DNA from: Sorghum bicolor
Taxonomy: Eukaryota > Streptophyta > Magnoliopsida > Poales > Poaceae
Length of the DNA: 64,000 nt
Assembly (NCBI RefSeq): GCF_000003195.3
Contig: NC_012873.2
Coordinates: 11,369,894-11,433,893 of the forward strand
Direction of reading: 5' to 3'
Below are positions 1 through 64,000 of the stretch, piece after piece (position 1 is the first letter of the stretch; each line of letters opens with the position of its first letter). A model generated the notes under the pieces. The model did not search any database. It saw only the letters and a list, made by a program, of their open reading frames with translations, and was not told where the DNA came from. Position numbers and translations under genes: made by a program.

Positions 1-572
1 TGCACACTTGAAATGAAGGGTGGAGGCTGCCTTTTATAGAGGGAGATGGAGTAGGGGTTACTCCATCGCCACGTCATCGATCCGCGTGACATCTTCTCTC
101 CACCCTTGGATCAAACCGACCTCACAACCGCCATTTGATCAATGGCAGGGGCAAATCAACATGTGGGACATGTGGGGAAGGTCGGTGGGAGGCCACCGAC
201 CCTGGAACCGTCTTTGATGTGGGGTCGGGCGACCCCACTTCTGGGCCTCTGGGCCCACCAGCAGGGTCCACAGGGGTCCCTTATGTCGGTGGACTAGGTG
301 GCACACCTGGGTCCCACCAAAGAGGGGTCGGGCGACCCCCTCCCTGTGGGCCCAGGGTGTCACCTGTTGTCCCCTCGATCTCCTCTTGATGATTCCGATG
401 TTGGCTTTGTCAAATAATGTCTTGAATTTGTTGTTCCTGCATAAACAAGCTAAGAGTACAAGTGGAACTAGTTATGGATAAAATATGTTCATGTCATGTC
501 ATTTCCCCTTGCAACCGAGGCATGTTGACAGTGTTTTGTATGTGGATTTCTATGGTATATCCACCGTCAACA
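1..572 (-). repeat. Partial 3' LTR of the non-autonomous gypsy element
   Basis: Nearly identical to 7618-8188. It ends with CCGTCAACA on the plus strand, so on the minus strand the LTR starts TGTTGACGG. A minus-strand TATA box lies at 32-39, and two copies of GGGGTCGGGCGACCCC lie upstream of it at 221-236 and 324-339. ORFs read here are LTR sequence, not genes. Confidence 0.92.
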
Positions 573-1947
573 AGATCCCCCAAGCTTAACCTTTGCTCGT
601 CCCGAGCAAACAATCAAACTTAGCCTCGGTGGATCAGGTATTGTTACTATGTTCACATTTCAAGAGTACCATGTGTACAACAAAGTTCTTCTCTTTGCAT
701 GAAAAATTTAGCTATGTAAACTTACCCCTATTACCTTAGTCCCTTATGGGGCTTATGGCTTTTCCTTTGTCTTAGGTGGTTGAGAGACAGAACAGTTTGA
801 CTTGAGCACTAACTTTCTCATTCTTAGCAAGTTTCATATCAGAGGTTTTGTGATATTTTCAAAAGAAAGCTTAAATGTTCCTCTTATGGTTCTCTCATGT
901 CACTCAAATGGTGTATGATTCCTCACCAAGGCATATGGTAAGAGTTGCCTTCTCTATTTCATCCTATTTCTAAAAGGCTTATGTGGAATTCAAGGTAGGG
1001 ATGAAAGGAGATAGCATACTTACTTTGCATGTATTGCGAAGTCAAAGCTCGGATCCTTGAAGAGAAGTGTCATACTCCCAGATCAAGATGTGCAAGTGTG
1101 ATATATGGTGGACTAGGTTGCTCCTTTATTTGATAGACTCTCTATGTATTGAGACATGGCTAGCTTTTTTTTTATATATGAGCTTTCATGTGCTCAATTT
1201 TCTTTTTCTGTGGACTTGCACATGTCCATCTTTTTATTTCATTTTGCCTAGCCTTTTGATGTCTCATTTACCAAATAATGCTTAGAGAGATGTTCTAACA
1301 TTTAGAGTATGGAGCAACCTATTTAGTGGATGTGAAATACATGTGGTTGCGTACTTCCAGTGTAGAAGCAGCATATATATATGTGGTGTGTACGTGATCT
1401 TGATCTTAGGAGCATGAAAAGTCTCTTAACAAGGGTCAACAAGACTTGACGACACTCAACACAAAGCAAATAGCTTATGTGGAAAGATTGCAATTATGTA
1501 AAGTAGATATGGCTGTGGTAGGAATTCATCACCATTGAGGAACAATTAAGGTTTTGATCATTTTAAGAATAAATCTCTGATAATCATGCATGCTTAGAAA
1601 AATATTATAGTAGCTCTTGTCTTACTATCTCATGTCCCACAACAACTTAGACTTAGTTCTAGCACTTGCAACCCACAAAGTTTTTAGGTTCATGGCAGTT
1701 TAAGTGAGCTAAGTGATCCATACTTAGAGAAATACTAAGTTGTATACTAGGTACTAGAGAAACATTAACAAGCAACTAGTCATCATTTCCATGAGGGATA
1801 TAAACATACATGAAGCATATATGCTAAAGGGAAATGCTAATAAATATTTATTTTTTTTTAAGTAAGAATGATAAAATGCATGAAAATAAATAGGATAGAA
1901 TACTTACCTTAGTGGGGGAGAGGATCTCCCCCAAGCTAGATCTTCGC
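573..1947 (-). other. Untranslated 3' region of the element with polypurine tract
   Basis: No credible ORF. On the minus strand the bases next to the 3' LTR read AAGCTTGGGGGATCT, a purine-rich tract suited to plus-strand priming (about 573-588). The rest is AT-rich non-coding sequence. Confidence 0.7.
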
Positions 1948-3303
1948 TCACTGTGGTGGCGGGAAATTCTGGTACCATCCAGCCCAGCGTTGTGCGTCTT
2001 CCTCTCGCACACGTCGGATATGTTGGCCGTTTTGTAACGCCAGTTGCAATGTTGCTTCTTGCCCAATCTGCAATTCGCCCATGTCATTAATGAGACTGTC
2101 CATACCTGTGGGCTGGTGACGCCTAGCCCTGTCCCTTGGGCGTGGAGTGCGTTGTGGAGGTAGACCCATGGAGTCTGAAGCATCCACTGACATCGCTTCA
2201 TCGCCCTCTTCAACGTCATGGTGTGAGGATCCTCCTTGCTCCATCTGGGCAGCTTGCATCATCCTTCTTGTCACCCTGCGTGTCCCTGCAATATCTGGAC
2301 TTGCCACTTGGGCTAGTCTAATGGTAAGTGTGCGGACCCCATACAACCGGCGCCTCGCACATGGGAGAGGAATTTCGGTTGTATAGCCCGGATAAATCAT
2401 TTTAAGTTCACCATTTGGATTTCTTATGAGCATGTTAGCATTGATAAAGAAGTTCTCATCTACCACTCCTCTAACATAGCCAATGTCTTCAAAATAATGT
2501 GATTCAAGTAATCCAAAAGTATCGGCTATTCGAGTAATAAAGGATGTGAAATAGATGGGCTTCCCATACTCAATAGAGTTAAGCCAATAGTTCACTAGCA
2601 GTTTCACAGGGGAGACCTTGATTTTACTAACCATGGCATAGAGAATTTTAAGTTTATCATCAATTAAAGTATCAGTTCCCATGCCAGGATATAGAGTGCA
2701 CATGATCCAGAAGTGAAGAAAGCGCAAGGTTGGATTATGGATTTCAATGGGAGTAGGATTTGAACAATCATTAGAGCCAGAAATTGCTTTCCAGAATCTA
2801 AATTTATCGAACATTCTAGTGGCATGATCTAGATCAAGTTCACATTCATGTTCACACCCTAAAGCAGTGTTTAGCAAACTCCAATTTAATTGATGTTCTT
2901 GCTCACACATGCGAAAAGATATTCCATTATTTGTGAGTTTTAGGGTGCATAGAAATTCCTTAGCAAGCAATTCTTTTCCAAATTCAGGCACTTGCCAAAA
3001 ACTACTCCAACCAATTGCTCTAAACACCTTATCGAATTCAACATCCATACCTGTGCGGGCCAAAAGGTCCGGATCGATGATGCTAGTGTGTAGGAAGAGA
3101 CCCTCTCGGATGATGTAGTACCTTTGCAACTCTTCTTGGCTTAACATGAGGCCGCTCTCGGGCTCTCTCATCCTTGATGGAGGCTCGTAGGGTACCATCC
3201 CATGGTAACCTTCTTCTTCCTCCCTTCCATGAGCATGGTGAGAGCCTTGAGAAGAGCTCTCACCCTTTGCTTTCTTGAACTTGCCGAAGATATGCTTCTT
3301 CAT
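1948..3303 (-). CDS. Additional retrotransposon ORF (plant aORF, function unknown) in place of pol
   Basis: An intact ORF of 451 residues from ATG 3303-3301. The reading frame is open a few codons further upstream but without an ATG. The N-terminus is basic (KKHIFGKFKKAK). The middle (about residues 60-310) is a helical globular region with YYIIREGLFLHTSIID, FRAIGWSSFW and FLHFWIMCTLYPGMG, typical of proteins annotated as Arabidopsis retrotransposon ORF-1 or putative plant transposon protein. The C-terminal quarter is charged and low-complexity (GTRRVTRRMM, PPQRTPRPRDRARR) and probably disordered. It lies in sense orientation between gag-protease and the 3' LTR, where pol would normally sit, and has its own promoter-like upstream region. 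Nothing in it resembles RT, RNase H, integrase or an envelope with membrane segments. Its biochemical role is unknown to me. Confidence 0.75.
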   Translation of the reverse strand: MKKHIFGKFKKAKGESSSQGSHHAHGREEEEGYHGMVPYEPPSRMREPESGLMLSQEELQRYYIIREGLFLHTSIIDPDLLARTGMDVEFDKVFRAIGWSSFWQVPEFGKELLAKEFLCTLKLTNNGISFRMCEQEHQLNWSLLNTALGCEHECELDLDHATRMFDKFRFWKAISGSNDCSNPTPIEIHNPTLRFLHFWIMCTLYPGMGTDTLIDDKLKILYAMVSKIKVSPVKLLVNYWLNSIEYGKPIYFTSFITRIADTFGLLESHYFEDIGYVRGVVDENFFINANMLIRNPNGELKMIYPGYTTEIPLPCARRRLYGVRTLTIRLAQVASPDIAGTRRVTRRMMQAAQMEQGGSSHHDVEEGDEAMSVDASDSMGLPPQRTPRPRDRARRHQPTGMDSLINDMGELQIGQEATLQLALQNGQHIRRVREEDAQRWAGWYQNFPPPQ

Positions 3304-3499
3304 CCTCCTACACAAGTGAGGCAAACCAAGCTCCTACTACTACTACTATGCAAGGGGAATCTTTTTGGGTTTTTGTTTTGCTGACTATTTCTAAACTAAA
3401 CTTGAGAAATGGCTTGTAACATAGAGAGAAGAGAAAGGATTGTGAGCTCGAAATGGTTCTGGTAGTTTTGGGTGTGGAGTTGAGCTCACAATGCTGTGG

Positions 3500-4165
3500 T
3501 ATTTATAGGGGGAGAAGGGCAAGTAGTGGACCCACAATATAGGGGTCGGCCGACCCCCCCTAGAAGCACTTTGAATTTGAACTTAGCTTTATACAGGGAA
3601 CCATTCTGCATGCTTTCAAGATTTTGCAGAGATGGTCCAAAATGGGGGTCGGCCGACCCCCATCCTAGCCCCTCCTCCACTTTAAACATTGTGTCATTGA
3701 TTGTCCAGAAAAGTAAAGGCTAGGTGTGGACCAAAAGTTTTCAAATTGTTTCTGAGATTCCCTGTTTTAGTGCTTTGTGAAAGGTAAAAGATGAATGGCA
3801 AAAGTGGAGACATGTCTAAAGTGATTCCTATGGACCATGGGAGCACTCAAGCATGCCTAGGTGACCACTTTACAGAATTTAAGCTAGTGGAGTGGTCCCA
3901 AAAGAATCAAAGATGAAAGGAGCATCTTATGACTAAAGTAAAGGATCAAGGGACCACTCTTTTTCAAACTTTAGCTAGTGTTACAAGCATAGGACTCCAT
4001 TGTGATTCAAATGGTGGCCAGCAGGAGGCAAGTGGGGCCAATATGGGGGTCGGCCGACCCCCACATTGGAGCTCCCAGAGCATCCAAGTGCTGGGTTGGA
4101 ACCTCTATGACTAGCAAGGTTGAAATGTGGTGAAGTGGGCCCCAAGGTCGGGTCGGGCGACCCCC
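3500..4165 (-). promoter_or_regulatory. Internal promoter-like region upstream of the extra ORF
   Basis: On the minus strand there is a TATAAATA box at 3507-3500, about 200 bp upstream of the ATG at 3303. Three perfect 16-bp palindromes GGGGTCGGCCGACCCC lie further upstream (3542-3557, 3645-3660, 4046-4061), plus a related copy at 4151-4164. The arrangement mirrors the LTR promoter of the same element, where the variant GGGGTCGGGCGACCCC occurs twice upstream of TATA. The reading as a second promoter is inference. 3304-3499 would be its 5' UTR, and 4166-4397 shows nothing else. Confidence 0.5.
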
Positions 4166-4397
4166 CTTTGGGAGCTCCAGCAGCTCAAATTTTTATGACA
4201 AGTTATTCTCAAGATTTTATTTATTATGGCTAAACATTTTGTCGAAATAAGATATGCAAAATTCAAAGTAAGAATGCAATTGAAAAGTGAATAGTAGAAA
4301 TTGAAATGCAGAAAATAAATATGGGATAACTACTGATTTACCTTATCAGCAAGGGCTCCATGTTTTAGGTCCGTAGAGCAGGACCTCTCCATCTTGT

Positions 4398-6461
4398 TTA
4401 TTCTTCGGGTGCATCAGATGGTCCCGGAGATGTGGACCTTGATTGCACCTCTTTCTCCCGCCATACTTGCTTGGTATTGATTTTTGGTTCAGCGGGTTCC
4501 TCTTCTTTCTTTTCGGCCCTTTTGGCCGACTTACCTCTCTTGTCCCTTCGGCGTCGGATGTGGCGAGGCTTAGTCGGAGGTTCTTTGTCCTTCACCTGCA
4601 TGTTAGCTTTATAACCATTGAATGGACATTTTACCTTCCATCCTGGGAATTGGAGGTGAATCTGGCCGGACCCCACATAGATGACTGCATTGACCGTGTT
4701 GAGGAATGGCCTTCCCAAGATGATCGAGACATCATTATTGGATCCCATATCAAAAATGATGAAGTCGGCAGGGACGTAGTCGTCTTGGACCTTTACCAGT
4801 ATGTCCCTTGCCAACCCCTCAGGGAACCTGATCGTCTGATCTGCCATCTGCAAACGAACAAATGTGGGGTGCAAAGGCCCCCCTAGCAAATTATCATAAG
4901 TTACCTTGGCCATGATGTTGACACCCGATCCAAGGTCGCAGAAGGCGTTGTGGAAGATTTGCGGTCCGATCTCACAGGTGATGGTCGGCAGGCCTGGGTC
5001 GTCTTTCTTGGTGATGAAGGGCGAATCCAGAAGATAGCTCCAGTTGGATTGTACCGGAGGCTTACCGAACCTCGTAGTAACTAGTTTAACTCCTTCAATT
5101 GGGTCCTCAGGTTTCCCTGGGATCTTACCTTGCTCGAAGGATGGGACAGCTGCTGCTAATTGAGCTAATTGTGTTTCTAGCATTTTGTTAAAGCTCAACT
5201 GATTTTTCATAGCAGAGTTAAAGCTATCTAACTTTTCACTTAAGTTTTCAAGGATCTTATCATTAGCCATCATTTTCTTGTTAATGCTATCATTGATTTT
5301 AGATTGGCCTAAGACAAGATCTCTAAGAGAAGGTTGGTTACCAAAAGAATTATTGAAATTTTGATTGTAACCATTACCTTGATTACCTTGGTAGAAGGGG
5401 CGCGAGTTCCATTGCTGTTGTTGGGGCCGGTACCCATTGTTGTTGTTGTTGATGAAGCTCACTTGCTCCTTTGTTTCGGGACAATTGTTTCCCGAATGAT
5501 CATCTCCTCCGCACACTTCGCACCATGAATCAGATTCAATGGCCCGTGCAGTGGCGTAAGGTTGAATGGTCTCTTGCTTGGAACTTTCTTCCATCTTCTT
5601 CATTAAGAGGTCCATCTTAGCAGAGAGCATGTCCACCTCATTCAAGGCATGGACACCTCTTCTCTTGGGTTGGAGGCGTTCCTCATTCCATCCTTGGTTT
5701 ATAACCATCTTTTCAATGAGGTCCTTGGCATCCTTGACATTGTGTTGCAAGAATGCTCCTCCAGCGGCAGCATCAAGGTGACTACGGGCCAAACCGGTCA
5801 GGCCATGGTAGAAACCTTGGATTAGGAGCCACTCCTCTATCCCATGATGAGGACAGGCGCGAATGTACTCCTGCAGACGTTCCCATGCTTCGGGAATCGT
5901 CTCATCCGCTTGCTGTTGGAAGCTGGAAATCTTTCCACGAAGGGCGCTGGTCTTGCCCATCGGAAAGAACTTCTTGAGAAATGCATTGGCGCACCTCTCC
6001 CACGTGGTCACTTCACCCTTGTTGGCGTAGAACCATTGCTTCGCCTTCCCCAATAACGAGAATGGGAAGAGGCGAAGACGGATGACGTCTGCGGCGACAT
6101 TCTTGATGGTGAAGGTGCCGCACACCTCCAAGAAGTGTTGGAGATGGGCATTGGCATCCTCGTGTGGCTTTCCACAGAAGGGATTGGCTTGCACCATATT
6201 GATAAGCGCAGGCTTCAACTCAAAAGTCGCATCCCCCAAGTTAAGCTGCGGACCCGTGGCGACATTGTCAGCCGACGGCGCAGAGTACTCAGAGATGGTC
6301 TTCTGGGCCATAGCTTCTTTGATAACCGGTGCAGATACTCCTTCCTCTAACGGATTCAGGTTCGAGATGAACCTTTGAGGTGGAACTTGACGACGTCTAG
6401 TTCTCCTCAACAGTTGCTCAGGATCTTCAACGAAGTTTGACGGCAATTGGAAACCGCTCAT
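4398..6461 (-). CDS. Gag-protease polyprotein of the non-autonomous gypsy element
   Basis: An intact ORF of 687 residues. ATG 6461-6459 is the first after the PBS, about 120 bp downstream. Residues about 85-260 are the retrotransposon Gag domain (AHLQHFLEVCGTF, IRLRLFPFSLLGKAKQWFY, WERCANAFLKKFFP). A CCHC zinc knuckle CEVCGGDDHSGNNC follows (C-x2-C-x4-H-x4-C), then an Asn/Gln-rich linker. A retropepsin-like domain has the active-site segment AFCDLGSGVNIMA and the downstream ILGRPFLNT hydrophobic-Gly motif. The C-terminus is Lys/Arg/Glu-rich. The protein would form the particle that packages RNA and cleave itself. Pol domains do not follow, so RT and integrase would have to come from an autonomous relative. 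Confidence 0.9.
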   Translation of the reverse strand: MSGFQLPSNFVEDPEQLLRRTRRRQVPPQRFISNLNPLEEGVSAPVIKEAMAQKTISEYSAPSADNVATGPQLNLGDATFELKPALINMVQANPFCGKPHEDANAHLQHFLEVCGTFTIKNVAADVIRLRLFPFSLLGKAKQWFYANKGEVTTWERCANAFLKKFFPMGKTSALRGKISSFQQQADETIPEAWERLQEYIRACPHHGIEEWLLIQGFYHGLTGLARSHLDAAAGGAFLQHNVKDAKDLIEKMVINQGWNEERLQPKRRGVHALNEVDMLSAKMDLLMKKMEESSKQETIQPYATARAIESDSWCEVCGGDDHSGNNCPETKEQVSFINNNNNGYRPQQQQWNSRPFYQGNQGNGYNQNFNNSFGNQPSLRDLVLGQSKINDSINKKMMANDKILENLSEKLDSFNSAMKNQLSFNKMLETQLAQLAAAVPSFEQGKIPGKPEDPIEGVKLVTTRFGKPPVQSNWSYLLDSPFITKKDDPGLPTITCEIGPQIFHNAFCDLGSGVNIMAKVTYDNLLGGPLHPTFVRLQMADQTIRFPEGLARDILVKVQDDYVPADFIIFDMGSNNDVSIILGRPFLNTVNAVIYVGSGQIHLQFPGWKVKCPFNGYKANMQVKDKEPPTKPRHIRRRRDKRGKSAKRAEKKEEEPAEPKINTKQVWREKEVQSRSTSPGPSDAPEE

Positions 6462-6578
6462 ACACTGTCAGGCTTCACAATAAAGGAAGACAAGACAAGT
6501 GATGGGTTATCCCTATCACTACTTGATAACTAGCAAACTCTAGATTCTCTTTTTGTTAAAACTCTTAGACAGACGCTC

Positions 6579-6596
6579 TCCCCGGCAACGGCGCCA
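6579..6596 (-). other. Primer-binding site complementary to tRNA-Asp
   Basis: On the minus strand TGGCGCCGTTGCCGGGGA begins 8 nt inside the 5' LTR and matches 18 nt of the plant tRNA-Asp 3' end, the primer typically used by Athila-lineage elements. Confidence 0.85.
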
Positions 6597-6604
6597 GAAA
6601 TGCT

Positions 6605-8188
6605 TGTTGACACTTCTTAACGCAACCACCGGATATCGGCGACGGCGCCAGAAGTGCCCTGGTAGGGTAACTCTATTTACTATTGGATAGTTCCGCAAGC
6701 GCACAGAATGTACCGCTGTAGCACTTCACCAAGGAGTATTCCAAGGTATCGTAATTTATATTTTCCCAAGGGAAAGCGGCTAAGTGTGTTTAACAAAAAG
6801 GGGAATGAGATTCCTTGAGTTGTCTAGTATCAACTAGTGAATAAGGGTGGTAAATAACGAATAGGAAGGGTAGTGGTGAATCCAAGGTCCTATGCTAAAG
6901 GTAAATGGTAGAGTTAGCTAGATGGGAGGACAACGAGTGAGTAAAGGACTCCTATGTATCTAACTTGACTTCTGTGACTTACTTTAATAGATAATTGCCT
7001 TAACTACGCTAGAGCCTTACTAACTGTGTGCGAGGGATAGCCGAGCTGGTAAGACGCTTAGAAGGTTTTTCACCTAACCCCTTACCGAAAGCGACTATTG
7101 GGCTTATGGACGCCTTACCTTTTAAGAACTAGCCTGTACGTGAGGAGAACCTAATGCCGCCCACGATCTGTCACCTACTAGGGAGTGCGCTCCTACTTTC
7201 CGTTCAAGCCAGCGGTAATCAAAGGTAATCTTAAGTATGAGCACCACGCTCACACTTAATCCTACAACTCTAACTAGTTGCAGCTAGCTAGAGCTCCTAT
7301 ACAAGATAGGACGATGATGCACACACAGGAGTGGTTACAGGTCACTAACTTCACTAAGACAACTATATTACTAAAGTAAATGCACAACAAGACTAAAAGA
7401 CTTGCACTAAGTAAGAACTCAGTAAAGTAAAGTAAGAATAATATATTAATAAAAGGAAAGTCTTACAAAAGTAGAAAGGTACAAGAGCTATACCAGACTC
7501 TCCAGAAGACGACTCCGGGGACCCCGAGCTTCGCTCGACTCGACTCTAACTCCCACTCTAGACTAACTACTACTCTACTTGTATGCTTGGAACTTGTAAT
7601 GCACTTGGCCTTGGAATTGCACACTTGAAATGAAGGTGGAGGCTGCCTTTTATAGAGGGAGATGGAGTAGGGGTTACTCCATCGCCACGTCATCGATCCG
7701 CGTGACATCTTCTCTCCACCCTTGGATCAAACCGACCTCACAACCGCCATTTGATCAACGGCAGGGGCAAATCAACATGTGGGACATGTGGGGAAGGTCG
7801 GTGGGAGGCCACCGACCCTGGAACCGCCTTTGATGTGGGGTCGGGCGACCCCACTTCTGGGCCTCTGGGCCCACCAGCAGTGTCCATAGGGGTCCCTTAT
7901 GTCGGTGGACTAGGTGGCACACCTGGGTCCCACCAAAGAGGGGTCGGGCGACCCCCTCCCTGTGGGCCCAGGGTGTCACCTGTTGTCCCCTCGATCTCCT
8001 CTTGATGATTCTGATGTTGGCTTTGTCAAATAATGTCTTGAATTTGTTGTTCCTGCATAAACAAGCTAAGAGTACAAGTGGAACTAGTTATGGATAAAAT
8101 ATGTTCATGTCATGTCATTTCCCCTTGCAACCGAGGCATGTTGACGGTGTTTTGTATGTGGATTTCTATGGTATATCCACCGTCAACA
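6605..8188 (-). repeat. 5' LTR (1584 bp) of the non-autonomous gypsy element
   Basis: Bounded on the minus strand by TGTTGACGG and GTGTCAACA (inverted TGTTGAC/GTCAACA). A TATA box CTATAAAAG lies at 7655-7647, with GGGGTCGGGCGACCCC palindromes upstream at 7837-7852 and 7940-7955. Small ORFs here duplicate those in the left LTR and are not genes. Confidence 0.92.
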
Positions 8189-8440
8189 CCGCTGTTTTAT
8201 TTATGCACTCTGAACCTTGGTATTGTAATAAATTAATTTCAAGACTTATTGTTGTATGAAATGGATTAAGTATTGTAAGCTCTACTGATTATTGGATTCT
8301 AGATGGAAACATGGATTGTTTTGAGTTCTCCCATTGAGTGTGCTTGACATAGCTGATTGGAATAGCTATCTTTGGGATACTTAGTGTCTAATGGAAGACA
8401 AGTACTCCGAAAGTGTGTTATTTTAGGCAGTTTTGCCATA
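8189..8440. other. Unassigned flank, no gene seen
   Basis: AT-rich sequence between the gypsy LTR and an old copia LTR. No ORF or motif stands out. Confidence 0.4.
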
Positions 8441-11340
8441 ATACACAAGCAAGAAGGTAACTAGCAAGCTACACAAGCTAACTAATTACACAAGCAACTA
8501 CACAAGCACAAGTATATGATTGTAAGTACAAGCTTATGTTGGAGATTGCAAACCACCGAGAAGAGTAGACAAAGTTTACATGGTGATTTTTTATTGAGGT
8601 TCACTTGGTTGCCACCAAGCTAAGTCCTCGTTGAGACCAGCTCCAAGGTTGTTGCCGATCCTCTTGCTAGTGGTGACCCACAAGTCACACTCTCCCACGT
8701 GGAGTGCTTACTAAAAGCCCTAGCACTTGACCGGCTAGACAACTTGTTGCCCTCCACATCTTGCTCTACTAGAGTTGCTCTTCATGATCCCCATGGGGTA
8801 AGCACCATACCCCCTTGCAAATTCTCCTTCAGAGCACCACACAATCTTCTCATGTGCTTCAACAGAGTCACAAGTCACCAAGTCATCTAGAATGTGGCAA
8901 CCTCTAAGAGTAACAAGGACCATTGGCTTACAACACGAACACCTAGTGCCACTCGATGCGACCTCACAAAGCAATTGCACTAGAATCACTCTCTCACTCA
9001 ATCCAATGAACATTGTCAAGCATGAGTGAGTTAGAGGGCTCCTAAGCACCACCACAGAAGCCACTAAGGCCTTAGTGTGCTCAACCACCAGCCTAAGGGC
9101 TAAACTAGCCGTTGCCCCTTCACTAGGCAAAAGTCAGGGGCGTCACACGCTCTGACACCAAGGCATTGGACATGCCTCCCCAATGTCTGATGCTCACCGA
9201 GCAGCCATGTGTCACTAGCCATTTCAACTTAACCACTCACGCTTGACACAGTCACACCGGATGCTTCGACAATCCACACCAGATGCTTAGCCTCAGCACC
9301 AAACACTACTTTGAGAGGCCTTGAACCTGGTTACTTGCCATCAAATATCTCCAACAGGGTGCCATGGGACGTGCCTCAACATCCGATGTGCACACCCCAT
9401 GAAACCCTAGGAGATGCTGCATGCATCGGACGCACTGACACCAGAGTGTTAGACGCGCTGATGACCTACGGTGACACATACAGTCTACCAACACTATGTC
9501 CGACATAGGTCCAGCACCCGATGCTACTGAACTCAGTGTCCACGAGTGTTTATGAGCGAGAAACACTCTCGTGACTATGCCTCCTCTTTAAACATCCTCC
9601 GGCACAATGGAAAATAGGCATTCCATTTTCACAAAAATGCCGCATCCCGCCGAGAGAGGATCCCAAACCCCTCTCTACTCCTCAAACTTCAACTCATTTA
9701 CAAATGTGCTGACTATTGACGGTCCTTAAGTACTAAATATAATCATCAAATAAATAAAGAAAAGGATCCAAATGCAACCAACACCCAGACTTAGGGTTTT
9801 ATCTGACAAAATTCCACGAGTTTTGGTGTTTATCTATTTCTGCAGGGGGTTATCAGGAAATATGGAGAAAAGGCCCACATGTCGGGTTTACATAGAGATA
9901 TTAACATGCCGCGCAATTTTCTATCATCTAGAAGAGTCCAGAAGCCACGGGAACGAACAGGAGGCCGAACGGGCCCGGAGGCAGGGCGCCCGCCCTCCCC
10001 ACTTGGGCGCCCACCCTGGTACAAGCACCAATCATAGAATGGAGTACACCATTACAAAGATCTTGTCGAGCTGATCGAAATGCATATATTATTTGCTATA
10101 TTTGGAGTTTGGAATCAAGAGATATTAATAAAAGAAGGACTCCACATAAAAGAGCTGCGATATTAATTGGGCCCAAATCAAATTTTGGTCCATTGAGGCC
10201 TATGTGCATTTTAATGAGATATGGTGGAAAGTTTAAGTACCACATCACCTACTGAACCAAAAAGGCACAAAAGGAGGAGGCTATATAAGCAAGGCCCCTG
10301 GCCCCTGGAGGAGAACACATCATTATAGAGTTGAGAGGTGCCCTGGAAGGATAACCTTTCCTCTATATAGAATTAGGACTTAGTATCAAATGTGAGATTA
10401 GAATTAGTTCTTCTAGATTGAGAGAGATAGAGTGTAGGTATAGATCGGAGGAAGCCCGGCCTGTCGGTGTCTACTCCGAGGTTGTACCTGCGGGATCAAG
10501 TCTCCTAACCCGAGGCTTGCTCCTAGGATTCTTCAGTATTTCGACTTCTAAATTCTAGTAAGTTATTTGTTCTTATTGTTCTTTGGTTTATGAGTTTACT
10601 TTAATCTCTTCCAGTTGAGTTTAGAGTAATTATTACTAGCGTAAACATGGTGTTTGGGCTAGGGTACTCATAGATATCCCCTGACTAGCTGGACCGTGGT
10701 AGTAGCGAGGAACGTGACATTTCCGAGTTACCTTTGTAGCCCACATCCCGTTAGCAGGATCGATAGGGTTTATAGGTGCGGGTCGAACATCCTTTGTGGT
10801 GTCTAGATTTTGTGAGCCTCCACAATAGAATAGTAGATCATCCTTACCAAGGTTAGAACGAGAGTACGGTTGTAGTCTTCTCTATACATCGCTCACATGG
10901 AATCACATTGTTTGTAGCCTAAAGGGTAGTAGCAATAGATTTGGTTAGTCAAATGCACGCTTTCTCCCAGTGGTAAAAATATAAATACGATACTCTGGAT
11001 AACCTCCCGGGTGAAGTGCTCACCGATATCCGTGCGCTTGCGGATCATTTCCTGATGGCGTTACCAAGTATCAACACTGACACCACTAAGTTTACACCAC
11101 CATGTGCATGTATGTTAGCAATTTTACAAATAATTTCCTAAAAGGAGTTAGCGTCTCAACTTGCCACGCCACTTGATCCTAACACATATGCAAAGTTAGA
11201 TCGCTCAAGTGGCACTAGATGATCGATATGCAAACAAGTTTGCTCCTCTTGATAGTATGGCCATCTATCCTAAATCTGGTCATAAACTTCACTACACACC
11301 TATGATCGGTGAAATAGAAACACCTACGGTCATAAACTTC
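8441..11340 (-). mobile_element. Degenerate copia (SIRE-type) LTR remnant, minus strand, split by a solo gypsy LTR
   Basis: The reverse complement of about 8560-8640 reads CAACGAGGACTTAGCTTGG followed by CAAGTGAACCTC and a T-poor AAAAAATC stretch. This is the segment found in the plus-strand copia LTR at 12320-12370. Degenerate GCATCCGGTG-type motifs recur at 9180-9530. The sequence resumes after the solo LTR at 11082-11340. It is too diverged to set termini. Confidence 0.55.
9714..11076 (+). repeat. Solo LTR of a gypsy element (1363 bp) with 5-bp target duplication
   Basis: Starts TATTGACGG (the usual TG has become TA) and ends AGTATCAACA. It is flanked on both sides by CTGAC (9709-9713 and 11077-11081). 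It is closely related to the LTR starting at 32428 and more distantly to the one at 59049. TATATAAG is at 10282-10289, with GC-rich GGGCGCCC motifs at 9983-9996 and 10005-10018 upstream. No internal sequence follows, so it probably arose by LTR-LTR recombination. Confidence 0.88.
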
Positions 11341-12708
11341 TCTACTCACTGAGAAACACTCAACGGACGCAGTGCGTGGAGGCACCGAACACTGACCTTA
11401 GCGTCCGGTGTGCTGTCAGTGCCTACCTCTGCTAGGGTTAAGCACCAGATGCACCAGCATCTGGTGTGGCCTGACTTCAGCAGGGGGTTTCTGGCTGAGA
11501 GCACTAGACGCTCTAAGTGCATCTGGTGGTGTGAGTCTAGTGTGCGAACGTTTTGCGACCCTCTCTGTGCATAGGTCCGGTGAGTACCGAACGCATCCGG
11601 TGCTCAATGTCTGGTGAGGTTCTGTGTTTGACAAACTCTTGCGCATGAGTCCGGTGAGTACCGGACGTGTCCAATGCTCACTTGGTCGCGTCCGGTGGTC
11701 CGTAGGTGACCGTTAGAGATTGACGCGTGAGATTCAAAGGTTGACACGTGGCTAACTCCAGGGCACCGGACACAGGGGGTCGAGCGTCCGGTGGCTCCCT
11801 GCTGAGCGTCCGGTGCCCCCAATTTCAGCCCAGTTAAAGAGCCAACTGCTCTATTTGTTGAGGGGGCTTATAAATAGAAGGTGACCGGCTTTGGGAGGTT
11901 CTCTCTTGCACATTTGATTACTTGAGGCATACTTTGAGCTAGAGAACACTCCCTCCACTCATCTCCTTGCTTGATTGCTAATCCTAGTGAGATTCAAGTG
12001 CATTGCATTGAGAGTTGCATCTAGTGGCACTTGATTCTTGAGTTTGCTGCAGATTTCTTGTTACTCTTGGGTGTTTCCCGATGCCCTAGACGGCTTGAGT
12101 AGCCGAGGTGTTGAGCTCATGATTGGAAATTGTTTCGAGCCTCACCTAGTGATTTGTGAGGGGTTCTTGAGCCTTCCCTGTGGGAGATCGCAATTGGCTA
12201 CTCTAGTGGATTGCTCGTGGCTTGGAGGATCCCCATCTTGTGAGTGGATGTGCGGCACCCACTGTGGGTTTGGCTTTGAATTGCCAATTAGCTCATGATC
12301 CATCAAGAGGGTGTATTGCCACAACGAGGACTAGCTTGCCAGGAAGTAAGTGAACCTCGGTAAAAAATCTTGTGTCATCCCTTGCCGAGGTTTCTCTTTG
12401 ATTATGATTGATTGATTGGTTATATATCTACTCTACAACGTCGGTATAACAATCACTCGCCACTCCTTTGCTTTCTTGTTTACCCTGTTAGTTGCGTAGC
12501 TTGTGTAGATTAGTTCTTGTTTAGGAGTGTAGCTAGCTTTAGCTGTGTCTTGTTGTTGCCTTGTACTAGACTTTAGGTGGCTTGCATAGCTTATTTAAGC
12601 TAGTGCTAGAAGAGCTTCGCGATTTGTTTTACTAACCAACTTGTCAAGTTGAGTTTGTAGAAAATTTAAATAGGCTATTGACCCCCCTCTAGCCATTTGG
12701 ACATTTCA
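11341..12708 (+). repeat. 5' LTR (5'-truncated) of the copia element
   Basis: Ends GGACATTTCA at 12708, followed by GTAGTATCAAAG, a degenerate initiator-Met primer site (12710-12721). A TATA box TTATAAATAG is near 11869. GCGTCCGGTG-type motifs are scattered through 11390-11815. 12037-12708 is repeated at 30449-31137. The TGAAAGAG start expected of this family is not found upstream. Confidence 0.75.
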
Positions 12709-12765
12709 GGTAGTATCAAAGCCGAGGCACCATTTATTTGAGGCTTAACAACGTTCGGTGAATAA

Positions 12766-13350
12766 ATGACTCTTAGTTTGCATATCAACAACACTAAGAA
12801 GGCACCTTAGTTTAATGGCACAAATTATGCTTATTGGAAGGTCAAGATGACCACCCATCTCAAGTCAATCAATAGAGAAGTTTGGAAGGTGACCGAAACA
12901 AAATTTGAGGTGGCAAATGAAAATGCATCAACACCGGTTGAAAAGAAGAAGCTACAATGCAATGATATTGCCATTAGTGCTCTTCATGAAGCTCTTGATG
13001 ACAAAACCTTTGAGCAAATCAAGAACATTGAGGTTGCTCATGATGCATGGGCAAAGCTAGAAGAAACATTTGAGGGCACCAAGGGAACCAAGACCGCCAA
13101 GGCATACATCCTCCAAGAAAAGTTCTCAAGCTTCAAGATGCAAGAAGATGAAAGTGTGCCGGAGATGTGTCACCGGTTGCAAGTCATTGTGATTGAGCTC
13201 AAGGCACTTGGGGAAGAAGTGAAGGATAGTCAATTCTCTATGAAGTTCTTGAGAAGCTTGCCCAAAAGATTTGACACATTGATCACCGTGCTAGTCCAGA
13301 CAACACTTAGTGATTCAACTCCCCAACAAGTGTTCCAAGAAGTGATGATG
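12766..13350 (+). pseudogene. Copia Gag, broken
   Basis: ATG 12766 opens MTLSLHINNTKKAP and meets TAG at 12808-12810, where related proteins have Lys or Gln before FNGTNYAYWK. The frame then stays open through a UBN2/Retrotran_gag_2 fold (CNDIAISALHEALDD, AHDAWAKLEETFEG, MKFLRSLPKRFD). At about 13350 it jumps into the gag-pre-integrase region in another frame, so the CCHC knuckle and protease are deleted. Non-functional. Confidence 0.8.
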
Positions 13351-14359
13351 TTGAGGTGGTTAGTGTTGATGGATCAAACTTGATATTCAAAGGGTTTAGA
13401 CATGGTAGCTTATACTTGGTTGATTTCAATGACAATGAAACCCAATTAACATCATGCTTGCTTAGCAAATCTAGTTTGGGATGGTTGTGGCATAGAAGGC
13501 TTGGTCATGTTAGAATGAAACAATTGAACAAACTATTGAGGCATGACTAAGTTAGAGGCTTGAAGGAGGTAACTTTGAGAAGGATAAACCATGTAGTGCT
13601 TGTCAAGCCAGAAAGCAAGTTGGAAATGCACATCCCAAGAAATGTGAAATGAGCACATCAAAGGCATTTGAGTTATTGCACATGGATTTATTTGGGCCAA
13701 CAACATACACTGGCATTGGTGGCAACAAGTATGGCTTTGTGATAGTCGATGACTACACTAGATACACTTGGGTATTCTTCCTCTATGACATGAGTGATGT
13801 TTTTGATCTATTCAAGTCTTTTGTTAAGAGGGTGCAAAATGTGTTTGAAACCACTATCAAGAAGATTAGAAGTGACAATGGTAGTGAATTCAAGAACACA
13901 AGAATTGAGGAATTGTGTGATGATCTTAGCATTGGACATCAATTCTCTCCAACATACACTCCTCAATCCAATGGTGTAGTTGAAAGAAAGAATAGAACCT
14001 TGATTGACATGACTAGATCAATGCTTAGTGAATACAATGTTAGTCATTCATTTTGGAGTGAAGCTGTCAACACGGCTTGCTATTGTAGCAACCGTCTCTA
14101 TTGCCATGGAAATCTTAGGAAGACACCATATGAGCTATTGAATGGAAGAAAGCCCAACACTGCATACTTTCGAGTGTTTGGTTGCAAATGCTACATTCTC
14201 AAGAAAGGCACTAGATTGAGTAAGTTTGAGAAGAAATGTGATGAAGGGTTCTTACTTGGTTATTCCACCACAAGCAAGGCATATAGAGTTTGGATCTTGA
14301 CAAGTGGCACATTGGAAGCAGTCCATGATGTGGAGTTTGATGAAACTGAGGGATCATAA
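13351..14359 (+). pseudogene. Copia gag-pre-integrase and integrase, broken
   Basis: The pre-integrase part has WLWHRRLGHVRMKQLNKL. Integrase follows with HMDLFGP (first Asp), IRSDNGSEF (second Asp) and SNGVVERKNRTL (Glu), so the D,D,E triad is visible. The C-terminal part has KTPYELLNGRKP and the FGCKCYILKK segment. Stops fall at about 13550 and at 14357-14359, and frames change between blocks. Confidence 0.85.
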
Positions 14360-15379
14360 AATAAAGCTCAAAATCTTGATGATGTGAGAGGAGATCAATT
14401 AGCGAATGCAATGAAGAACATGAATGTAGGTGACATAAGGCCAAGGCAAGTTGATGACAATGGTGACATTCACATGATCAATCAAGAAGTGCAAATTGAT
14501 TCAAATCAAGCTAGTACTAGTGGCTCTCATGATGATGATCAAAATCAAAGTCAAGCAAGTGAAAGCAATCAAGTCCCAATACTCCAACCTACAAGCATAG
14601 CAAGTGATCATCCATTGGATCAAGTCATTGGTGGTATTCAAAGTGGTGTACAAACAAGATCAAGGCTAGCATCCTTTTGTGAGCACTATTCATTTGTCTC
14701 ATTTGAATAACCAAAGAGAATAGAAGATGCATTGAAGGATTCTGATTGGGTAAATGCCATGCATGAAGAATTAAACAACTTCACAAGAAATCAAGTGTGG
14801 GAGCTTATTAACAAGCCAAATAACTACAATGTGATTGTTACCAAGTGGGTCTTTAGAAATAAGCAAGATCAAGATGGTGTAGTTGTGAGAAACAAAGCAA
14901 GACTAGTAGCACAAGGGTACACTCAAGTTGAAGGTCTTGACTTTGGAGAAACATATGCACTGGTTGCAAGATTGGAGGCAATTAGAATATTATTAGCCTA
15001 TGCTTGTGCCCACAACATCAAGCTCTATCAAATGGATGTGAAGAGTGCATTTCTCAATGGATACATAAATGAGTTGGTCTATATTGAACAACCTCATGGT
15101 TTTGAAGATGACAAGAAACCCAACCATGTTTACAAACTCAAGAAGGCATTGTATGGTTTGAAGCAAACACCTAGAGCATGATATGAGAGATTGAGAGATT
15201 TTCTTCTCTCTAAAGGGTTCAAGATGGGAAAGGTTGACACTACCCTCTTCACCAAGAAACTAGGCAATGACTTGTTTGTGTTGCAAATCTATGTTGATGA
15301 TATCATCTTTGGATCAACCAATCAAGACTTTTGTGAAGAGTTTGGAAGAATGATGGCAAATGAGTTTGAGATGTCCATG
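14360..15379 (+). pseudogene. Copia reverse transcriptase, broken and truncated
   Basis: After a low-complexity linker the RT_2 domain reads WVFRNKQDQDG, NKARLVAQGYTQ, YQMDVKSAFLNG, ALYGLKQTPRA and the catalytic YVDDIIFGS. TGA at about 15179-15181 replaces the Trp normal after PRA. Coding sequence ends at EFEMSM, where the Athila LTR starts. The RT tail and RNase H are missing. Confidence 0.88.
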
Positions 15380-16590
15380 TGTTGACACCTGTTAACTTAC
15401 AAAATTTGTTAGCATTTATTTCTCCACCATAAATGAATATCTACTAGAATAGGGTTATCACTGACAATTTCTACGAGTTTTGTATATTCTATATTTTCTA
15501 GGGATTATTCCAGAAAGTGCTGAAAAGAGGGATTTAAGTGCTAATCGGCCACGAAACTTAACCGCGATGGAAGGATGACACTGGAAGATTCAGGAACACT
15601 CTAGAAGACACCCAATACGAGGGGGGAGCCAGCAGCCGCCACGTGGGGCCGGTCGGCCCCACCCTAGCGCCGGCCGGCCCCCTGCTGCTAGGATTTGCGC
15701 CCCTTCCGGAAGCTTTCTCCACCGCCTATGAGGGGCCATCTCAACCGCTTGTTAAGTCGGTTTGATCCAACGGCGCGCGTTCACCCCACCAGGCTATAAA
15801 TACAAGGCAAGACCCCCCTGGAGGAGGCCAGATGAAGAGATGAAGAGCCAGAACATTAGATAGAGATCCACTAGATCTAGGCTAGCAATCAAGATAGAGA
15901 TTAGAGAGATAGAGTAGAGAAGTAGAGATTCAGAGGAGTCCTGGCCTGTCGGAGCTTCTTCAGGAGCTGTATTCGTCTGGATTCGGCTCCCCCATCCAGA
16001 ATCGTGTTCTGAGGTACTTTTGTATTTACCCATCTGATTCAAGTAAGCAACTTGTTTGTATTCGTTCTTTGGCTTGCAACTCATATTATATTGAGTACTG
16101 CAATTTGGGTAGCTCCTAGGTCGGAGTAGTGATTCATAGCGTAGACGTGGTGTCTGGGCTATGGTTGCTTGTGAATGTCCCCTAATCAGGCGGACAGTGG
16201 TAGTTTGCGTAGGTGACTTTATAGCTGCATTGATTTCTCTGTAGTCCACTTCCCGTTGATAGGATTGATAGGATTATAGGTGCCTCATAGGGGATTACTC
16301 TGATTCTTCCCCTATTCGGGTTACTTGCTCGATAAGACGATCCTATACAAAGTTTACCGGTTATTGGAACTAGAGTACATTAGTATTTCCTCATCATCAA
16401 TAGTTTCTAGATTGTTTGTGCCCCCCTTTGATTAAGAAATTATAGGCTAAGTCATAAGTCACCTACTGTTCTTTTGGGTTCGATATTAAAACCGGGTTGA
16501 TCTTGGTGAAGTGCTAATCAGTATATATCTATGCGGTTGCAGATAATCTGATTATAATCATTACTAGGTTGCAGTTAATTTATACCAACT
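15380..16590 (+). repeat. 5' LTR of the Athila element
   Basis: Starts TGTTGACACCTG; the 3' border near TATACCAACT is degenerate. TATAAATA is at 15795-15802. GC-rich near-palindromes GGGGCCGGTCGGCCCC (15645-15660) and GCGCCGGCCGGCCCC (15668-15682) lie about 115-150 bp upstream of TATA. Confidence 0.75.
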
Positions 16591-16663
16591 TGCATTTCTA
16601 GCGTCGTTGACGGAGAATGATTTGCTGATTTTTACATTAGTCTAACTTAGTCTATAGTTATCC

Positions 16664-16666
<3 letters not shown>

Positions 16667-16708
<42 letters not shown>
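16667..16708. repeat. (AT)21 microsatellite
   Basis: Uninterrupted AT dinucleotide run in the Athila leader between PBS and gag. Confidence 0.97.
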
Positions 16709-16716
<8 letters not shown>

Positions 16717-16748
16717 TATAGAAATTGAATCTCAACTTTTATATCAAT

Positions 16749-18375
16749 ATGGTGCACCATCGGGATCGTACCTCTAGTCAAAGGAATCTTCTAAACCTAT
16801 CACATCATCTGGCGATGAGCTACGCCTAGGACTAATCAAATTAGTTCAAAAACACATTTTCTCTGGTAATTCTAGCGAAAACCTAGCTGATTTTGAGCAG
16901 ACATGTTCATGTCTAAAAATTAAGGGCATGGCCGATGAAACTCTAAGATGGAAACTCTTTCCATTTTTATTAATGGGTTAAGCTAAGAAATGGTATAATC
17001 TCCATATTGGAAATAGTCAAGGAGACTGGGATATATTACGAAAAGACTTTTGCCTTCCTAGTAGAAAAGGTCGCTAAACTTTGGTTTAAAATTATAGGAT
17101 TCAAACAATTAGACAATGAATCGCTAGGCAAGGCTTGGGATCGTTTTGATGTTTTTGTAAATTCTGGACCTAATCTTGCTTTACCAGAACCCATGCTTTT
17201 ACAACATTTTTTTAGGCCTTAGTGTTAAAAATCAAGAATACCTTAATTTAGCCTTGGGAGGAGCATTTATGCATATTATTGTAGATCATGCTAAAACTAT
17301 TCTTACTAATATTTTAAATGATCTACCCAAAGAAAAAGAAGAGTTGTTAGAAGAAGAATCTCGGTAAGCTGAAAATAAACCTTTACCTCATTCATCTCAA
17401 TCTATAGTTGAATTAGCTAATGAGATAGAGAAAACTCCAAATTCTGAATGGATGTTTGAAATTGAGGATAATTTCTATGATGATTTTGGTAATACTACGT
17501 TTTATCATAAGATTATTCAACCCCAACAATCTAGGGATTTTAATCCTACTTTTTCACATCCTGATGATTTAAAATTTCTTAGAGAAGTTATAAGGGAATT
17601 AATGTTTATTTTGGGTGATGATTGGTTAATAGAATCTGAGCAATCCCCTGAAGTAATTCGCTTTAATTCACCCTTGGTTATTATAAAGTTGCAAGTGGAT
17701 TCACATCCTTTTGAAGCTTTATATAATCTGGTTGTAGGAGTCAACATTATGTCATATACTTTTGCTAAAGAATTCTTGAAAGACATACCATTAATTCCTA
17801 CAAATAAATTATTAAAAAGTTGTTCAGGACATATTATTCCTAGCTTAGGAGTTTTGAGTGCACATCCTATTGTTATCAATAATTTCCACATTTTGTTGAA
17901 TTTTTATATATTTGATGTGTGGCATTTTAATGTAATGATTGGAGTACCTATAATAAAACTTCTTCAAGAAGGTCGTAATGGTAAATTAGATATTAAATTT
18001 GGAAAAGGATTTAGTTTTTCAATGCCTATAACTTATACAGTAAAAGTTAAAGCAGAATCCCTTCCTGAATTTGATCCAACAAAAGAGGTTAAGTCATCCG
18101 AATTGAATAATTTTAGTCAACCTAATTTAGAAGATAATACCCAGTTCTTCATCGAAGAAGAGGAAGAGGATCCTACTGATCCTGAACCTCTTGTTGAATT
18201 ACTAGAGCCACTTAACCCTCCTATTGAGCTCAAACCACTACCTTCTAGACTTAAATATATTTTTCTAAATAGTGATAAAAAATATCCTATGATTATAAGT
18301 GATAAACTCTCAGATGAGGAGACTTATAAACTAATAACTGTTTTAGAAAAACATCGTGTTGCTTTTGGTTATTAA
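16749..18375 (+). pseudogene. Athila Gag and protease-like region, broken
   Basis: 16749-17450 aligns by eye with the Gag of the Athila copy at 60472 (DFEQTCSCLKIKG, ETLRWKLFPF) but is full of stops and frame changes. 17452-18375 is open for 307 residues and holds the protease-like part. Where the D-T/S-G active site should be it reads EALYNLVVGVNIMS, so the catalytic Asp is absent. The flap-side FDVWHFNVMIGVPI is kept. An acidic linker (FIEEEEEDPTDPEPLVELLEPL) ends it before RT. Confidence 0.75.
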
Positions 18376-18405
18376 CTCTAAGACCTAAAAGGGATTAGCC
18401 CTGTT

Positions 18406-21091
18406 CTCTACACTCATCGCATACCAACCAATCCAGAAATTACACCTTCGAGAGAGCCTCAGCGTAGACTCCAGAATGCGATGAGAGACGTAGTAAAGAA
18501 AGAGGTCTTAAAGCTTTCGCATGCAGGGATTATATATCCTATACCGCATAGTGAGTGGGTAAGTCCTGTGCAAGTTGTGCCTAAAAAGGAAGGAATGAGA
18601 GTTGTCCAAAATGATAAAAATGAATTAATACCTCAAAGAACTGTCACTGGATGGTGAATGTGCATAGATTATAGAAAACTCAACAAGGCAACAAAGAAAT
18701 ATCATTTTCCTCTACCTTTTATTGATGAGATGCTAGAGCGTTTAGCCAATCATTCTTTCTTTTGTTTTCTTGATGGTTATTCAGGATATCACCAAATTCC
18801 TATCCACGCCGATGATCAAAGCAAAACCATATTTACATATCCCTATGGAACTTATGCTTATCGTAGAATGACTTTTGGATTATGTAATGCACCCGCTTCT
18901 TTCCAAAGATGCATGATGTCTATATTTTCTGATATGATAGAAAAGATCATGGAAGTTTTTATGGATGATTTTTCATTTTATGGAAAAACTTTTGATGATT
19001 GTTTAGAAAATTTAGATAAGGTTTTGCAAAGATGTGAAGAAAAACACTTAGTCCTCAATTGGGAGAAATGTCATTTTATGGTTAGAGAGGGAATAGTGTT
19101 AGGACACTTAGTGTCAGAAAGAGGTATAGAGGTAGATAAAGCTAAAATTGAAGTGATCAAGCAACTACCTCCATCTATTAATATAAAAGGAATTCAAAGC
19201 TTTCTTGGTCATTGTGGTTTTTATCATAGATTTATGAGAAATTTCTCACAAATTGCTAGGCCAATGACTAGACTGTTAGCTAAGGATGTACCTTTTGAAT
19301 TTGATGATGAATGCTTAGAATCATTTAATATTCTTAAGGAAGCACTCACATCAGCACCAATCATTCAACCCCCTAATTGGTCTTTACCTTTTGAAATTAT
19401 GTGTGATGGTAGTGATTATGCTGTAAAAGATAAAATGCATCATGCAATTGCTTATGCTAGCAAAACAATGACAGAAGCACAATTAAATTATGCAACCACT
19501 AAAAAAGAATTTTAGTTGTTGTTTTTGCTATCGATAAATTTAGGTCATACTTAGTTGGAGCTAAAATAATTGTTTATTCTAACAATGCTGCTCTTAAATA
19601 TTTGCTCACTAAAAAAGATGCTGAACCACGATTAATAAAATGGATCTTGTTACTTCAAGAATTTGATTTGGAAATTAAATATGGAAAAGGTGTAGAAAAT
19701 CCTGTTGCTGATCATTTGTCTAGGATGTATTTCAAAGAACCTTAGGAGTTCCCAATTAATGACTCATTAAGAGATGACATGTTGTTTAAAGTGACCAAGA
19801 TAGATCCTTGGTACGCGAATATTGTCAACTTTATGGTTGCAGGATACGTACCACCAGGAGAAAATAAGAGGAAGCTCATTTATGAAAGTCATCTCCACAT
19901 ATGAGATCCACCCTATCTCTTTCAGGTATGCTCAAATGGGTTGCTTAGAAGATGTGTACCAGTGGAGGAGGGCATGCAGATTATTCAGAAATGTCATTCA
20001 TCACCATATGGAGGTCATTATGGAGTATTCTGTACTCATGCAAAAATTTGGCAGAGTGGTTTCTTCTGGCCAACCATGTATGAAGACACCAAAGATTTTA
20101 TCCAAAGATGTGGGCCATGTCAGAGGTATGGAAATATCACTACTAGAGATGCTATGCCACTCACCAATAATCTTCAGATAGAGCTCTTTGATGTATGGGG
20201 AATTGATTACATGGGACCATTTGTGAAATCACGGAATTACGAGTACATTTTGGTGGCAGTTGACTATGTATCCAAGTGGGTAGAAGCCGTGCCATGCAAG
20301 AAGGCTAACTCAAGACACTCAAAGAGAATGTTTGAAGAGATTATATTCGTGAGGTTTGGAACACCTAGGATGGTTATAAGTGATGGGGGAACACACTTCA
20401 CTGATAAAAAGTTTCACTTATACCTTCAAACTCATGGAATACGACATAATGTTGCTACTCCATATCATCCTCAGACAAGTGGCCATGGAGAAACATCAAA
20501 TAAACAAATCAAAAATATTCTCCAGAAAACAGCAAATGAGATGGGAACTCTATGGAGGGATCAATTACCAAATGCACTATGGGCATACCGGACAACTTAT
20601 AAAACACCTTTGGGTATGTCACTATATCAATTGGTATATGGTAAGACTTGTCACTTGCCAGTCGAGTTAGAACATAAAGCTCATTGGGCTATCAAAAGAT
20701 GGAATATGGATTTTGAAGCCGCTGGAGAGAAACAAAAATGCAATTATCAGAACTAGAAGAATGGAGAGAAAAGGCATATCACAATTCGAAGATCTACAAA
20801 GAGCGAACAATGAGATGGCATGACAAGAGGATCAAGAAGAAGGAATTTGCACCAGGAAATAAGGTATTACTTTTTAATTCTAGGTTCAAAGTATTCGGGC
20901 TTGGAAAATTGAGGAGCAAATGGGAAGGACCCTTCACCGTCGCAAATTCATCACCACACAGAGTAGTAACTCTACAATCAAGCGAAGGTACGTTATTCAA
21001 GGTAAATGGACACCAACTTAAACTTTATTTAGAGCCATTTGATTCAGGAGTAATTGATGAGATAGAATTTATCCAATTACCACCATATTAA
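18406..21091 (+). pseudogene. Athila pol: RT, RNase H, integrase, broken
   Basis: The RT N-terminus (KLSHAGIIYPIPHSEWVSPVQVV) is followed by a TGA in place of a sense codon just before MCIDYRKLNKAT (18658). Then come GYSGYHQIPI, RRMTFGLCNAPASFQ and the FMDDF active site. RNase H continues ([36 protein letters not shown]) across a frame change near 19515. Integrase has the HHCC finger (HSSPYGGHYG, CGPCQRYG) and the triad WGIDYMGPF, ISDGGTHF and GHGETSNKQ. A frameshift near 20750 separates the last 117 residues (RIKKKEFAPGNKVLL, WEGPFTV). At least three breaks make it inactive. Confidence 0.88.
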
Positions 21092-21423
21092 GTTCTATTT
21101 ATTCCAGTACGAAAATTTATTCGAAAACACGTCTAATAGAAAATAGGAAGAGTCTAAAGGCCCCTGGTGGGGCCGCTCGGTGCCTAGGTGGGGCCGCTCG
21201 GTGCCCCCCTATCGCCCCTCGTCCCGACTCTCGTTCCCTGTTCTTCTACACTCTTCCTACAGATATTCGCACATAATCCAGTCATAATCGGATATTCTTT
21301 CGTACAGATCCCGTAGAGCCTAGAATCTGTCCTCCCGTCTCCTAAAAACCCATATAAATACGCACCTAGACCCTCCTCAATAGTATCCCATAACCAGCCA
21401 CCTCTTTCCCTAGAGAAGCTCTC
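21092..21423 (+). promoter_or_regulatory. Promoter-like segment downstream of Athila pol
   Basis: Two copies of GGTGGGGCCGCTCGGTGCC (21166-21184, 21187-21205; period 21) are followed about 150-185 bp later by TATAAATA (21353-21360). This is the same GC-motif-then-TATA layout as in the LTRs of the window. It sits where Athila elements normally have an env-like or extra ORF, which here would have been displaced by the element inserted at 21424. Function is inferred. Confidence 0.4.
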
Positions 21424-22141
21424 TGTTGACACTGTTTTTTGGACACAAATTGGCATAGTCAATGAAGCCTGGATCGGCAGTTAGGGAAGTAATGTGTCTG
21501 ACCGATAAGGAGGTTGCCGATGGCCTGTGATACCGATGACAAGGCAACATGAGGAAGATATGGCTAAGTCTAGAGACGGTTGCTGATCGGTGCCGATGGC
21601 TGATTTTGATGATTGCCGATGCCGATAAAGGATATTATGCCGATGATGGTGAAGGAAGACATGGGGGTCATCGGGAGGACAATGGTGGTGTGCCAATCAC
21701 CTACAATAGATAGATTGTTACTTTCCGTAATTGTTAGAGTTTATTTTATGTATGAGTTCTGTTTGGTTTGGAACTAAAATCCTAGTCGTATCTAGTTGTA
21801 ACTCTTTAGGACAGAGTATAAATATAGGCCTAGTAGCGATGTAAGAAAAATCAATCAATATCATATACAAGTTTTACATCTACTTTTTCGACGACTTCGT
21901 CAAACTCACACGTTTTCTTCTATTTACGAGTTCTTAAGAATTCAGTGAGTCATACTCGGTGAATTCTTGAGTTCCGCATAAATACCTCTTGGCCGTGGCA
22001 TCTAGGCGCATCGATGTTATCGGGACCAAAGTATTCGAGTTACCACCTTTGTCGATTGTTTAGGTCAAATCGGCTGGCACACCTCAACATTTGAATCAGG
22101 TATTAGTCCTGTGTGTTTGTAGATCTATTTTTGCATCAACA
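21424..22141 (+). repeat. 5' LTR of the truncated Tat element (718 bp)
   Basis: Starts TGTTGACACTG and ends TTTGCATCAACA, matching the 701-bp LTRs at 39739 and 51439 in layout but clearly more diverged. A TATA-like GTATAAATATAGG lies near 21816-21828. Confidence 0.9.
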
Positions 22142-22187
22142 CATCTTTTGGCACGCCGAGTGGAACCAATCTATCAACAAGATCAAC

Positions 22188-25100
22188 ATGGCTACTACTG
22201 AGCTCAACGCAGACAATGTCACTGCCGTGACGGAAGCTGATCTTAGGGACGAGCAGAAGCAGGCCATGGCAAGGGCTATGGAGGAGTACAAGCAGCTCTG
22301 CTTGAAATCCTTCAGCCTCAACAGGAGCGGTGAAGTAATCCAGAAGCAAGAGCTACCAATGCCTCGGCAGATTACCTTCGAAGCCAATCCTGGTAAATTG
22401 CAAGATATGGTTGACAATGCTATTAATCGTGCTTTGATTAATCAATCCAGTGTGCTATCCAATACTGTTTTCAATGTTGTGGCTAGAACTTTTAAAGAAG
22501 GACAGGCACCACCACTATATGTTGGCCCGACCTATCATCAGCCTGGGTTGTCATCGGTTACAGCTCCATCGGTTCCTCCGACCGTTGCGGGTATAGAAGT
22601 TAATTCTCCCCCAAGCACATTAGGGATGACTAATGGACAATCTATACCAATGAGAACTAATCCAGCAACATCAGAGGGATGGGTTCAACTCAAGACAGAT
22701 CTATCTGCATCGGCAATGTCAGGATCTGTATTTCAGAATTGCCAAGTTCTTCCTAATTGGTGGGGACATGGTATGCCTTCGGAGTTTTTTGCAAATAGTT
22801 CTGGAACATCTCAGGTGGCTGACTTAGCAGGAAAGGCTCCTATGACATCGGCACCTCCAGTTTCGCCGATGACTCAGATTCTCCAGTATTCTACAACTAC
22901 CACTGCAAGGCCTGTTACTGGGAATTTTCAAATGCCGATGTTCCAGATGCCTAATGAAAATTCATCGGCAGATCCACTGCCGACTCAACAGAGATTTATG
23001 ACTCAGATAGGATATGTCAACCCATCAATGATAGCCAATTATCAGCCATCGGTGGGACCTACGCCGATGAATGCTAATAATGGATGGACAGGGCAGTTTG
23101 TCTATCCACATGTGACACAACAGAATCAACAGGCTGCGGGATTCCAGCAAGGACAGATGTAGGTCGGTTTTTAGAATCAAGGACCGACCAATTAGCCGAT
23201 GAATCTTACTCAGTAGGTTGGTGGCCAGCAACCTATGGCCAACGTTATGTTTCCTGGAGAACGTGCACCTCAGAGACACATAGAAGCTTATCAGCAGGTG
23301 CCAGAACTTCAGCCGGCACATCGGCAGGATGTCGATGCCTATTGGGCCGATAAGATAGCTGAGGTTATGAGAGATCAGTTTCGGATAAAACCCAAGGTCA
23401 ATACCTACTCTTATTGGACATTGTATCCTCCTGCATATGATTTGATTCCACTCCTAAATCGGTACAAGGTACTGGATTTCACTAAATTCTCTAGGCAAGA
23501 TGACACGTCAACCATGGAACATGTCAATCGGTTCATCATCCAGTGTGGAGAAGCTGCTAACATAGATGAATTAAGAGTTCATTTGTTTTCATCATCTTTG
23601 TTGGGATCGGCATTTACCTGGTTTATATCGTTGCCACCTAACTCAGTTATTACTTGGGCCGATCTGGGGAAGCAGTTTCACAAATATTTCTTTTCTGGAG
23701 TTCATGAGAAGAAGATTACCGATTTAGTGAGGCTGAGGCAACGCAATGATGAATCGGTTGAAAGCTTTGTGCAGAGACTGTGGGATGTGAAGAACAAGTG
23801 TTATAGCTTGGTTCTAGATGATCGGCAGTTAACTGATCTAGCTTTCCAAGGGTTGTTGCCACACATCAAAGATAAATATGCTTCCCAAGAGTTTGAGAGT
23901 TTGAGTCATTTGGTGCAAAGGATCTCTGATCAAGATATCAAGACTTATGAGCCTAAAAAAGCCTAGAATAAAAAGGTGTCATTCATTGACGGGGCAATGA
24001 ATTCTGATTTAGACGAGGAACCAGTCATTGGCTTGGCAGAATGGGTGAAAAACAAGAAGCCGATGTCTTGTCCTTTTGGCTAGAAAGAACCAGAGAAATT
24101 TTCTTTTGATATTACTAAGGCCGATAAGATATTTGATTTCTTGCTTCAGGAGGGGCAGATTAAATTGTCACCTAATCATGTGATTCCATCAGCAGAGGAG
24201 TTGAAGAAGATCAAGTATTGCAAATGGCATAGTGCAACATCACATAGCACAAATGAGTGCAAGGTGTTTAGGCAACAATTGCAATCGGCCATAGAATCTG
24301 GAAGGATTAAGTTTGATAATTCCAAAGCTCAGAAGCCGATGAAGATTGATCAACACCCTTTCCCTACCAACATGCTGGATGTCAAAAGGTAAGACTAAAG
24401 TCTTAACATCAGAAGCAACTAAGAAGAACGCATCGGTGGATCCCGAGCATCAGGTAACTACCAATGACGCCAAGGGCAAAGGTTTGATCCAGGAGGGTAG
24501 CAGCTCTAGGAGACCTCCTCGATCTGGTATTGTGATCACCCATAGGCGGCATCAGGAAACATGGCAGCAACATGAAGATCGGTATCGCCGTCAGCAAGAG
24601 GATCGACGTCGGGAGGAAGAAAGACGCCGACAAGAGTGGAATCGGCATAAAGATCACTGGAATTGCCCGTTCTTTGTTCACTATTGGGAGCAAAATATCA
24701 AGTTACCGACTGTGAGAGACTGCCCTGAATGCAATGGTTATAATCGGTATGATCGACGATTCTAGAATGATGATCGACGCTTTAATGAGCCGATCAGGGG
24801 GAAGATGTCAGTTCATGATCGGCTGGGGGGCAGGCTTAGTGTGCATGATAGTCTTGGTGAACGTGTTGGTCATTTTCCAAGAAACCAAGATGAACTTGAA
24901 GAAATGGCAGATGCATGGGTTCCCAATGAATTTATATTCTATAGAGATGTTAATACTCATCGGATGGAATCAAGGGAGGCTCGCTATCAACCAGTGCGGA
25001 AGACACAACATCCCCAATGGTGCCCAGAAGGATTGAAAAGAACGCAGAAGAGGAGGATGCAGCGAGAACGGCAAGAAGAATTGAATAGGGAAGAAAATTC

Positions 25101-25829
25101 TTCTAAGTTTGAAAATCGACAGCAATCAAATCCTAGGGGAAAAGGGCCATCGGTAGATGTTAACATGGTGTTTATGTTGCCGATGGAGTTTCTTGCGCCT
25201 TTTAGTGATGATGAAGCAATAGACTTCCCTGATCAGATAGCTCAGTTGGCACTTGATCCAATGATAGCTATTTTTTTAGAAGCCTTCCGATGACGAAAGA
25301 CAAAATCTTAAAGCTCTGTTAGTCAAAGGCAGGGTTGATGGGTAGCCAATTTCCAAGATACTCATTGACAGGGGAGCTGCAATCAATATTATGCCATATG
25401 CAGTATATCGGAAACTTGGCAAAGGAGATCAGGATTTGACCAAGACTGATATGATGTTGAAAGAATTTGAAGGGAATGTGTCTCTAGTTAAGGGAGCTAT
25501 ATGTGTTGAATTGACCATCGGTAGCAAGACTTTGCCGACAACTTTATTTGTCATCAGTGGAAAAGGTGCATATAATTTACTGCTGGGGAGAGATTGGATT
25601 CATGCCAATTGTTGTATTCCTTCTACATTGCACCAATGCCTTGTTCAGTGGGTAGGTGACAAAATTGAAATTGTCCCGGGAGATTCTTCATGTCATTGCA
25701 TCGGCAGAGTCAGATACTTATGAGAGGACCAGATGCATTTTAGGGGAAGTTTGGGAAAAAGATTTTCTCAAGGTTGCTGATTATGAAATTCCACCGATCC
25801 AAGCAGTCGGTTCTGATGAGGAATTTTAA
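22188..25829 (+). pseudogene. Gag-protease of the truncated Tat element, broken
   Basis: ATG 22188 starts MATTELNADNVT. TAG at 23160 stops the first block (349 residues counted from an upstream non-ATG codon). Homology resumes 23235-23966 (Gag core: FTKFSRQDDTSTMEH, LLGSAFTWFISLPPNS). Further stops at 23964-23966, 24081-24083 and 25343-25345 and frameshifts near 24385 and 25280 follow. The protease active-site segment reads LIDRGAAINIMP. The terminal TAA overlaps the pol ATG as TAATG (25827-25831), as in the complete copy. Confidence 0.88.
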
Positions 25830-26633
25830 TGGATAGGTTCGCCGATGATGGAAAGTTAGGACAGGGGTTTACATCGGCTAATATGATTGATTTTGCAAAG
25901 GAGCCGTATTGTTTACCGATTTGGTATTCCTCAAACGATAACTACCGATCAGGTTACCAAGTTTACATCAGGAGAGTTTGCTGAGTTTGCAATCGGTATG
26001 GGAATTAAAGTGTTGAATTCTTCTCCTTACTATGCTCAAGCCAATAGACAGGCCGAGGCTTCTAACAAAGGAATTATTAAACTCATTAAGCGAAAGATTG
26101 AGGAAAATCCCACACGATGGCATACTCTGTTAAATGAAGCCTTGTGGTCATATCGGATGGCGTGTCATGGTTCGACCAAAGTGTCACCTTATCAACTAGT
26201 GTATGGACATGATGCAGTACTACCTTGGGAAATTAAAACTAGTTCTAGGAGGATGTTTTCTTAGGATCAGTTAACTGCCGATGACTATGCTACTTTGATG
26301 AAAGATGAGTTGGACGATTTAGCAGAGCATCGACTGAGAGCTTTAATTAGCATAGAGGAGAATAAAAAGAGAGTGGCTAAATGGTATGATAAAAAGGTAA
26401 AAGCCAAGCAGTTTGCCAATGGGGATTTGGTATGGAAGCTGATTCTACCGATCGGGACTAAAAGTTCAAAATTTGGAAAATGGTCTCCTAATTGGGAGGG
26501 TCCTTATCGGATAAATCGATCTGCTCCTGGCAATGCTTATGTTTTGGAAACTCTCAAAGGAGTTGAATTTCCCAGAGCATTGAATGGAAAATATTTAAAG
26601 AGATACTACCCTAGTATCTGGATTAACGCATAA
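25829..26633 (+). pseudogene. Pol remnant: integrase C-terminal half after a 2.4-kb deletion
   Basis: The first pol codons (MDRFADDGKLGQGF) jump directly to the integrase core (NMIDFAKE, YRFGIPQTITTD). The two homologous positions in the complete copy are about 44180 and 46605. The second Asp of the triad (TTDQ) and the Glu (RQAEASNKGI) remain; the first Asp is lost. One TAG interrupts at about 26262, and the end YYPSIWINA matches the intact family end. Confidence 0.88.
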
Positions 26634-26799
26634 AAGTTTAAGTGTCGATAACAATCCTATCGGCTGGATAAAATGTCGAGTGTATCTGGGGCCATGCATA
26701 AAGAGTTTAAGTGCCGATAACAGTCCTATCAGCTGAACCAAATGATCAGAGTTTTTGAGAAAGAAATTAAACAAGTTGCTGATGAAAAGCTCACAGGTT

Positions 26800-29700
26800 C
26801 AGCAAGGTTTGGATAGCCGATATTGTGTGCAGACGAATCTAGTTGGCTTCCTCTATCTCTCGGGTGTCTTCATCCGCGGAACCTTCCATCGGCTTCAGCT
26901 TCTTCTTCATGTGCAATGCTTTGCGGGCTTGGACATCTCTCTTGCTGAAGGGTCTTGAGCGCATCAGGCAGTTGGCTTTCTTCCTGTTGGGCTTGAGTCA
27001 GAGCTTCCTCCACCTGCTTGAGTTTAGCCAGCAAAGCCTCCCTTTTGGCCGATAGATCAGAAATTCTCTGTTTCAGTTCGGTGCCTGAGGTTTGCAGAAC
27101 ACCGATGCTCTTATGCTTCTCATTGGCAGCATGCTTCACTTGCAGCATCTCTTTTTTAAGCTAGGCATGAGCAGCTCTATCGGCAAGGCGTTGAGTGGCT
27201 TTCTGGTACTGTAGTTGGCGACTTTCTAGGTGGACAGCTTGAAAAAGGATCTCTTCAGTATCGGCTGGAATCTGGCCACGAAGAATCTTGAATATGGCTT
27301 TGGCCGGGTCGGAATCATCCACTAGCTGGGTTGTGTCTTCATGCAACAAAGCTAGTAAATCTTCCAACTTGGTCTTGATCTCTGCCGATGTAATGCCAAC
27401 TGCCTTTGAGGAGCTTGCTTCTTCGCCTTCGTCATCAGATATGTCGACAGCAAAGAAGAATAGGCTATCGGGAGAGTCTTGCGCCTGGAAAAGGAAGAAG
27501 ACAAGTTACCCAAAATTGACAATGCAAAATCTGATGGATCGGGTAACTTACTTGCTTCAAGGCGATTTCTTGTCTCTGGCGTGGAGATGTAGCTGGCACT
27601 ATAGTTTGATCGACTGGAGTTGCCGATGGAATATCTTCAATTGGAAATTACCAAGGGTTATGATGGTATTTATGAAAGAAATCATCGGTAATGATTCTAT
27701 AATCGGTACTTTACCTTGAGGGGGAATGGCGATTGTCTGCTCAGGGTGGACAACTGATGATGTACCCAAATCGACTGGGTTCGTGGTCTGTCCAGATACG
27801 TCGATTGGGTCTGCTTGTGGAGGAGAAGGAACTTCTTGCGGCTAGGGCACTGATCGAGAAGGAGAAGGTGCTGCTTGGATCGGGGATGCTGGACAAGGTG
27901 GAGAGGATGGTGCTGTCTTCTGTCGCTTTGGCTAGGTCTTGGTGCTTTTCGGACCCTTTCTCTTAGGAGGAGCTTGACTGGGCTGGGGGCATCGACACCT
28001 AATGTTTGAGTGCTCTTGGTCATTGCCGATGCACCAGTCTGCTGTTACAAAAACCAAACTTTTGTAAGTTAGATATAAGAAAAGGTATTGGTGGAGTTTT
28101 GCTAAAGTTTGGTGCAGAACAGAGTTACCGATGACGTTCCCGTTGTAGCCGATGTACCCTAAAAAGATAATGTAAGTGTGGGATGAAATCGGTATGGTAG
28201 GGAAAATTGAGTATTTACCTTGAAAGCTTGTGCCAGAGTGGCAGCAGCTACCGAAGGAGAAACTTTCGACCGCTTGGTGGTCGTCTTTTTGAAGCGGATG
28301 TTTCGGTGCATTAGAGTTGCTAAACTTGGCACACTGTGGCCGATCAAAGAGATTGGACCTAATTGGAGGAGGTCGATCGGCCTTCCGCTTCTGCTCACCA
28401 TCAGTGCTGGGTCATCAACCTGTTGAGATGAAAAAGGGTGACTTGCCGCTAAAGTTAAAATTAACAAAAGGACTAAAGTATCGACAAGGAACTTACAATG
28501 TCATCGGGAACTTCATATTCAGGGTCGATCATGTTGCGGTACATGTGAGTTGATACCCTGAACAGATGCTCCTTCCATTCTTCCCACCAATGTTTGTATG
28601 ACTCAGTAATAAAGAGAGCCGGAACCCAAGCCAATAGATCAATGTTTATCGTATCAGCGTATGGCTAGAGTTGAGCTATCCTGATCCACTTGAGTCCGCT
28701 GGTTATTGTCTCCCTTGGTTTTACAACATCGGCATAACAAAGTCTGATCGGCAGTTGACCAAAAGCTAGTTGGCGAGCTAGTATCGATGGGTTGTAAAAC
28801 TCATAGGTGGTGTTGATGTTCTTTCTGCTGTCAAAGCTGTTTACTGGGATTGCTCTTGGGGTGATAATTGCCATCATCAGGTCATTGTCTTTATTAAGAG
28901 CATCATCAAAGGGGTGGAAAGTGAGCGAAAATCTGGACTCTGGGTCTTCATAGGGCATCCATGCTCGCTGATCTTTGGAAAGACCATCATACAAAGTCTG
29001 GAAGAATCGACCGATCTGGTTCTCATTGGAGCTAGTACCAGGAAGGACTATAACAGCTTCACCATAGTTGAGGGGTGAGCGTGTTGCCAATTCATCATCT
29101 GCCAGTTTATATTCCTCGGCGATGTCCCGTGGGAACTGTTGCGCGAAGAAGTCAAACTGAAGGCGTTTGTGCATGTGGACGTTGAGCCACATGTTGGTAA
29201 ACCACCAAGGGCCTCCTAGATTGCCGATGGGTTCACCTAATAGGAGTTTTTTGGCTACTTGACGGAGGAGATGATAGACAGAGCCCAACAGGTATCAGCC
29301 AAGGGGGAATCGGTTACCATCGGCTAACCTTTATGCTGCCGATAAGTAGACAGAGGTTGGTCCTACCGATCAGCCGCAGAAGATGAATTTATCTAACCAC
29401 ATATTTAGAAAAGTGGCATGTTCTCTCTGACCAACCGATCCCGTTCGTTGATATTTCTGAATATACCCTGACCAGCCTCCGATGTTGTGGGTTTCTACTT
29501 TATGTTTGGCCTTGCGGCTGAATAACTAGCCATCATCGGTAGTTGCAACATCCAAACCAGTGAGCATGACTACATCGGCAAGCGTAGGGGAAGCTGGGCC
29601 GTGGCCGAAAATAAAAGCATTAAAAGTATCTGACCAGAAGTATGAGGCAGCTATCGGCATTGATTCATTTCTTTCCATATCGGCAATGGAAAGCCTGATG

Positions 29701-29842
29701 CACTGGTCTATTTTGCGTTCACCCCAATATACTTCGTTTGTTTTGCTGACCCTCAAAAACCAATCTTTCCATCCTTTGGTGGGGTTCGGCCACGATCGGG
29801 AAGTGTCTTTCCATAGATCTAAAGAAAAATTCTCGGCCCTCC
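26800..29842 (-). pseudogene. Antisense plant-mobile-domain gene copy, broken and 5'-truncated
   Basis: Homologous to the spliced antisense gene at 47521-50795. Conserved exon borders are a GTAAGT donor after EVPDDI (exon end 28497), the next exon 28419-28219 (201 nt, the same length as in the other copy) ending AAG|GTAAAT, a CAG acceptor before 28041, a GTAAAG donor at 27714, a GTAAGT donor after IALKQ near 27555, and a CAG acceptor before AQDSPDSLF near 27487. The PMD part shows LLGEPIGNLGGPWWF, FGHGPASPTLADVVML and WGERKIDQCIRLSIAD. The C-terminal coiled coil is present (KRISDLSAKREALLAKLKQV-like). Stops and frameshifts (e.g. TAG near 27160) and loss of the 5' exon at 29842 mark it as dead. 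Confidence 0.8.
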
Positions 29843-30448
29843 CTGGGTGCTAGCGTCCGGTGGTCAAGGGAAGTTTACAACCTCCCTGGGTGTGGGACCG
29901 GACGTTGCCCGGTGAGTCCGGTGCCTAACCCTAAGGCACCCAAACTCCCAACGGCTAAGGACTTCACCGGACGCTACCTCTCAGCGTCCGGTGCAGCGTC
30001 CGGTGCCCCCTTTTGCATCCAAACTTCGTCGAAACGCGATCGCTCCAAAACGAAGTTGGTTCCTCTCGATCTAAGGACTATCTCTGAGCTGCCTAGTGCT
30101 AGGTTTACCAAGTGTGCACCACACCTAAACCTAAAGCCTTGCCTAAGTCAAGCTACTAGATCAAAGCCCCTCTTAATAGTACGGTCAAAGGAAAACAAAG
30201 TCCTAAACTACTCTAAGTGCCCTTCTTCACCATATGGCACTTAGACCAAGTCTAGTCTTGACGATGTCCAACCATCCTTTCAAAATCGAAACGATTTCCA
30301 CTATTAAGTAGGCATGTACATCCCTGTCCATCGAGTACCTATTACCATGACCTTACCTATGACTTTGCCTCTGCAAAACACACGTTAGTCATAGTAATCA
30401 ACATTGTCATTAATCACCGAAATCACTAGGGGCCTAGATGCTCTTTCA
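29843..30448 (-). repeat. 5' part of a SIRE-type copia LTR, minus strand
   Basis: On the minus strand it begins TGAAAGAGCATCTAGGCCCC at 30448, the typical start of this grass copia LTR class, and runs to the junction with the Tat element near 29842. It contains several CCGGACGC/GCGTCCGG motifs (29858-30010). The remainder of the LTR is missing. Confidence 0.7.
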
Positions 30449-31137
30449 CTTGAGTTTGCTGCAGATTTATTGTTACTCTTAGGTGTTTCCCGATGCCCTA
30501 GATGGCTTGGAGCAGCGGAGGTGTTGAGCTCATGATTGGAGATTGTTTCGAGCCTTACCTAGTGATTTGTGAGGGGTTGTTGAGCCTTTCCCGTGGGAGA
30601 TCACAATTGGCTACTCTAGTGGATTGCTCGTGGCTTGGAGGATCCCTATCTTGTGAGTGGATGTGTGGCACCCGCTGAGGGTTTGGCTTTGAATTGCCAA
30701 TTAGCTCATGATCCATCAAGAGTGTGTATCGCCACAACGAGGACTAGCTTGTCGGGAAGCAAGTGAACCTCGGTAAAAAATCTTATGTCATCCCTTGTCG
30801 AGGATTCTCTTGTGATTGTGATTGATTGATTGGTTATATATCTACTCTACAACATCGGTATAACAATCACTCCCCACTCCTTTACTTTCTTGTTTACCTT
30901 GGTAGTTGTGTAGCTTGTGTAGATTAGTTCTTGTTTAGGAGTATAGCTAGCTTTAGTTGTGTCTTGTTGTTGTGCTTTAGTATTTAGCCTTGTACTAGAC
31001 TTTAGGTGGCTTGCATAGCTTAGTTGAGCTAGTGCTAGAATAGCTTTGCCATTTGTTTTACTAACCAACTTGTCTAGTTGAGTTTGTAGAAAATTTAAAT
31101 AGGCTATTCACCCTCTCCTAGCCATTTGGACCTTTCA
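30449..31137 (+). repeat. 3' part of a copia LTR, plus strand
   Basis: Repeats 12037-12708 of the copia 5' LTR closely, ending CCATTTGGACCTTTCA. It may be the 3' LTR of that copia element or an independent copy; the 5' half is replaced by the minus-strand LTR just before it. Confidence 0.75.
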
Positions 31138-31802
31138 CTAGCCGGCCTAAAATTTGTGGGATCATTGAGTGGCTATTGGTGATTGTTGTTGTCTTCGATT
31201 GTTGTGATTGTGAGGGATTTTTTACCATGTCCCTCCAGGATATTGCAAAAGGTACTCTAGTAGATTACTTGTGATGTTGAGTGCCCTCATTTGTGTTGGT
31301 TCTTATGACGCCTAAGTGTTAGGCCAGGTGTGGTGCCTATTAGCATGTGAACCACCAAGTAAACCAACCACTACAATGGGGACTAGCTTGCTGGTAAGCA
31401 AGTGAATCTTTGGATAAATCATTGTGTCAATTAGTATTCTTGGTATTTATTTGATTGATGCTTGCTCGGTTCGGTTTCCACACCTCTATACTTGCCCTTT
31501 AAATTACTTGTTTATATCTTGTGTGGAGCTTGTTAGTAGCCTTGTTAGTTGAGTAGCTTAGTTTAATTAGTTGTAGTTAGTTTTTTTGCTAGCTCACTAG
31601 TGGTAGAAGTAGTTGCAACATAGCTAGTTAGCTTGTGTGACATAGAGATTATAGTAACTAGCATATTTGGTAGGTGGCTTGCATATTTAGTAGAGCTAGA
31701 ACAAAATTGCTTAACACCATCTTATTGTTTAAACTTTGCTCTAGTGGTTTGTAGAATTTTTAATTAGGCTACTCACCCCCTCTGGCCATTTACAACCTTT
31801 CA
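31138..31802 (+). repeat. Diverged copia LTR fragment
   Basis: Shares the layout of the preceding LTR end (GGGGACTAGCTTGCTGGTAA, AAGTGAATC, AATTAGGCTACTCACCCCC) and ends CATTTACAACCTTTCA. An older related copy; no coding sequence. Confidence 0.55.
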
Positions 31803-32427
31803 AATGTATCGCCCAATTCTCTAAATCGAAAGGCTCAAGGGCTATTATTGTTGACTACGTGATACCCGAGTACCTTTACCTCAAAGGAAATCACCCAACT
31901 AGGTAGAGGTGGTTCAATATATATTTGACTACTTGAGAGGCTCAATCGGAAAGGTGTATCTCATCTACTTGGTAGACATGGTATAAGCAAGATCTACATA
32001 GAAGCTGATCCCATCTTTTGTAACTGACTAGGAAACTTGTAAACCGATCAAGACTCTATCTATGTAACCATGTCGCCAAACTATATAAAGTGGGCGTAAG
32101 GAGCCACTAATTAGGAATCTCTAATAGATAACCCCATAGTCATATAGTTTTGATCCTCTACTTGCAATCCATCCCTATCCTCATCTACACTAGTCGTAGG
32201 GTACCTTGCACCTAATAAACTGGAGTATAGTATAAATATGTGTCTCTAGTTTGTTACCCCTCTGATATGCTACACGTGATACATAAATTATCAGTCGAAC
32301 ACAAACCACTGAGACCCTCTATATAGTTGATGCATGATGCACCGACACATAGGCGCAAGTGCACAACCACGCAAGGGAGCATTCCCTTCCTCCCCTAAAC
32401 TAATCTTCTCAATTCTCACGTGGGGCC
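31803..32427 (+). other. Probable gypsy LTR fragment, no gene
   Basis: A TATATAAAG box near 32094 and the segment CTACACTAGTCGTAGGGTAC resemble the promoter/R part of gypsy LTRs. Borders cannot be set. Confidence 0.35.
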
Positions 32428-34140
32428 TGTTGACGGTCCTTAAGTATCAAATTTAATTATCAAATAAATAAAGAAAAGGATCCAAATGAAATCAACATCT
32501 AGACTTAGGGTTTTATCTGACAGAATTCCATGAGTTTTGGTGTTTGTCTATTTCTGCAGGGGGTTATCAGAAAATACAGAAGAAAGGCCCACACGTCGGG
32601 ATTACATAGAGATATTAACGTGCCGCGCAATTATCTTACATCTAGAAGACTCCAGAAGCCACGAGACCGAAGCAGAGGCAAAACGGGGCCTGACCCTGGG
32701 CGCCCGCCTAGGTGATCAGGGCGCCCGCCCACCTCCTGAGTCCAATCAGGACTCTGCTTCGTGGGAGATCTCCACCGACCTAAAGGATCAAGGATAACCG
32801 TTCAATCTAAGTCGGTTTGATCCAATGGCCCATATTCACTTGAAGGGACTATAAAACCAGACCCCCTGGCCCCTGGAGGAGAGAGCCTCTCAACCCTAAT
32901 TCATTGTTCTTCAAGGGAGAAGAAGCCTCTGATCAAGATTAGAGCCACCACATCAATTAGATATCTAGATTAGCATAGCTACATAGGATTAGAACTAGAA
33001 GGAGTCAATCTTCGATTGGTTTCCGGATCTGTCAAGAGGATTCTTGGTAATTCTCTAGTTGTGCTTCTAATTACTTTTTAATTATTTTTGTTCTTCAATA
33101 TTATGAATATGACTTTGTTCTATTTCAATATATTGCTTATGACTTTGCTCTACTTGCTTATATTCAAGATTATATTGTTCTTAGTTTATCATAGTTATGT
33201 ACTTGGCTTAGTTAGATTGGATCTATATACATGCTTAGGATCGTATAGCGTTTATCCATCGGATCTATGGGTAAATGATAGATATTGTGTAGGCGTGGTG
33301 CTTATACCGTATTTATCTACGGTTGTACCCAATATGCCAGATCGTGGGGTAGTTCGTGATAGTGACAGCTTCATTGATTCTTATATAGTCCCCCTCTCGT
33401 GTATTGGGCTGGCAGAGCAACATTATTACAGAGGAGTGATTGCTATGTTTCTCATATTCCTTGCTAATATCACTATGCATGGGCGTAGTCTTGTATCGCA
33501 ATGATTGCTAAGTATGCTTGCACTAACTATGATATGCTAGACTATATAGTTGAGAATAACTTAGGAAATATTCTTGTAGTTCGTTCTAATACCATGCTAA
33601 TGACTTTCTAGAGTATCTAATTGAGGTGCTTATCATATTTATATGTGGCTAGATCAGATTAATTATCCTTGTCACTATTTATTATTTCATATATCCTTTA
33701 TGTGACACTTATCCCTGTATGAAGAGTTAGATAAATGTTCTCAATTATACATGCAATGATAGATGCTCAATCTCATATTCTATTCTGTAATCAATATTGA
33801 TGATTGCTAATCCCTTCCCAGTGGTAAGAATATAAATAACGATACCTGGAATACTTCCCGGTTAAAATGCTACATCGGTATTAATCTGTGCGCTTGCAGA
33901 TCCCATTCATTATTTATTTAGAAGAGCAATTGCATATTTCAATACCGCGTCTCTCATGTCATGCTGGGGATGACAACTTGGCTTAAGTGGTGTGAGGGAT
34001 AGGTTTGGCATTTTTGGCACCGTTACTAGATTTAGAGTAGTCTACTTTTGGTAATGATGTTAAGAATACCCAACAGGGCCTTTTCTTCTCCTGAATTTTG
34101 CCCTCGTTCTAGTTTCTACTCTATATTCCATTGGGTTGAA
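32428..34140 (+). mobile_element. Gypsy LTR with a short stub of leader/gag
   Basis: Starts TGTTGACGGTCC and matches the solo LTR at 9714 through its first several hundred bp. TATAAAA is at 32850-32856, with GGGCGCCCGCC motifs at 32697-32709 and 32718-32731. The LTR end near 33935 is unclear. A degenerate PBS-like TTTTGGCACCGTTA follows at about 34015, then a leader and a stub reading like a Gag start, truncated near 34140. The 138-codon ORF at 33088 is LTR sequence. Confidence 0.7.
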
Positions 34141-34323
34141 AGTTGAATATTTGTGCTCTATTTAGTACCAAAAATTACAGATTTAGACTTGCAATACAAA
34201 CTATACAAAAATAAGAAGAACCAAGACTATGACATTGTATTCCCTCGTGCTTGTAAAACAAAAGAATGAACTCCCACTCCACCCCCCGCTATGGAAAATG
34301 AAAATTTCTAAGGATAAAAGCAA

Positions 34324-34516
34324 GGGTGTTTTGGGACGGTGTTTGTAGATCACACGGTGTCGTATGCATAATGTGGCACGTGAAATGTGGCTCTCATTCG
34401 TTTTCACGGTGCAAATGTCGTGTGTGGCAAAAAGATCACTCGTGACGTGGGGTGTTTGGCACGATTCTTTGCTTGTTTTGGCCACCACCGCGGAAAATGC
34501 GGCCCCAAACACACCC
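34324..34516. mobile_element. Short inverted-repeat MITE candidate
   Basis: The left end GGGTGTTTTGGGAC is the imperfect inverse of the right end CCCCAAACACACCC. It contains the G-box CACGTG at about 34377. No clear target duplication is seen. 34141-34323 and 34517-34800 show nothing recognisable. Confidence 0.4.
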
Positions 34517-34804
34517 CAAATAGACGATAGATATCACATATCACTATTCAGAGCAGGCTAAGAACAATGTTGAACATGTTGGTTGTTCACAACCATTCGA
34601 TACATACATCTCAGAAATCTGACTTTGAGTATTATATCCATTAGTATTAATTTGAAGTCCTGTTTCATCCCTAAAATCTCCCTTTAAACTTTGAGCTATA
34701 TTTCACCACTAAATTTTGGTCACAGTCTCTTTTAACCAATTCCTAGGTCTGCCAATACATGGTATCTTATAGAACCCATATTTATTGTCTTGATATATGC
34801 CATA

Positions 34805-35330
34805 AGAGCAAGTACAACAAGATACTATAAGTAGAATGTATAAGTTGCCACTTTAGATTTGTGCTGAGATGATGGAGAGAGAAAATAAATGAGCTGCAAA
34901 CTTTACAATGAACTTAAGACACTCCAAGAAAATAAGATGGGCCATATATTAATTAATGGTGTAGTATAAGGCACATTTGGGTAGTGGCCACACCACGCCG
35001 CATCGCACGCACCGCACATTTCGTGCCACAGTTTCGGCGGTCGTTTGGTTGGATGCACGACACTTGTGGCGTGCCGTGGCGTGAGCACATGGCCGTAGTT
35101 CATTTTCCACGCCACACCCTACCAAAAGTGTGGCGAGGGAAACAGCTATAACAGTCTTGGCATCATCCCCCGCTATGGCTTGGCAATGTTTGACGCAAGC
35201 CAAACAAGCCCTATGTAATACTGTCTGGCTATTATACAAGTGAATTCCTAGATTGGTTAAATAGGTGATGTGGCAGTAACATATGAGTAGCAACCTGCTA
35301 AACTTAGCCCTCTTCTAACGTTGCTCTCCA
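34805..35330. mobile_element. Possible composite MITE upstream of the PYL gene
   Basis: GAGCAAGTACAACAAG (34806) faces TCTAACGTTGCTC (35314), an imperfect inverted pair. Inside, 34970-35215 is GC-rich with many GTGGC/GCCAC repeats, unlike its surroundings. Low certainty. Confidence 0.3.
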
Positions 35331-35838
35331 ATAGCTTAACCACACCATTATGCGACATGGGACCTAGTTTTGGGAAAAAGAAACATATCTACACCTATCT
35401 CCTCCTCCAAACCAAAAAAAAAAGGAAAAGGCAACGAGATAATGCCGTCCCTCATGTCATGGTCATGGGACCACCCCCATCATTTTCACAAGCAACCTTG
35501 AACTGAAGCAAAAGTGGAGGGTATATCTGGCATTCCTAATTCTTGTAGGCCCTTGCTTGCAAGCGGCCAATAGCATAACAACCACACCTGAGGCTGCGGC
35601 CGCACTGCCATCCAGGGGTCGTCGTCGTCCCTCCCCTCTCAGCCTCTCTCCCTCTCGGACTCGTCGCGGCATAAACAAACCAAAGCAAAGCAAAGCAAAG
35701 GCAAAACCCCACCTCCTCCACACCGCACCTCACCTCGTCGTCTGCTTTTCCTCGGTGCGGCACAAGCCCCTGTCTCGTCGCCTCCATTACCGGGCTGTGC
35801 GCGCGAGCGTGGTGGCTGTCTGGCTTGCGGCGGCGGTG
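35331..35838 (+). promoter_or_regulatory. Proximal promoter / 5' UTR of the PYL gene
   Basis: Becomes strongly GC-rich and CT-rich from about 35580, as grass 5' UTRs often are. A CAAAG/AAAGC pentamer microsatellite lies at about 35681-35702. No convincing TATA box is seen. The frame of exon 1 is open upstream, but ATG 35839 is its first ATG. Confidence 0.5.
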
Positions 35839-38800
35839 ATGGTGGAGATGGACGGAGGCGTGGGAGTAGTAGGAGGAGGGCAGCAGACGCCGGCCCCGCG
35901 ACGGTGGCGCCTGGCGGACGAGCTGCGGTGCGACCTGCGCGCCATGGAGACGGACTACGTGCGTCGGTTCCACCGGCACGAGCCCCGCGACCACCAGTGC
36001 TCCTCCGCCGTCGCCAAGCACATCAAGGCGCCCGTCCACCTCGTGAGCGCCTGCCTCTCAACCTCTTCAATTCCTTCCATGCCGCTGAATCAAATTAATA
36101 TCAATCTTGGCTATTATTCCTGCTGCTTTTTCTTCCCATGTTCCATGGCGAGCAGGGTGTTGCACATGTGTTGCCCAGTCGATCCGCCGCAGAGCCATCG
36201 TTTCGATGTTTATTGATTTCTCCTTTCTTTTTGGCCCCGCCCGGTTTTGGAGTGCTGATGCGCCGCTCCTTGATTAGGAAAGATGCCGACTTGTTCAGAG
36301 TTACCCACTCGTTTGGCCCGTTTCTTCAGTCGGGAACATGGATGCCCGATTTGGGGAGAGGCCATCTTGAACCGGCCCTGCTCCTGCCTGCTCGTTTCTC
36401 TCAACGCCGTCCTTTTTTTTTTTCCTTCATGGATTGGTCGGGCGGATTCATAGCTCGGAGGACCCACGTCGCTTTCGCTGAAAGCTAAGATTTCCGTTTC
36501 CTGCCAAGAAGCCTGTGAATTTTTCCTGTATCGTTCGTTCGTCCACCAGCTTTTGCACCAGTCCTCCAACCAAGGCTTTCTCTTACAAGAAAGATGAACA
36601 TGAGATGCATGATTGGTGGCAAAGGCAAATGATACACACAACAAAGCCTCGAGGATTTTTAATTCGCCTTTCTGTACCTCGTCTCACGTGGGAAGATGCT
36701 TCCCCCACCCCCCACCTCGAGATCCCCGCTGAATCTGCTTTTCGCCAGATTATTTTGGGGTTTCTACCTAGGTGTTCATGCATTGGCTGGCCTGCGTTAG
36801 GCTTTGAAGTTTTGTAGCTTTATTCTGCAAGTAATCTAATAGAGAGATTGCGGTGGTGGAGGGAGATATGCTTCACTTGGACTCCACTCCTTTGGACGTG
36901 GGTTCAGCACAGCACTTGCCAGGAGATTAGATGCAAACTAGTAATCTTGCAAAAAAAATATTTCAGCTTTTGCAGAATTATGCGATGCACTAGATCGAGT
37001 TGAATATTTCAAAGGAAATCATCATTTCTGGCCGACTTTCCAGCCCAAGTTATCAGCATATTCCAAAAGGATGCTGCCGCATTTCCAAATGTGAATATGT
37101 GTATACACAGTCCATATAGCAAACTCATGTTTTTGCTAGGCCTCATTTTATAAATGTGTACTGTACCGCTTATTAGAAGAGCTGTCATATTCTTCAATCG
37201 TGTTTAGTTGACTTGTACACCGTTCCTGCCGTTTCCTGTGATAATTTGTGGCCGATGTACATTGATAGGACAGCCTGATCTAGTGTACGGTTAGCCGGTT
37301 AGGGTCTTTATGTAGCACACTTAATACTACTTAATAGCAATGGAGACCTGTTTGTTGGAAGCTTTATTTCTTCGATTGTTACACATACTTGGTCACCTCT
37401 GCTTAATCATTACATTAAGTACCTGATCAAGTAATTATCTCTCAGGTCTGGTCTCTAGTGAGGCGGTTTGATCAACCACAGCTTTTCAAGCCCTTTGTGA
37501 GCCGGTGTGAAATGAAGGGGAACATTGAGATTGGTAGTGTCAGGGAGGTCAATGTCAAGTCTGGGCTGCCAGCCACAAGAAGCACAGAGAGGCTGGAGCT
37601 GTTAGATGACAACGAGCACATACTCAGCGTCAAGTTTGTTGGAGGTGATCACAGGCTGCAGGTACGTTGAGTTCTTCATCTATAGTATTGTCCATCTTGC
37701 ATGCAGTTCCTTTGTTGAGGCTTGCTTGGTTGTGGGGTTCCATTCCAACATGCAGACTTCTTGAATTGGTATCTTGCATAAAAAATGATAATGATTTCTG
37801 CAGTGGTCAGATGTAATATCAGGATTGTCCATTGATAACGCATACTAATGTCGAAAAGTCATCACCTACCTTTATCTAGCTGTATATCACAGATTTATTA
37901 TTGGCCTAAACACCTCTGTGTATTTAGTTTGCATTCAGTAAAGCTCTGCTTCTTTGCTTCATGTCGTAACATGTACGCAATGAAATACATGACAGGATAG
38001 ATTAATCCCTTTTTAATGTTTATTTTAGTTCATGCATGGTCAAACTGTGCGCACATGACAGGTTGATTCCACAGTATTTTCCTTTAATATAACTTTTCCT
38101 CGAGTAAACGATCGAGTACAGTGAACCTGTACTTGCAACCGGAGTGTGCTTGAAACAATTGACAGGTGTATGTGCTTGGCATCTATTGTTGTGCCCTGCT
38201 CCACTCACCAACGATAAACAATAATATGCTGATGCACAAATAATGGTGGGCTTACTTCACTATACTTATTAATAGATTAGTGCTCAACTGCAAAAGCACA
38301 TACCTCGCTCAACCCATAGTGGTTAGTTGAACCTGACGATGAGATATTTTTCCCACCACCTCATCCTGAGTACACTGCCAGATGCATCTTGTTGTGCTGC
38401 CATCCTCATCAAAGTGATAGTCCCAACAAACTAACTGGTTGTCGTCTAACCCAAAAAACAAGCATCGATTGTTGTTATGCACTGGGTGATGTTTGCATGT
38501 TCTCAACTCCTTGGACTAACAAGTATGGCACTGACTTGCCATGCCTCCTTTGACCTTACATGCCGAATTCATTGCATGAGGACCTGTCACTCGCTTGTCG
38601 TGCTCCACCCGTTATTGCTCTCATCAGCTTGCTAGCGATGGCAACAAGTGGCCATGGTCACATGCATTGCACTTGGATAATGGATGGATGCCACTTGTGA
38701 CTTGTCTGAATCCCAAACCCAAGGGAGGATAGATATGTAGTCAAGTTATTATCTATCCGCCTCTTGGGTTGGTTGAGAGAACGCCCGCCACCAGCATATG

Positions 38801-39076
38801 CATGTGCGCTGACGACTAGTCTAATTCATCTGCTTTGTCATCTTCTTCCTTTGCACGCAGAACTACTCCTCCATCCTCACCGTCCACCCCGAGGTCATCG
38901 ACGGCCGGCCGGGGACGCTCGTGATCGAGTCCTTCGTGGTGGACGTCCCCGACGGCAACACCAAGGACGAGACCTGCTACTTCGTCGAGGCCCTGCTCAA
39001 GTGCAACCTCAAGTCGCTCGCGGAGGTGTCCGAGCGCCAGGTCATCAAGGATCAAACGGAGCCCCTTGACCGGTGA
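35839..39076 (+). CDS. PYL: Abscisic acid receptor, PYR/PYL/RCAR family (PYL8/9-type), three exons
   Basis: Exons are 35839-36042, 37446-37661 and 38861-39076. All junctions are phase 0 and GT-AG (CTC|GTGAGC, CTCAG|GTC, CAG|GTACGT, CGCAG|AAC). The product is 211 residues, the usual PYL length. It is a soluble START/Bet v1-fold ABA sensor in cytosol and nucleus that binds ABA and then blocks clade A PP2C phosphatases, releasing SnRK2 kinases. Visible key elements: the ABA-carboxylate Lys63 (KHIK; AtPYR1 K59), gate loop SGLPA 107-111, Glu116 in STERL (PYR1 E94), latch HRL 137-139 and the C-terminal helix EALLKCNLKSLAEVSE. Two- and three-exon structures with these junctions are common in the PYL8/9 clade; the clade call rests on RRFDQPQLFKPF and the length. 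All residues look intact, so it is probably functional. It is the only host gene in the window, flanked by transposons on both sides. Confidence 0.95.
36043..37445 (+). other. Intron 1 of the PYL gene
   Basis: 1403 bp, GT-AG. It contains a G-box CACGTG within TCTCACGTGGGAAG near 36688 (ABRE-like core) and pyrimidine-rich stretches. No other ORF is convincing. Confidence 0.85.
37662..38860 (+). other. Intron 2 of the PYL gene
   Basis: 1199 bp, GT-AG, with a pyrimidine-rich acceptor tract. No recognisable element or ORF. Confidence 0.85.
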
Positions 39077-39697
39077 TGGGACATTATATATATAGGTCGA
39101 TCGATCTGTTCGGATCATTGCATTGCATTGCATTCCTTAGAATGTGCAGAGCTATTCTCCAATGGAGCCCCTAGGTTCCAGCTGGAAATTTGCATGGAAA
39201 ATGAGTTTTGAGGAACTGCCACTGCTATGCCAAGTTCAGAGTTAAGTCTTTTCCTCCTTGCGATTGTGTTTTCTGTTCTTCTCCGGCGTTGTATGCCTCC
39301 GAAGGAGGAGGACAGAATATGATGTGCTATTGTAGTGATGAAAATTGGAAGAAAAAAAATTAAAACTGTGAGGCCCTGAACATCTTCTTTCTCAGATCAA
39401 TATGTGGAGTGGAGGGTTAATTTCTCTGTAATTAGATTCGCTCTAGATTGCTCCATCTTGATTTCTTTCTTTCTTGTGTCTTTGTCTGTGTGTGTTGTGT
39501 AAATACAATGCCCCTAGTGTGTAATTAATCCCCTAGAGGGTCTTGCATGAGTTCAGCTATGGTTGTGATATCTCGCTTTGCTGAAAAATCATAGGTAAAA
39601 ATATTGTTTGCTGATTTATTGAGAGAGAAAAACATTGATCATTCGTTGAAATAGTTGAAATAGTATGACTCATAAGACAAGCAAATAAGAAAGAAGC
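39077..39697 (+). other. 3' UTR and downstream flank of the PYL gene
   Basis: Non-coding and AT-rich. There is no single clear poly(A) signal; an A-rich AAAAAAAATTAAAA at about 39353 could serve. Nothing else seen before the hAT MITE. Confidence 0.5.
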
Positions 39698-39738
39698 CTT
39701 ACCATTAGGTCTGAAAACAGTACGGATATTTTCCGATC

Positions 39739-40439
39739 TGTTGACACCGTTTTTTGGGCACGTGTCCAGGATGGCAGGATAAAGTGGCAGTATGCTGTTT
39801 ACAGGATGAATTGCCGATGAGGATGGTTGCCGATGAAGGAGAGGTCGGATGTGACTAAGTATGCAGGCAGTGATGTGTTTATGCCGATGGCTATAATTTG
39901 GGAGTCTGCCGATGACTATGGCAAAGAGTCTGCCGATGATATGGAGGAGGGATCCGGAAACTGATGATCGGTTTATGGAAGAATTTTAGTTCGTCACGGG
40001 AGATAGCTTTGTTATTTCCTTATTTATTTAAGTCGTTTTGTATACGGATTCCGTGTAATTTGGAATTCGAATTCTAGTCGTGTTTAATTGTAGCTCTTTG
40101 AGCAGGGTATAAATATGAACCCTAGGGCCTTGTAATGATCTATCTATCAATCAAACAAACACACGTTTTACTCATATTCTAGCATCTACTTTTCGACGAC
40201 TTCGTCATACTTTTTTCTTTTTACTACGAGTTCTTAGGAATTCTTCGACTTAAGCTCGGCGTATTCTCGAGTTCCGCGTGAGTACCTCTTAGCCGTGACA
40301 TCCGGGCGCATCGCTGTTGTCAGGACTAAAGTATTCGAGTTACTACCTTTGCTGATAGTAAGGTCAAATCGGCTGGCACGCCTTAACGTTTGAATCGGGT
40401 ATTAGCCCTTTGTGTTTGCAGATCGATTTTGCATCAACA
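39739..40439 (+). repeat. 5' LTR of the complete Tat element
   Basis: TGTTGACACCG to GCATCAACA. TATA-like GTATAAATATGAA at about 40107-40119; the 3' LTR copy has an A in place of T here. Five GCCGAT and one ATCGGC hexamers occur in 701 bp. Confidence 0.95.
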
Positions 40440-40486
40440 CATATTTTGGCACGCCCAGTGGGACAAGATTCAAGATCAAGATCAAC

Positions 40487-43400
40487 ATGTCGATCTCTGA
40501 CTTTGATCAGGAGAACGTCATCCCCGTGACAGAAGCCAATCTCAAGGATGAGCAGAAGCAAGCTATTGCCCAAGCTATGGAGGAATACAAGCTGCAATGC
40601 CTGAAGTCCTTCAGCATAAATAGGAGTGGCGAGGTGATCCAGAAGGATGCGCTGCCGGCACCACGGCAGGTTACTTTCGAAGCCAATCCGGGCAAGCTTC
40701 AAGATATGGTTGACAGTGCTATCAACCGTGCTTTGATCAACCAAGCTGGCGTACTGTCTAATACGGTTTTCAATGCCGTAGCAAGAACTTTCAAGGAAGG
40801 ACAAATCCCTCCAGATTATGTGGGCCCTACTCACCATCAACCAACAGCACCAGAGGTTACGGCTCCATCGGCTGCTTTGACGGCCGCAAGTGCACAATCT
40901 GCCGTCCCGCCAAGCACATCGGGAGCTACTGGTGCACTGTCTGTGCCGATGACAACCAACCCACAGACTTCAGGTGGGCAGAATAAACTGACAACAGATA
41001 TGTTGGCATCGGCAATGTCAGGGTTGACTCTTCCTCCCAACTGGTGGGGTTATGGTATGCCCCCAGAATTGACGCCGGGTACATCACAGATAACCGACAT
41101 GAGAGGCAAGACTCCTATGACATCGGCGCTTCCCAATGCGCCGTTGAACCAGAGTCCTCGGTATACTACAACTACTACTGCAAGGCCTCACACTAGGAAT
41201 CCTCAAGATTCAATGTTCCAGATGCCTAATACATCGGCAGATTCAATGCTGATGCAACAGAGGTCTATGGCCCAGTCGGGGTATGTCAATTCAATGATGG
41301 TACCCAATTACCAATCATCGGCAGCGCCTATGCCGATGAACGCTAATAACGGATGGCTTGGGCAGCAAGTCTTTCCACAATCGCCCCAACAGAGTTACCA
41401 GGCTACAGGGTTCCAGCAAGGACAGATATATCCCGGATTCCAGAGTCAGGGGATCCCCAATCAGCCAATGAATATCGGACAGCAACTCGGGGGGCAGCAA
41501 ATCGGTGGACAGCAGTTTGGTGGTCCGCAGATTGGAGGTCAGATGATCAACCCAATGTTCCGTGCAGATCATGCCCCAAACAGACACGTGGAGGCTCGCC
41601 ACCAGGCGCCAGATCCGCAGCCACCACATCGGCAGGATGCCGATGCATATTGGGCCGATAAGATCGCTGAAGTAATGAGGGAACAATTTGGGATAAAGCC
41701 CAAAGTCAACACTTACTCTTATCGGACACCGTATCCTCCCGCATATGATTTGATCCCGCTTCCACATCGGTACAAGGTACCAGACTTTACCAAATTTTCC
41801 GGGCAAGACGACACGTCAACCATGGAGCATGTCAACAGGTTCATCATTCAATGCGGAGAAGCTGGTAACAGGGACAAATTAAGGGTTCGTCTATTTTCAT
41901 CGTCATTGTCTGGGTCGGCCTTTACTTGGTTCATATCATTACCTCCTAATTCAGTGATTACTTGGGCCGATCTAGAGAAATAATTCCACAAGTACTTCTT
42001 TTCTGGAGTTCATGAGAAGAAGATCACCGATTTGGTCAAATTGAGACATCGCAATGATGAATCGGTTGAAGGTTTCGTGCAGAGGATACGGGAAGTTAAG
42101 AATAAATGCTATAGTCTGATTCTAGATGATCGGCAGCTAGCCGATTTGGCTTTCCAGGGTTTGTTGCCACACATCAGGGATAAGTATGCCTCTCAGGAGT
42201 TTGAAAGCTTAAGTCATTTAGTACAGAGGATTTCTGATCAAGACATCAGGCCTTTTGAGCCCAAAAGAGCATGGAACAAGAAGGTGTTGTTTGTTGATGA
42301 AGCAACAAGCTCAGATTCTGATGAAGAACCAGTAATCGGCTTGGCAGAGTGGGTGAAGAACAAGAAGCCGATGTCTTGTCCTTTTGGGCAAAAGGAACCA
42401 GAAAAGTTCGCTTTCGACACTGCTAAGGCCGATAAGATATTTGATTTTCTACTCCAGGAAGGTCAGATCAAGTTGTCTCCTAATCACGTGATCCCATCGG
42501 CAGAGGAGTTGAGGAAGATGAAATATTGCAAGTGGCATAATGCAACTTCTCATGACACCAATGACTGCAAAGTTTTCAGACAACAGTTGCAATCGGCCAT
42601 AGAGTCTGGGAGAATAAAATTTGACAGTTCCAAGACTCAGAAGCCGATGAAGATAGACCAACATCCTTTCCCGACAAACATGTTGGATGCAAAGGGGAAG
42701 GCCAAGGTTTTAACATCGGAAGCAGCTGAGAACAGTGCATCGGTAGATCCTCAACATCAGATTACTACTACCGATGCAAAGAGTAAAGGCTTGGTCCAGG
42801 AAGGGACTAATTCGGGTAGGCCTCCTCGGTCCGGCATCGTTATAACTCATAGAAGGCCTCGAGAGAATTGGCAGCAACGGGAAGATCGATATCGGCGCCA
42901 ACAAGAGGATTACCGACGGGAGGAAGAAAGACGCCGACAGGAGTGGAATCGGCATAGAGATCATTGGAATTGTCCGTTCTTCATCCATTGTTGGGAGGAA
43001 AATATCAAGCTTCCCACTGTCAGAGACTGCCCTGAGTGCAACGGTTATGATCGGTACGACAGGACCAATCGGCGTTATCATGATGATGATCGGCGATTTA
43101 ATGGGCCAATCAGAGGAAGGGCGTCAGTTCATGATCGGCTGGGGGGCAGGCTCAGCGTGCACGATAGGCTTGGCAATCGTGTCCAATATTTTCCCAGAAA
43201 CCAGGAAGAACTCGAGGAGATGGCTAATGCATGAGTTCCCGATGAGTTCATATTTTGCAGGGATGCTAACACGCATCGGATGGAGTCAAGGGAGAATCGA
43301 CGCCTAGCAGCAAGGCAGAAACCGCTTCCTCCATGGTGTCCTGAAGGGTTAACCAAGACACAGAAGAGGAGATTGCAACGAGAAAGGCAAGAGGAGTTAA

Positions 43401-44134
43401 GCAAAGGCGAGGACTCTAGAAGTCAGCAGCCGTCAGACACTAAGAGGGAAGGTCCATCGGCAGGGGTTAACATGGTCTTTATGTTGCCGATGGAGTTTCT
43501 TGCACCATCCAATAATGATGAGTTAGAATTTTCCGATCAGATAGCTCAGCTGGCTCTGGATCCCATGACAGCTATCTTTGAGAAACCTGCCGATGATGAA
43601 AGGCAGCATCTCAAAGCTCTGTTCGTCAAAGGAAGGGTTGATGGGCAGCCGATGACCAAGATCCTAGTTGATGGTGGCGCTGCTATTAATATTATGCCCT
43701 ATGCAGTATATCGGAAGCTTGGGAAAGGGGATCAGGATTTGACCAAGACCGATATGATGCTCAAAGACTTTGAAGGAAACGTGTCTCCAGTCAAGGGGGC
43801 AATATGTGTGGAGTTGACCATCGGCAGCAAAACCTTGCCGACAACTTTCTTCGTGATTAGTGGAAAGGGTGCTTACAACTTATTGTTGGGAAGAGATTGG
43901 ATTCATGCCAATTGTTGCATCCCGTCTACAATGCACCAATGCTTGGTTCAGTGGGTAGGTGACAAGATTGAGATTGTCCCAGGGGATTCTTCTTATGTTA
44001 TTGCATCGGCAGAGGCGGATACCTATGAGAGGACTAGGTGCATTTCAGGGGAAGTTTGGGAGAAGAATTTTCTCAAAGTTGCCGATTACGAGATTCCACC
44101 GATCCAAGCAGTCGGTTCTGACGACGGTTTTTAA
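40487..44134 (+). pseudogene. Gag-protease of the complete Tat element, two premature stops
   Basis: One frame from ATG 40487 to TAA 44132-44134, about 1,215 codons, broken by TAA 41981-41983 (Gln in the sister copy) and TGA 43232-43234 (Trp in the sister copy). The N-terminal part is Pro/Ser/Met-rich and low-complexity, with a Gly/Gln stretch (about 41480-41560). The Gag core has FTKFSGQDDTSTMEH, LSGSAFTWFISLPPNS and ITDLVKLRHRNDESVEGFVQ. A zinc-knuckle-like CKWHNATSHDTNDC follows, then an Arg/Glu-rich helix. The protease has LVDGGAAINIMPYAVYRK with the catalytic Asp, and LLGRDWIHAN. It would supply particle protein and protease were it not interrupted. Confidence 0.9.
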
Positions 44135-47100
44135 TGGATAGATTCGCCGATGATGGAAAATTAGGCCAGGGATTCACATCGGCCGATGATTTGGTAGAGG
44201 TAGATATAGGTAGTGGTGATAAGCCTAGACCTACTTTTATTAGTGCTAAATTAGATCCTGGGTGTAAGCAACAATTAACTAATTTGTTAAAGGAATATAA
44301 AGATTGCTTTGCTTGGGATTATACTGAGATGCCTGGTTTAGACCGATCAATTGTTGAACATCGGTTACCCATCAAGTCTGGATTTCGGCCACATCAGCAA
44401 CCAGCTCGCCGATGTAATCCTAACATTCTACCTGATATTAAGGCCGAAATCACCAAACTCATTGAAGCTAAGTTTATTTGACAGTGTCGGTATGCCGAAT
44501 GGATTTCCAATGTTGTTCCGGTTTACAAGAAAAACGGGAAGCTTCGGGTGTGCATTGATTTCAGGAATCTCAATAAAGCTACGCCGATGGATGGATACCC
44601 GATGCCTGTTGCCGATCTGCTGGTTGACGCTGCGGCTGGTCATCGGATCATTAGCTTTATGGATGGTAATGCGGGATACAATCAAATATTCATGGCAGAG
44701 GAAGATATTCCAAAAACCGCATTCAGGTGTCCTGGACATGTTGGGTTATTTGAATGGATAGTCATGACCTTTGGGTTGAAGAATGCTGGTGCTACTTATC
44801 AAAGGGCCATGAATTTTATATTTCATGAGTTCATCGGCAAGCTGGTAGAGATCTATATTGATGATGTGGTGGTTAAATCTGAGGATTTCTCAAAACATCT
44901 TGCCGACTTACAAAAAGTGTTAGAGTGCACAAGGAAGCATGGATTGAAGATGGATCCCAATAAGTGTGCATTTGGTGTATCGGTAGGGCAGTTTCTTGGT
45001 TTCATGGTACATCAAAGGGGGATTGAAATTAGTCGAAGATCTATTGATGCCATCAATAAGATAGTGGCCCCTACCAACAAGACTGAGCTCCAGTCCTTGA
45101 TCGGCAAGGTAAATTTTATCAGGAGATTTATATCCAATCTGTCTGGTAAGATTCGTGCTTTCAGTCCTCTTCTTAAATTGAAAGCCGATCAAGAATTTAT
45201 TTGGGGAAAAGAGCAGCAGTTGGCTTTGGATGAAATCAAGAAATATCTAGTGAATCCTCCAGTTCTAGTTCCACCTCAACAAGGAAAGCCCTTCAGATTG
45301 TATTTGTCTACCGATGGGACGGTTATCGGTTCAGCTTTGGTCCAAGAATTTGAAGGGAAAGAGAGGGTAATTTACTACCTAAGTAGGAGGTTGATTGATG
45401 CTGAAACTAGGTATTCGGCCATCGAGAAACTATGCCTATGCTTGTATTTTTCGTGTATCAAACTGAGGCATTACCTGCTATCGGCCGAATGCACTGTTGT
45501 TTGCAAGGATGACGTGGTCCGGTACATGCTATCCATGCCGATTATGAGTGGCAGGATTGGTAAATGGATTTTAGCGCTGTCGGAGTTCGATCTGCGTTAC
45601 GAATCGGCCAAGGCAGTCAAAGGGCAGATCATGGCCGATTTTGTGACTCAGCATTGCGGTGTAGTGGAAGCCTTGGAAATTGTACCCTGGACGCTTTTCT
45701 TTGATGGATCTACCTGTGACCGGGGGTCAGGAATCGGCATTGTATTAGTTTCCCCTAAGGGGAGGAAGTATGAGTTTTCCTTGCCGATTGTTGCTACATC
45801 AACGAATAATCAGGCTGAGTATCAGGCTCTGATCAAGGGATTGGAGTTGTTAAGAGAAGTTCGTGCTGATGCTGTTGAAATCTTCGGGGATTCTATGTTA
45901 GTCATAAATCAATTGGCCGGGAGCTATGAATGCCGAAGTGAAGTTCTCATAACTTATTTCGAGAAAAGCATGCAACTGTTAAAGGAATTCAAGGATTTCC
46001 GATTAGAGCATGTTTCCCGATTGCATAATGAAGACGCCAATCGGTTAGCTCAGCATGCCTCAGGATATCAGCCTATGATTAATGCAATATCGGCAATCGG
46101 TGCTGATGATTGGAGGAAAGAAATTATATCTAAAAGATCCATCCAAAAAGGTTGAAAGACGAGTTCGATTTCAAGCAACCAAATATGTGCTCCTCGAAGA
46201 TGAATTGTATTATCGAACTATTGATGGGATTCTTCTCCGATGCTTGAGTGATGATGAAGCTAGAAGTTTGATGGGAGAAATCCATGAAGGAGCATGTGGG
46301 GCACATCAGTCAGCTTTTAAGATGAAGTGGATGATTCGAAGGAATGGATACTTCTGGCCGACTATACTTGAAGATTGCTTTAAATATTTCAAGGGGTGTC
46401 AAGGTTGTCAAAAGTTTGGTAATATTCAAAGAGCACCCGCATCGGCTATGAATCCTATCATAAAGCCTTGGCCGTTCCGGGGATGGGCTATCGATCTGAT
46501 CGGCCAGATTTATCCACCATCTAGTAAGGGGCATAAGTTTATTTTGGTTGCTACTGATTATTTCACTAAATGGGTTGAAGATATTCCTTTGAAGAAGGTC
46601 ACCTCGGCCAATATGATTGATTTTGTGAAGGAACACATTATTTACCGATTTGGGATTCCTCAGACGATTACTACCGATCAGGGCACTATGTTCACATCGG
46701 GGGAGTTTGATGAATTCGCAATCGGTATGGGGATTAAAGTGTTGAATTCTTCTCCTTATTATGCTCAAGCCAATGGGCAGGCCGAGGCATCTAACAAAGG
46801 AATTATCAAGCTTATTAAACGAAAGATTGAAGAAAATCCTAAGCGGTGGCATACATTGTTAAATGAAGCACTGTGGTCTTATCGGATGGCTTGTCATGGA
46901 TCAACCAAGGTGTCACCCTATCAATTGGTGTATGGACATGATGCAGTGTTGCCTTGGGAGAATAAGGCCGGATCCAGGCGATTATCTTTTCAAGATCAGT
47001 TAACCGCCGATGATTATGCCACTTTGATGACCGATGAGTTGGATGATCTAGCAGGGCATCGGTTAAAAGCTTTAATGAGTATAGAAGAAAATAAGAAGAG

Positions 47101-47362
47101 AGTTGCTAGATGGTATGATAAGAAAGTGAAGACTTAGGAGTTTGCCGATGGGGATTTGGTATGGAAATTAATTTTGCTAGTCGGGACTAAAAGTGCGAAG
47201 TTTGGAAAGTGGTCTCCTAATTGGGAAGGTCCTTATCGGATAAGTCGATCGGCTCCTGGTAATGTCTATATTCTAGAAACTCTTGAAGGAGTTGAATTTC
47301 CCAGAGCATTAAATGGCAAATATTTAAAGAAGTACTACCCCAGCATATGGGTCGATGCATAA
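44134..47362 (+). pseudogene. Pol of the complete Tat element (RT, RNase H, second RNase H, integrase), broken
   Basis: ATG 44134 overlaps the gag stop (TAATG). RT: VCIDFRNLNKATPMDGYPMP, FMDGNAGYNQI and catalytic YIDDVVV. RNase H: STDGTVIGSALVQ, YYLSRRLIDAETRYSAIEK. A second, archaeal-type RNase H follows: LFFDGSTCDRGSG, TNNQAEYQAL, FGDSMLVINQ, LHNEDANRLA. Integrase: HEGACGAHQ / CQGCQKFG finger, AIDLIG, ITTDQG and GQAEASNKG triad. Breaks are TGA 44479-44481 (CGA expected, FIRQCRYAEW), a frameshift between about 46105 and 46155 (probably a 2-nt loss in an ATATAT run) and TAG 47135-47137. The last residues are YYPSIWVDA. Confidence 0.92.
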
Positions 47363-47520
47363 AAGTTTAAATGCCGATAACACTCCTATCGGCTGGATTA
47401 AAGTGTATCTGGGGATGGACTTAATGTTTCAAAAGATGCCGATAACAGTCCTATCGGCTAGACTAAGACATTAAGAAAGCTGAAATGCAGAAGAGCAAAG
47501 GTGTGTTGCCGATGAGAGCT

Positions 47521-50500
47521 TCAGATGTTCAGCAGCGCTTGGATTGCCGATATGGCACGTAGCCGGATCTGATTGGCTGTTTCTATCTCTTTGGTATCAT
47601 CATCGGCAGAACCTTCTATCGGCTTCAGCTTCTTCTTCAACTGCAGCGCTTTGCGACCGTGGGCATTTCGTTCTTGTTCGAGGTGCTTGATGGTTTCCGG
47701 TAGTTGGCTCTCTTCTTGCTGGGCCTGAGACAGGGCATCCTCTACTTGCTTGAGTTCGGCCAGCAGGGCTTCTCTTTTTGCCGATAGATCAGAGACTTTC
47801 TGCTTCAGTGCATCACCTGAGGACTTTAAGGTGCCGATGTTCTTATGCTTCTCATCGGCTAAGAGTTTTTCTTTCATCATCTCCTCAGAAAGCTGGGTTT
47901 GAGCAGCTCTATCGGCAAGGCGTCGAGTGGCTCTCTGGTACTGCAGCTGGCGGCTTTCTAGGTGTGCGGCCTGGAAGAGGGTTTCTTCAGCGTCGGCAGG
48001 AATTTGGCCTCTAAGGGTCTTGAACAGGGCCTTGGCTGGGTCAGAATCGTTGACCAGTTGAGCTGTGTCTTGATGAAGTATGGCCGATAGCTCTTCCAGC
48101 TTAGCCCTGGTTTCTGCCGATACAGTCCCAACTGCCCGAGAAGAGCTTGCTTCCTCACCTTCTTCTTCGGAGATATCAATGGCGAAGGAGAATAGGCTGT
48201 CAGGAGAATCTTGTTCCTGAAAGTAAGGATGAACTAAGTCATTTTTATGATCAAAGCTTCGGCAAACAATACTGGTGGAAAATTGGATGCCTTACTTGCT
48301 TCAAGGCGATCTCTTGCCTTTGGCTGGGAGGTACTGATTGAGCTACAGGTTGATCGGCCAGGGTTGCCGATGGAACGACGTCAGCTGAAAGTTAACAGAA
48401 GGGGTTATAAGATCGAAAAGGGAAAGTTCATCGGCAGTAATAGTATTATCAAAATATGCTACCCGGGGGAGGAACAGTGATTGTCTGAATCGGGGGAACT
48501 GCCGATGGTGCGATTGGACCTGCCGGGCCAATTGTTTGTTCACCCGTATCGGCTGATGTACCTTCTGTTTGGGGTTCTTCCTGCTGGGGTTCATCTACTG
48601 CTGGTGCTTCTTGCAGATGAGGGGGAGATGGTGCTTGCTGCGTCTGGACTTCTAGAGAAGAAGGGGAAGACTCCACCGGAATTGGAGACACCGAAGGGGG
48701 AGGAGGAGTTGCCACCTTCTGGCGCTTTGTTCCAGCCTTAGCACCTTTTGTGCCCTTCCTCTTTGGTTGGCTAGACTGGGGGGCATCGGCACCTTGGCGT
48801 TTGGCTTTTGCCGATGCACCGGTTTGCTGCAGCAACAGAAAGGAGTTTATAAGCACAGATATAGCCGATATAAAGATGGTCAGTGTAAAAGAAAAATATT
48901 TGACAAATTGCCTTGAAAGCCTGCGCCAGAGTGGAAGCAGCTACCGTAGGTGATGTCTGAGTTCTCTTGGTGGTGACTTTCCTGAGGCGCACACCCCGAT
49001 GCACGACGGAAGCCAGAGTGGGAGCATTGTGGCCGATTGAGGAGATCGGGCCTGATGGAAACAAGTCGATCGGCTTGCCACTCCTGCTAACCGATGGGGG
49101 GATGTTGTCAACCTGCAAAAGGAATACAAGGGTAAGCTACCGATGGAAATAGTATTGAAAAAATGAAACATCGGTTTGAAATACTTACGGTGTCGTCGGG
49201 GACTTCGTATTCGGGGTCGATCATGCCGCGGTATGAGAGGGCCGATCTGCAGAATAGATGCTCTTTCCATTCTGCCCACCATAGCTTGTATGCCTGAGTA
49301 ATAAAGACAGCTGGAACCCATTCTGACAGATCTACATCTGTATCGGCATTTGGTGGTAGTTGTGCTACTCGAATCCACTCAAGAAAGTTGGTGATGGGTT
49401 CTCTGGGTTTTATCACATCGGCATAAGGAAGTGCAATCGGCAACTGGCCGAAAGCTAGTTGGTGAGCTAATGCCGATGGATTATAAAATTCATAGGTTTG
49501 GGGAGAGGTTTTTGTGCTACCAAAGAAATTCACTGGTATGACTCTGGGAGTCACAATTGCCATCATCACCTCATTATCCCTGTCAAGAGCTTCATCAAAT
49601 GGATTGAAGGTTAGAGGGAGCATACTGTCTGGGTCATCATAAGCCAACCATGGTCGTTCATCTCTGGCCAATCCCTCATACAGAGTCTGGAAGAATCGGC
49701 CGATCTGATCTGGATTACTCCCTGAACCAGGTAAAACTATGGCAGCTTCGCCAAAGTTCAGGGGGGCACGTGTTGCCGATTCTTCTTCGCCCAACACATG
49801 ATTTTCGGCTATATCTCTTGGGAAATGCTGTGTGAACAAGTTGAAGTCAAGGCGCTTATGCAAATGCAGATTGAGCCACATGTTAATAAACCACTAGGGG
49901 CCTCCCAAGTTGCCGATAGACTGACCAAGCAGGAGTTTCTGGGCTACTTGATGAAGAAGATGGTAAGCAGCGCCAAGCAAGTATCGGCCGAGAGGAAATT
50001 GACCACCGTTAGCCAGTCTCTCTGCTGCCGATAGATAGACAGAAGTCGGTCCTGCCGATCGACCGCAGAATACAAATTTGTCCAGCCACATGTTCAGAAA
50101 GGTGGTTTGTTCCTTTATGGTGACAGGCCCCTTCCCACGGTACTTCTGAATGTACCCTGACCAACCGCCGATAGTGCGAGTCTCCACTTTGGCACTAGGA
50201 GCGGTATCAAAGAAATGGGTGCTATCGGCAGAGGACACGTCCAGACCAGTGAGCATAGCTACATCGGCAAGAGTGGGAGAAACAGGACCGTGGCCAAAAA
50301 CAAAGGCATTAAGGGTATCTGACCAAAAATGAGACGCAGCTATCAACAGCGACTCGTTCCTGTGCATATCGGCAATAGATAGCCTGATGCATTGGGCTAG
50401 CTTCCTTTCACCCCACTGGACTTCACAAGAATTGCTGACCCTCAAGAACCAGTCTTTCCACCCCACGGTAGGGCTGGGCCAAGAGCGGAAGGTGTCTTTC

Positions 50501-50795
50501 CACAGATCTAAAGAAAAATTTTCAGCTCTAAAGGGGATCCTGTTGGTTTCTGCGTTGATAAGGTCGGTTGGATCTGGGTCCCCTAGAGGGCCGAGGCATT
50601 GAATGTGTGGTTGATCGGTGGGGATGACAATTTTGTTGGACAATTCCTAGTGATTTTGGGTGTAAAGGAAACACAAAAGAAAGAGGAAAAGGAAGATATT
50701 CAGTAAAATGAATTACGGATGAACAGGGATACGAGAAAAATATACGGGAGACGAGATGGAGATCTGACCTCAGGAACGACGAAGCCAATGGCCAT
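47521..50795 (-). pseudogene. Antisense six-exon plant mobile domain (PMD) gene inside the Tat element
   Basis: Exons by inspection: 50795-50769 (MAIGFVVPE), 50646-49189, 49112-48912, 48826-48463, 48385-48296, 48216-47521. Donors and acceptors are GT-AG (best donor GTAAGT at 49188-49183) except a GC donor at 48911. Phases match at the first four junctions. The product is about 940 residues: a PMD (aminotransferase-like plant mobile domain) over roughly residues 30-470 with WGERKLAQCIRLSIADMH, FVFGHGPVSPTLADVAMLTG and WLDKFVFCG; then Ser/Pro-rich disorder (KRQKVATPPPPSVSPIPVES); then a coiled coil (ISDLSAKREAL-like, KQVEDALSQAQQEESQLPE). Defects are TAG 49896-49894 (Trp in the sister copy) and a 1-nt insertion in exon 5 near 48361. 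PMD proteins such as MAIN/MAIL1 act in silencing and genome maintenance in plants; the role here is unknown. Exon 1 could begin upstream, where the frame stays open but lacks an ATG. Confidence 0.75.
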
Positions 50796-50943
50796 CTTGC
50801 TGCGAAGAAAGTGTTTGAAGGCACCGGGGTTGATGAGGAGGAGTGCTTGTTGGAGGTCTTGGGAGTTTCGGATGGCGCCGCCGCTGGAGAAGTAAAGATT
50901 GGTGGTGGATTGATGTGATGGGGAAAGAGTACCCGAGAAGGAA

Positions 50944-50952
50944 CTATTTATA
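50944..50952 (-). promoter_or_regulatory. TATA box of the antisense PMD gene
   Basis: TATAAATAG on the minus strand about 150 bp upstream of ATG 50795, in a CT-rich 5' UTR-like sequence. It is outside the LTRs, so it would be an independent promoter. 50953-51438 holds no other ORF of note. Confidence 0.6.
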
Positions 50953-51438
50953 GGGCAAAATGGGCAAGGGCAAATCTGACTTATCTCTTTGCCGCCTCCG
51001 AGAAATCCGAGGGTACTCAGGTAGATATGGTAACTGTTCGCACGGTAATCAAGGGATTGCGCAGGTGATTTGACGGGAAGCGGTCATTATCTGAAGATAT
51101 TTTACTGTGCGAGATCTCCTGGTCGGTCCATCGGCAGCGTTCTATAACGGTCATATTGCCGATGGGCGAATAAAGGGGAGGTAGCCGTTTGTACGAACGT
51201 CCTGGTCAGTATATCGGCAGATCTTTGTAACGGTATTATTGCCAATGTACGGTTGAGAGAGAAATGCCCGTTTAGGAAGTTGGGGATTTCGAAGGATCTG
51301 CGGGAGAATAGGATCAGAGTTGTTCAGATTGAGGTTGTCGGTTACCAGATTAGGAGCATTAATTGCGGGAAGAAGGCATCATTACTGCAGAGAATTTCGG
51401 AGTATTAATAGTTTTATACTCCGAAATTGGGGGGCATG

Positions 51439-52139
51439 TGTTGACACCGTTTTTTGGGCACGTGTCCAGGATGGCAGGATAAAGTGGCAGTATGCTGTTT
51501 ACAGGATGAATTGCCGATGAGGATGGTTGCCGATGAGGGAGAGGTCGGATGTGACTAAGTATGCAGGCAGTGATGTGTTTATGCCGATGGCTATAATTTG
51601 GGAGTCTGCCGATGACTATGGCAAGGAGTCTGCCGATGATATGGAGGAGGGATTCGGAAACTGATGATCGGTTTATGGAAGAATTTTAGTTCGTCACGGG
51701 AGATAGCTTTGTTATTTCCTTATTTATTTAAGTCGTTTTGTATACGGATTCCGTGTAATTTGGAATTCGAATTCTAGTCGTGTTTAATTGTAGCTCTTTG
51801 AGCAGGGTATAAAAATGAACCCTAGGGCCTTGTAATGATCTATCTATCAATCAAACAAACACACGTTTTACTCATATTCTAGCATCTACTTTTCGACGAC
51901 TTCGTCATACTTTTTTCTTTTTACTACGAGTTCTTAGGAATTCGTCGACTTAAGCTCGGCGTATTATCGAGTTCCGCGTGAGTACCTCTTAGCCGTGACA
52001 TCCGGACGCATCGCTGTTGTCAGGACTAAAGTATTCGAGTTACTACCTTTGCCGATAGTAAGGTCAAATCGGCTGGCACGCCTTAACGTTTGAATCGGGT
52101 ATTAGCCCTTTGTGTTTGCAGATCGATTTTGCATCAACA
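51439..52139 (+). repeat. 3' LTR of the complete Tat element
   Basis: Same length as the 5' LTR, with about 8 substitutions, preceded by the purine tract ATTGGGGGGCATG. Confidence 0.95.
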
Positions 52140-52489
52140 CGATCGTATTCGAGACCTAATTCGTTTAGAGGGGTTTAAATCTGTCCGTATCCGAGTCCGA
52201 ATATTCAACATCCGATAATGTATCCGTATCTGAATATTTAAATCATATATTTATAATGTCGAAATCCAATCGTATCTTATCCGACGTGGTTAACATTATC
52301 CGTATTCGAATCCGAATCTGACCAGAAAACAAATATGATATCGGTGATATCCGATCCGTTTTCATCCCTACTTACCATAGAGATAAAGTTGTTCAAGTTG
52401 GTTGACACCAATATTAAACATTAAATAGTAAAGTTTATTTTCAACCATCAGGCTGCAAGTCAGCCCGATATTCAATCATGAACTATATA

Positions 52490-52985
52490 TAAAATCGGGT
52501 AACGGACACCTTCCAATCGTCTAAACCAAACAAATTTGGTCTTAGGCTAGTTTCGTTTTCTGTTTTCTAAAAATTAATAAAAAAAATTTTGATTTCTAAA
52601 AATTCATAATTAATTTACTTTAAATCAGAAATTATCAAATTAGTACCAATTTGGTTCTAAAAATATTATCTATTTGTTTATGATCTACATATTGTTATTT
52701 GGTACTAGCTTATTTTTGTTTCTATTGCTTTATAGCTTGTAACTGTGCTCATTATTTATTTAAAACAAATAATAACTCATAGGGCACCAACAAATAGATA
52801 ACATTTTTAGAAGAAAACTGGAACTAGTTTGATAATTTTCTAATAAAAACAAATTAATGATCATTTTTATAGATCAAACCAGATTTCTATTATTTTTAGA
52901 AAATAGAAAACCAACCTACGAAACGTGTCTGAGGGCCAAATTTATCCTGTTTCATTAGTTGGAGGGTGTCTGCTATCTGGTTTCA
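52490..52985. mobile_element. Fold-back element with long inverted repeats (about 500 bp)
   Basis: The left arm (52490-52720) and the reverse complement of the right arm (52750-52985) match along most of their length. Paired segments include GGTTCTAAAAATATTATC with its inverse near 52795, TTTCTAAAAATT with AGAAAATAGAAAACC, and GGACACCTTCCAA with TTGGAGGGTGTC. The AAATTT pair at 52532 and 52938 is self-complementary and part of the stem, so it is not proof of a target duplication. 52379-52489 shows nothing. Confidence 0.65.
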
Positions 52986-53057
52986 TTGTTTAAGGTTGAA
53001 AATCATAGTGATGTGCAATTTGAGAGGTTGAGAAATGTATATTTTGCCCAACATTAA

Positions 53058-53230
53058 GGTCTTGTTTAGTTGCACCCAAAATCCAAAAAACTTTTCAAGA
53101 TTTTCCATTACATCGAATTTTACGGCACATGCATGAAGCATTAAATATAGATAAAAAAATAACTAATTGCACAGTTTGCCTGTAATTTGTATAATTATTA
53201 TCTAACCATGGACTAGCATATGATTTTCAC
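53058..53230 (+). mobile_element. Truncated GGCCTTGTTTAGTT-type MITE
   Basis: Begins GGTCTTGTTTAGTTG and contains GCATGAAGCATTAAATATAG and AACTAATTGCACAGTTTGCC, segments typical of this abundant panicoid MITE. The right end is missing. 53231-53493 is unassigned. Confidence 0.7.
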
Positions 53231-53493
53231 GGTCTTCATACTTTGACTAATTGCCACTTCTTCTAGATATACCGACTGACACCACAAAACGTCTCCAATA
53301 AACCCCCACCAAGCCATAGCTGGCCCTAGCCACCTTAAGTGCAAGGAACTAGGGTTTACCTTTCTAGAGTTGAAGATGCAGAGATAAATGAGATCTCACA
53401 CAAGGGATTACCATGTCAAATTGCTGATTGGGAGCACACAAAAGAGAGCATAGATATGTGAGGAGCCAATGATATGTGTAAATTAGAAGTTTA

Positions 53494-54266
53494 CTAGGTG
53501 AATTCCCCGCGCGTTGCTGCGGGATTTTCTGAAAAATAAATCATTATATATATAGCATTACTATATGATATTCAGTATATTATGTATGTATTCATAGATA
53601 TGAACTTGACTTGTATGTATTTTATTGTATTAGATCTAGTATAAAAAAATTGCTAAGCTAATAGAAGAAAAACTAATATTTGGTTATATTATAGAGGATT
53701 TAGTGATGAAAAAAATAATGTATATACATGACTTGTATGTTAATAGATTAAAGATTTAAAGTATTTCACATGATATAGATGACATGGTCATTTTTTGTAA
53801 TTAATATAGGATGACATGGACTTAGTGGAGAATGATGTGGACACCTTGCATGAAGAGATAGAACATTTAGTGGGTCACTTAGTGGGAAATGATGTGGACA
53901 TCTTGCATGAAGAGATAATTGACTTGAATGTATTTTATTGTATCAGATCTAGTCAAAAAATTGCTAAGCTAATAGAAGAAAAACTAATATTTGGTTATAT
54001 TATAGAGGTATTAGTGATAAAACAAATTGTGTATGTACATGACTTGTATGTTAATAGATTAAAGATTTAAAGTATTTCACATGATATAGATGATATGGTT
54101 ATTTTTTGTAATTAATATGAGATGATATGGACTTAGTGGGGAATGATGTGGACACTTTGCATGACGAGATAGAATATTTAGTGGGTCACTTAGTGGGAAA
54201 TGATGTGGACACCTTGCATGAAGAGAGAATTTATCTAGTGGGGTTTAGCTTTATAAGAGTATATGA
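53494..54266 (-). mobile_element. Non-autonomous Helitron, minus strand (773 bp)
   Basis: On the minus strand it begins A|TCATATACTCTTATAA and ends in the hairpin CCCGC-AGCAACGC-GCGGG about 10 nt before CTAG|T. These are the A/T-flanked TC...CTAG termini of Helitrons. An internal tandem duplication of about 320 bp (units near 53609-53929 and 53931-54230) explains the extra length relative to its inverted partner at 55659. The ORF at 53816 is non-coding repeat. Confidence 0.75.
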
Positions 54267-55053
54267 TATGGGTCTCTTTGGCATGAGAAGCTAAAATATG
54301 GCTTCAATGTGCAAGCTCATGAAAGCAGCTGAAGCCGAAGAAGCCACATTCCACTTGCGGAAGTCAAGAAATGACTTCACTCCCTGGTGCTTTATTCCAG
54401 AAGTTGTTTCTCACATAGATGTTTGGCAGGGCTTCACCTCAAGCAGTTCAAGCTAAAGCTGCCCAAAAGTCCTACAAAAAATGCCCTAACAGTTGGAAAC
54501 TATTAAAGAGGGTTTTCTCTGGTCCATGGCAAAACCTGATTTTGAGAGAACTTTTAAGGAGCCCTTGAGATGCTTTTAGTGTTTATGGGCTATCTCTTTT
54601 GGTGTTTAGTGTCTGATGGTCATTTCAGCGGCAAAAGAAAGGTTCTCGTCTTGGTCAATCGCTACCACAACAAGAGTGTGGTTTTCCTTTTCTTCGCTTG
54701 ACCATTTTTGTGGGAAGAAAAGTTTGACGTAATGACACTAATGGACCGACCCTTCATGATGTGTTTTTGCAATCATTGCTGAGGTCTGTTTTGTCTTGTT
54801 TACGTTTTAGTCGGCAATTCTACTCGATGGAGAATATGAGTGTTTCACTAAGAAAACAACTTTAATCCTTTTTGTCGTTTCTGCTTGGGAAGGAGATTAT
54901 TCCACGTCATTAATATAACTATGCTCTTTCCTTTTGTTTTTGCCACTTTGGTCTTGTTGGATATTTTTCCTTGTCGAAAAAAGTACTGTGAAATAATTGA
55001 AATTTCAAAACTTATCAACACAGTGGCACGAACGATACGATGAATAGTTTTTA
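54267..55053. other. Unassigned spacer between inverted Helitrons
   Basis: No credible ORF. The part near 54270-54480 (TCTCTTTGGCATGAGAAGCT onward) looks MITE-like but lacks a clear second end. Confidence 0.35.
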
Positions 55054-55374
55054 GGGGCCGTTTGGCTTCTTTCTTTTTGAGGAAATGGAATTTACTTAAT
55101 GAACTAGGTTATTTGGTTTGGAATTAGACATTCCATAACTTCCGAAGTTCAGACTAAGCCTATCTTAAATTCATATGTAGAAGATGAAAATTAATACTAT
55201 AAATCACCATGCTATATTTCTATTTGCAACTTATAGCATGTTCTTCATCTCACTCCCCTACAAGCTAACCGTAATATATAAATAAATTCCGCATACAACC
55301 ATATTAGCTTAATTGATCTATGTCTAAATTATGATTATTAGAATAGATTTCAGTTCTAAAGATCCAAACGGGCC
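55054..55374. mobile_element. Tourist-like (PIF/Harbinger) MITE, 321 bp
   Basis: The ends GGGGCCGTTTGG and CCAAACGGGCC are imperfect inverted repeats, flanked by TTA on both sides (55051-55053, 55375-55377), the 3-bp duplication expected for this group. AT-rich and non-coding. Confidence 0.78.
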
Positions 55375-55658
55375 TTAGAGAACACCTAAAATTTGAGAAG
55401 TATTTATGAAAAATATCTGCACCTTTTAAAAGTCTCACGAGAGTTTTGCAATGGAAGTCAACTTTTTGTTATCTTACTTGAACTAGTTAGAAGAGGACAC
55501 GTGAATATTAGATTAACTGAACCCTCACTACTGGGCTAAATATATATAAGCTCACTCCTGGGTGAAACAGAATCCAAATTCGAATGAGAATATTGCCTTT
55601 CTGTCGCAAGGATAGACTTTGTTCGCCTTTTCCTCTGGAGAAGTGCCGGGAGTTGATA

Positions 55659-56117
55659 TCATATACTCTTATAAGCTTAAACCTCACTAGATGAATTCTC
55701 TCTTCATGCAAGGTGTTCACATTATTCCCCACTAAGTGACCCCTAAATGTTCTATCTCTTCATTCAAAGTGTCCACATCATTCTCCACTAAATCTATGTC
55801 ATCCCATATTAATTACAAAAAATATCTATGTCATCTATATCATGTGAAATACTTTAAATATTTAATCTATTAACATACAAGTCATCTACATATCCTATTT
55901 GTTTGATCACCTATATCTCTATAATGTAATCAAATATTCTATTGTTTTTCTTCTATTAGCTTAGCCATTGTTTACCAGATCTAATACAACAAAATAACAT
56001 GCAAGTCAAATTCATATATATGTATACAAAATATAGTGAAAACCATGTAATAATGTTATATATATAATAATTTATTTTTAAAAAAATCATGCAGCAACGC
56101 GCGGGGAAGTCATCTAG
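55659..56117 (+). mobile_element. Non-autonomous Helitron, plus strand (459 bp)
   Basis: Same family as 53494-54266, in opposite orientation. Begins A|TCATATACTCTTATAAGC and ends GCGCGGGGAAGTCATCTAG|T. Its 3' hairpin stem is damaged (CATGC against GCGGG), and only one copy of the internal segment is present. Confidence 0.75.
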
Positions 56118-56249
56118 TTATAAGAGTTTTTATAACCAAGGACAAGAGTGACAAACGAAATTAAACCAGAAAACAACCCTAACGTGTTAACAGGAGTTAG
56201 GAAACCGAAAAATCTTGATGTTGATACACCACCTCAAGCTAAAGGTCCT

Positions 56250-56435
56250 ATTTAGCTATATAGCTCTATATAGCTAATAGTTCATAGCTAATATTAGATA
56301 TTATTAGCTAGTTTGGTCCAACTAGTGAAAGAGTTATTAGTTGAATATGCAGCTTAGCTAAATCATTAGCTAGACTTATTTGGATCCAAAGAGCTAATTA
56401 TTAGTGGTTAACTATTAGCTCTATGAATCCAATCA
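56250..56435. mobile_element. TAGCTA-rich MITE-like repeat
   Basis: Dense palindromes of TAGCTAATAGTT type, with GGTCC at the left and GGATCCAAAGAGCTAATTA at the right, typical of a grass MITE class. Ends are not set. 56119-56249 and 56436-56931 contain no recognisable feature. Confidence 0.4.
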
Positions 56436-56931
56436 TGATCTAAATTGATAATCAAAAGGAAGCACTTACTCTAGGTCTTCTAGGTCTAGGACTCGCAGTC
56501 TCGACTCCGCCTCCTCCCTGATCATCTAAAGAACTTCATCATCAGGTTCCAAGTAAAAACTTCACAGAACTAATAATTTCTAGAAACCAAAAATTCTTAC
56601 TTGAGGATAGAATTTTAGAAAGTCGTACGTATCTTAATTTTACTTTTAAATCAAAACTGGTGCTATTGTTATAGGTTTTGGTGATATCTATTTTCCCATA
56701 TTTCGCTCAAAGGCCACACATTCACTCGATGAAAGTGCAAATGGAACGAACAGACCATAGCCGCTAGTTCTTTCAACGCCAGAAAGAAAACTTTGTGCAA
56801 CTTTTGACCTTGCAAGATTTCGACGCTTTACATTTCAACCTTTACAAAAATGAACTCGACATACAATTAGGGTTTGCAGGAATAAAATAATCTACTTCGT
56901 TTCCTAAAGAAAAATGCCGCTGGTAAAGCTA

Positions 56932-57139
56932 GGCCTTGTTTAGTTTCAAAAAAATACAAAATGAACACTGTAGCACACTTTCGTTTGTATTTGACAAATA
57001 TTTTCCAATCATAGACTACGTAGACTCAAAAAATTTATCTCATAAATTATAGAAAAATTGTACAATTAATTATTATTTGTAAAATTCGATATAACGAGAA
57101 ATCTAAAATTTTTTAATTTTTTTTGAACTGAATAAGGCC
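56932..57139 (-). mobile_element. Complete GGCCTTGTTTAGTT-type MITE, 208 bp
   Basis: Left end GGCCTTGTTTAGTTTC; the reverse complement of the right end is GGCCTTATTCAGTTCA. Internal GAACACTGTAGCACACTTTC and TTTGTATTTGACAAATA match this sorghum-type MITE. Confidence 0.82.
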
Positions 57140-58274
57140 CGCCAAAATACAAAGCTGACATTATGTCCTTTTGCCTGACCTACTGGGCCGGGCAGCTGGG
57201 CTGGCCGGGCCCACACGCAGTCCCGGTCATGGACGGCGCCCTCTCCTATCGCTGTGAAGGTAGCCGCACCTGTCAACTTGTCACTGGGGCCACCTGCCAG
57301 TGGCACTCTCCTCGAGGACAGGCACAGCACCACAATCACAACTGGGTAGCCGTCAAACAGTCTTGTGTTGCTGATCAAATTAATTTGGCGGCTGATCGAT
57401 GTTTCATCATGAACGTTGGCCACACAAACTCCAAAAGGATACTCAAATCTTTGGACAGCTTTGGGCATAATACAAGGTTGGGGACTGAACACTTTTTAAT
57501 CGCAAAAAAAAGACTGAAGACTTTTTTAACTGCGTGCAGAAAAAACAAAGATTTATTGGAAAAAAGAAGTTGAAAAATAAATGGATAGGAGGACGGTACA
57601 AGTCTATCTTGAGCGTAGGTGAGCTGACAAAAAGCCCAAGTCGTTTTTCCGGACAATTGAAAGTACTATTTATTGATTTATTATGAAAGAAAAATACTGC
57701 TAAATGGGTGAAAGATTAGGCTAAATAAGCTGGATTATTTTTTAGCTAAAAATGGTTGCCTAAGGGCATCTCCAATAACATCTAAAAAAATTGAGTCCTA
57801 AATATGGTTTCGGAACCATTTTGAAAATATTTGGCAATGAAAATGAATTCACTCTGCCAACTATTCCCTTTTATTTATTTTATTACTAAAAACATACATG
57901 TCATCGTCTCTCGTACATATCGAACTACCGAGTATAGGCAACATAACACACCTTTGTGCCCAGCCATTTCCAACAGTCGACACCTTAGCTCACAGCAAAA
58001 CCATTAAAAAACGAATCTTCATTGTCTACTCTATTTCCCAGTATTCTCATATATGAAGGAAATTCCGACCAACCCCAATTGGTGGCGGTGGTCAGGTCAT
58101 GGCTAGCCATCTTGGCCCAAGACCTAGAACTTTCAAAATGAAATCTCCATTGTATACTCTATTTTCTAAAACTCTCACATAAACAATATGGGCTAGAGAT
58201 CTAGTTTTGGTGATGAGGAGGACCTGTAACTCGTCAAGATCCTTCACTAGCTTCACTATCGGGCTCCTTAGATG
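57140..58274. other. Unassigned intergenic stretch
   Basis: 57163-57573 is GC-rich for the region and has overlapping ORFs on both strands (136 and 129 codons), but no family resemblance, promoter or splice logic. A GGGCATCTCCAATA motif at 57774 resembles a MITE end without a partner. Confidence 0.35.
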
Positions 58275-58282
58275 TACATCTC

Positions 58283-58775
58283 CAGTGGCAGATCTAGAAG
58301 CGATCCTTAGGAGGGGCCAATTTTCCTTATGAAGATCAACATGACCAAATTCTAGAGCAATTAGGCACTACTTAAAAAATGCAAATCATATTACTGGAAT
58401 TAGGGCTTACTAGCATCTAAAAAAAGTAGCAAACACTCTGGATTGAGTACAAGTTACCGTTCATATAGGATAGATCTCGTATAACCTCTACCATCAATAG
58501 TTTAAAAACTAACCCTTTCAAAAAAAAGAGTTTGAAAACTAGAAAAAAGAAATATAGAAAGAATGAAACAATCGTTAAGTCTAGAGGGATAGCTGCATGG
58601 TGAGATTATTCAAAAGGTCAAATAAGAATTTTGAGAGCTTGATGCAGGTTGGTAATAAGAGAGAAGCGAGTAACAAAAGCAAGAAATACATATGTTGTGA
58701 TGTAGACAGGCTTTCTAGACTTCAACAACGGGGGAGGGCATTGCCCACTTTGGTCGAGTTATAGCTCCGCTAGTG
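58283..58775. mobile_element. Non-autonomous hAT-like element, 493 bp, with 8-bp TSD
   Basis: The left end CAGTGGCAGATCTAG and the reverse complement of the right end CACTAGCGGAGCTAT are imperfect inverted repeats. TACATCTC flanks both sides (58275-58282, 58776-58783). No ORF. 58784-59048 shows nothing else. Confidence 0.85.
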
Positions 58776-59048
58776 TACATCTCCACCTCATAGCTGGCCA
58801 GGACATAGATCTGGCTAATGCAGGTCCTCCTTGTCGGGATCCTCCACGCCGCTACCAAGCAAGAAAGACGTTGCAACGCATGAGACCGACCCGCATGGTT
58901 ACAGCCTATGGCGATGGCGGTTGCGTCCTTTCACTCGGATGCTCATAGGTTATTAGACACAAGCTCACAACAAAACCACCATGAAGCCCTATGCACGTTG
59001 ACTGTTGTCATTGTCGCCTTGTGTCGACGCATCCTAGATAGAGTTCAC

Positions 59049-60295
59049 TGTTGACACTCCTTAAGTATCAATTCTAAGTGTCAACTAAGCATGAGAAAGG
59101 ATATAATTGCAATACACCACCTAGACATAGGATTTATAATGACAGAATTCCACGAGTTTTGGTGTTTATCTATTTCTATAGGGAGACAACTGCAAAATAC
59201 CAAAAGAGGCCCACAAATAAGGTTTACATAGACACATAACACTTCGGTACGAAAAAGAACAATCTAGAAGACCCTAGAAGCACCCCCCTAGAGGGAGGGA
59301 CCCACCTGCCAGCAGGGCAGGGCGGGCGCCCCCCTAGGGTGGCCGCCCAGGCCAGGTGGCCAATCAGGCTCCACTTCGCGGATTAGGCTTCTACCACCTT
59401 TGAGGATTAATCTAAACCATTCATTTAAGTTGGTTTGATCCAATGGCTGACGTTCATTTGAGGGGGCTATATAAGCAAGGCCTCAGGCCCCCTGCCAAGT
59501 GCAATCCATTATTCATCATAATATTTTCCAGAGAGGATTCACTAGAGAGAGGGTCTCTTGAATGGATCTACTCTCTAGGGCTTAGCATTCAAGAGAAACT
59601 ATTTTAGTTTCTATGTGAGATTAGAGTTTACTCTTCTAGATTGAGAGAGATAGAGTGGAGGTGTGGATTGGAGGAAGCCCAGCCTGTCGGTGTCTCCTCT
59701 CTAGTTTGTACCTACGGGTTCAAGTCTCCTAACCCGAGGCTTGTTCCTAAGATTCTTCAGCATTTTGACTTCTAATACTAGTAAGTGCCTTGTTATTATT
59801 GTTCATTGGTTTGTGAGTTTACTTTATTCTCTTCGCGTAGAGAGTAGAGTAATCATCTCTAGCGTAAATATGGTGTTTGGGCTAGGTTACTCATAGATAT
59901 CCACTGTCTAGCCGGATTTGTGGTAGTAACTCGGAAAGTGACAATTGTGTTAGTACCTTTGGAGCCCACGATCCCGTTAGAAGGACTTGTAGGGTTAATA
60001 GGCCGGGGGATAAGCATCCTCTGTGGTGTTTTTCTTATATTTACGGTTCTCCCCAATAGAACAATAGTTCCAACCTTGCATAGGTTAGAACGAGAGTGTT
60101 GTGTGGTCTTTCTCACATCAAATCACCTTGTTTATAGCCTAAAGGAGAGTAGCAATAGATTTGGTTAGTCAAATGCATGCTTTCTCCCTGTGGAAAAACA
60201 AATAACGATACTCTGGATAGACTCCCAGGTGAAGTGCTCACCGATATCCGTTCGCTTGCGGATTATTCTTCTGTCTGCGTGAACAAATATCAACA
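59049..60295 (+). repeat. 5' LTR (1247 bp) of the Athila-like element
   Basis: TGTTGACACTCC to AATATCAACA. TATATAAG at 59468-59475, with GGGCGGGCGCCCCCC at about 59320 lying 148 bp upstream. The body is related to the solo LTR at 9714. Confidence 0.88.
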
Positions 60296-60303
60296 AGCAT
60301 TTC

Positions 60304-60321
60304 TGGCACCGTTGCCGGGGA
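60304..60321 (+). other. Primer-binding site, tRNA-Asp type
   Basis: TGGCACCGTTGCCGGGGA, one mismatch to the tRNA-Asp complement, starting 8 nt after the LTR. Confidence 0.85.
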
Positions 60322-60471
60322 GAAAGATGGTCTACTGAGATAACCTTGAGTCTTGCTATTATATTGTACCTATACTTTTATCTTTACTTACCTTTTTCAT
60401 TCTTTATTCTTACCTTTTCTGTTTCTATCAAAAATCTAAATTCCGCGCCTATTTGTTAGTTCTCTGCACCC

Positions 60472-61942
60472 ATGAAGACCGACCTACTACCATGGGACTC
60501 ATCACAGCCTATCCAAACTCCCCAGTTTAGGTTGAGTCCACGGTTGATTGCAATGATTCAAAGCCTATCCTTTTTAGGAGAGGTAGACGAAAACTCTTAC
60601 CTTCATATTCAAGATTTTGAGCAAACATGTGATTGTCTTCGCATAGAGGGCATATTCGATAAAACTTTACGTTGGAAGCTTTTTCCTTTCTCTTTAAAGG
60701 GAAGAGCTAGACAATGGTATAATCAGAAGGTAAGCAAACAACAAGGAGATTGGAGAGTTTTGTGCTCCAACTTCTATCTAGATTTTTATCCCATTTTCCA
60801 AATCATCGACCTTAGAGTCAAGATTCTGACCTTCAAACATGAAGAGAATGAATCTTTGGCTCAATCCTAAAAATGTTTTCTTGAGCTTTTAGAATTAGGT
60901 CCACACCTTAACATTGAAGGTCCCGTTCTTCTTCAACATTTTTATAAAGGCCTTCATAAGAAAGATAGAGAGTTGCTAAATACCACATCTAGTGGTTCTT
61001 TCTTGCACAAACCATCCTCAGAAGTAAATTTTATGCTAGATAGAACCCTAGATGCTGAGATGGACAATATCCTCTATGAAGAAACTCATGAAGCTGAAGA
61101 TAATACCTTGCCAGATACACCATCCACTTTAGCTATCCCTGAGCCTCAAAAGAAAGAAATTCCACCACCTAATTTCATGCTAGATATAGATCCTAATCTT
61201 TTTACTGATTTTGGAAACATTTCAAACTACTTTTCTATTCCAAAACCCTAGAGTCACAGCAACTATATGCAGGAAATGCCGAGCAAGAGCATTTTGAGAG
61301 AGCTTGTATCAATTATGAGCAGTGAATGGTTAGAAGAATCAGAGCTTTCCTCTAATGTGATGTGTCTGGATTCACCTTCTATTCCTATACGCTATGAGCT
61401 TAATGCATATAAATTTGATGCTCTCTATAATCCTGTGGTGGGGGTCAATATCATGTCTAAATCACTTGTGCATAGATTATTGGACAAAGTGACCTTAACC
61501 GCAACAAAACTCATGAAAGTCTTTCTAGACATTTAGTCCCCAGTCTTGGAATTTTACATGTCCTACCCTTTATGGTAGAAGGAGCGAGGGTTCGCTTGAA
61601 CTTTTATATCTTTGATACATGGGACTTCGACCTGTTGATAGGACAACCTTTTAGAAGACTCTTTTATGAAGGTCAAAACGGGAAGCTTAATATCTCTCTT
61701 GGGAAGAATTTCCAATTCCCATTGACAATTTTCCATTCCTTGAATAATAAGACCGAATCATTTCTGTTACCTGATCCTATGGAAGAAGTAAGGTATGCTT
61801 CTTGGGAGTTTTTGAGAGAACTAGTCTTAGAAGAAGATGCTCCTTTCTTCATAAAAGAAGAAGCTGACCCTTCTGAACTTGAACCCTTAGACGAGTTTGC
61901 CGAAGCACCTAGACCTCCCGTAGAGCTTAAACCTTTACCACA
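60472..61942 (+). pseudogene. Athila-like Gag and protease-like region, broken
   Basis: ATG 60472 (MKTDLLPWDSS) leads into a Gag domain (LHIQDFEQTCDCLRIEG, LRWKLFPFSLKGRARQWY). TAA at 60868-60870 and TAG near 61250 interrupt one frame, and a frameshift lies near 61536. The protease-like segment reads FDALYNPVVGVNIMSKSL, lacking the catalytic Asp, then FDTWDFDLLIGQPF. The acidic linker ends ELKPLPHVTP, where the next element starts. Confidence 0.85.
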
Positions 61943-64000
61943 TGTCACACCCTGGCTTTTAAAATAAGACCAGAGTCGTCATATGTGTGCCCAGGAAGTC
62001 CACACAAATAACAAAAGAATAGAGATATCAGAATCAATGTTATATATAGCGAAAAACATATTTATAATAACACTTACAAAACATCAGAGTACGCGGAAAC
62101 AGTAGCTAGAACTTCTTAGGCTCCATTCTTCTCAGGGACGGTTGACTGGGGGCTCCGTACACCAAGCACTTCTCATAAGTTTCTAGAAAACTCCATGACA
62201 TCTTTATCCTTCTTCTCAGCAGCACTTTACTACACACTGGGGGTGTGGGGGAAATAGCAAGGGTGAGTTCATGTCCAACTCAGCAAGTACAGGCGGAAAG
62301 TATAATGACATGCACAGGTTAATCAAAGGAATAGCTGACACTGTTTAACTGCAGGTGATCTTTTAAGTTGGTACACTTTTATTACAATTCTTTTATTAAA
62401 ACAACCTATTACTAAATATGAGTGAAGCATCCCAACCCTTAATTAGATGAAAGTAGATTAACCATTTTATTAATCGTCATCATTATTATTATTACCGAGG
62501 TAGCAACCTCAGATAGTAACTCGGGGTAGCAACCCCATTAAGGTCATAGGATAGCAATCCCAATTTAGAACACAGGATAGCAATCCTGCCAACACGGAAT
62601 AGCCATTCCGCCAAAGCACGAGGTAGCAACCTCAACCAAGTTTCGCCTCCAAGTTCCATGTGAATCCAATTTGCTCATCAAGTGAGGGTCTGGGCCGCTC
62701 GTGACCGTGAGCACGGCTGATATATCAGTTTTACACTCTGCAGAGGTGTGCACTTTCACTCCAAGTCGTGATTCCCATTCGCCCGGGGTCGTGACTCCCC
62801 AAAACACTACCAAGGTGAGCAGGCAGGGTTTCACTACGAGACCTTTCATAGGGTCCAACTAATAGGATGCCACTCGTAAGTTTTTGCCGGGGCGCGCGGC
62901 AGCCGTGCCCATAGCAATGGGACCCCGAACTGACCGACCTCTTAATATAAATACCCAAGCTACTTCCTTACGCCTACCCGAAAAGTAACACCCTACCAGC
63001 GGAGGTCCTGATAATTAGTCAAGCCATTGAAGCTGCACTGTATGTCCCAGGGGGCCGATCCCTGACTAAGTCCTAACGGAGAGCAGAGACGGGTACGCCC
63101 GGCAACCGGACCACCAACACTACCCGCTCCCCCTTTCCTCAACCAACCACGATGCTCGCAAGCTCCGCAACATCTCCATCACCGAAGTGACCATTGTTCA
63201 TCATTTAATCATTAATCATCATTGAAGAATTTATTAAGCAAGATCATTATTTTTATTTATTATATGGAATAGTTGAGTAGGGCAGCTAAGCATCACTACT
63301 GTTCACTATACTACCCATGTATAAACCCAGGTATTCAAGGAATAGTAGTAAAGGGCTAGTCGAGTCCTTAGGGTTTGCAGCATTAAGACACATGCAATGA
63401 AAAGTAAATGAATTTAAAGTTCATAGGAACAATATGATCAAAGGGTGCCTGCGCTTTCCTTAATTCTCAGTGTATATCTGCTCAGAATTCTTTAGCTTCT
63501 TTCTTCTGATCTCCAACTTCTGCTTCGACCGTCGGTCCTTAGCTCCTGATCTTCACTGTTCATGAACCACGCTTCTACTCGTAGCAACCAAACAACACGA
63601 ACAGACAAACAAACAATCACGACTAAGAACAAACAACAATCAAAAGAAAAGCTTAGAAAGAGCGCACTAAACGACACGACTTATTGCTACGATCGTGACA
63701 ATGCAAGAACGATTGAGAACGGAGCTATCGTTAATCGGACACGACTTTCGGAGTTCGAAGTGTAACGGAGAAGACGACTATACGCTGGTCGTATTTTATG
63801 AAAAGAGGTGATAGACTTTGTCTAAAAGTTGAGTTGACCAAACTATAAGAGATTATAAAGGTTAAGGTTAAATGTTAGTCATATTCTATTTATAATTAAT
63901 TATATACCACTAAAGCCAATCAAGCATTTATAGTTTTGAAATATAGTACATATGAAAGCAACTAATCGAGTGATTATATATCATATTTAAACTAATCAAG
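61943..64000. mobile_element. Start of a long LTR-like sequence (TGTCACACCC), runs off the window
   Basis: Begins sharply with TGTCACACCCTGG inside the Athila protease/linker, the terminus style of large chromovirus (Tekay/Del-like) LTRs in grasses. More than 2 kb without a credible ORF. It contains the hairpin array at 62497-62633. Orientation is ambiguous because TGTCACACCC and GGGTGTGACA are complementary termini. The preceding bases are CCACA. Confidence 0.6.
62497..62633. repeat. Array of five or six small hairpins with a TAGCAA loop
   Basis: GAGGTAGCAACCTC (62497-62510), GGGGTAGCAACCCC (62523-62536), GGATAGCAATCC (62549-62560), AGGATAGCAATCCT (62574-62587), CGGAATAGCCATTCCG (62595-62610) and GAGGTAGCAACCTC (62620-62633). 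Stems differ between units but always pair. Confidence 0.85.

Follow-up and report, generated by a model that had tools for sequence, protein, structure and literature searches.

The question raised by this locus is why a retrotransposon should carry, on the strand opposite to gag-pol, a spliced gene with a promoter of its own. Such a gene had been proposed in an earlier note on the 64,000-nucleotide stretch of Sorghum bicolor DNA analysed here (the window), in which it occupies positions 47521-50795 of the minus strand, between pol and the 3' LTR. Our analysis established the structure of this antisense gene and purifying selection on its protein. It also uncovered a short motif, ATCGGC, which is spread over the whole element and is itself under selection. 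The motif is the new part, as it was not reported in the earlier note.

The element carrying the gene is flanked by identical 5-bp target-site duplications, CGATC (39734-39738 and 52140-52144). Its 701-bp LTRs (39739-40439, TGTTGACA...CATCAACA, and 51439-52139, plus strand) differ at 8 of 701 positions (K 0.0115), and a putative primer binding site, TGGCACGCCCAGTGGGAC (40447-40464, plus strand), adjoins the 5' LTR. Stop-interrupted gag and protease frames (40406-44134, plus strand) gave a gag-asp_proteas match of 1.9e-07 and a Retrotrans_gag match under its cut-off. Reverse transcriptase, RNase H, a second RNase H and integrase follow at 44482-47137 of the plus strand (RVT_1 6.2e-27, RT_RNaseH 2.7e-20, RVT_3 6.3e-18, rve 4.8e-14). 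A second RNase H between RNase H and integrase defines Tat elements (angiosperm Ogre/Retand), and the RT frame shows this angiosperm Tat domain order with RT_RNaseH at 268-369, RVT_3 at 407-526 and then the integrase. Ogre elements are distinguished by a spacer or intron between the gag-prot and RT-int frames and by a tRNA-Arg primer; no such spacer is left by the frames 43235-44134, 44122-44481 and 44482-46155, which are themselves broken. An older related Tat copy with the same motif lies at 21473-29831, where 21473-21870 presumably represents the remaining LTR. Its antisense gene (26560-29831, minus strand) is truncated upstream of exon 2 and lacks exon 1 and the promoter.

The antisense gene consists of six exons and five introns. 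The exons sum to 2835 nt, or 944 codons plus stop, in agreement with the approximately 940 residues estimated previously, and all five junctions are in phase, which exceeds the "mostly compatible" phases of that estimate. All acceptors are AG, and the donors are GT except for the GC of intron 3. The TATA box TATAAATAG (50944-50952, minus strand) starts at 50952, 157 bp 5' of the ATG, close to the 150 bp originally given. Exon 1 (50769-50795) comprises 9 codons including the ATG, exon 2 (49189-50646) encodes the plant mobile domain (PMD), and exon 3 (48912-49112) ends at the GC donor, found in 8/8 family copies. A Lys/Arg-rich NLS-like cluster, with a net charge of +11 over residues 561-600, is encoded by exon 4 (48463-48826) and precedes a Pro-rich linker. 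The 3' end of exon 5 (48296-48384) is present in the Miscanthus model P0002 and missing from P0001. Exon 6 (47521-48216; dN/dS 0.137) encodes an acidic stretch and a coiled-coil-like tail up to the stop. PF10536 matched the initial open stretch of exon 2 (E 1.9e-13) and also exons 1 and 2 joined, with the stop replaced by X (E 2.4e-15); the scores of 50.7 and 57 bits exceed the Pfam gathering score of 34.9 bits and place the domain in this family. The predicted composition of PMD, Pro-rich part and coiled-coil-like tail holds, with weak matches for the coiled coil of the exon 6 tail; a PDB sequence search yielded nothing beyond such matches. In the window copy, exon 2 is split by a single in-frame TAG (49894-49896), a feature absent from the earlier note.

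Eight genomic copies, the window's own included, were compared. The TATA box and the ATG are present in all eight, and so are the end dinucleotides of donors 1-4 and acceptors 1-3, the splice sites covered by the compared loci, which do not extend to acceptor 4 and intron 5. The site of the exon 2 stop is open in 7 of the eight copies, and 142 of 150 scored genomic matches carry no stop within the 250 residues that open exon 2. The family is large in the Sorghum genome, with 4687 first-look candidates, of which these 150 were scored. Over the 28 pairs of the eight copies, dN/dS of the antisense gene is 0.134. In comparison with the older window copy, identity is 62-75% in exons 2-6 versus 48-58% in introns 2-5, and dN/dS is 0.158 in the gene frame (bootstrap 0.124-0.199) versus 0.27-2.04 in the other five frames. 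In view of the alignment with the older copy, the dN/dS values and the signals kept across eight copies, we reject chance as the source of the exons. The gag-pol pieces (dN/dS 0.05-0.19) are constrained at least as strongly as the antisense gene.

Of the original interpretation, the spliced gene, the PMD, the own promoter, the open frames in family members and the selection (0.13-0.16) are supported, whereas the capture of a host gene is not. Two outcomes named in the earlier note as refuting, a missing PF10536 match and dN/dS near 1, did not occur. According to the parts of Ikeda 2017 (PMC5418596) considered here, the clades PMD-A1/A2 occur only in Gypsy elements, across the angiosperms, and the direction of transfer is left open. 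Gypsy-encoded PMDs are placed by the literature as far back as the angiosperm ancestor. Relatives of the antisense PMD protein were found in the grasses Miscanthus, Oryza and Lolium. A recent host-gene capture is opposed by both the angiosperm-wide Gypsy PMDs and these grass relatives.

ATCGGC or its complement GCCGAT occurs 108 times in the 12.4-kb element (39739-52139) versus 4.9 expected, an approximately 20-fold excess corresponding to about one site per 115 bp on both strands. The sites are located in the LTRs, gag, pol, PMD exons and introns, in several frames, with nearly equal orientations (51 and 57) and a spacing no different from random. One-base variants reached counts of 0-26 versus 101 for the motif itself. 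The older Tat copy (21871-30448) contains 46 sites versus 2.6 expected. From the 168 sites of the window, 8 lie outside both Tat copies when 21473-21870 is counted as Tat. Eight ORFs from other window elements contain 0-1 motifs each, and ATCGGC ranked first among hexamers in 4 of the 38 readable blocks of 5 kb that were sampled across the genome; a general property of the retroelements here was rejected on these grounds.

Selection on the motif is evident from several comparisons. Between the two window copies, 36/46 and 36/74 motif sites are identical versus 22% of all other hexamers, and against the diverged copy L019 42/53 and 42/63 sites are kept versus 29-30%. Control hexamers with a CG and equal composition, many overlapping the motif themselves, were conserved at 29% and 47%, and part of the contrast in conservation depends on which control is chosen. 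Serine before alanine is encoded by TCG in 28 of 38 cases versus 16 of 172 elsewhere. The PMD coding sequence contains 33 motifs versus a mean of 6.06 and a maximum of 13 in 1000 synonymous shuffles; the counts in gag1 and INT are within the maximum of 1000 such shuffles. In addition, dS is 0.39 in motif codons versus 1.62 outside. Synonymous codon choice is bent toward making ATCGGC.

Gene and motif may be connected through recognition. We tentatively propose, with somewhat less than an even chance of being right, that the antisense PMD protein recognises ATCGGC and counters silencing, as VANC does. In this Tat-type Ty3/gypsy element, the accessory gene would be expressed antisense from its own TATA promoter, and its five introns would survive retrotransposition because the antisense splice sites are unread in gag-pol RNA. 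The product would be a nuclear PMD protein that binds ATCGGC as double-stranded DNA, by itself or together with a host partner. The element DNA carries the motif over its full length and on both strands, even inside codons; motif binding would enable the protein to recognise its own family, to spread along the copy and to oppose host silencing, resulting in gag-pol transcription. Transcription and splicing of the antisense gene, nuclear location, binding and anti-silencing are steps that we infer. Counter-silencing, a guess in the earlier note, gains footing from the element-wide motif and is now better founded. A generalisation, which we regard as slightly more doubtful, is that Tat elements carry a whole-element, family-specific self-tag in LTRs and, by way of synonymous codons, in every gene, on both strands and at more than one site per nucleosome length, read by their own antisense PMD protein (Transposase_28 in other families) to resist silencing. 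Accessory genes would then be tag readers, and host PMD-motif modules domesticated or shared relatives. We know of no earlier retrotransposon counterpart of VANC-type self-recognition; if true, this would be the first as far as known, a second DNA code would overlap the protein code over the whole element, and the result would bear on where host PMD-motif modules came from. The function of Tat antisense accessory genes is given as unknown (PMC7264820; PMC11963269), and the conserved motif gives this question a direct handle.

PF04195 (Transposase_28) was not found in the searched antisense frames of the window element; it is present in L024, a different element. A different and weaker motif, CCTCGA, occurs in a Tat-like element that carries Transposase_28 in antisense; tagging of this kind thus does not require a PMD, which counts against the proposal. 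A second Transposase_28 family, L038, contains CTGGTCG 12 times versus 0.7 expected in 4 kb, 11 of the 12 on one strand and partly in a 70-bp-spaced array; for CGACCA sites, conservation in L025 is 18 of 33 versus 24%. In the distant PMD clade L039-L041, ATCGGC is scarce (1, 3 and 3 per 4 kb), which was counted against a PMD protein as the reader, and TTCGGC occurs 18 times in 12 kb versus 2.2 expected, its conservation not being clear. Also counted against a PMD reader was the predicted PMD structure of the relative P0011 (mean pLDDT 71.6), for which no solved fold was matched. Dipeptide proxies for the motif in PMD proteins of other species were mixed, and searches for related DNA in viral and genome contig collections led nowhere.

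The reader of ATCGGC could be Gag, integrase or a host factor rather than the PMD protein. That sites accumulated by the element are read by a DNA-binding protein of the host, such as an activator, an insulator or a recruiter of demethylation, with the PMD gene at most indirectly linked, appears unlikely. The even spread and double-strand symmetry fit any binder of double-stranded DNA, and the authors on the DOWN motif leave room for an unknown host transcription factor, but the motif is rare elsewhere, as seen from the few window sites outside the Tat copies and the few sampled genome blocks that it dominates, and another Tat-like family has another motif. We consider it still less probable that integrase or the Gag nucleocapsid reads the motif, or that it marks packaging or integration, the PMD protein doing something else. 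This would agree with its extension over the whole element including the LTRs and with the equal or stronger constraint on gag-pol; however, packaging acts on one RNA strand whereas the orientations are balanced, and one or few sites would presumably suffice for packaging or integration.

The antisense transcript itself, covering the 3' region of the element, could form dsRNA (Vicient and Casacuberta 2020, PMC7264820, as far as considered here) and act as the regulator through dsRNA or siRNA, the protein mattering little. Purifying selection at the protein level and the related proteins in other grasses make this improbable. That the motif arose as a by-product of mutation or composition, for instance because CpG decay spares one context or through gene conversion or codon bias, is disfavoured and has very little probability in our view. 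ATCGGC does include a CpG, and 26 of 38 sites missing in the older copy are one C-to-T or G-to-A step away. Base composition, codon usage or a CpG effect are nevertheless opposed by the strong excess, the six-base specificity, the occurrence on both strands and in several frames, conservation above other CG hexamers, codon-context choice and the lower dS at motif codons.

Among known systems, Neumann et al. 2019 (PMC6317226) report PMDs for 57% of Ogre elements. With the PMD-A Gypsy proteins (Ikeda et al. 2017, PMC5418596) the antisense gene shares PF10536 inside a Tat-type Ty3/gypsy element; the likeness rests on location, a gene between pol and 3' LTR of a Gypsy element with a target-site duplication. 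Compared with what is drawn here from that paper, the present element adds the six-exon antisense gene, conserved splice sites and TATA box, and the element-wide motif. Grande (gene23), RIRE2 and Retand also have accessory genes in antisense between pol and the 3' LTR, and gene23 was reported to have a promoter of its own and to encode a nuclear protein (PMC7264820; Vicient 2025, PMC11963269). They carry Transposase_28 where the window element has a PMD, the PF04195 domain of Retand with antisense TRP28 not being shared, and the parts of these reports considered here do not describe a dispersed self-motif. Host PMD proteins, too, have been connected with a short DNA motif and with the silencing of genes or TEs. 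Promoters of MAIN/MAIL1-dependent genes are enriched for the DOWN motif, CATGCAGTTT at MORC1 (Nicolau 2020, PMC7156037; Jarry 2023, PMC9899485), and PMD protein-DNA motif modules are the subject of Pelissier 2025. MAIN, MAIL1 and PP7L differ in being host genes with another motif, and direct recognition is left open in the parts of those studies considered. The functional parallel to our proposal is VANC (Hosaka et al. 2017; Sasaki et al. 2023). In the VANDAL elements of its own family, VANC21 binds YAGTATTAY and causes loss of DNA methylation (PMC5735166; PMC10398659), so that self-motif recognition and counter-silencing are shown there and proposed here. In both systems, a short motif is enriched in the element's own family and conserved there. 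VANDALs, however, are DNA transposons encoding another protein, and their motifs form noncoding tandem repeats, whereas ATCGGC is dispersed with random spacing over coding and noncoding sequence.

The plant mobile domain (PMD) gene is enclosed by a 12.4-kb LTR element (element 1, 39739-52139) flanked by the target-site duplication CGATC. Its 701-bp LTRs differ at 8 sites (K 0.0115), corresponding to an age of about 0.44 My at a rate of 1.3e-8 per site per year. The domains of pol are ordered RT, RNase H, second RNase H and integrase, which is also the layout of angiosperm Tat elements (Neumann 2019, PMC6317226). Elsewhere in the window, nested insertions, including a gypsy element (17368-20756) and an older, truncated Tat copy (21473-29831), appear to split a copia-type element (12037-31137; LTRs at about 12037-12708 and 30449-31137). 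There is also a 311-bp tandem duplication (53596-54269 and 55656-56118), and about 1.5 kb from it lies a copy in inverted orientation.

The earlier note had proposed that six antisense exons can be joined to a PMD protein of about 940 residues. This was borne out: the six minus-strand exons (47521-50795) are all in phase and give 944 codons; exon 2 contains a single in-frame TAG, and the PF10536 search returned a match above the family cut-off. The older copy (gene part 26560-29831, minus strand) lacks exon 1 and the promoter. Its identity to element 1 is 62-75% in exons 2-6 and 48-58% in introns 2-5. Between these two copies dN/dS was 0.158 in the proposed frame versus 0.27-2.04 in the other five frames, and 0.05-0.19 for the gag-pol pieces.

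A search of the genome (709 Mb, 846 contigs) provided further copies. Eight family members were compared, comprising the window's own copy and loci returned for the best matches rather than a random draw. The TATA upstream of the ATG, which the earlier note had assigned to the antisense gene, is kept together with the ATG in all eight, as are the end dinucleotides of donors 1-4 and acceptors 1-3; one copy has a one-base gap ahead of donor 1. The intron-3 donor (48911-48910) is GC in all eight and GT in the older window copy, and intron 3 is thus a fixed GC-AG intron within the gene of a mobile element. The position of the TAG is open in 7 of the 8 copies. In exons 1-3, three copies carry one stop each, and pooled dN/dS over the 28 pairs was 0.134 (pairwise 0.05-0.45); neither comparison gave a value near 1. 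Within the 250-residue query part, stops are absent from 142 of 150 scored matches (drawn from 4687 first-look candidates).

The joined protein matched 10 of 7995 scored database candidates, among them annotated PMD entries from Miscanthus, Oryza and Lolium. DUF1409 is additionally annotated in six of these, and our own scan (E 0.01) recovered it in 2 of the 4 tried. A profile search yielded 745 relatives among 7996 scored, of which 120 were listed. ORFs read without splicing, P0015 and P0011 for example, depart from the exon-3 reading right after exon 2, and annotated Miscanthus models run on into exon 3; P0001 and P0002 differ from each other at exon 5. P0015, representing 135 member sequences, is open at the position of the window's stop. 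In the Miscanthus model P0002 the PMD protein is fused with an integrase region of a retroelement, probably as a gene-model chimera spanning nested elements. As to origin, the gene had been regarded as captured from the host. Ikeda 2017 (PMC5418596) confines the PMD-A1/A2 clades to Gypsy elements and considers both directions of transfer; capture of a host gene is therefore not established.

Counting of all hexamers, with expectations from dinucleotide shuffles, identified ATCGGC/GCCGAT 108 times in element 1 (4.9 expected), 46 times in the stretch of the older copy (2.6 expected) and 5 times in 31.6 kb of the remaining window. If 21473-21870 is counted as LTR remainder of the older copy, 160 of 168 window sites lie within the two Tat copies. 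With one LTR counted, element 1 has 101 motif copies and 0 to 26 of each single-base variant, the commonest being ATCGGT, itself over background. Orientation is balanced (51 versus 57) and spacing random-like (CV 1.09; random 0.81-1.19). Density per kb is 8.5-11.6 in the LTR, in gag-protease and in the PMD exons; RT-integrase has 6.3, PMD introns and the upstream region have 4.6-4.7, and the peak, 18.3, lies in the 383 bp separating pol from the antisense gene. Another gypsy-type element (1-8188; terminal repeats 98.8% identical), perhaps Athila-like, contains CCGACC/GGTCGG 19 times (1.8 expected), grouped in LTRs and close pairs.

The motif bears marks of selection. The window copies are 76% identical across 7392 aligned bases; of 46 older-copy sites, element 1 retains 36 intact, and the reverse comparison gives 36 of 74, versus 22% for all other hexamers, 11-15% for other CG hexamers lacking the motif core, and 29% and 47% for CG hexamers of the motif's composition, many of which overlap it. 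Of 38 sites missing from the older copy, 26 are a single C-to-T or G-to-A step away. L019, a third copy that turned up in the genome sample, shares 42 intact sites with element 1 (42 of 53 one way, 42 of 63 the other; controls 29-30% and 20-25%); among the eight close family copies the contrast is small (84% versus 73-74%). Codon choice is bent toward making the motif. Ser is TCG before Ala in 28 of 38 cases (elsewhere 16 of 172), Pro is CCG before ATx in 16 of 27 (versus 23 of 173), Ala-Asp is written GCC-GAT in 22 of 31 (7.3 expected) and Ile-Gly ATC-GGC in 11 of 20 (1.8 expected). The PMD coding sequence contains 33 motifs, versus a mean of 6.06 and a maximum of 13 in 1000 synonymous-codon shuffles. 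Five gag-pol pieces of element 1 have 4-13 (shuffle means 0.9-3.0), with gag1 and INT above the means and within the shuffle maximum; eight ORFs of other elements had 0 or 1 each. In motif codons dS was 0.39, elsewhere 1.62. Where both window copies encode the same residue, identical codons were found in 51 of 68 motif cases, 305 of 557 overall and 113 of 246 for other CG hexamers.

To sample the genome, 10-kb stretches were taken from contigs C1-C7 at round-number positions; of the 20, 19 were readable (L026 consists of N). ATCGGC led the hexamer ranking in 4 of the 38 blocks of 5 kb: both halves of L019, which contains the PMD gene along with integrase (92% identity), the first half of L030, with a related gag, and the second half of L034. 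The latter (L034:5001-10000) has nine ATCGGC in 5 kb and no identified Tat coding sequence, and may be a decayed or noncoding piece of a related element. ATCGGC also ranked top in copies picked for PMD protein match (L009-L014, L035, L037); L036, which overlaps L011 and has no PMD match, contains 7. A different Tat-like element (L024; RT about 37% identical, antisense Transposase_28, E 3.8e-16) has CCTCGA/TCGAGG 54 times versus 9.6 per 10 kb (21 and 33 by strand). These sites are kept at 9/11 and 9/21 against the copy in L030 (other hexamers 26-27%) and at 5/5 and 5/7 against L025 (35-36%). CCTCGA is less sharp than ATCGGC: its core is CTCGA or TCGA, and variants number as many as 35. In L038, a second family with Transposase_28, CTGGTCG occurs partly in tandem. 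A distant, decayed PMD clade (L039-L041) showed no marked ATCGGC excess; TTCGGC occurs there 18 times in 12 kb (versus 2.2) with 6/13, 2/8 and 0/10 sites kept, which is suggestive at most of a motif of its own. ACTAGA/AACTAG (GAACTAGA) is enriched in L017:5001-10000, L033:5001-10000 and L030:2601-9500, AACTAG about five- to sixfold, and is possibly the CpG-free motif of yet another family. ATAGCG was found 19 times in L022:1-5000 (1.6 expected).

Since the word is double-strand-symmetric, dispersed and selected, it is most simply read as a candidate DNA-protein recognition site. Because the word is element-specific, its putative reader most likely comes from the element itself, and the PMD protein is the sole product found outside gag-pol in element 1. 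The protein has a basic cluster (net charge +11 over residues 561-600), and its coiled-coil-like tail could mediate multimerization. Judging from splicing polarity, the antisense placement would let the introns persist through retrotransposition.

Accessory genes in antisense, with a promoter of their own, are already known (gene23 of Grande; Vicient papers PMC7264820, PMC11963269), as is PMD in Tat elements (Neumann 2019, PMC6317226), and that TE-encoded PMDs counter silencing is an idea already published (Cells 2021 review). Modules of PMD protein and DNA motif reportedly counteract Polycomb silencing (Pelissier 2025), and VANDAL21 contains a nine-base motif to which VANC21 binds, inducing loss of methylation (Hosaka 2017, PMC5735166; Sasaki 2023, PMC10398659). 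A dispersed, codon-embedded, family-specific motif was not found among the matches listed in the open-licence literature. The PMD gene by itself belongs to the known class of Tat accessory genes; gene and candidate self-tag together would constitute a new combination.
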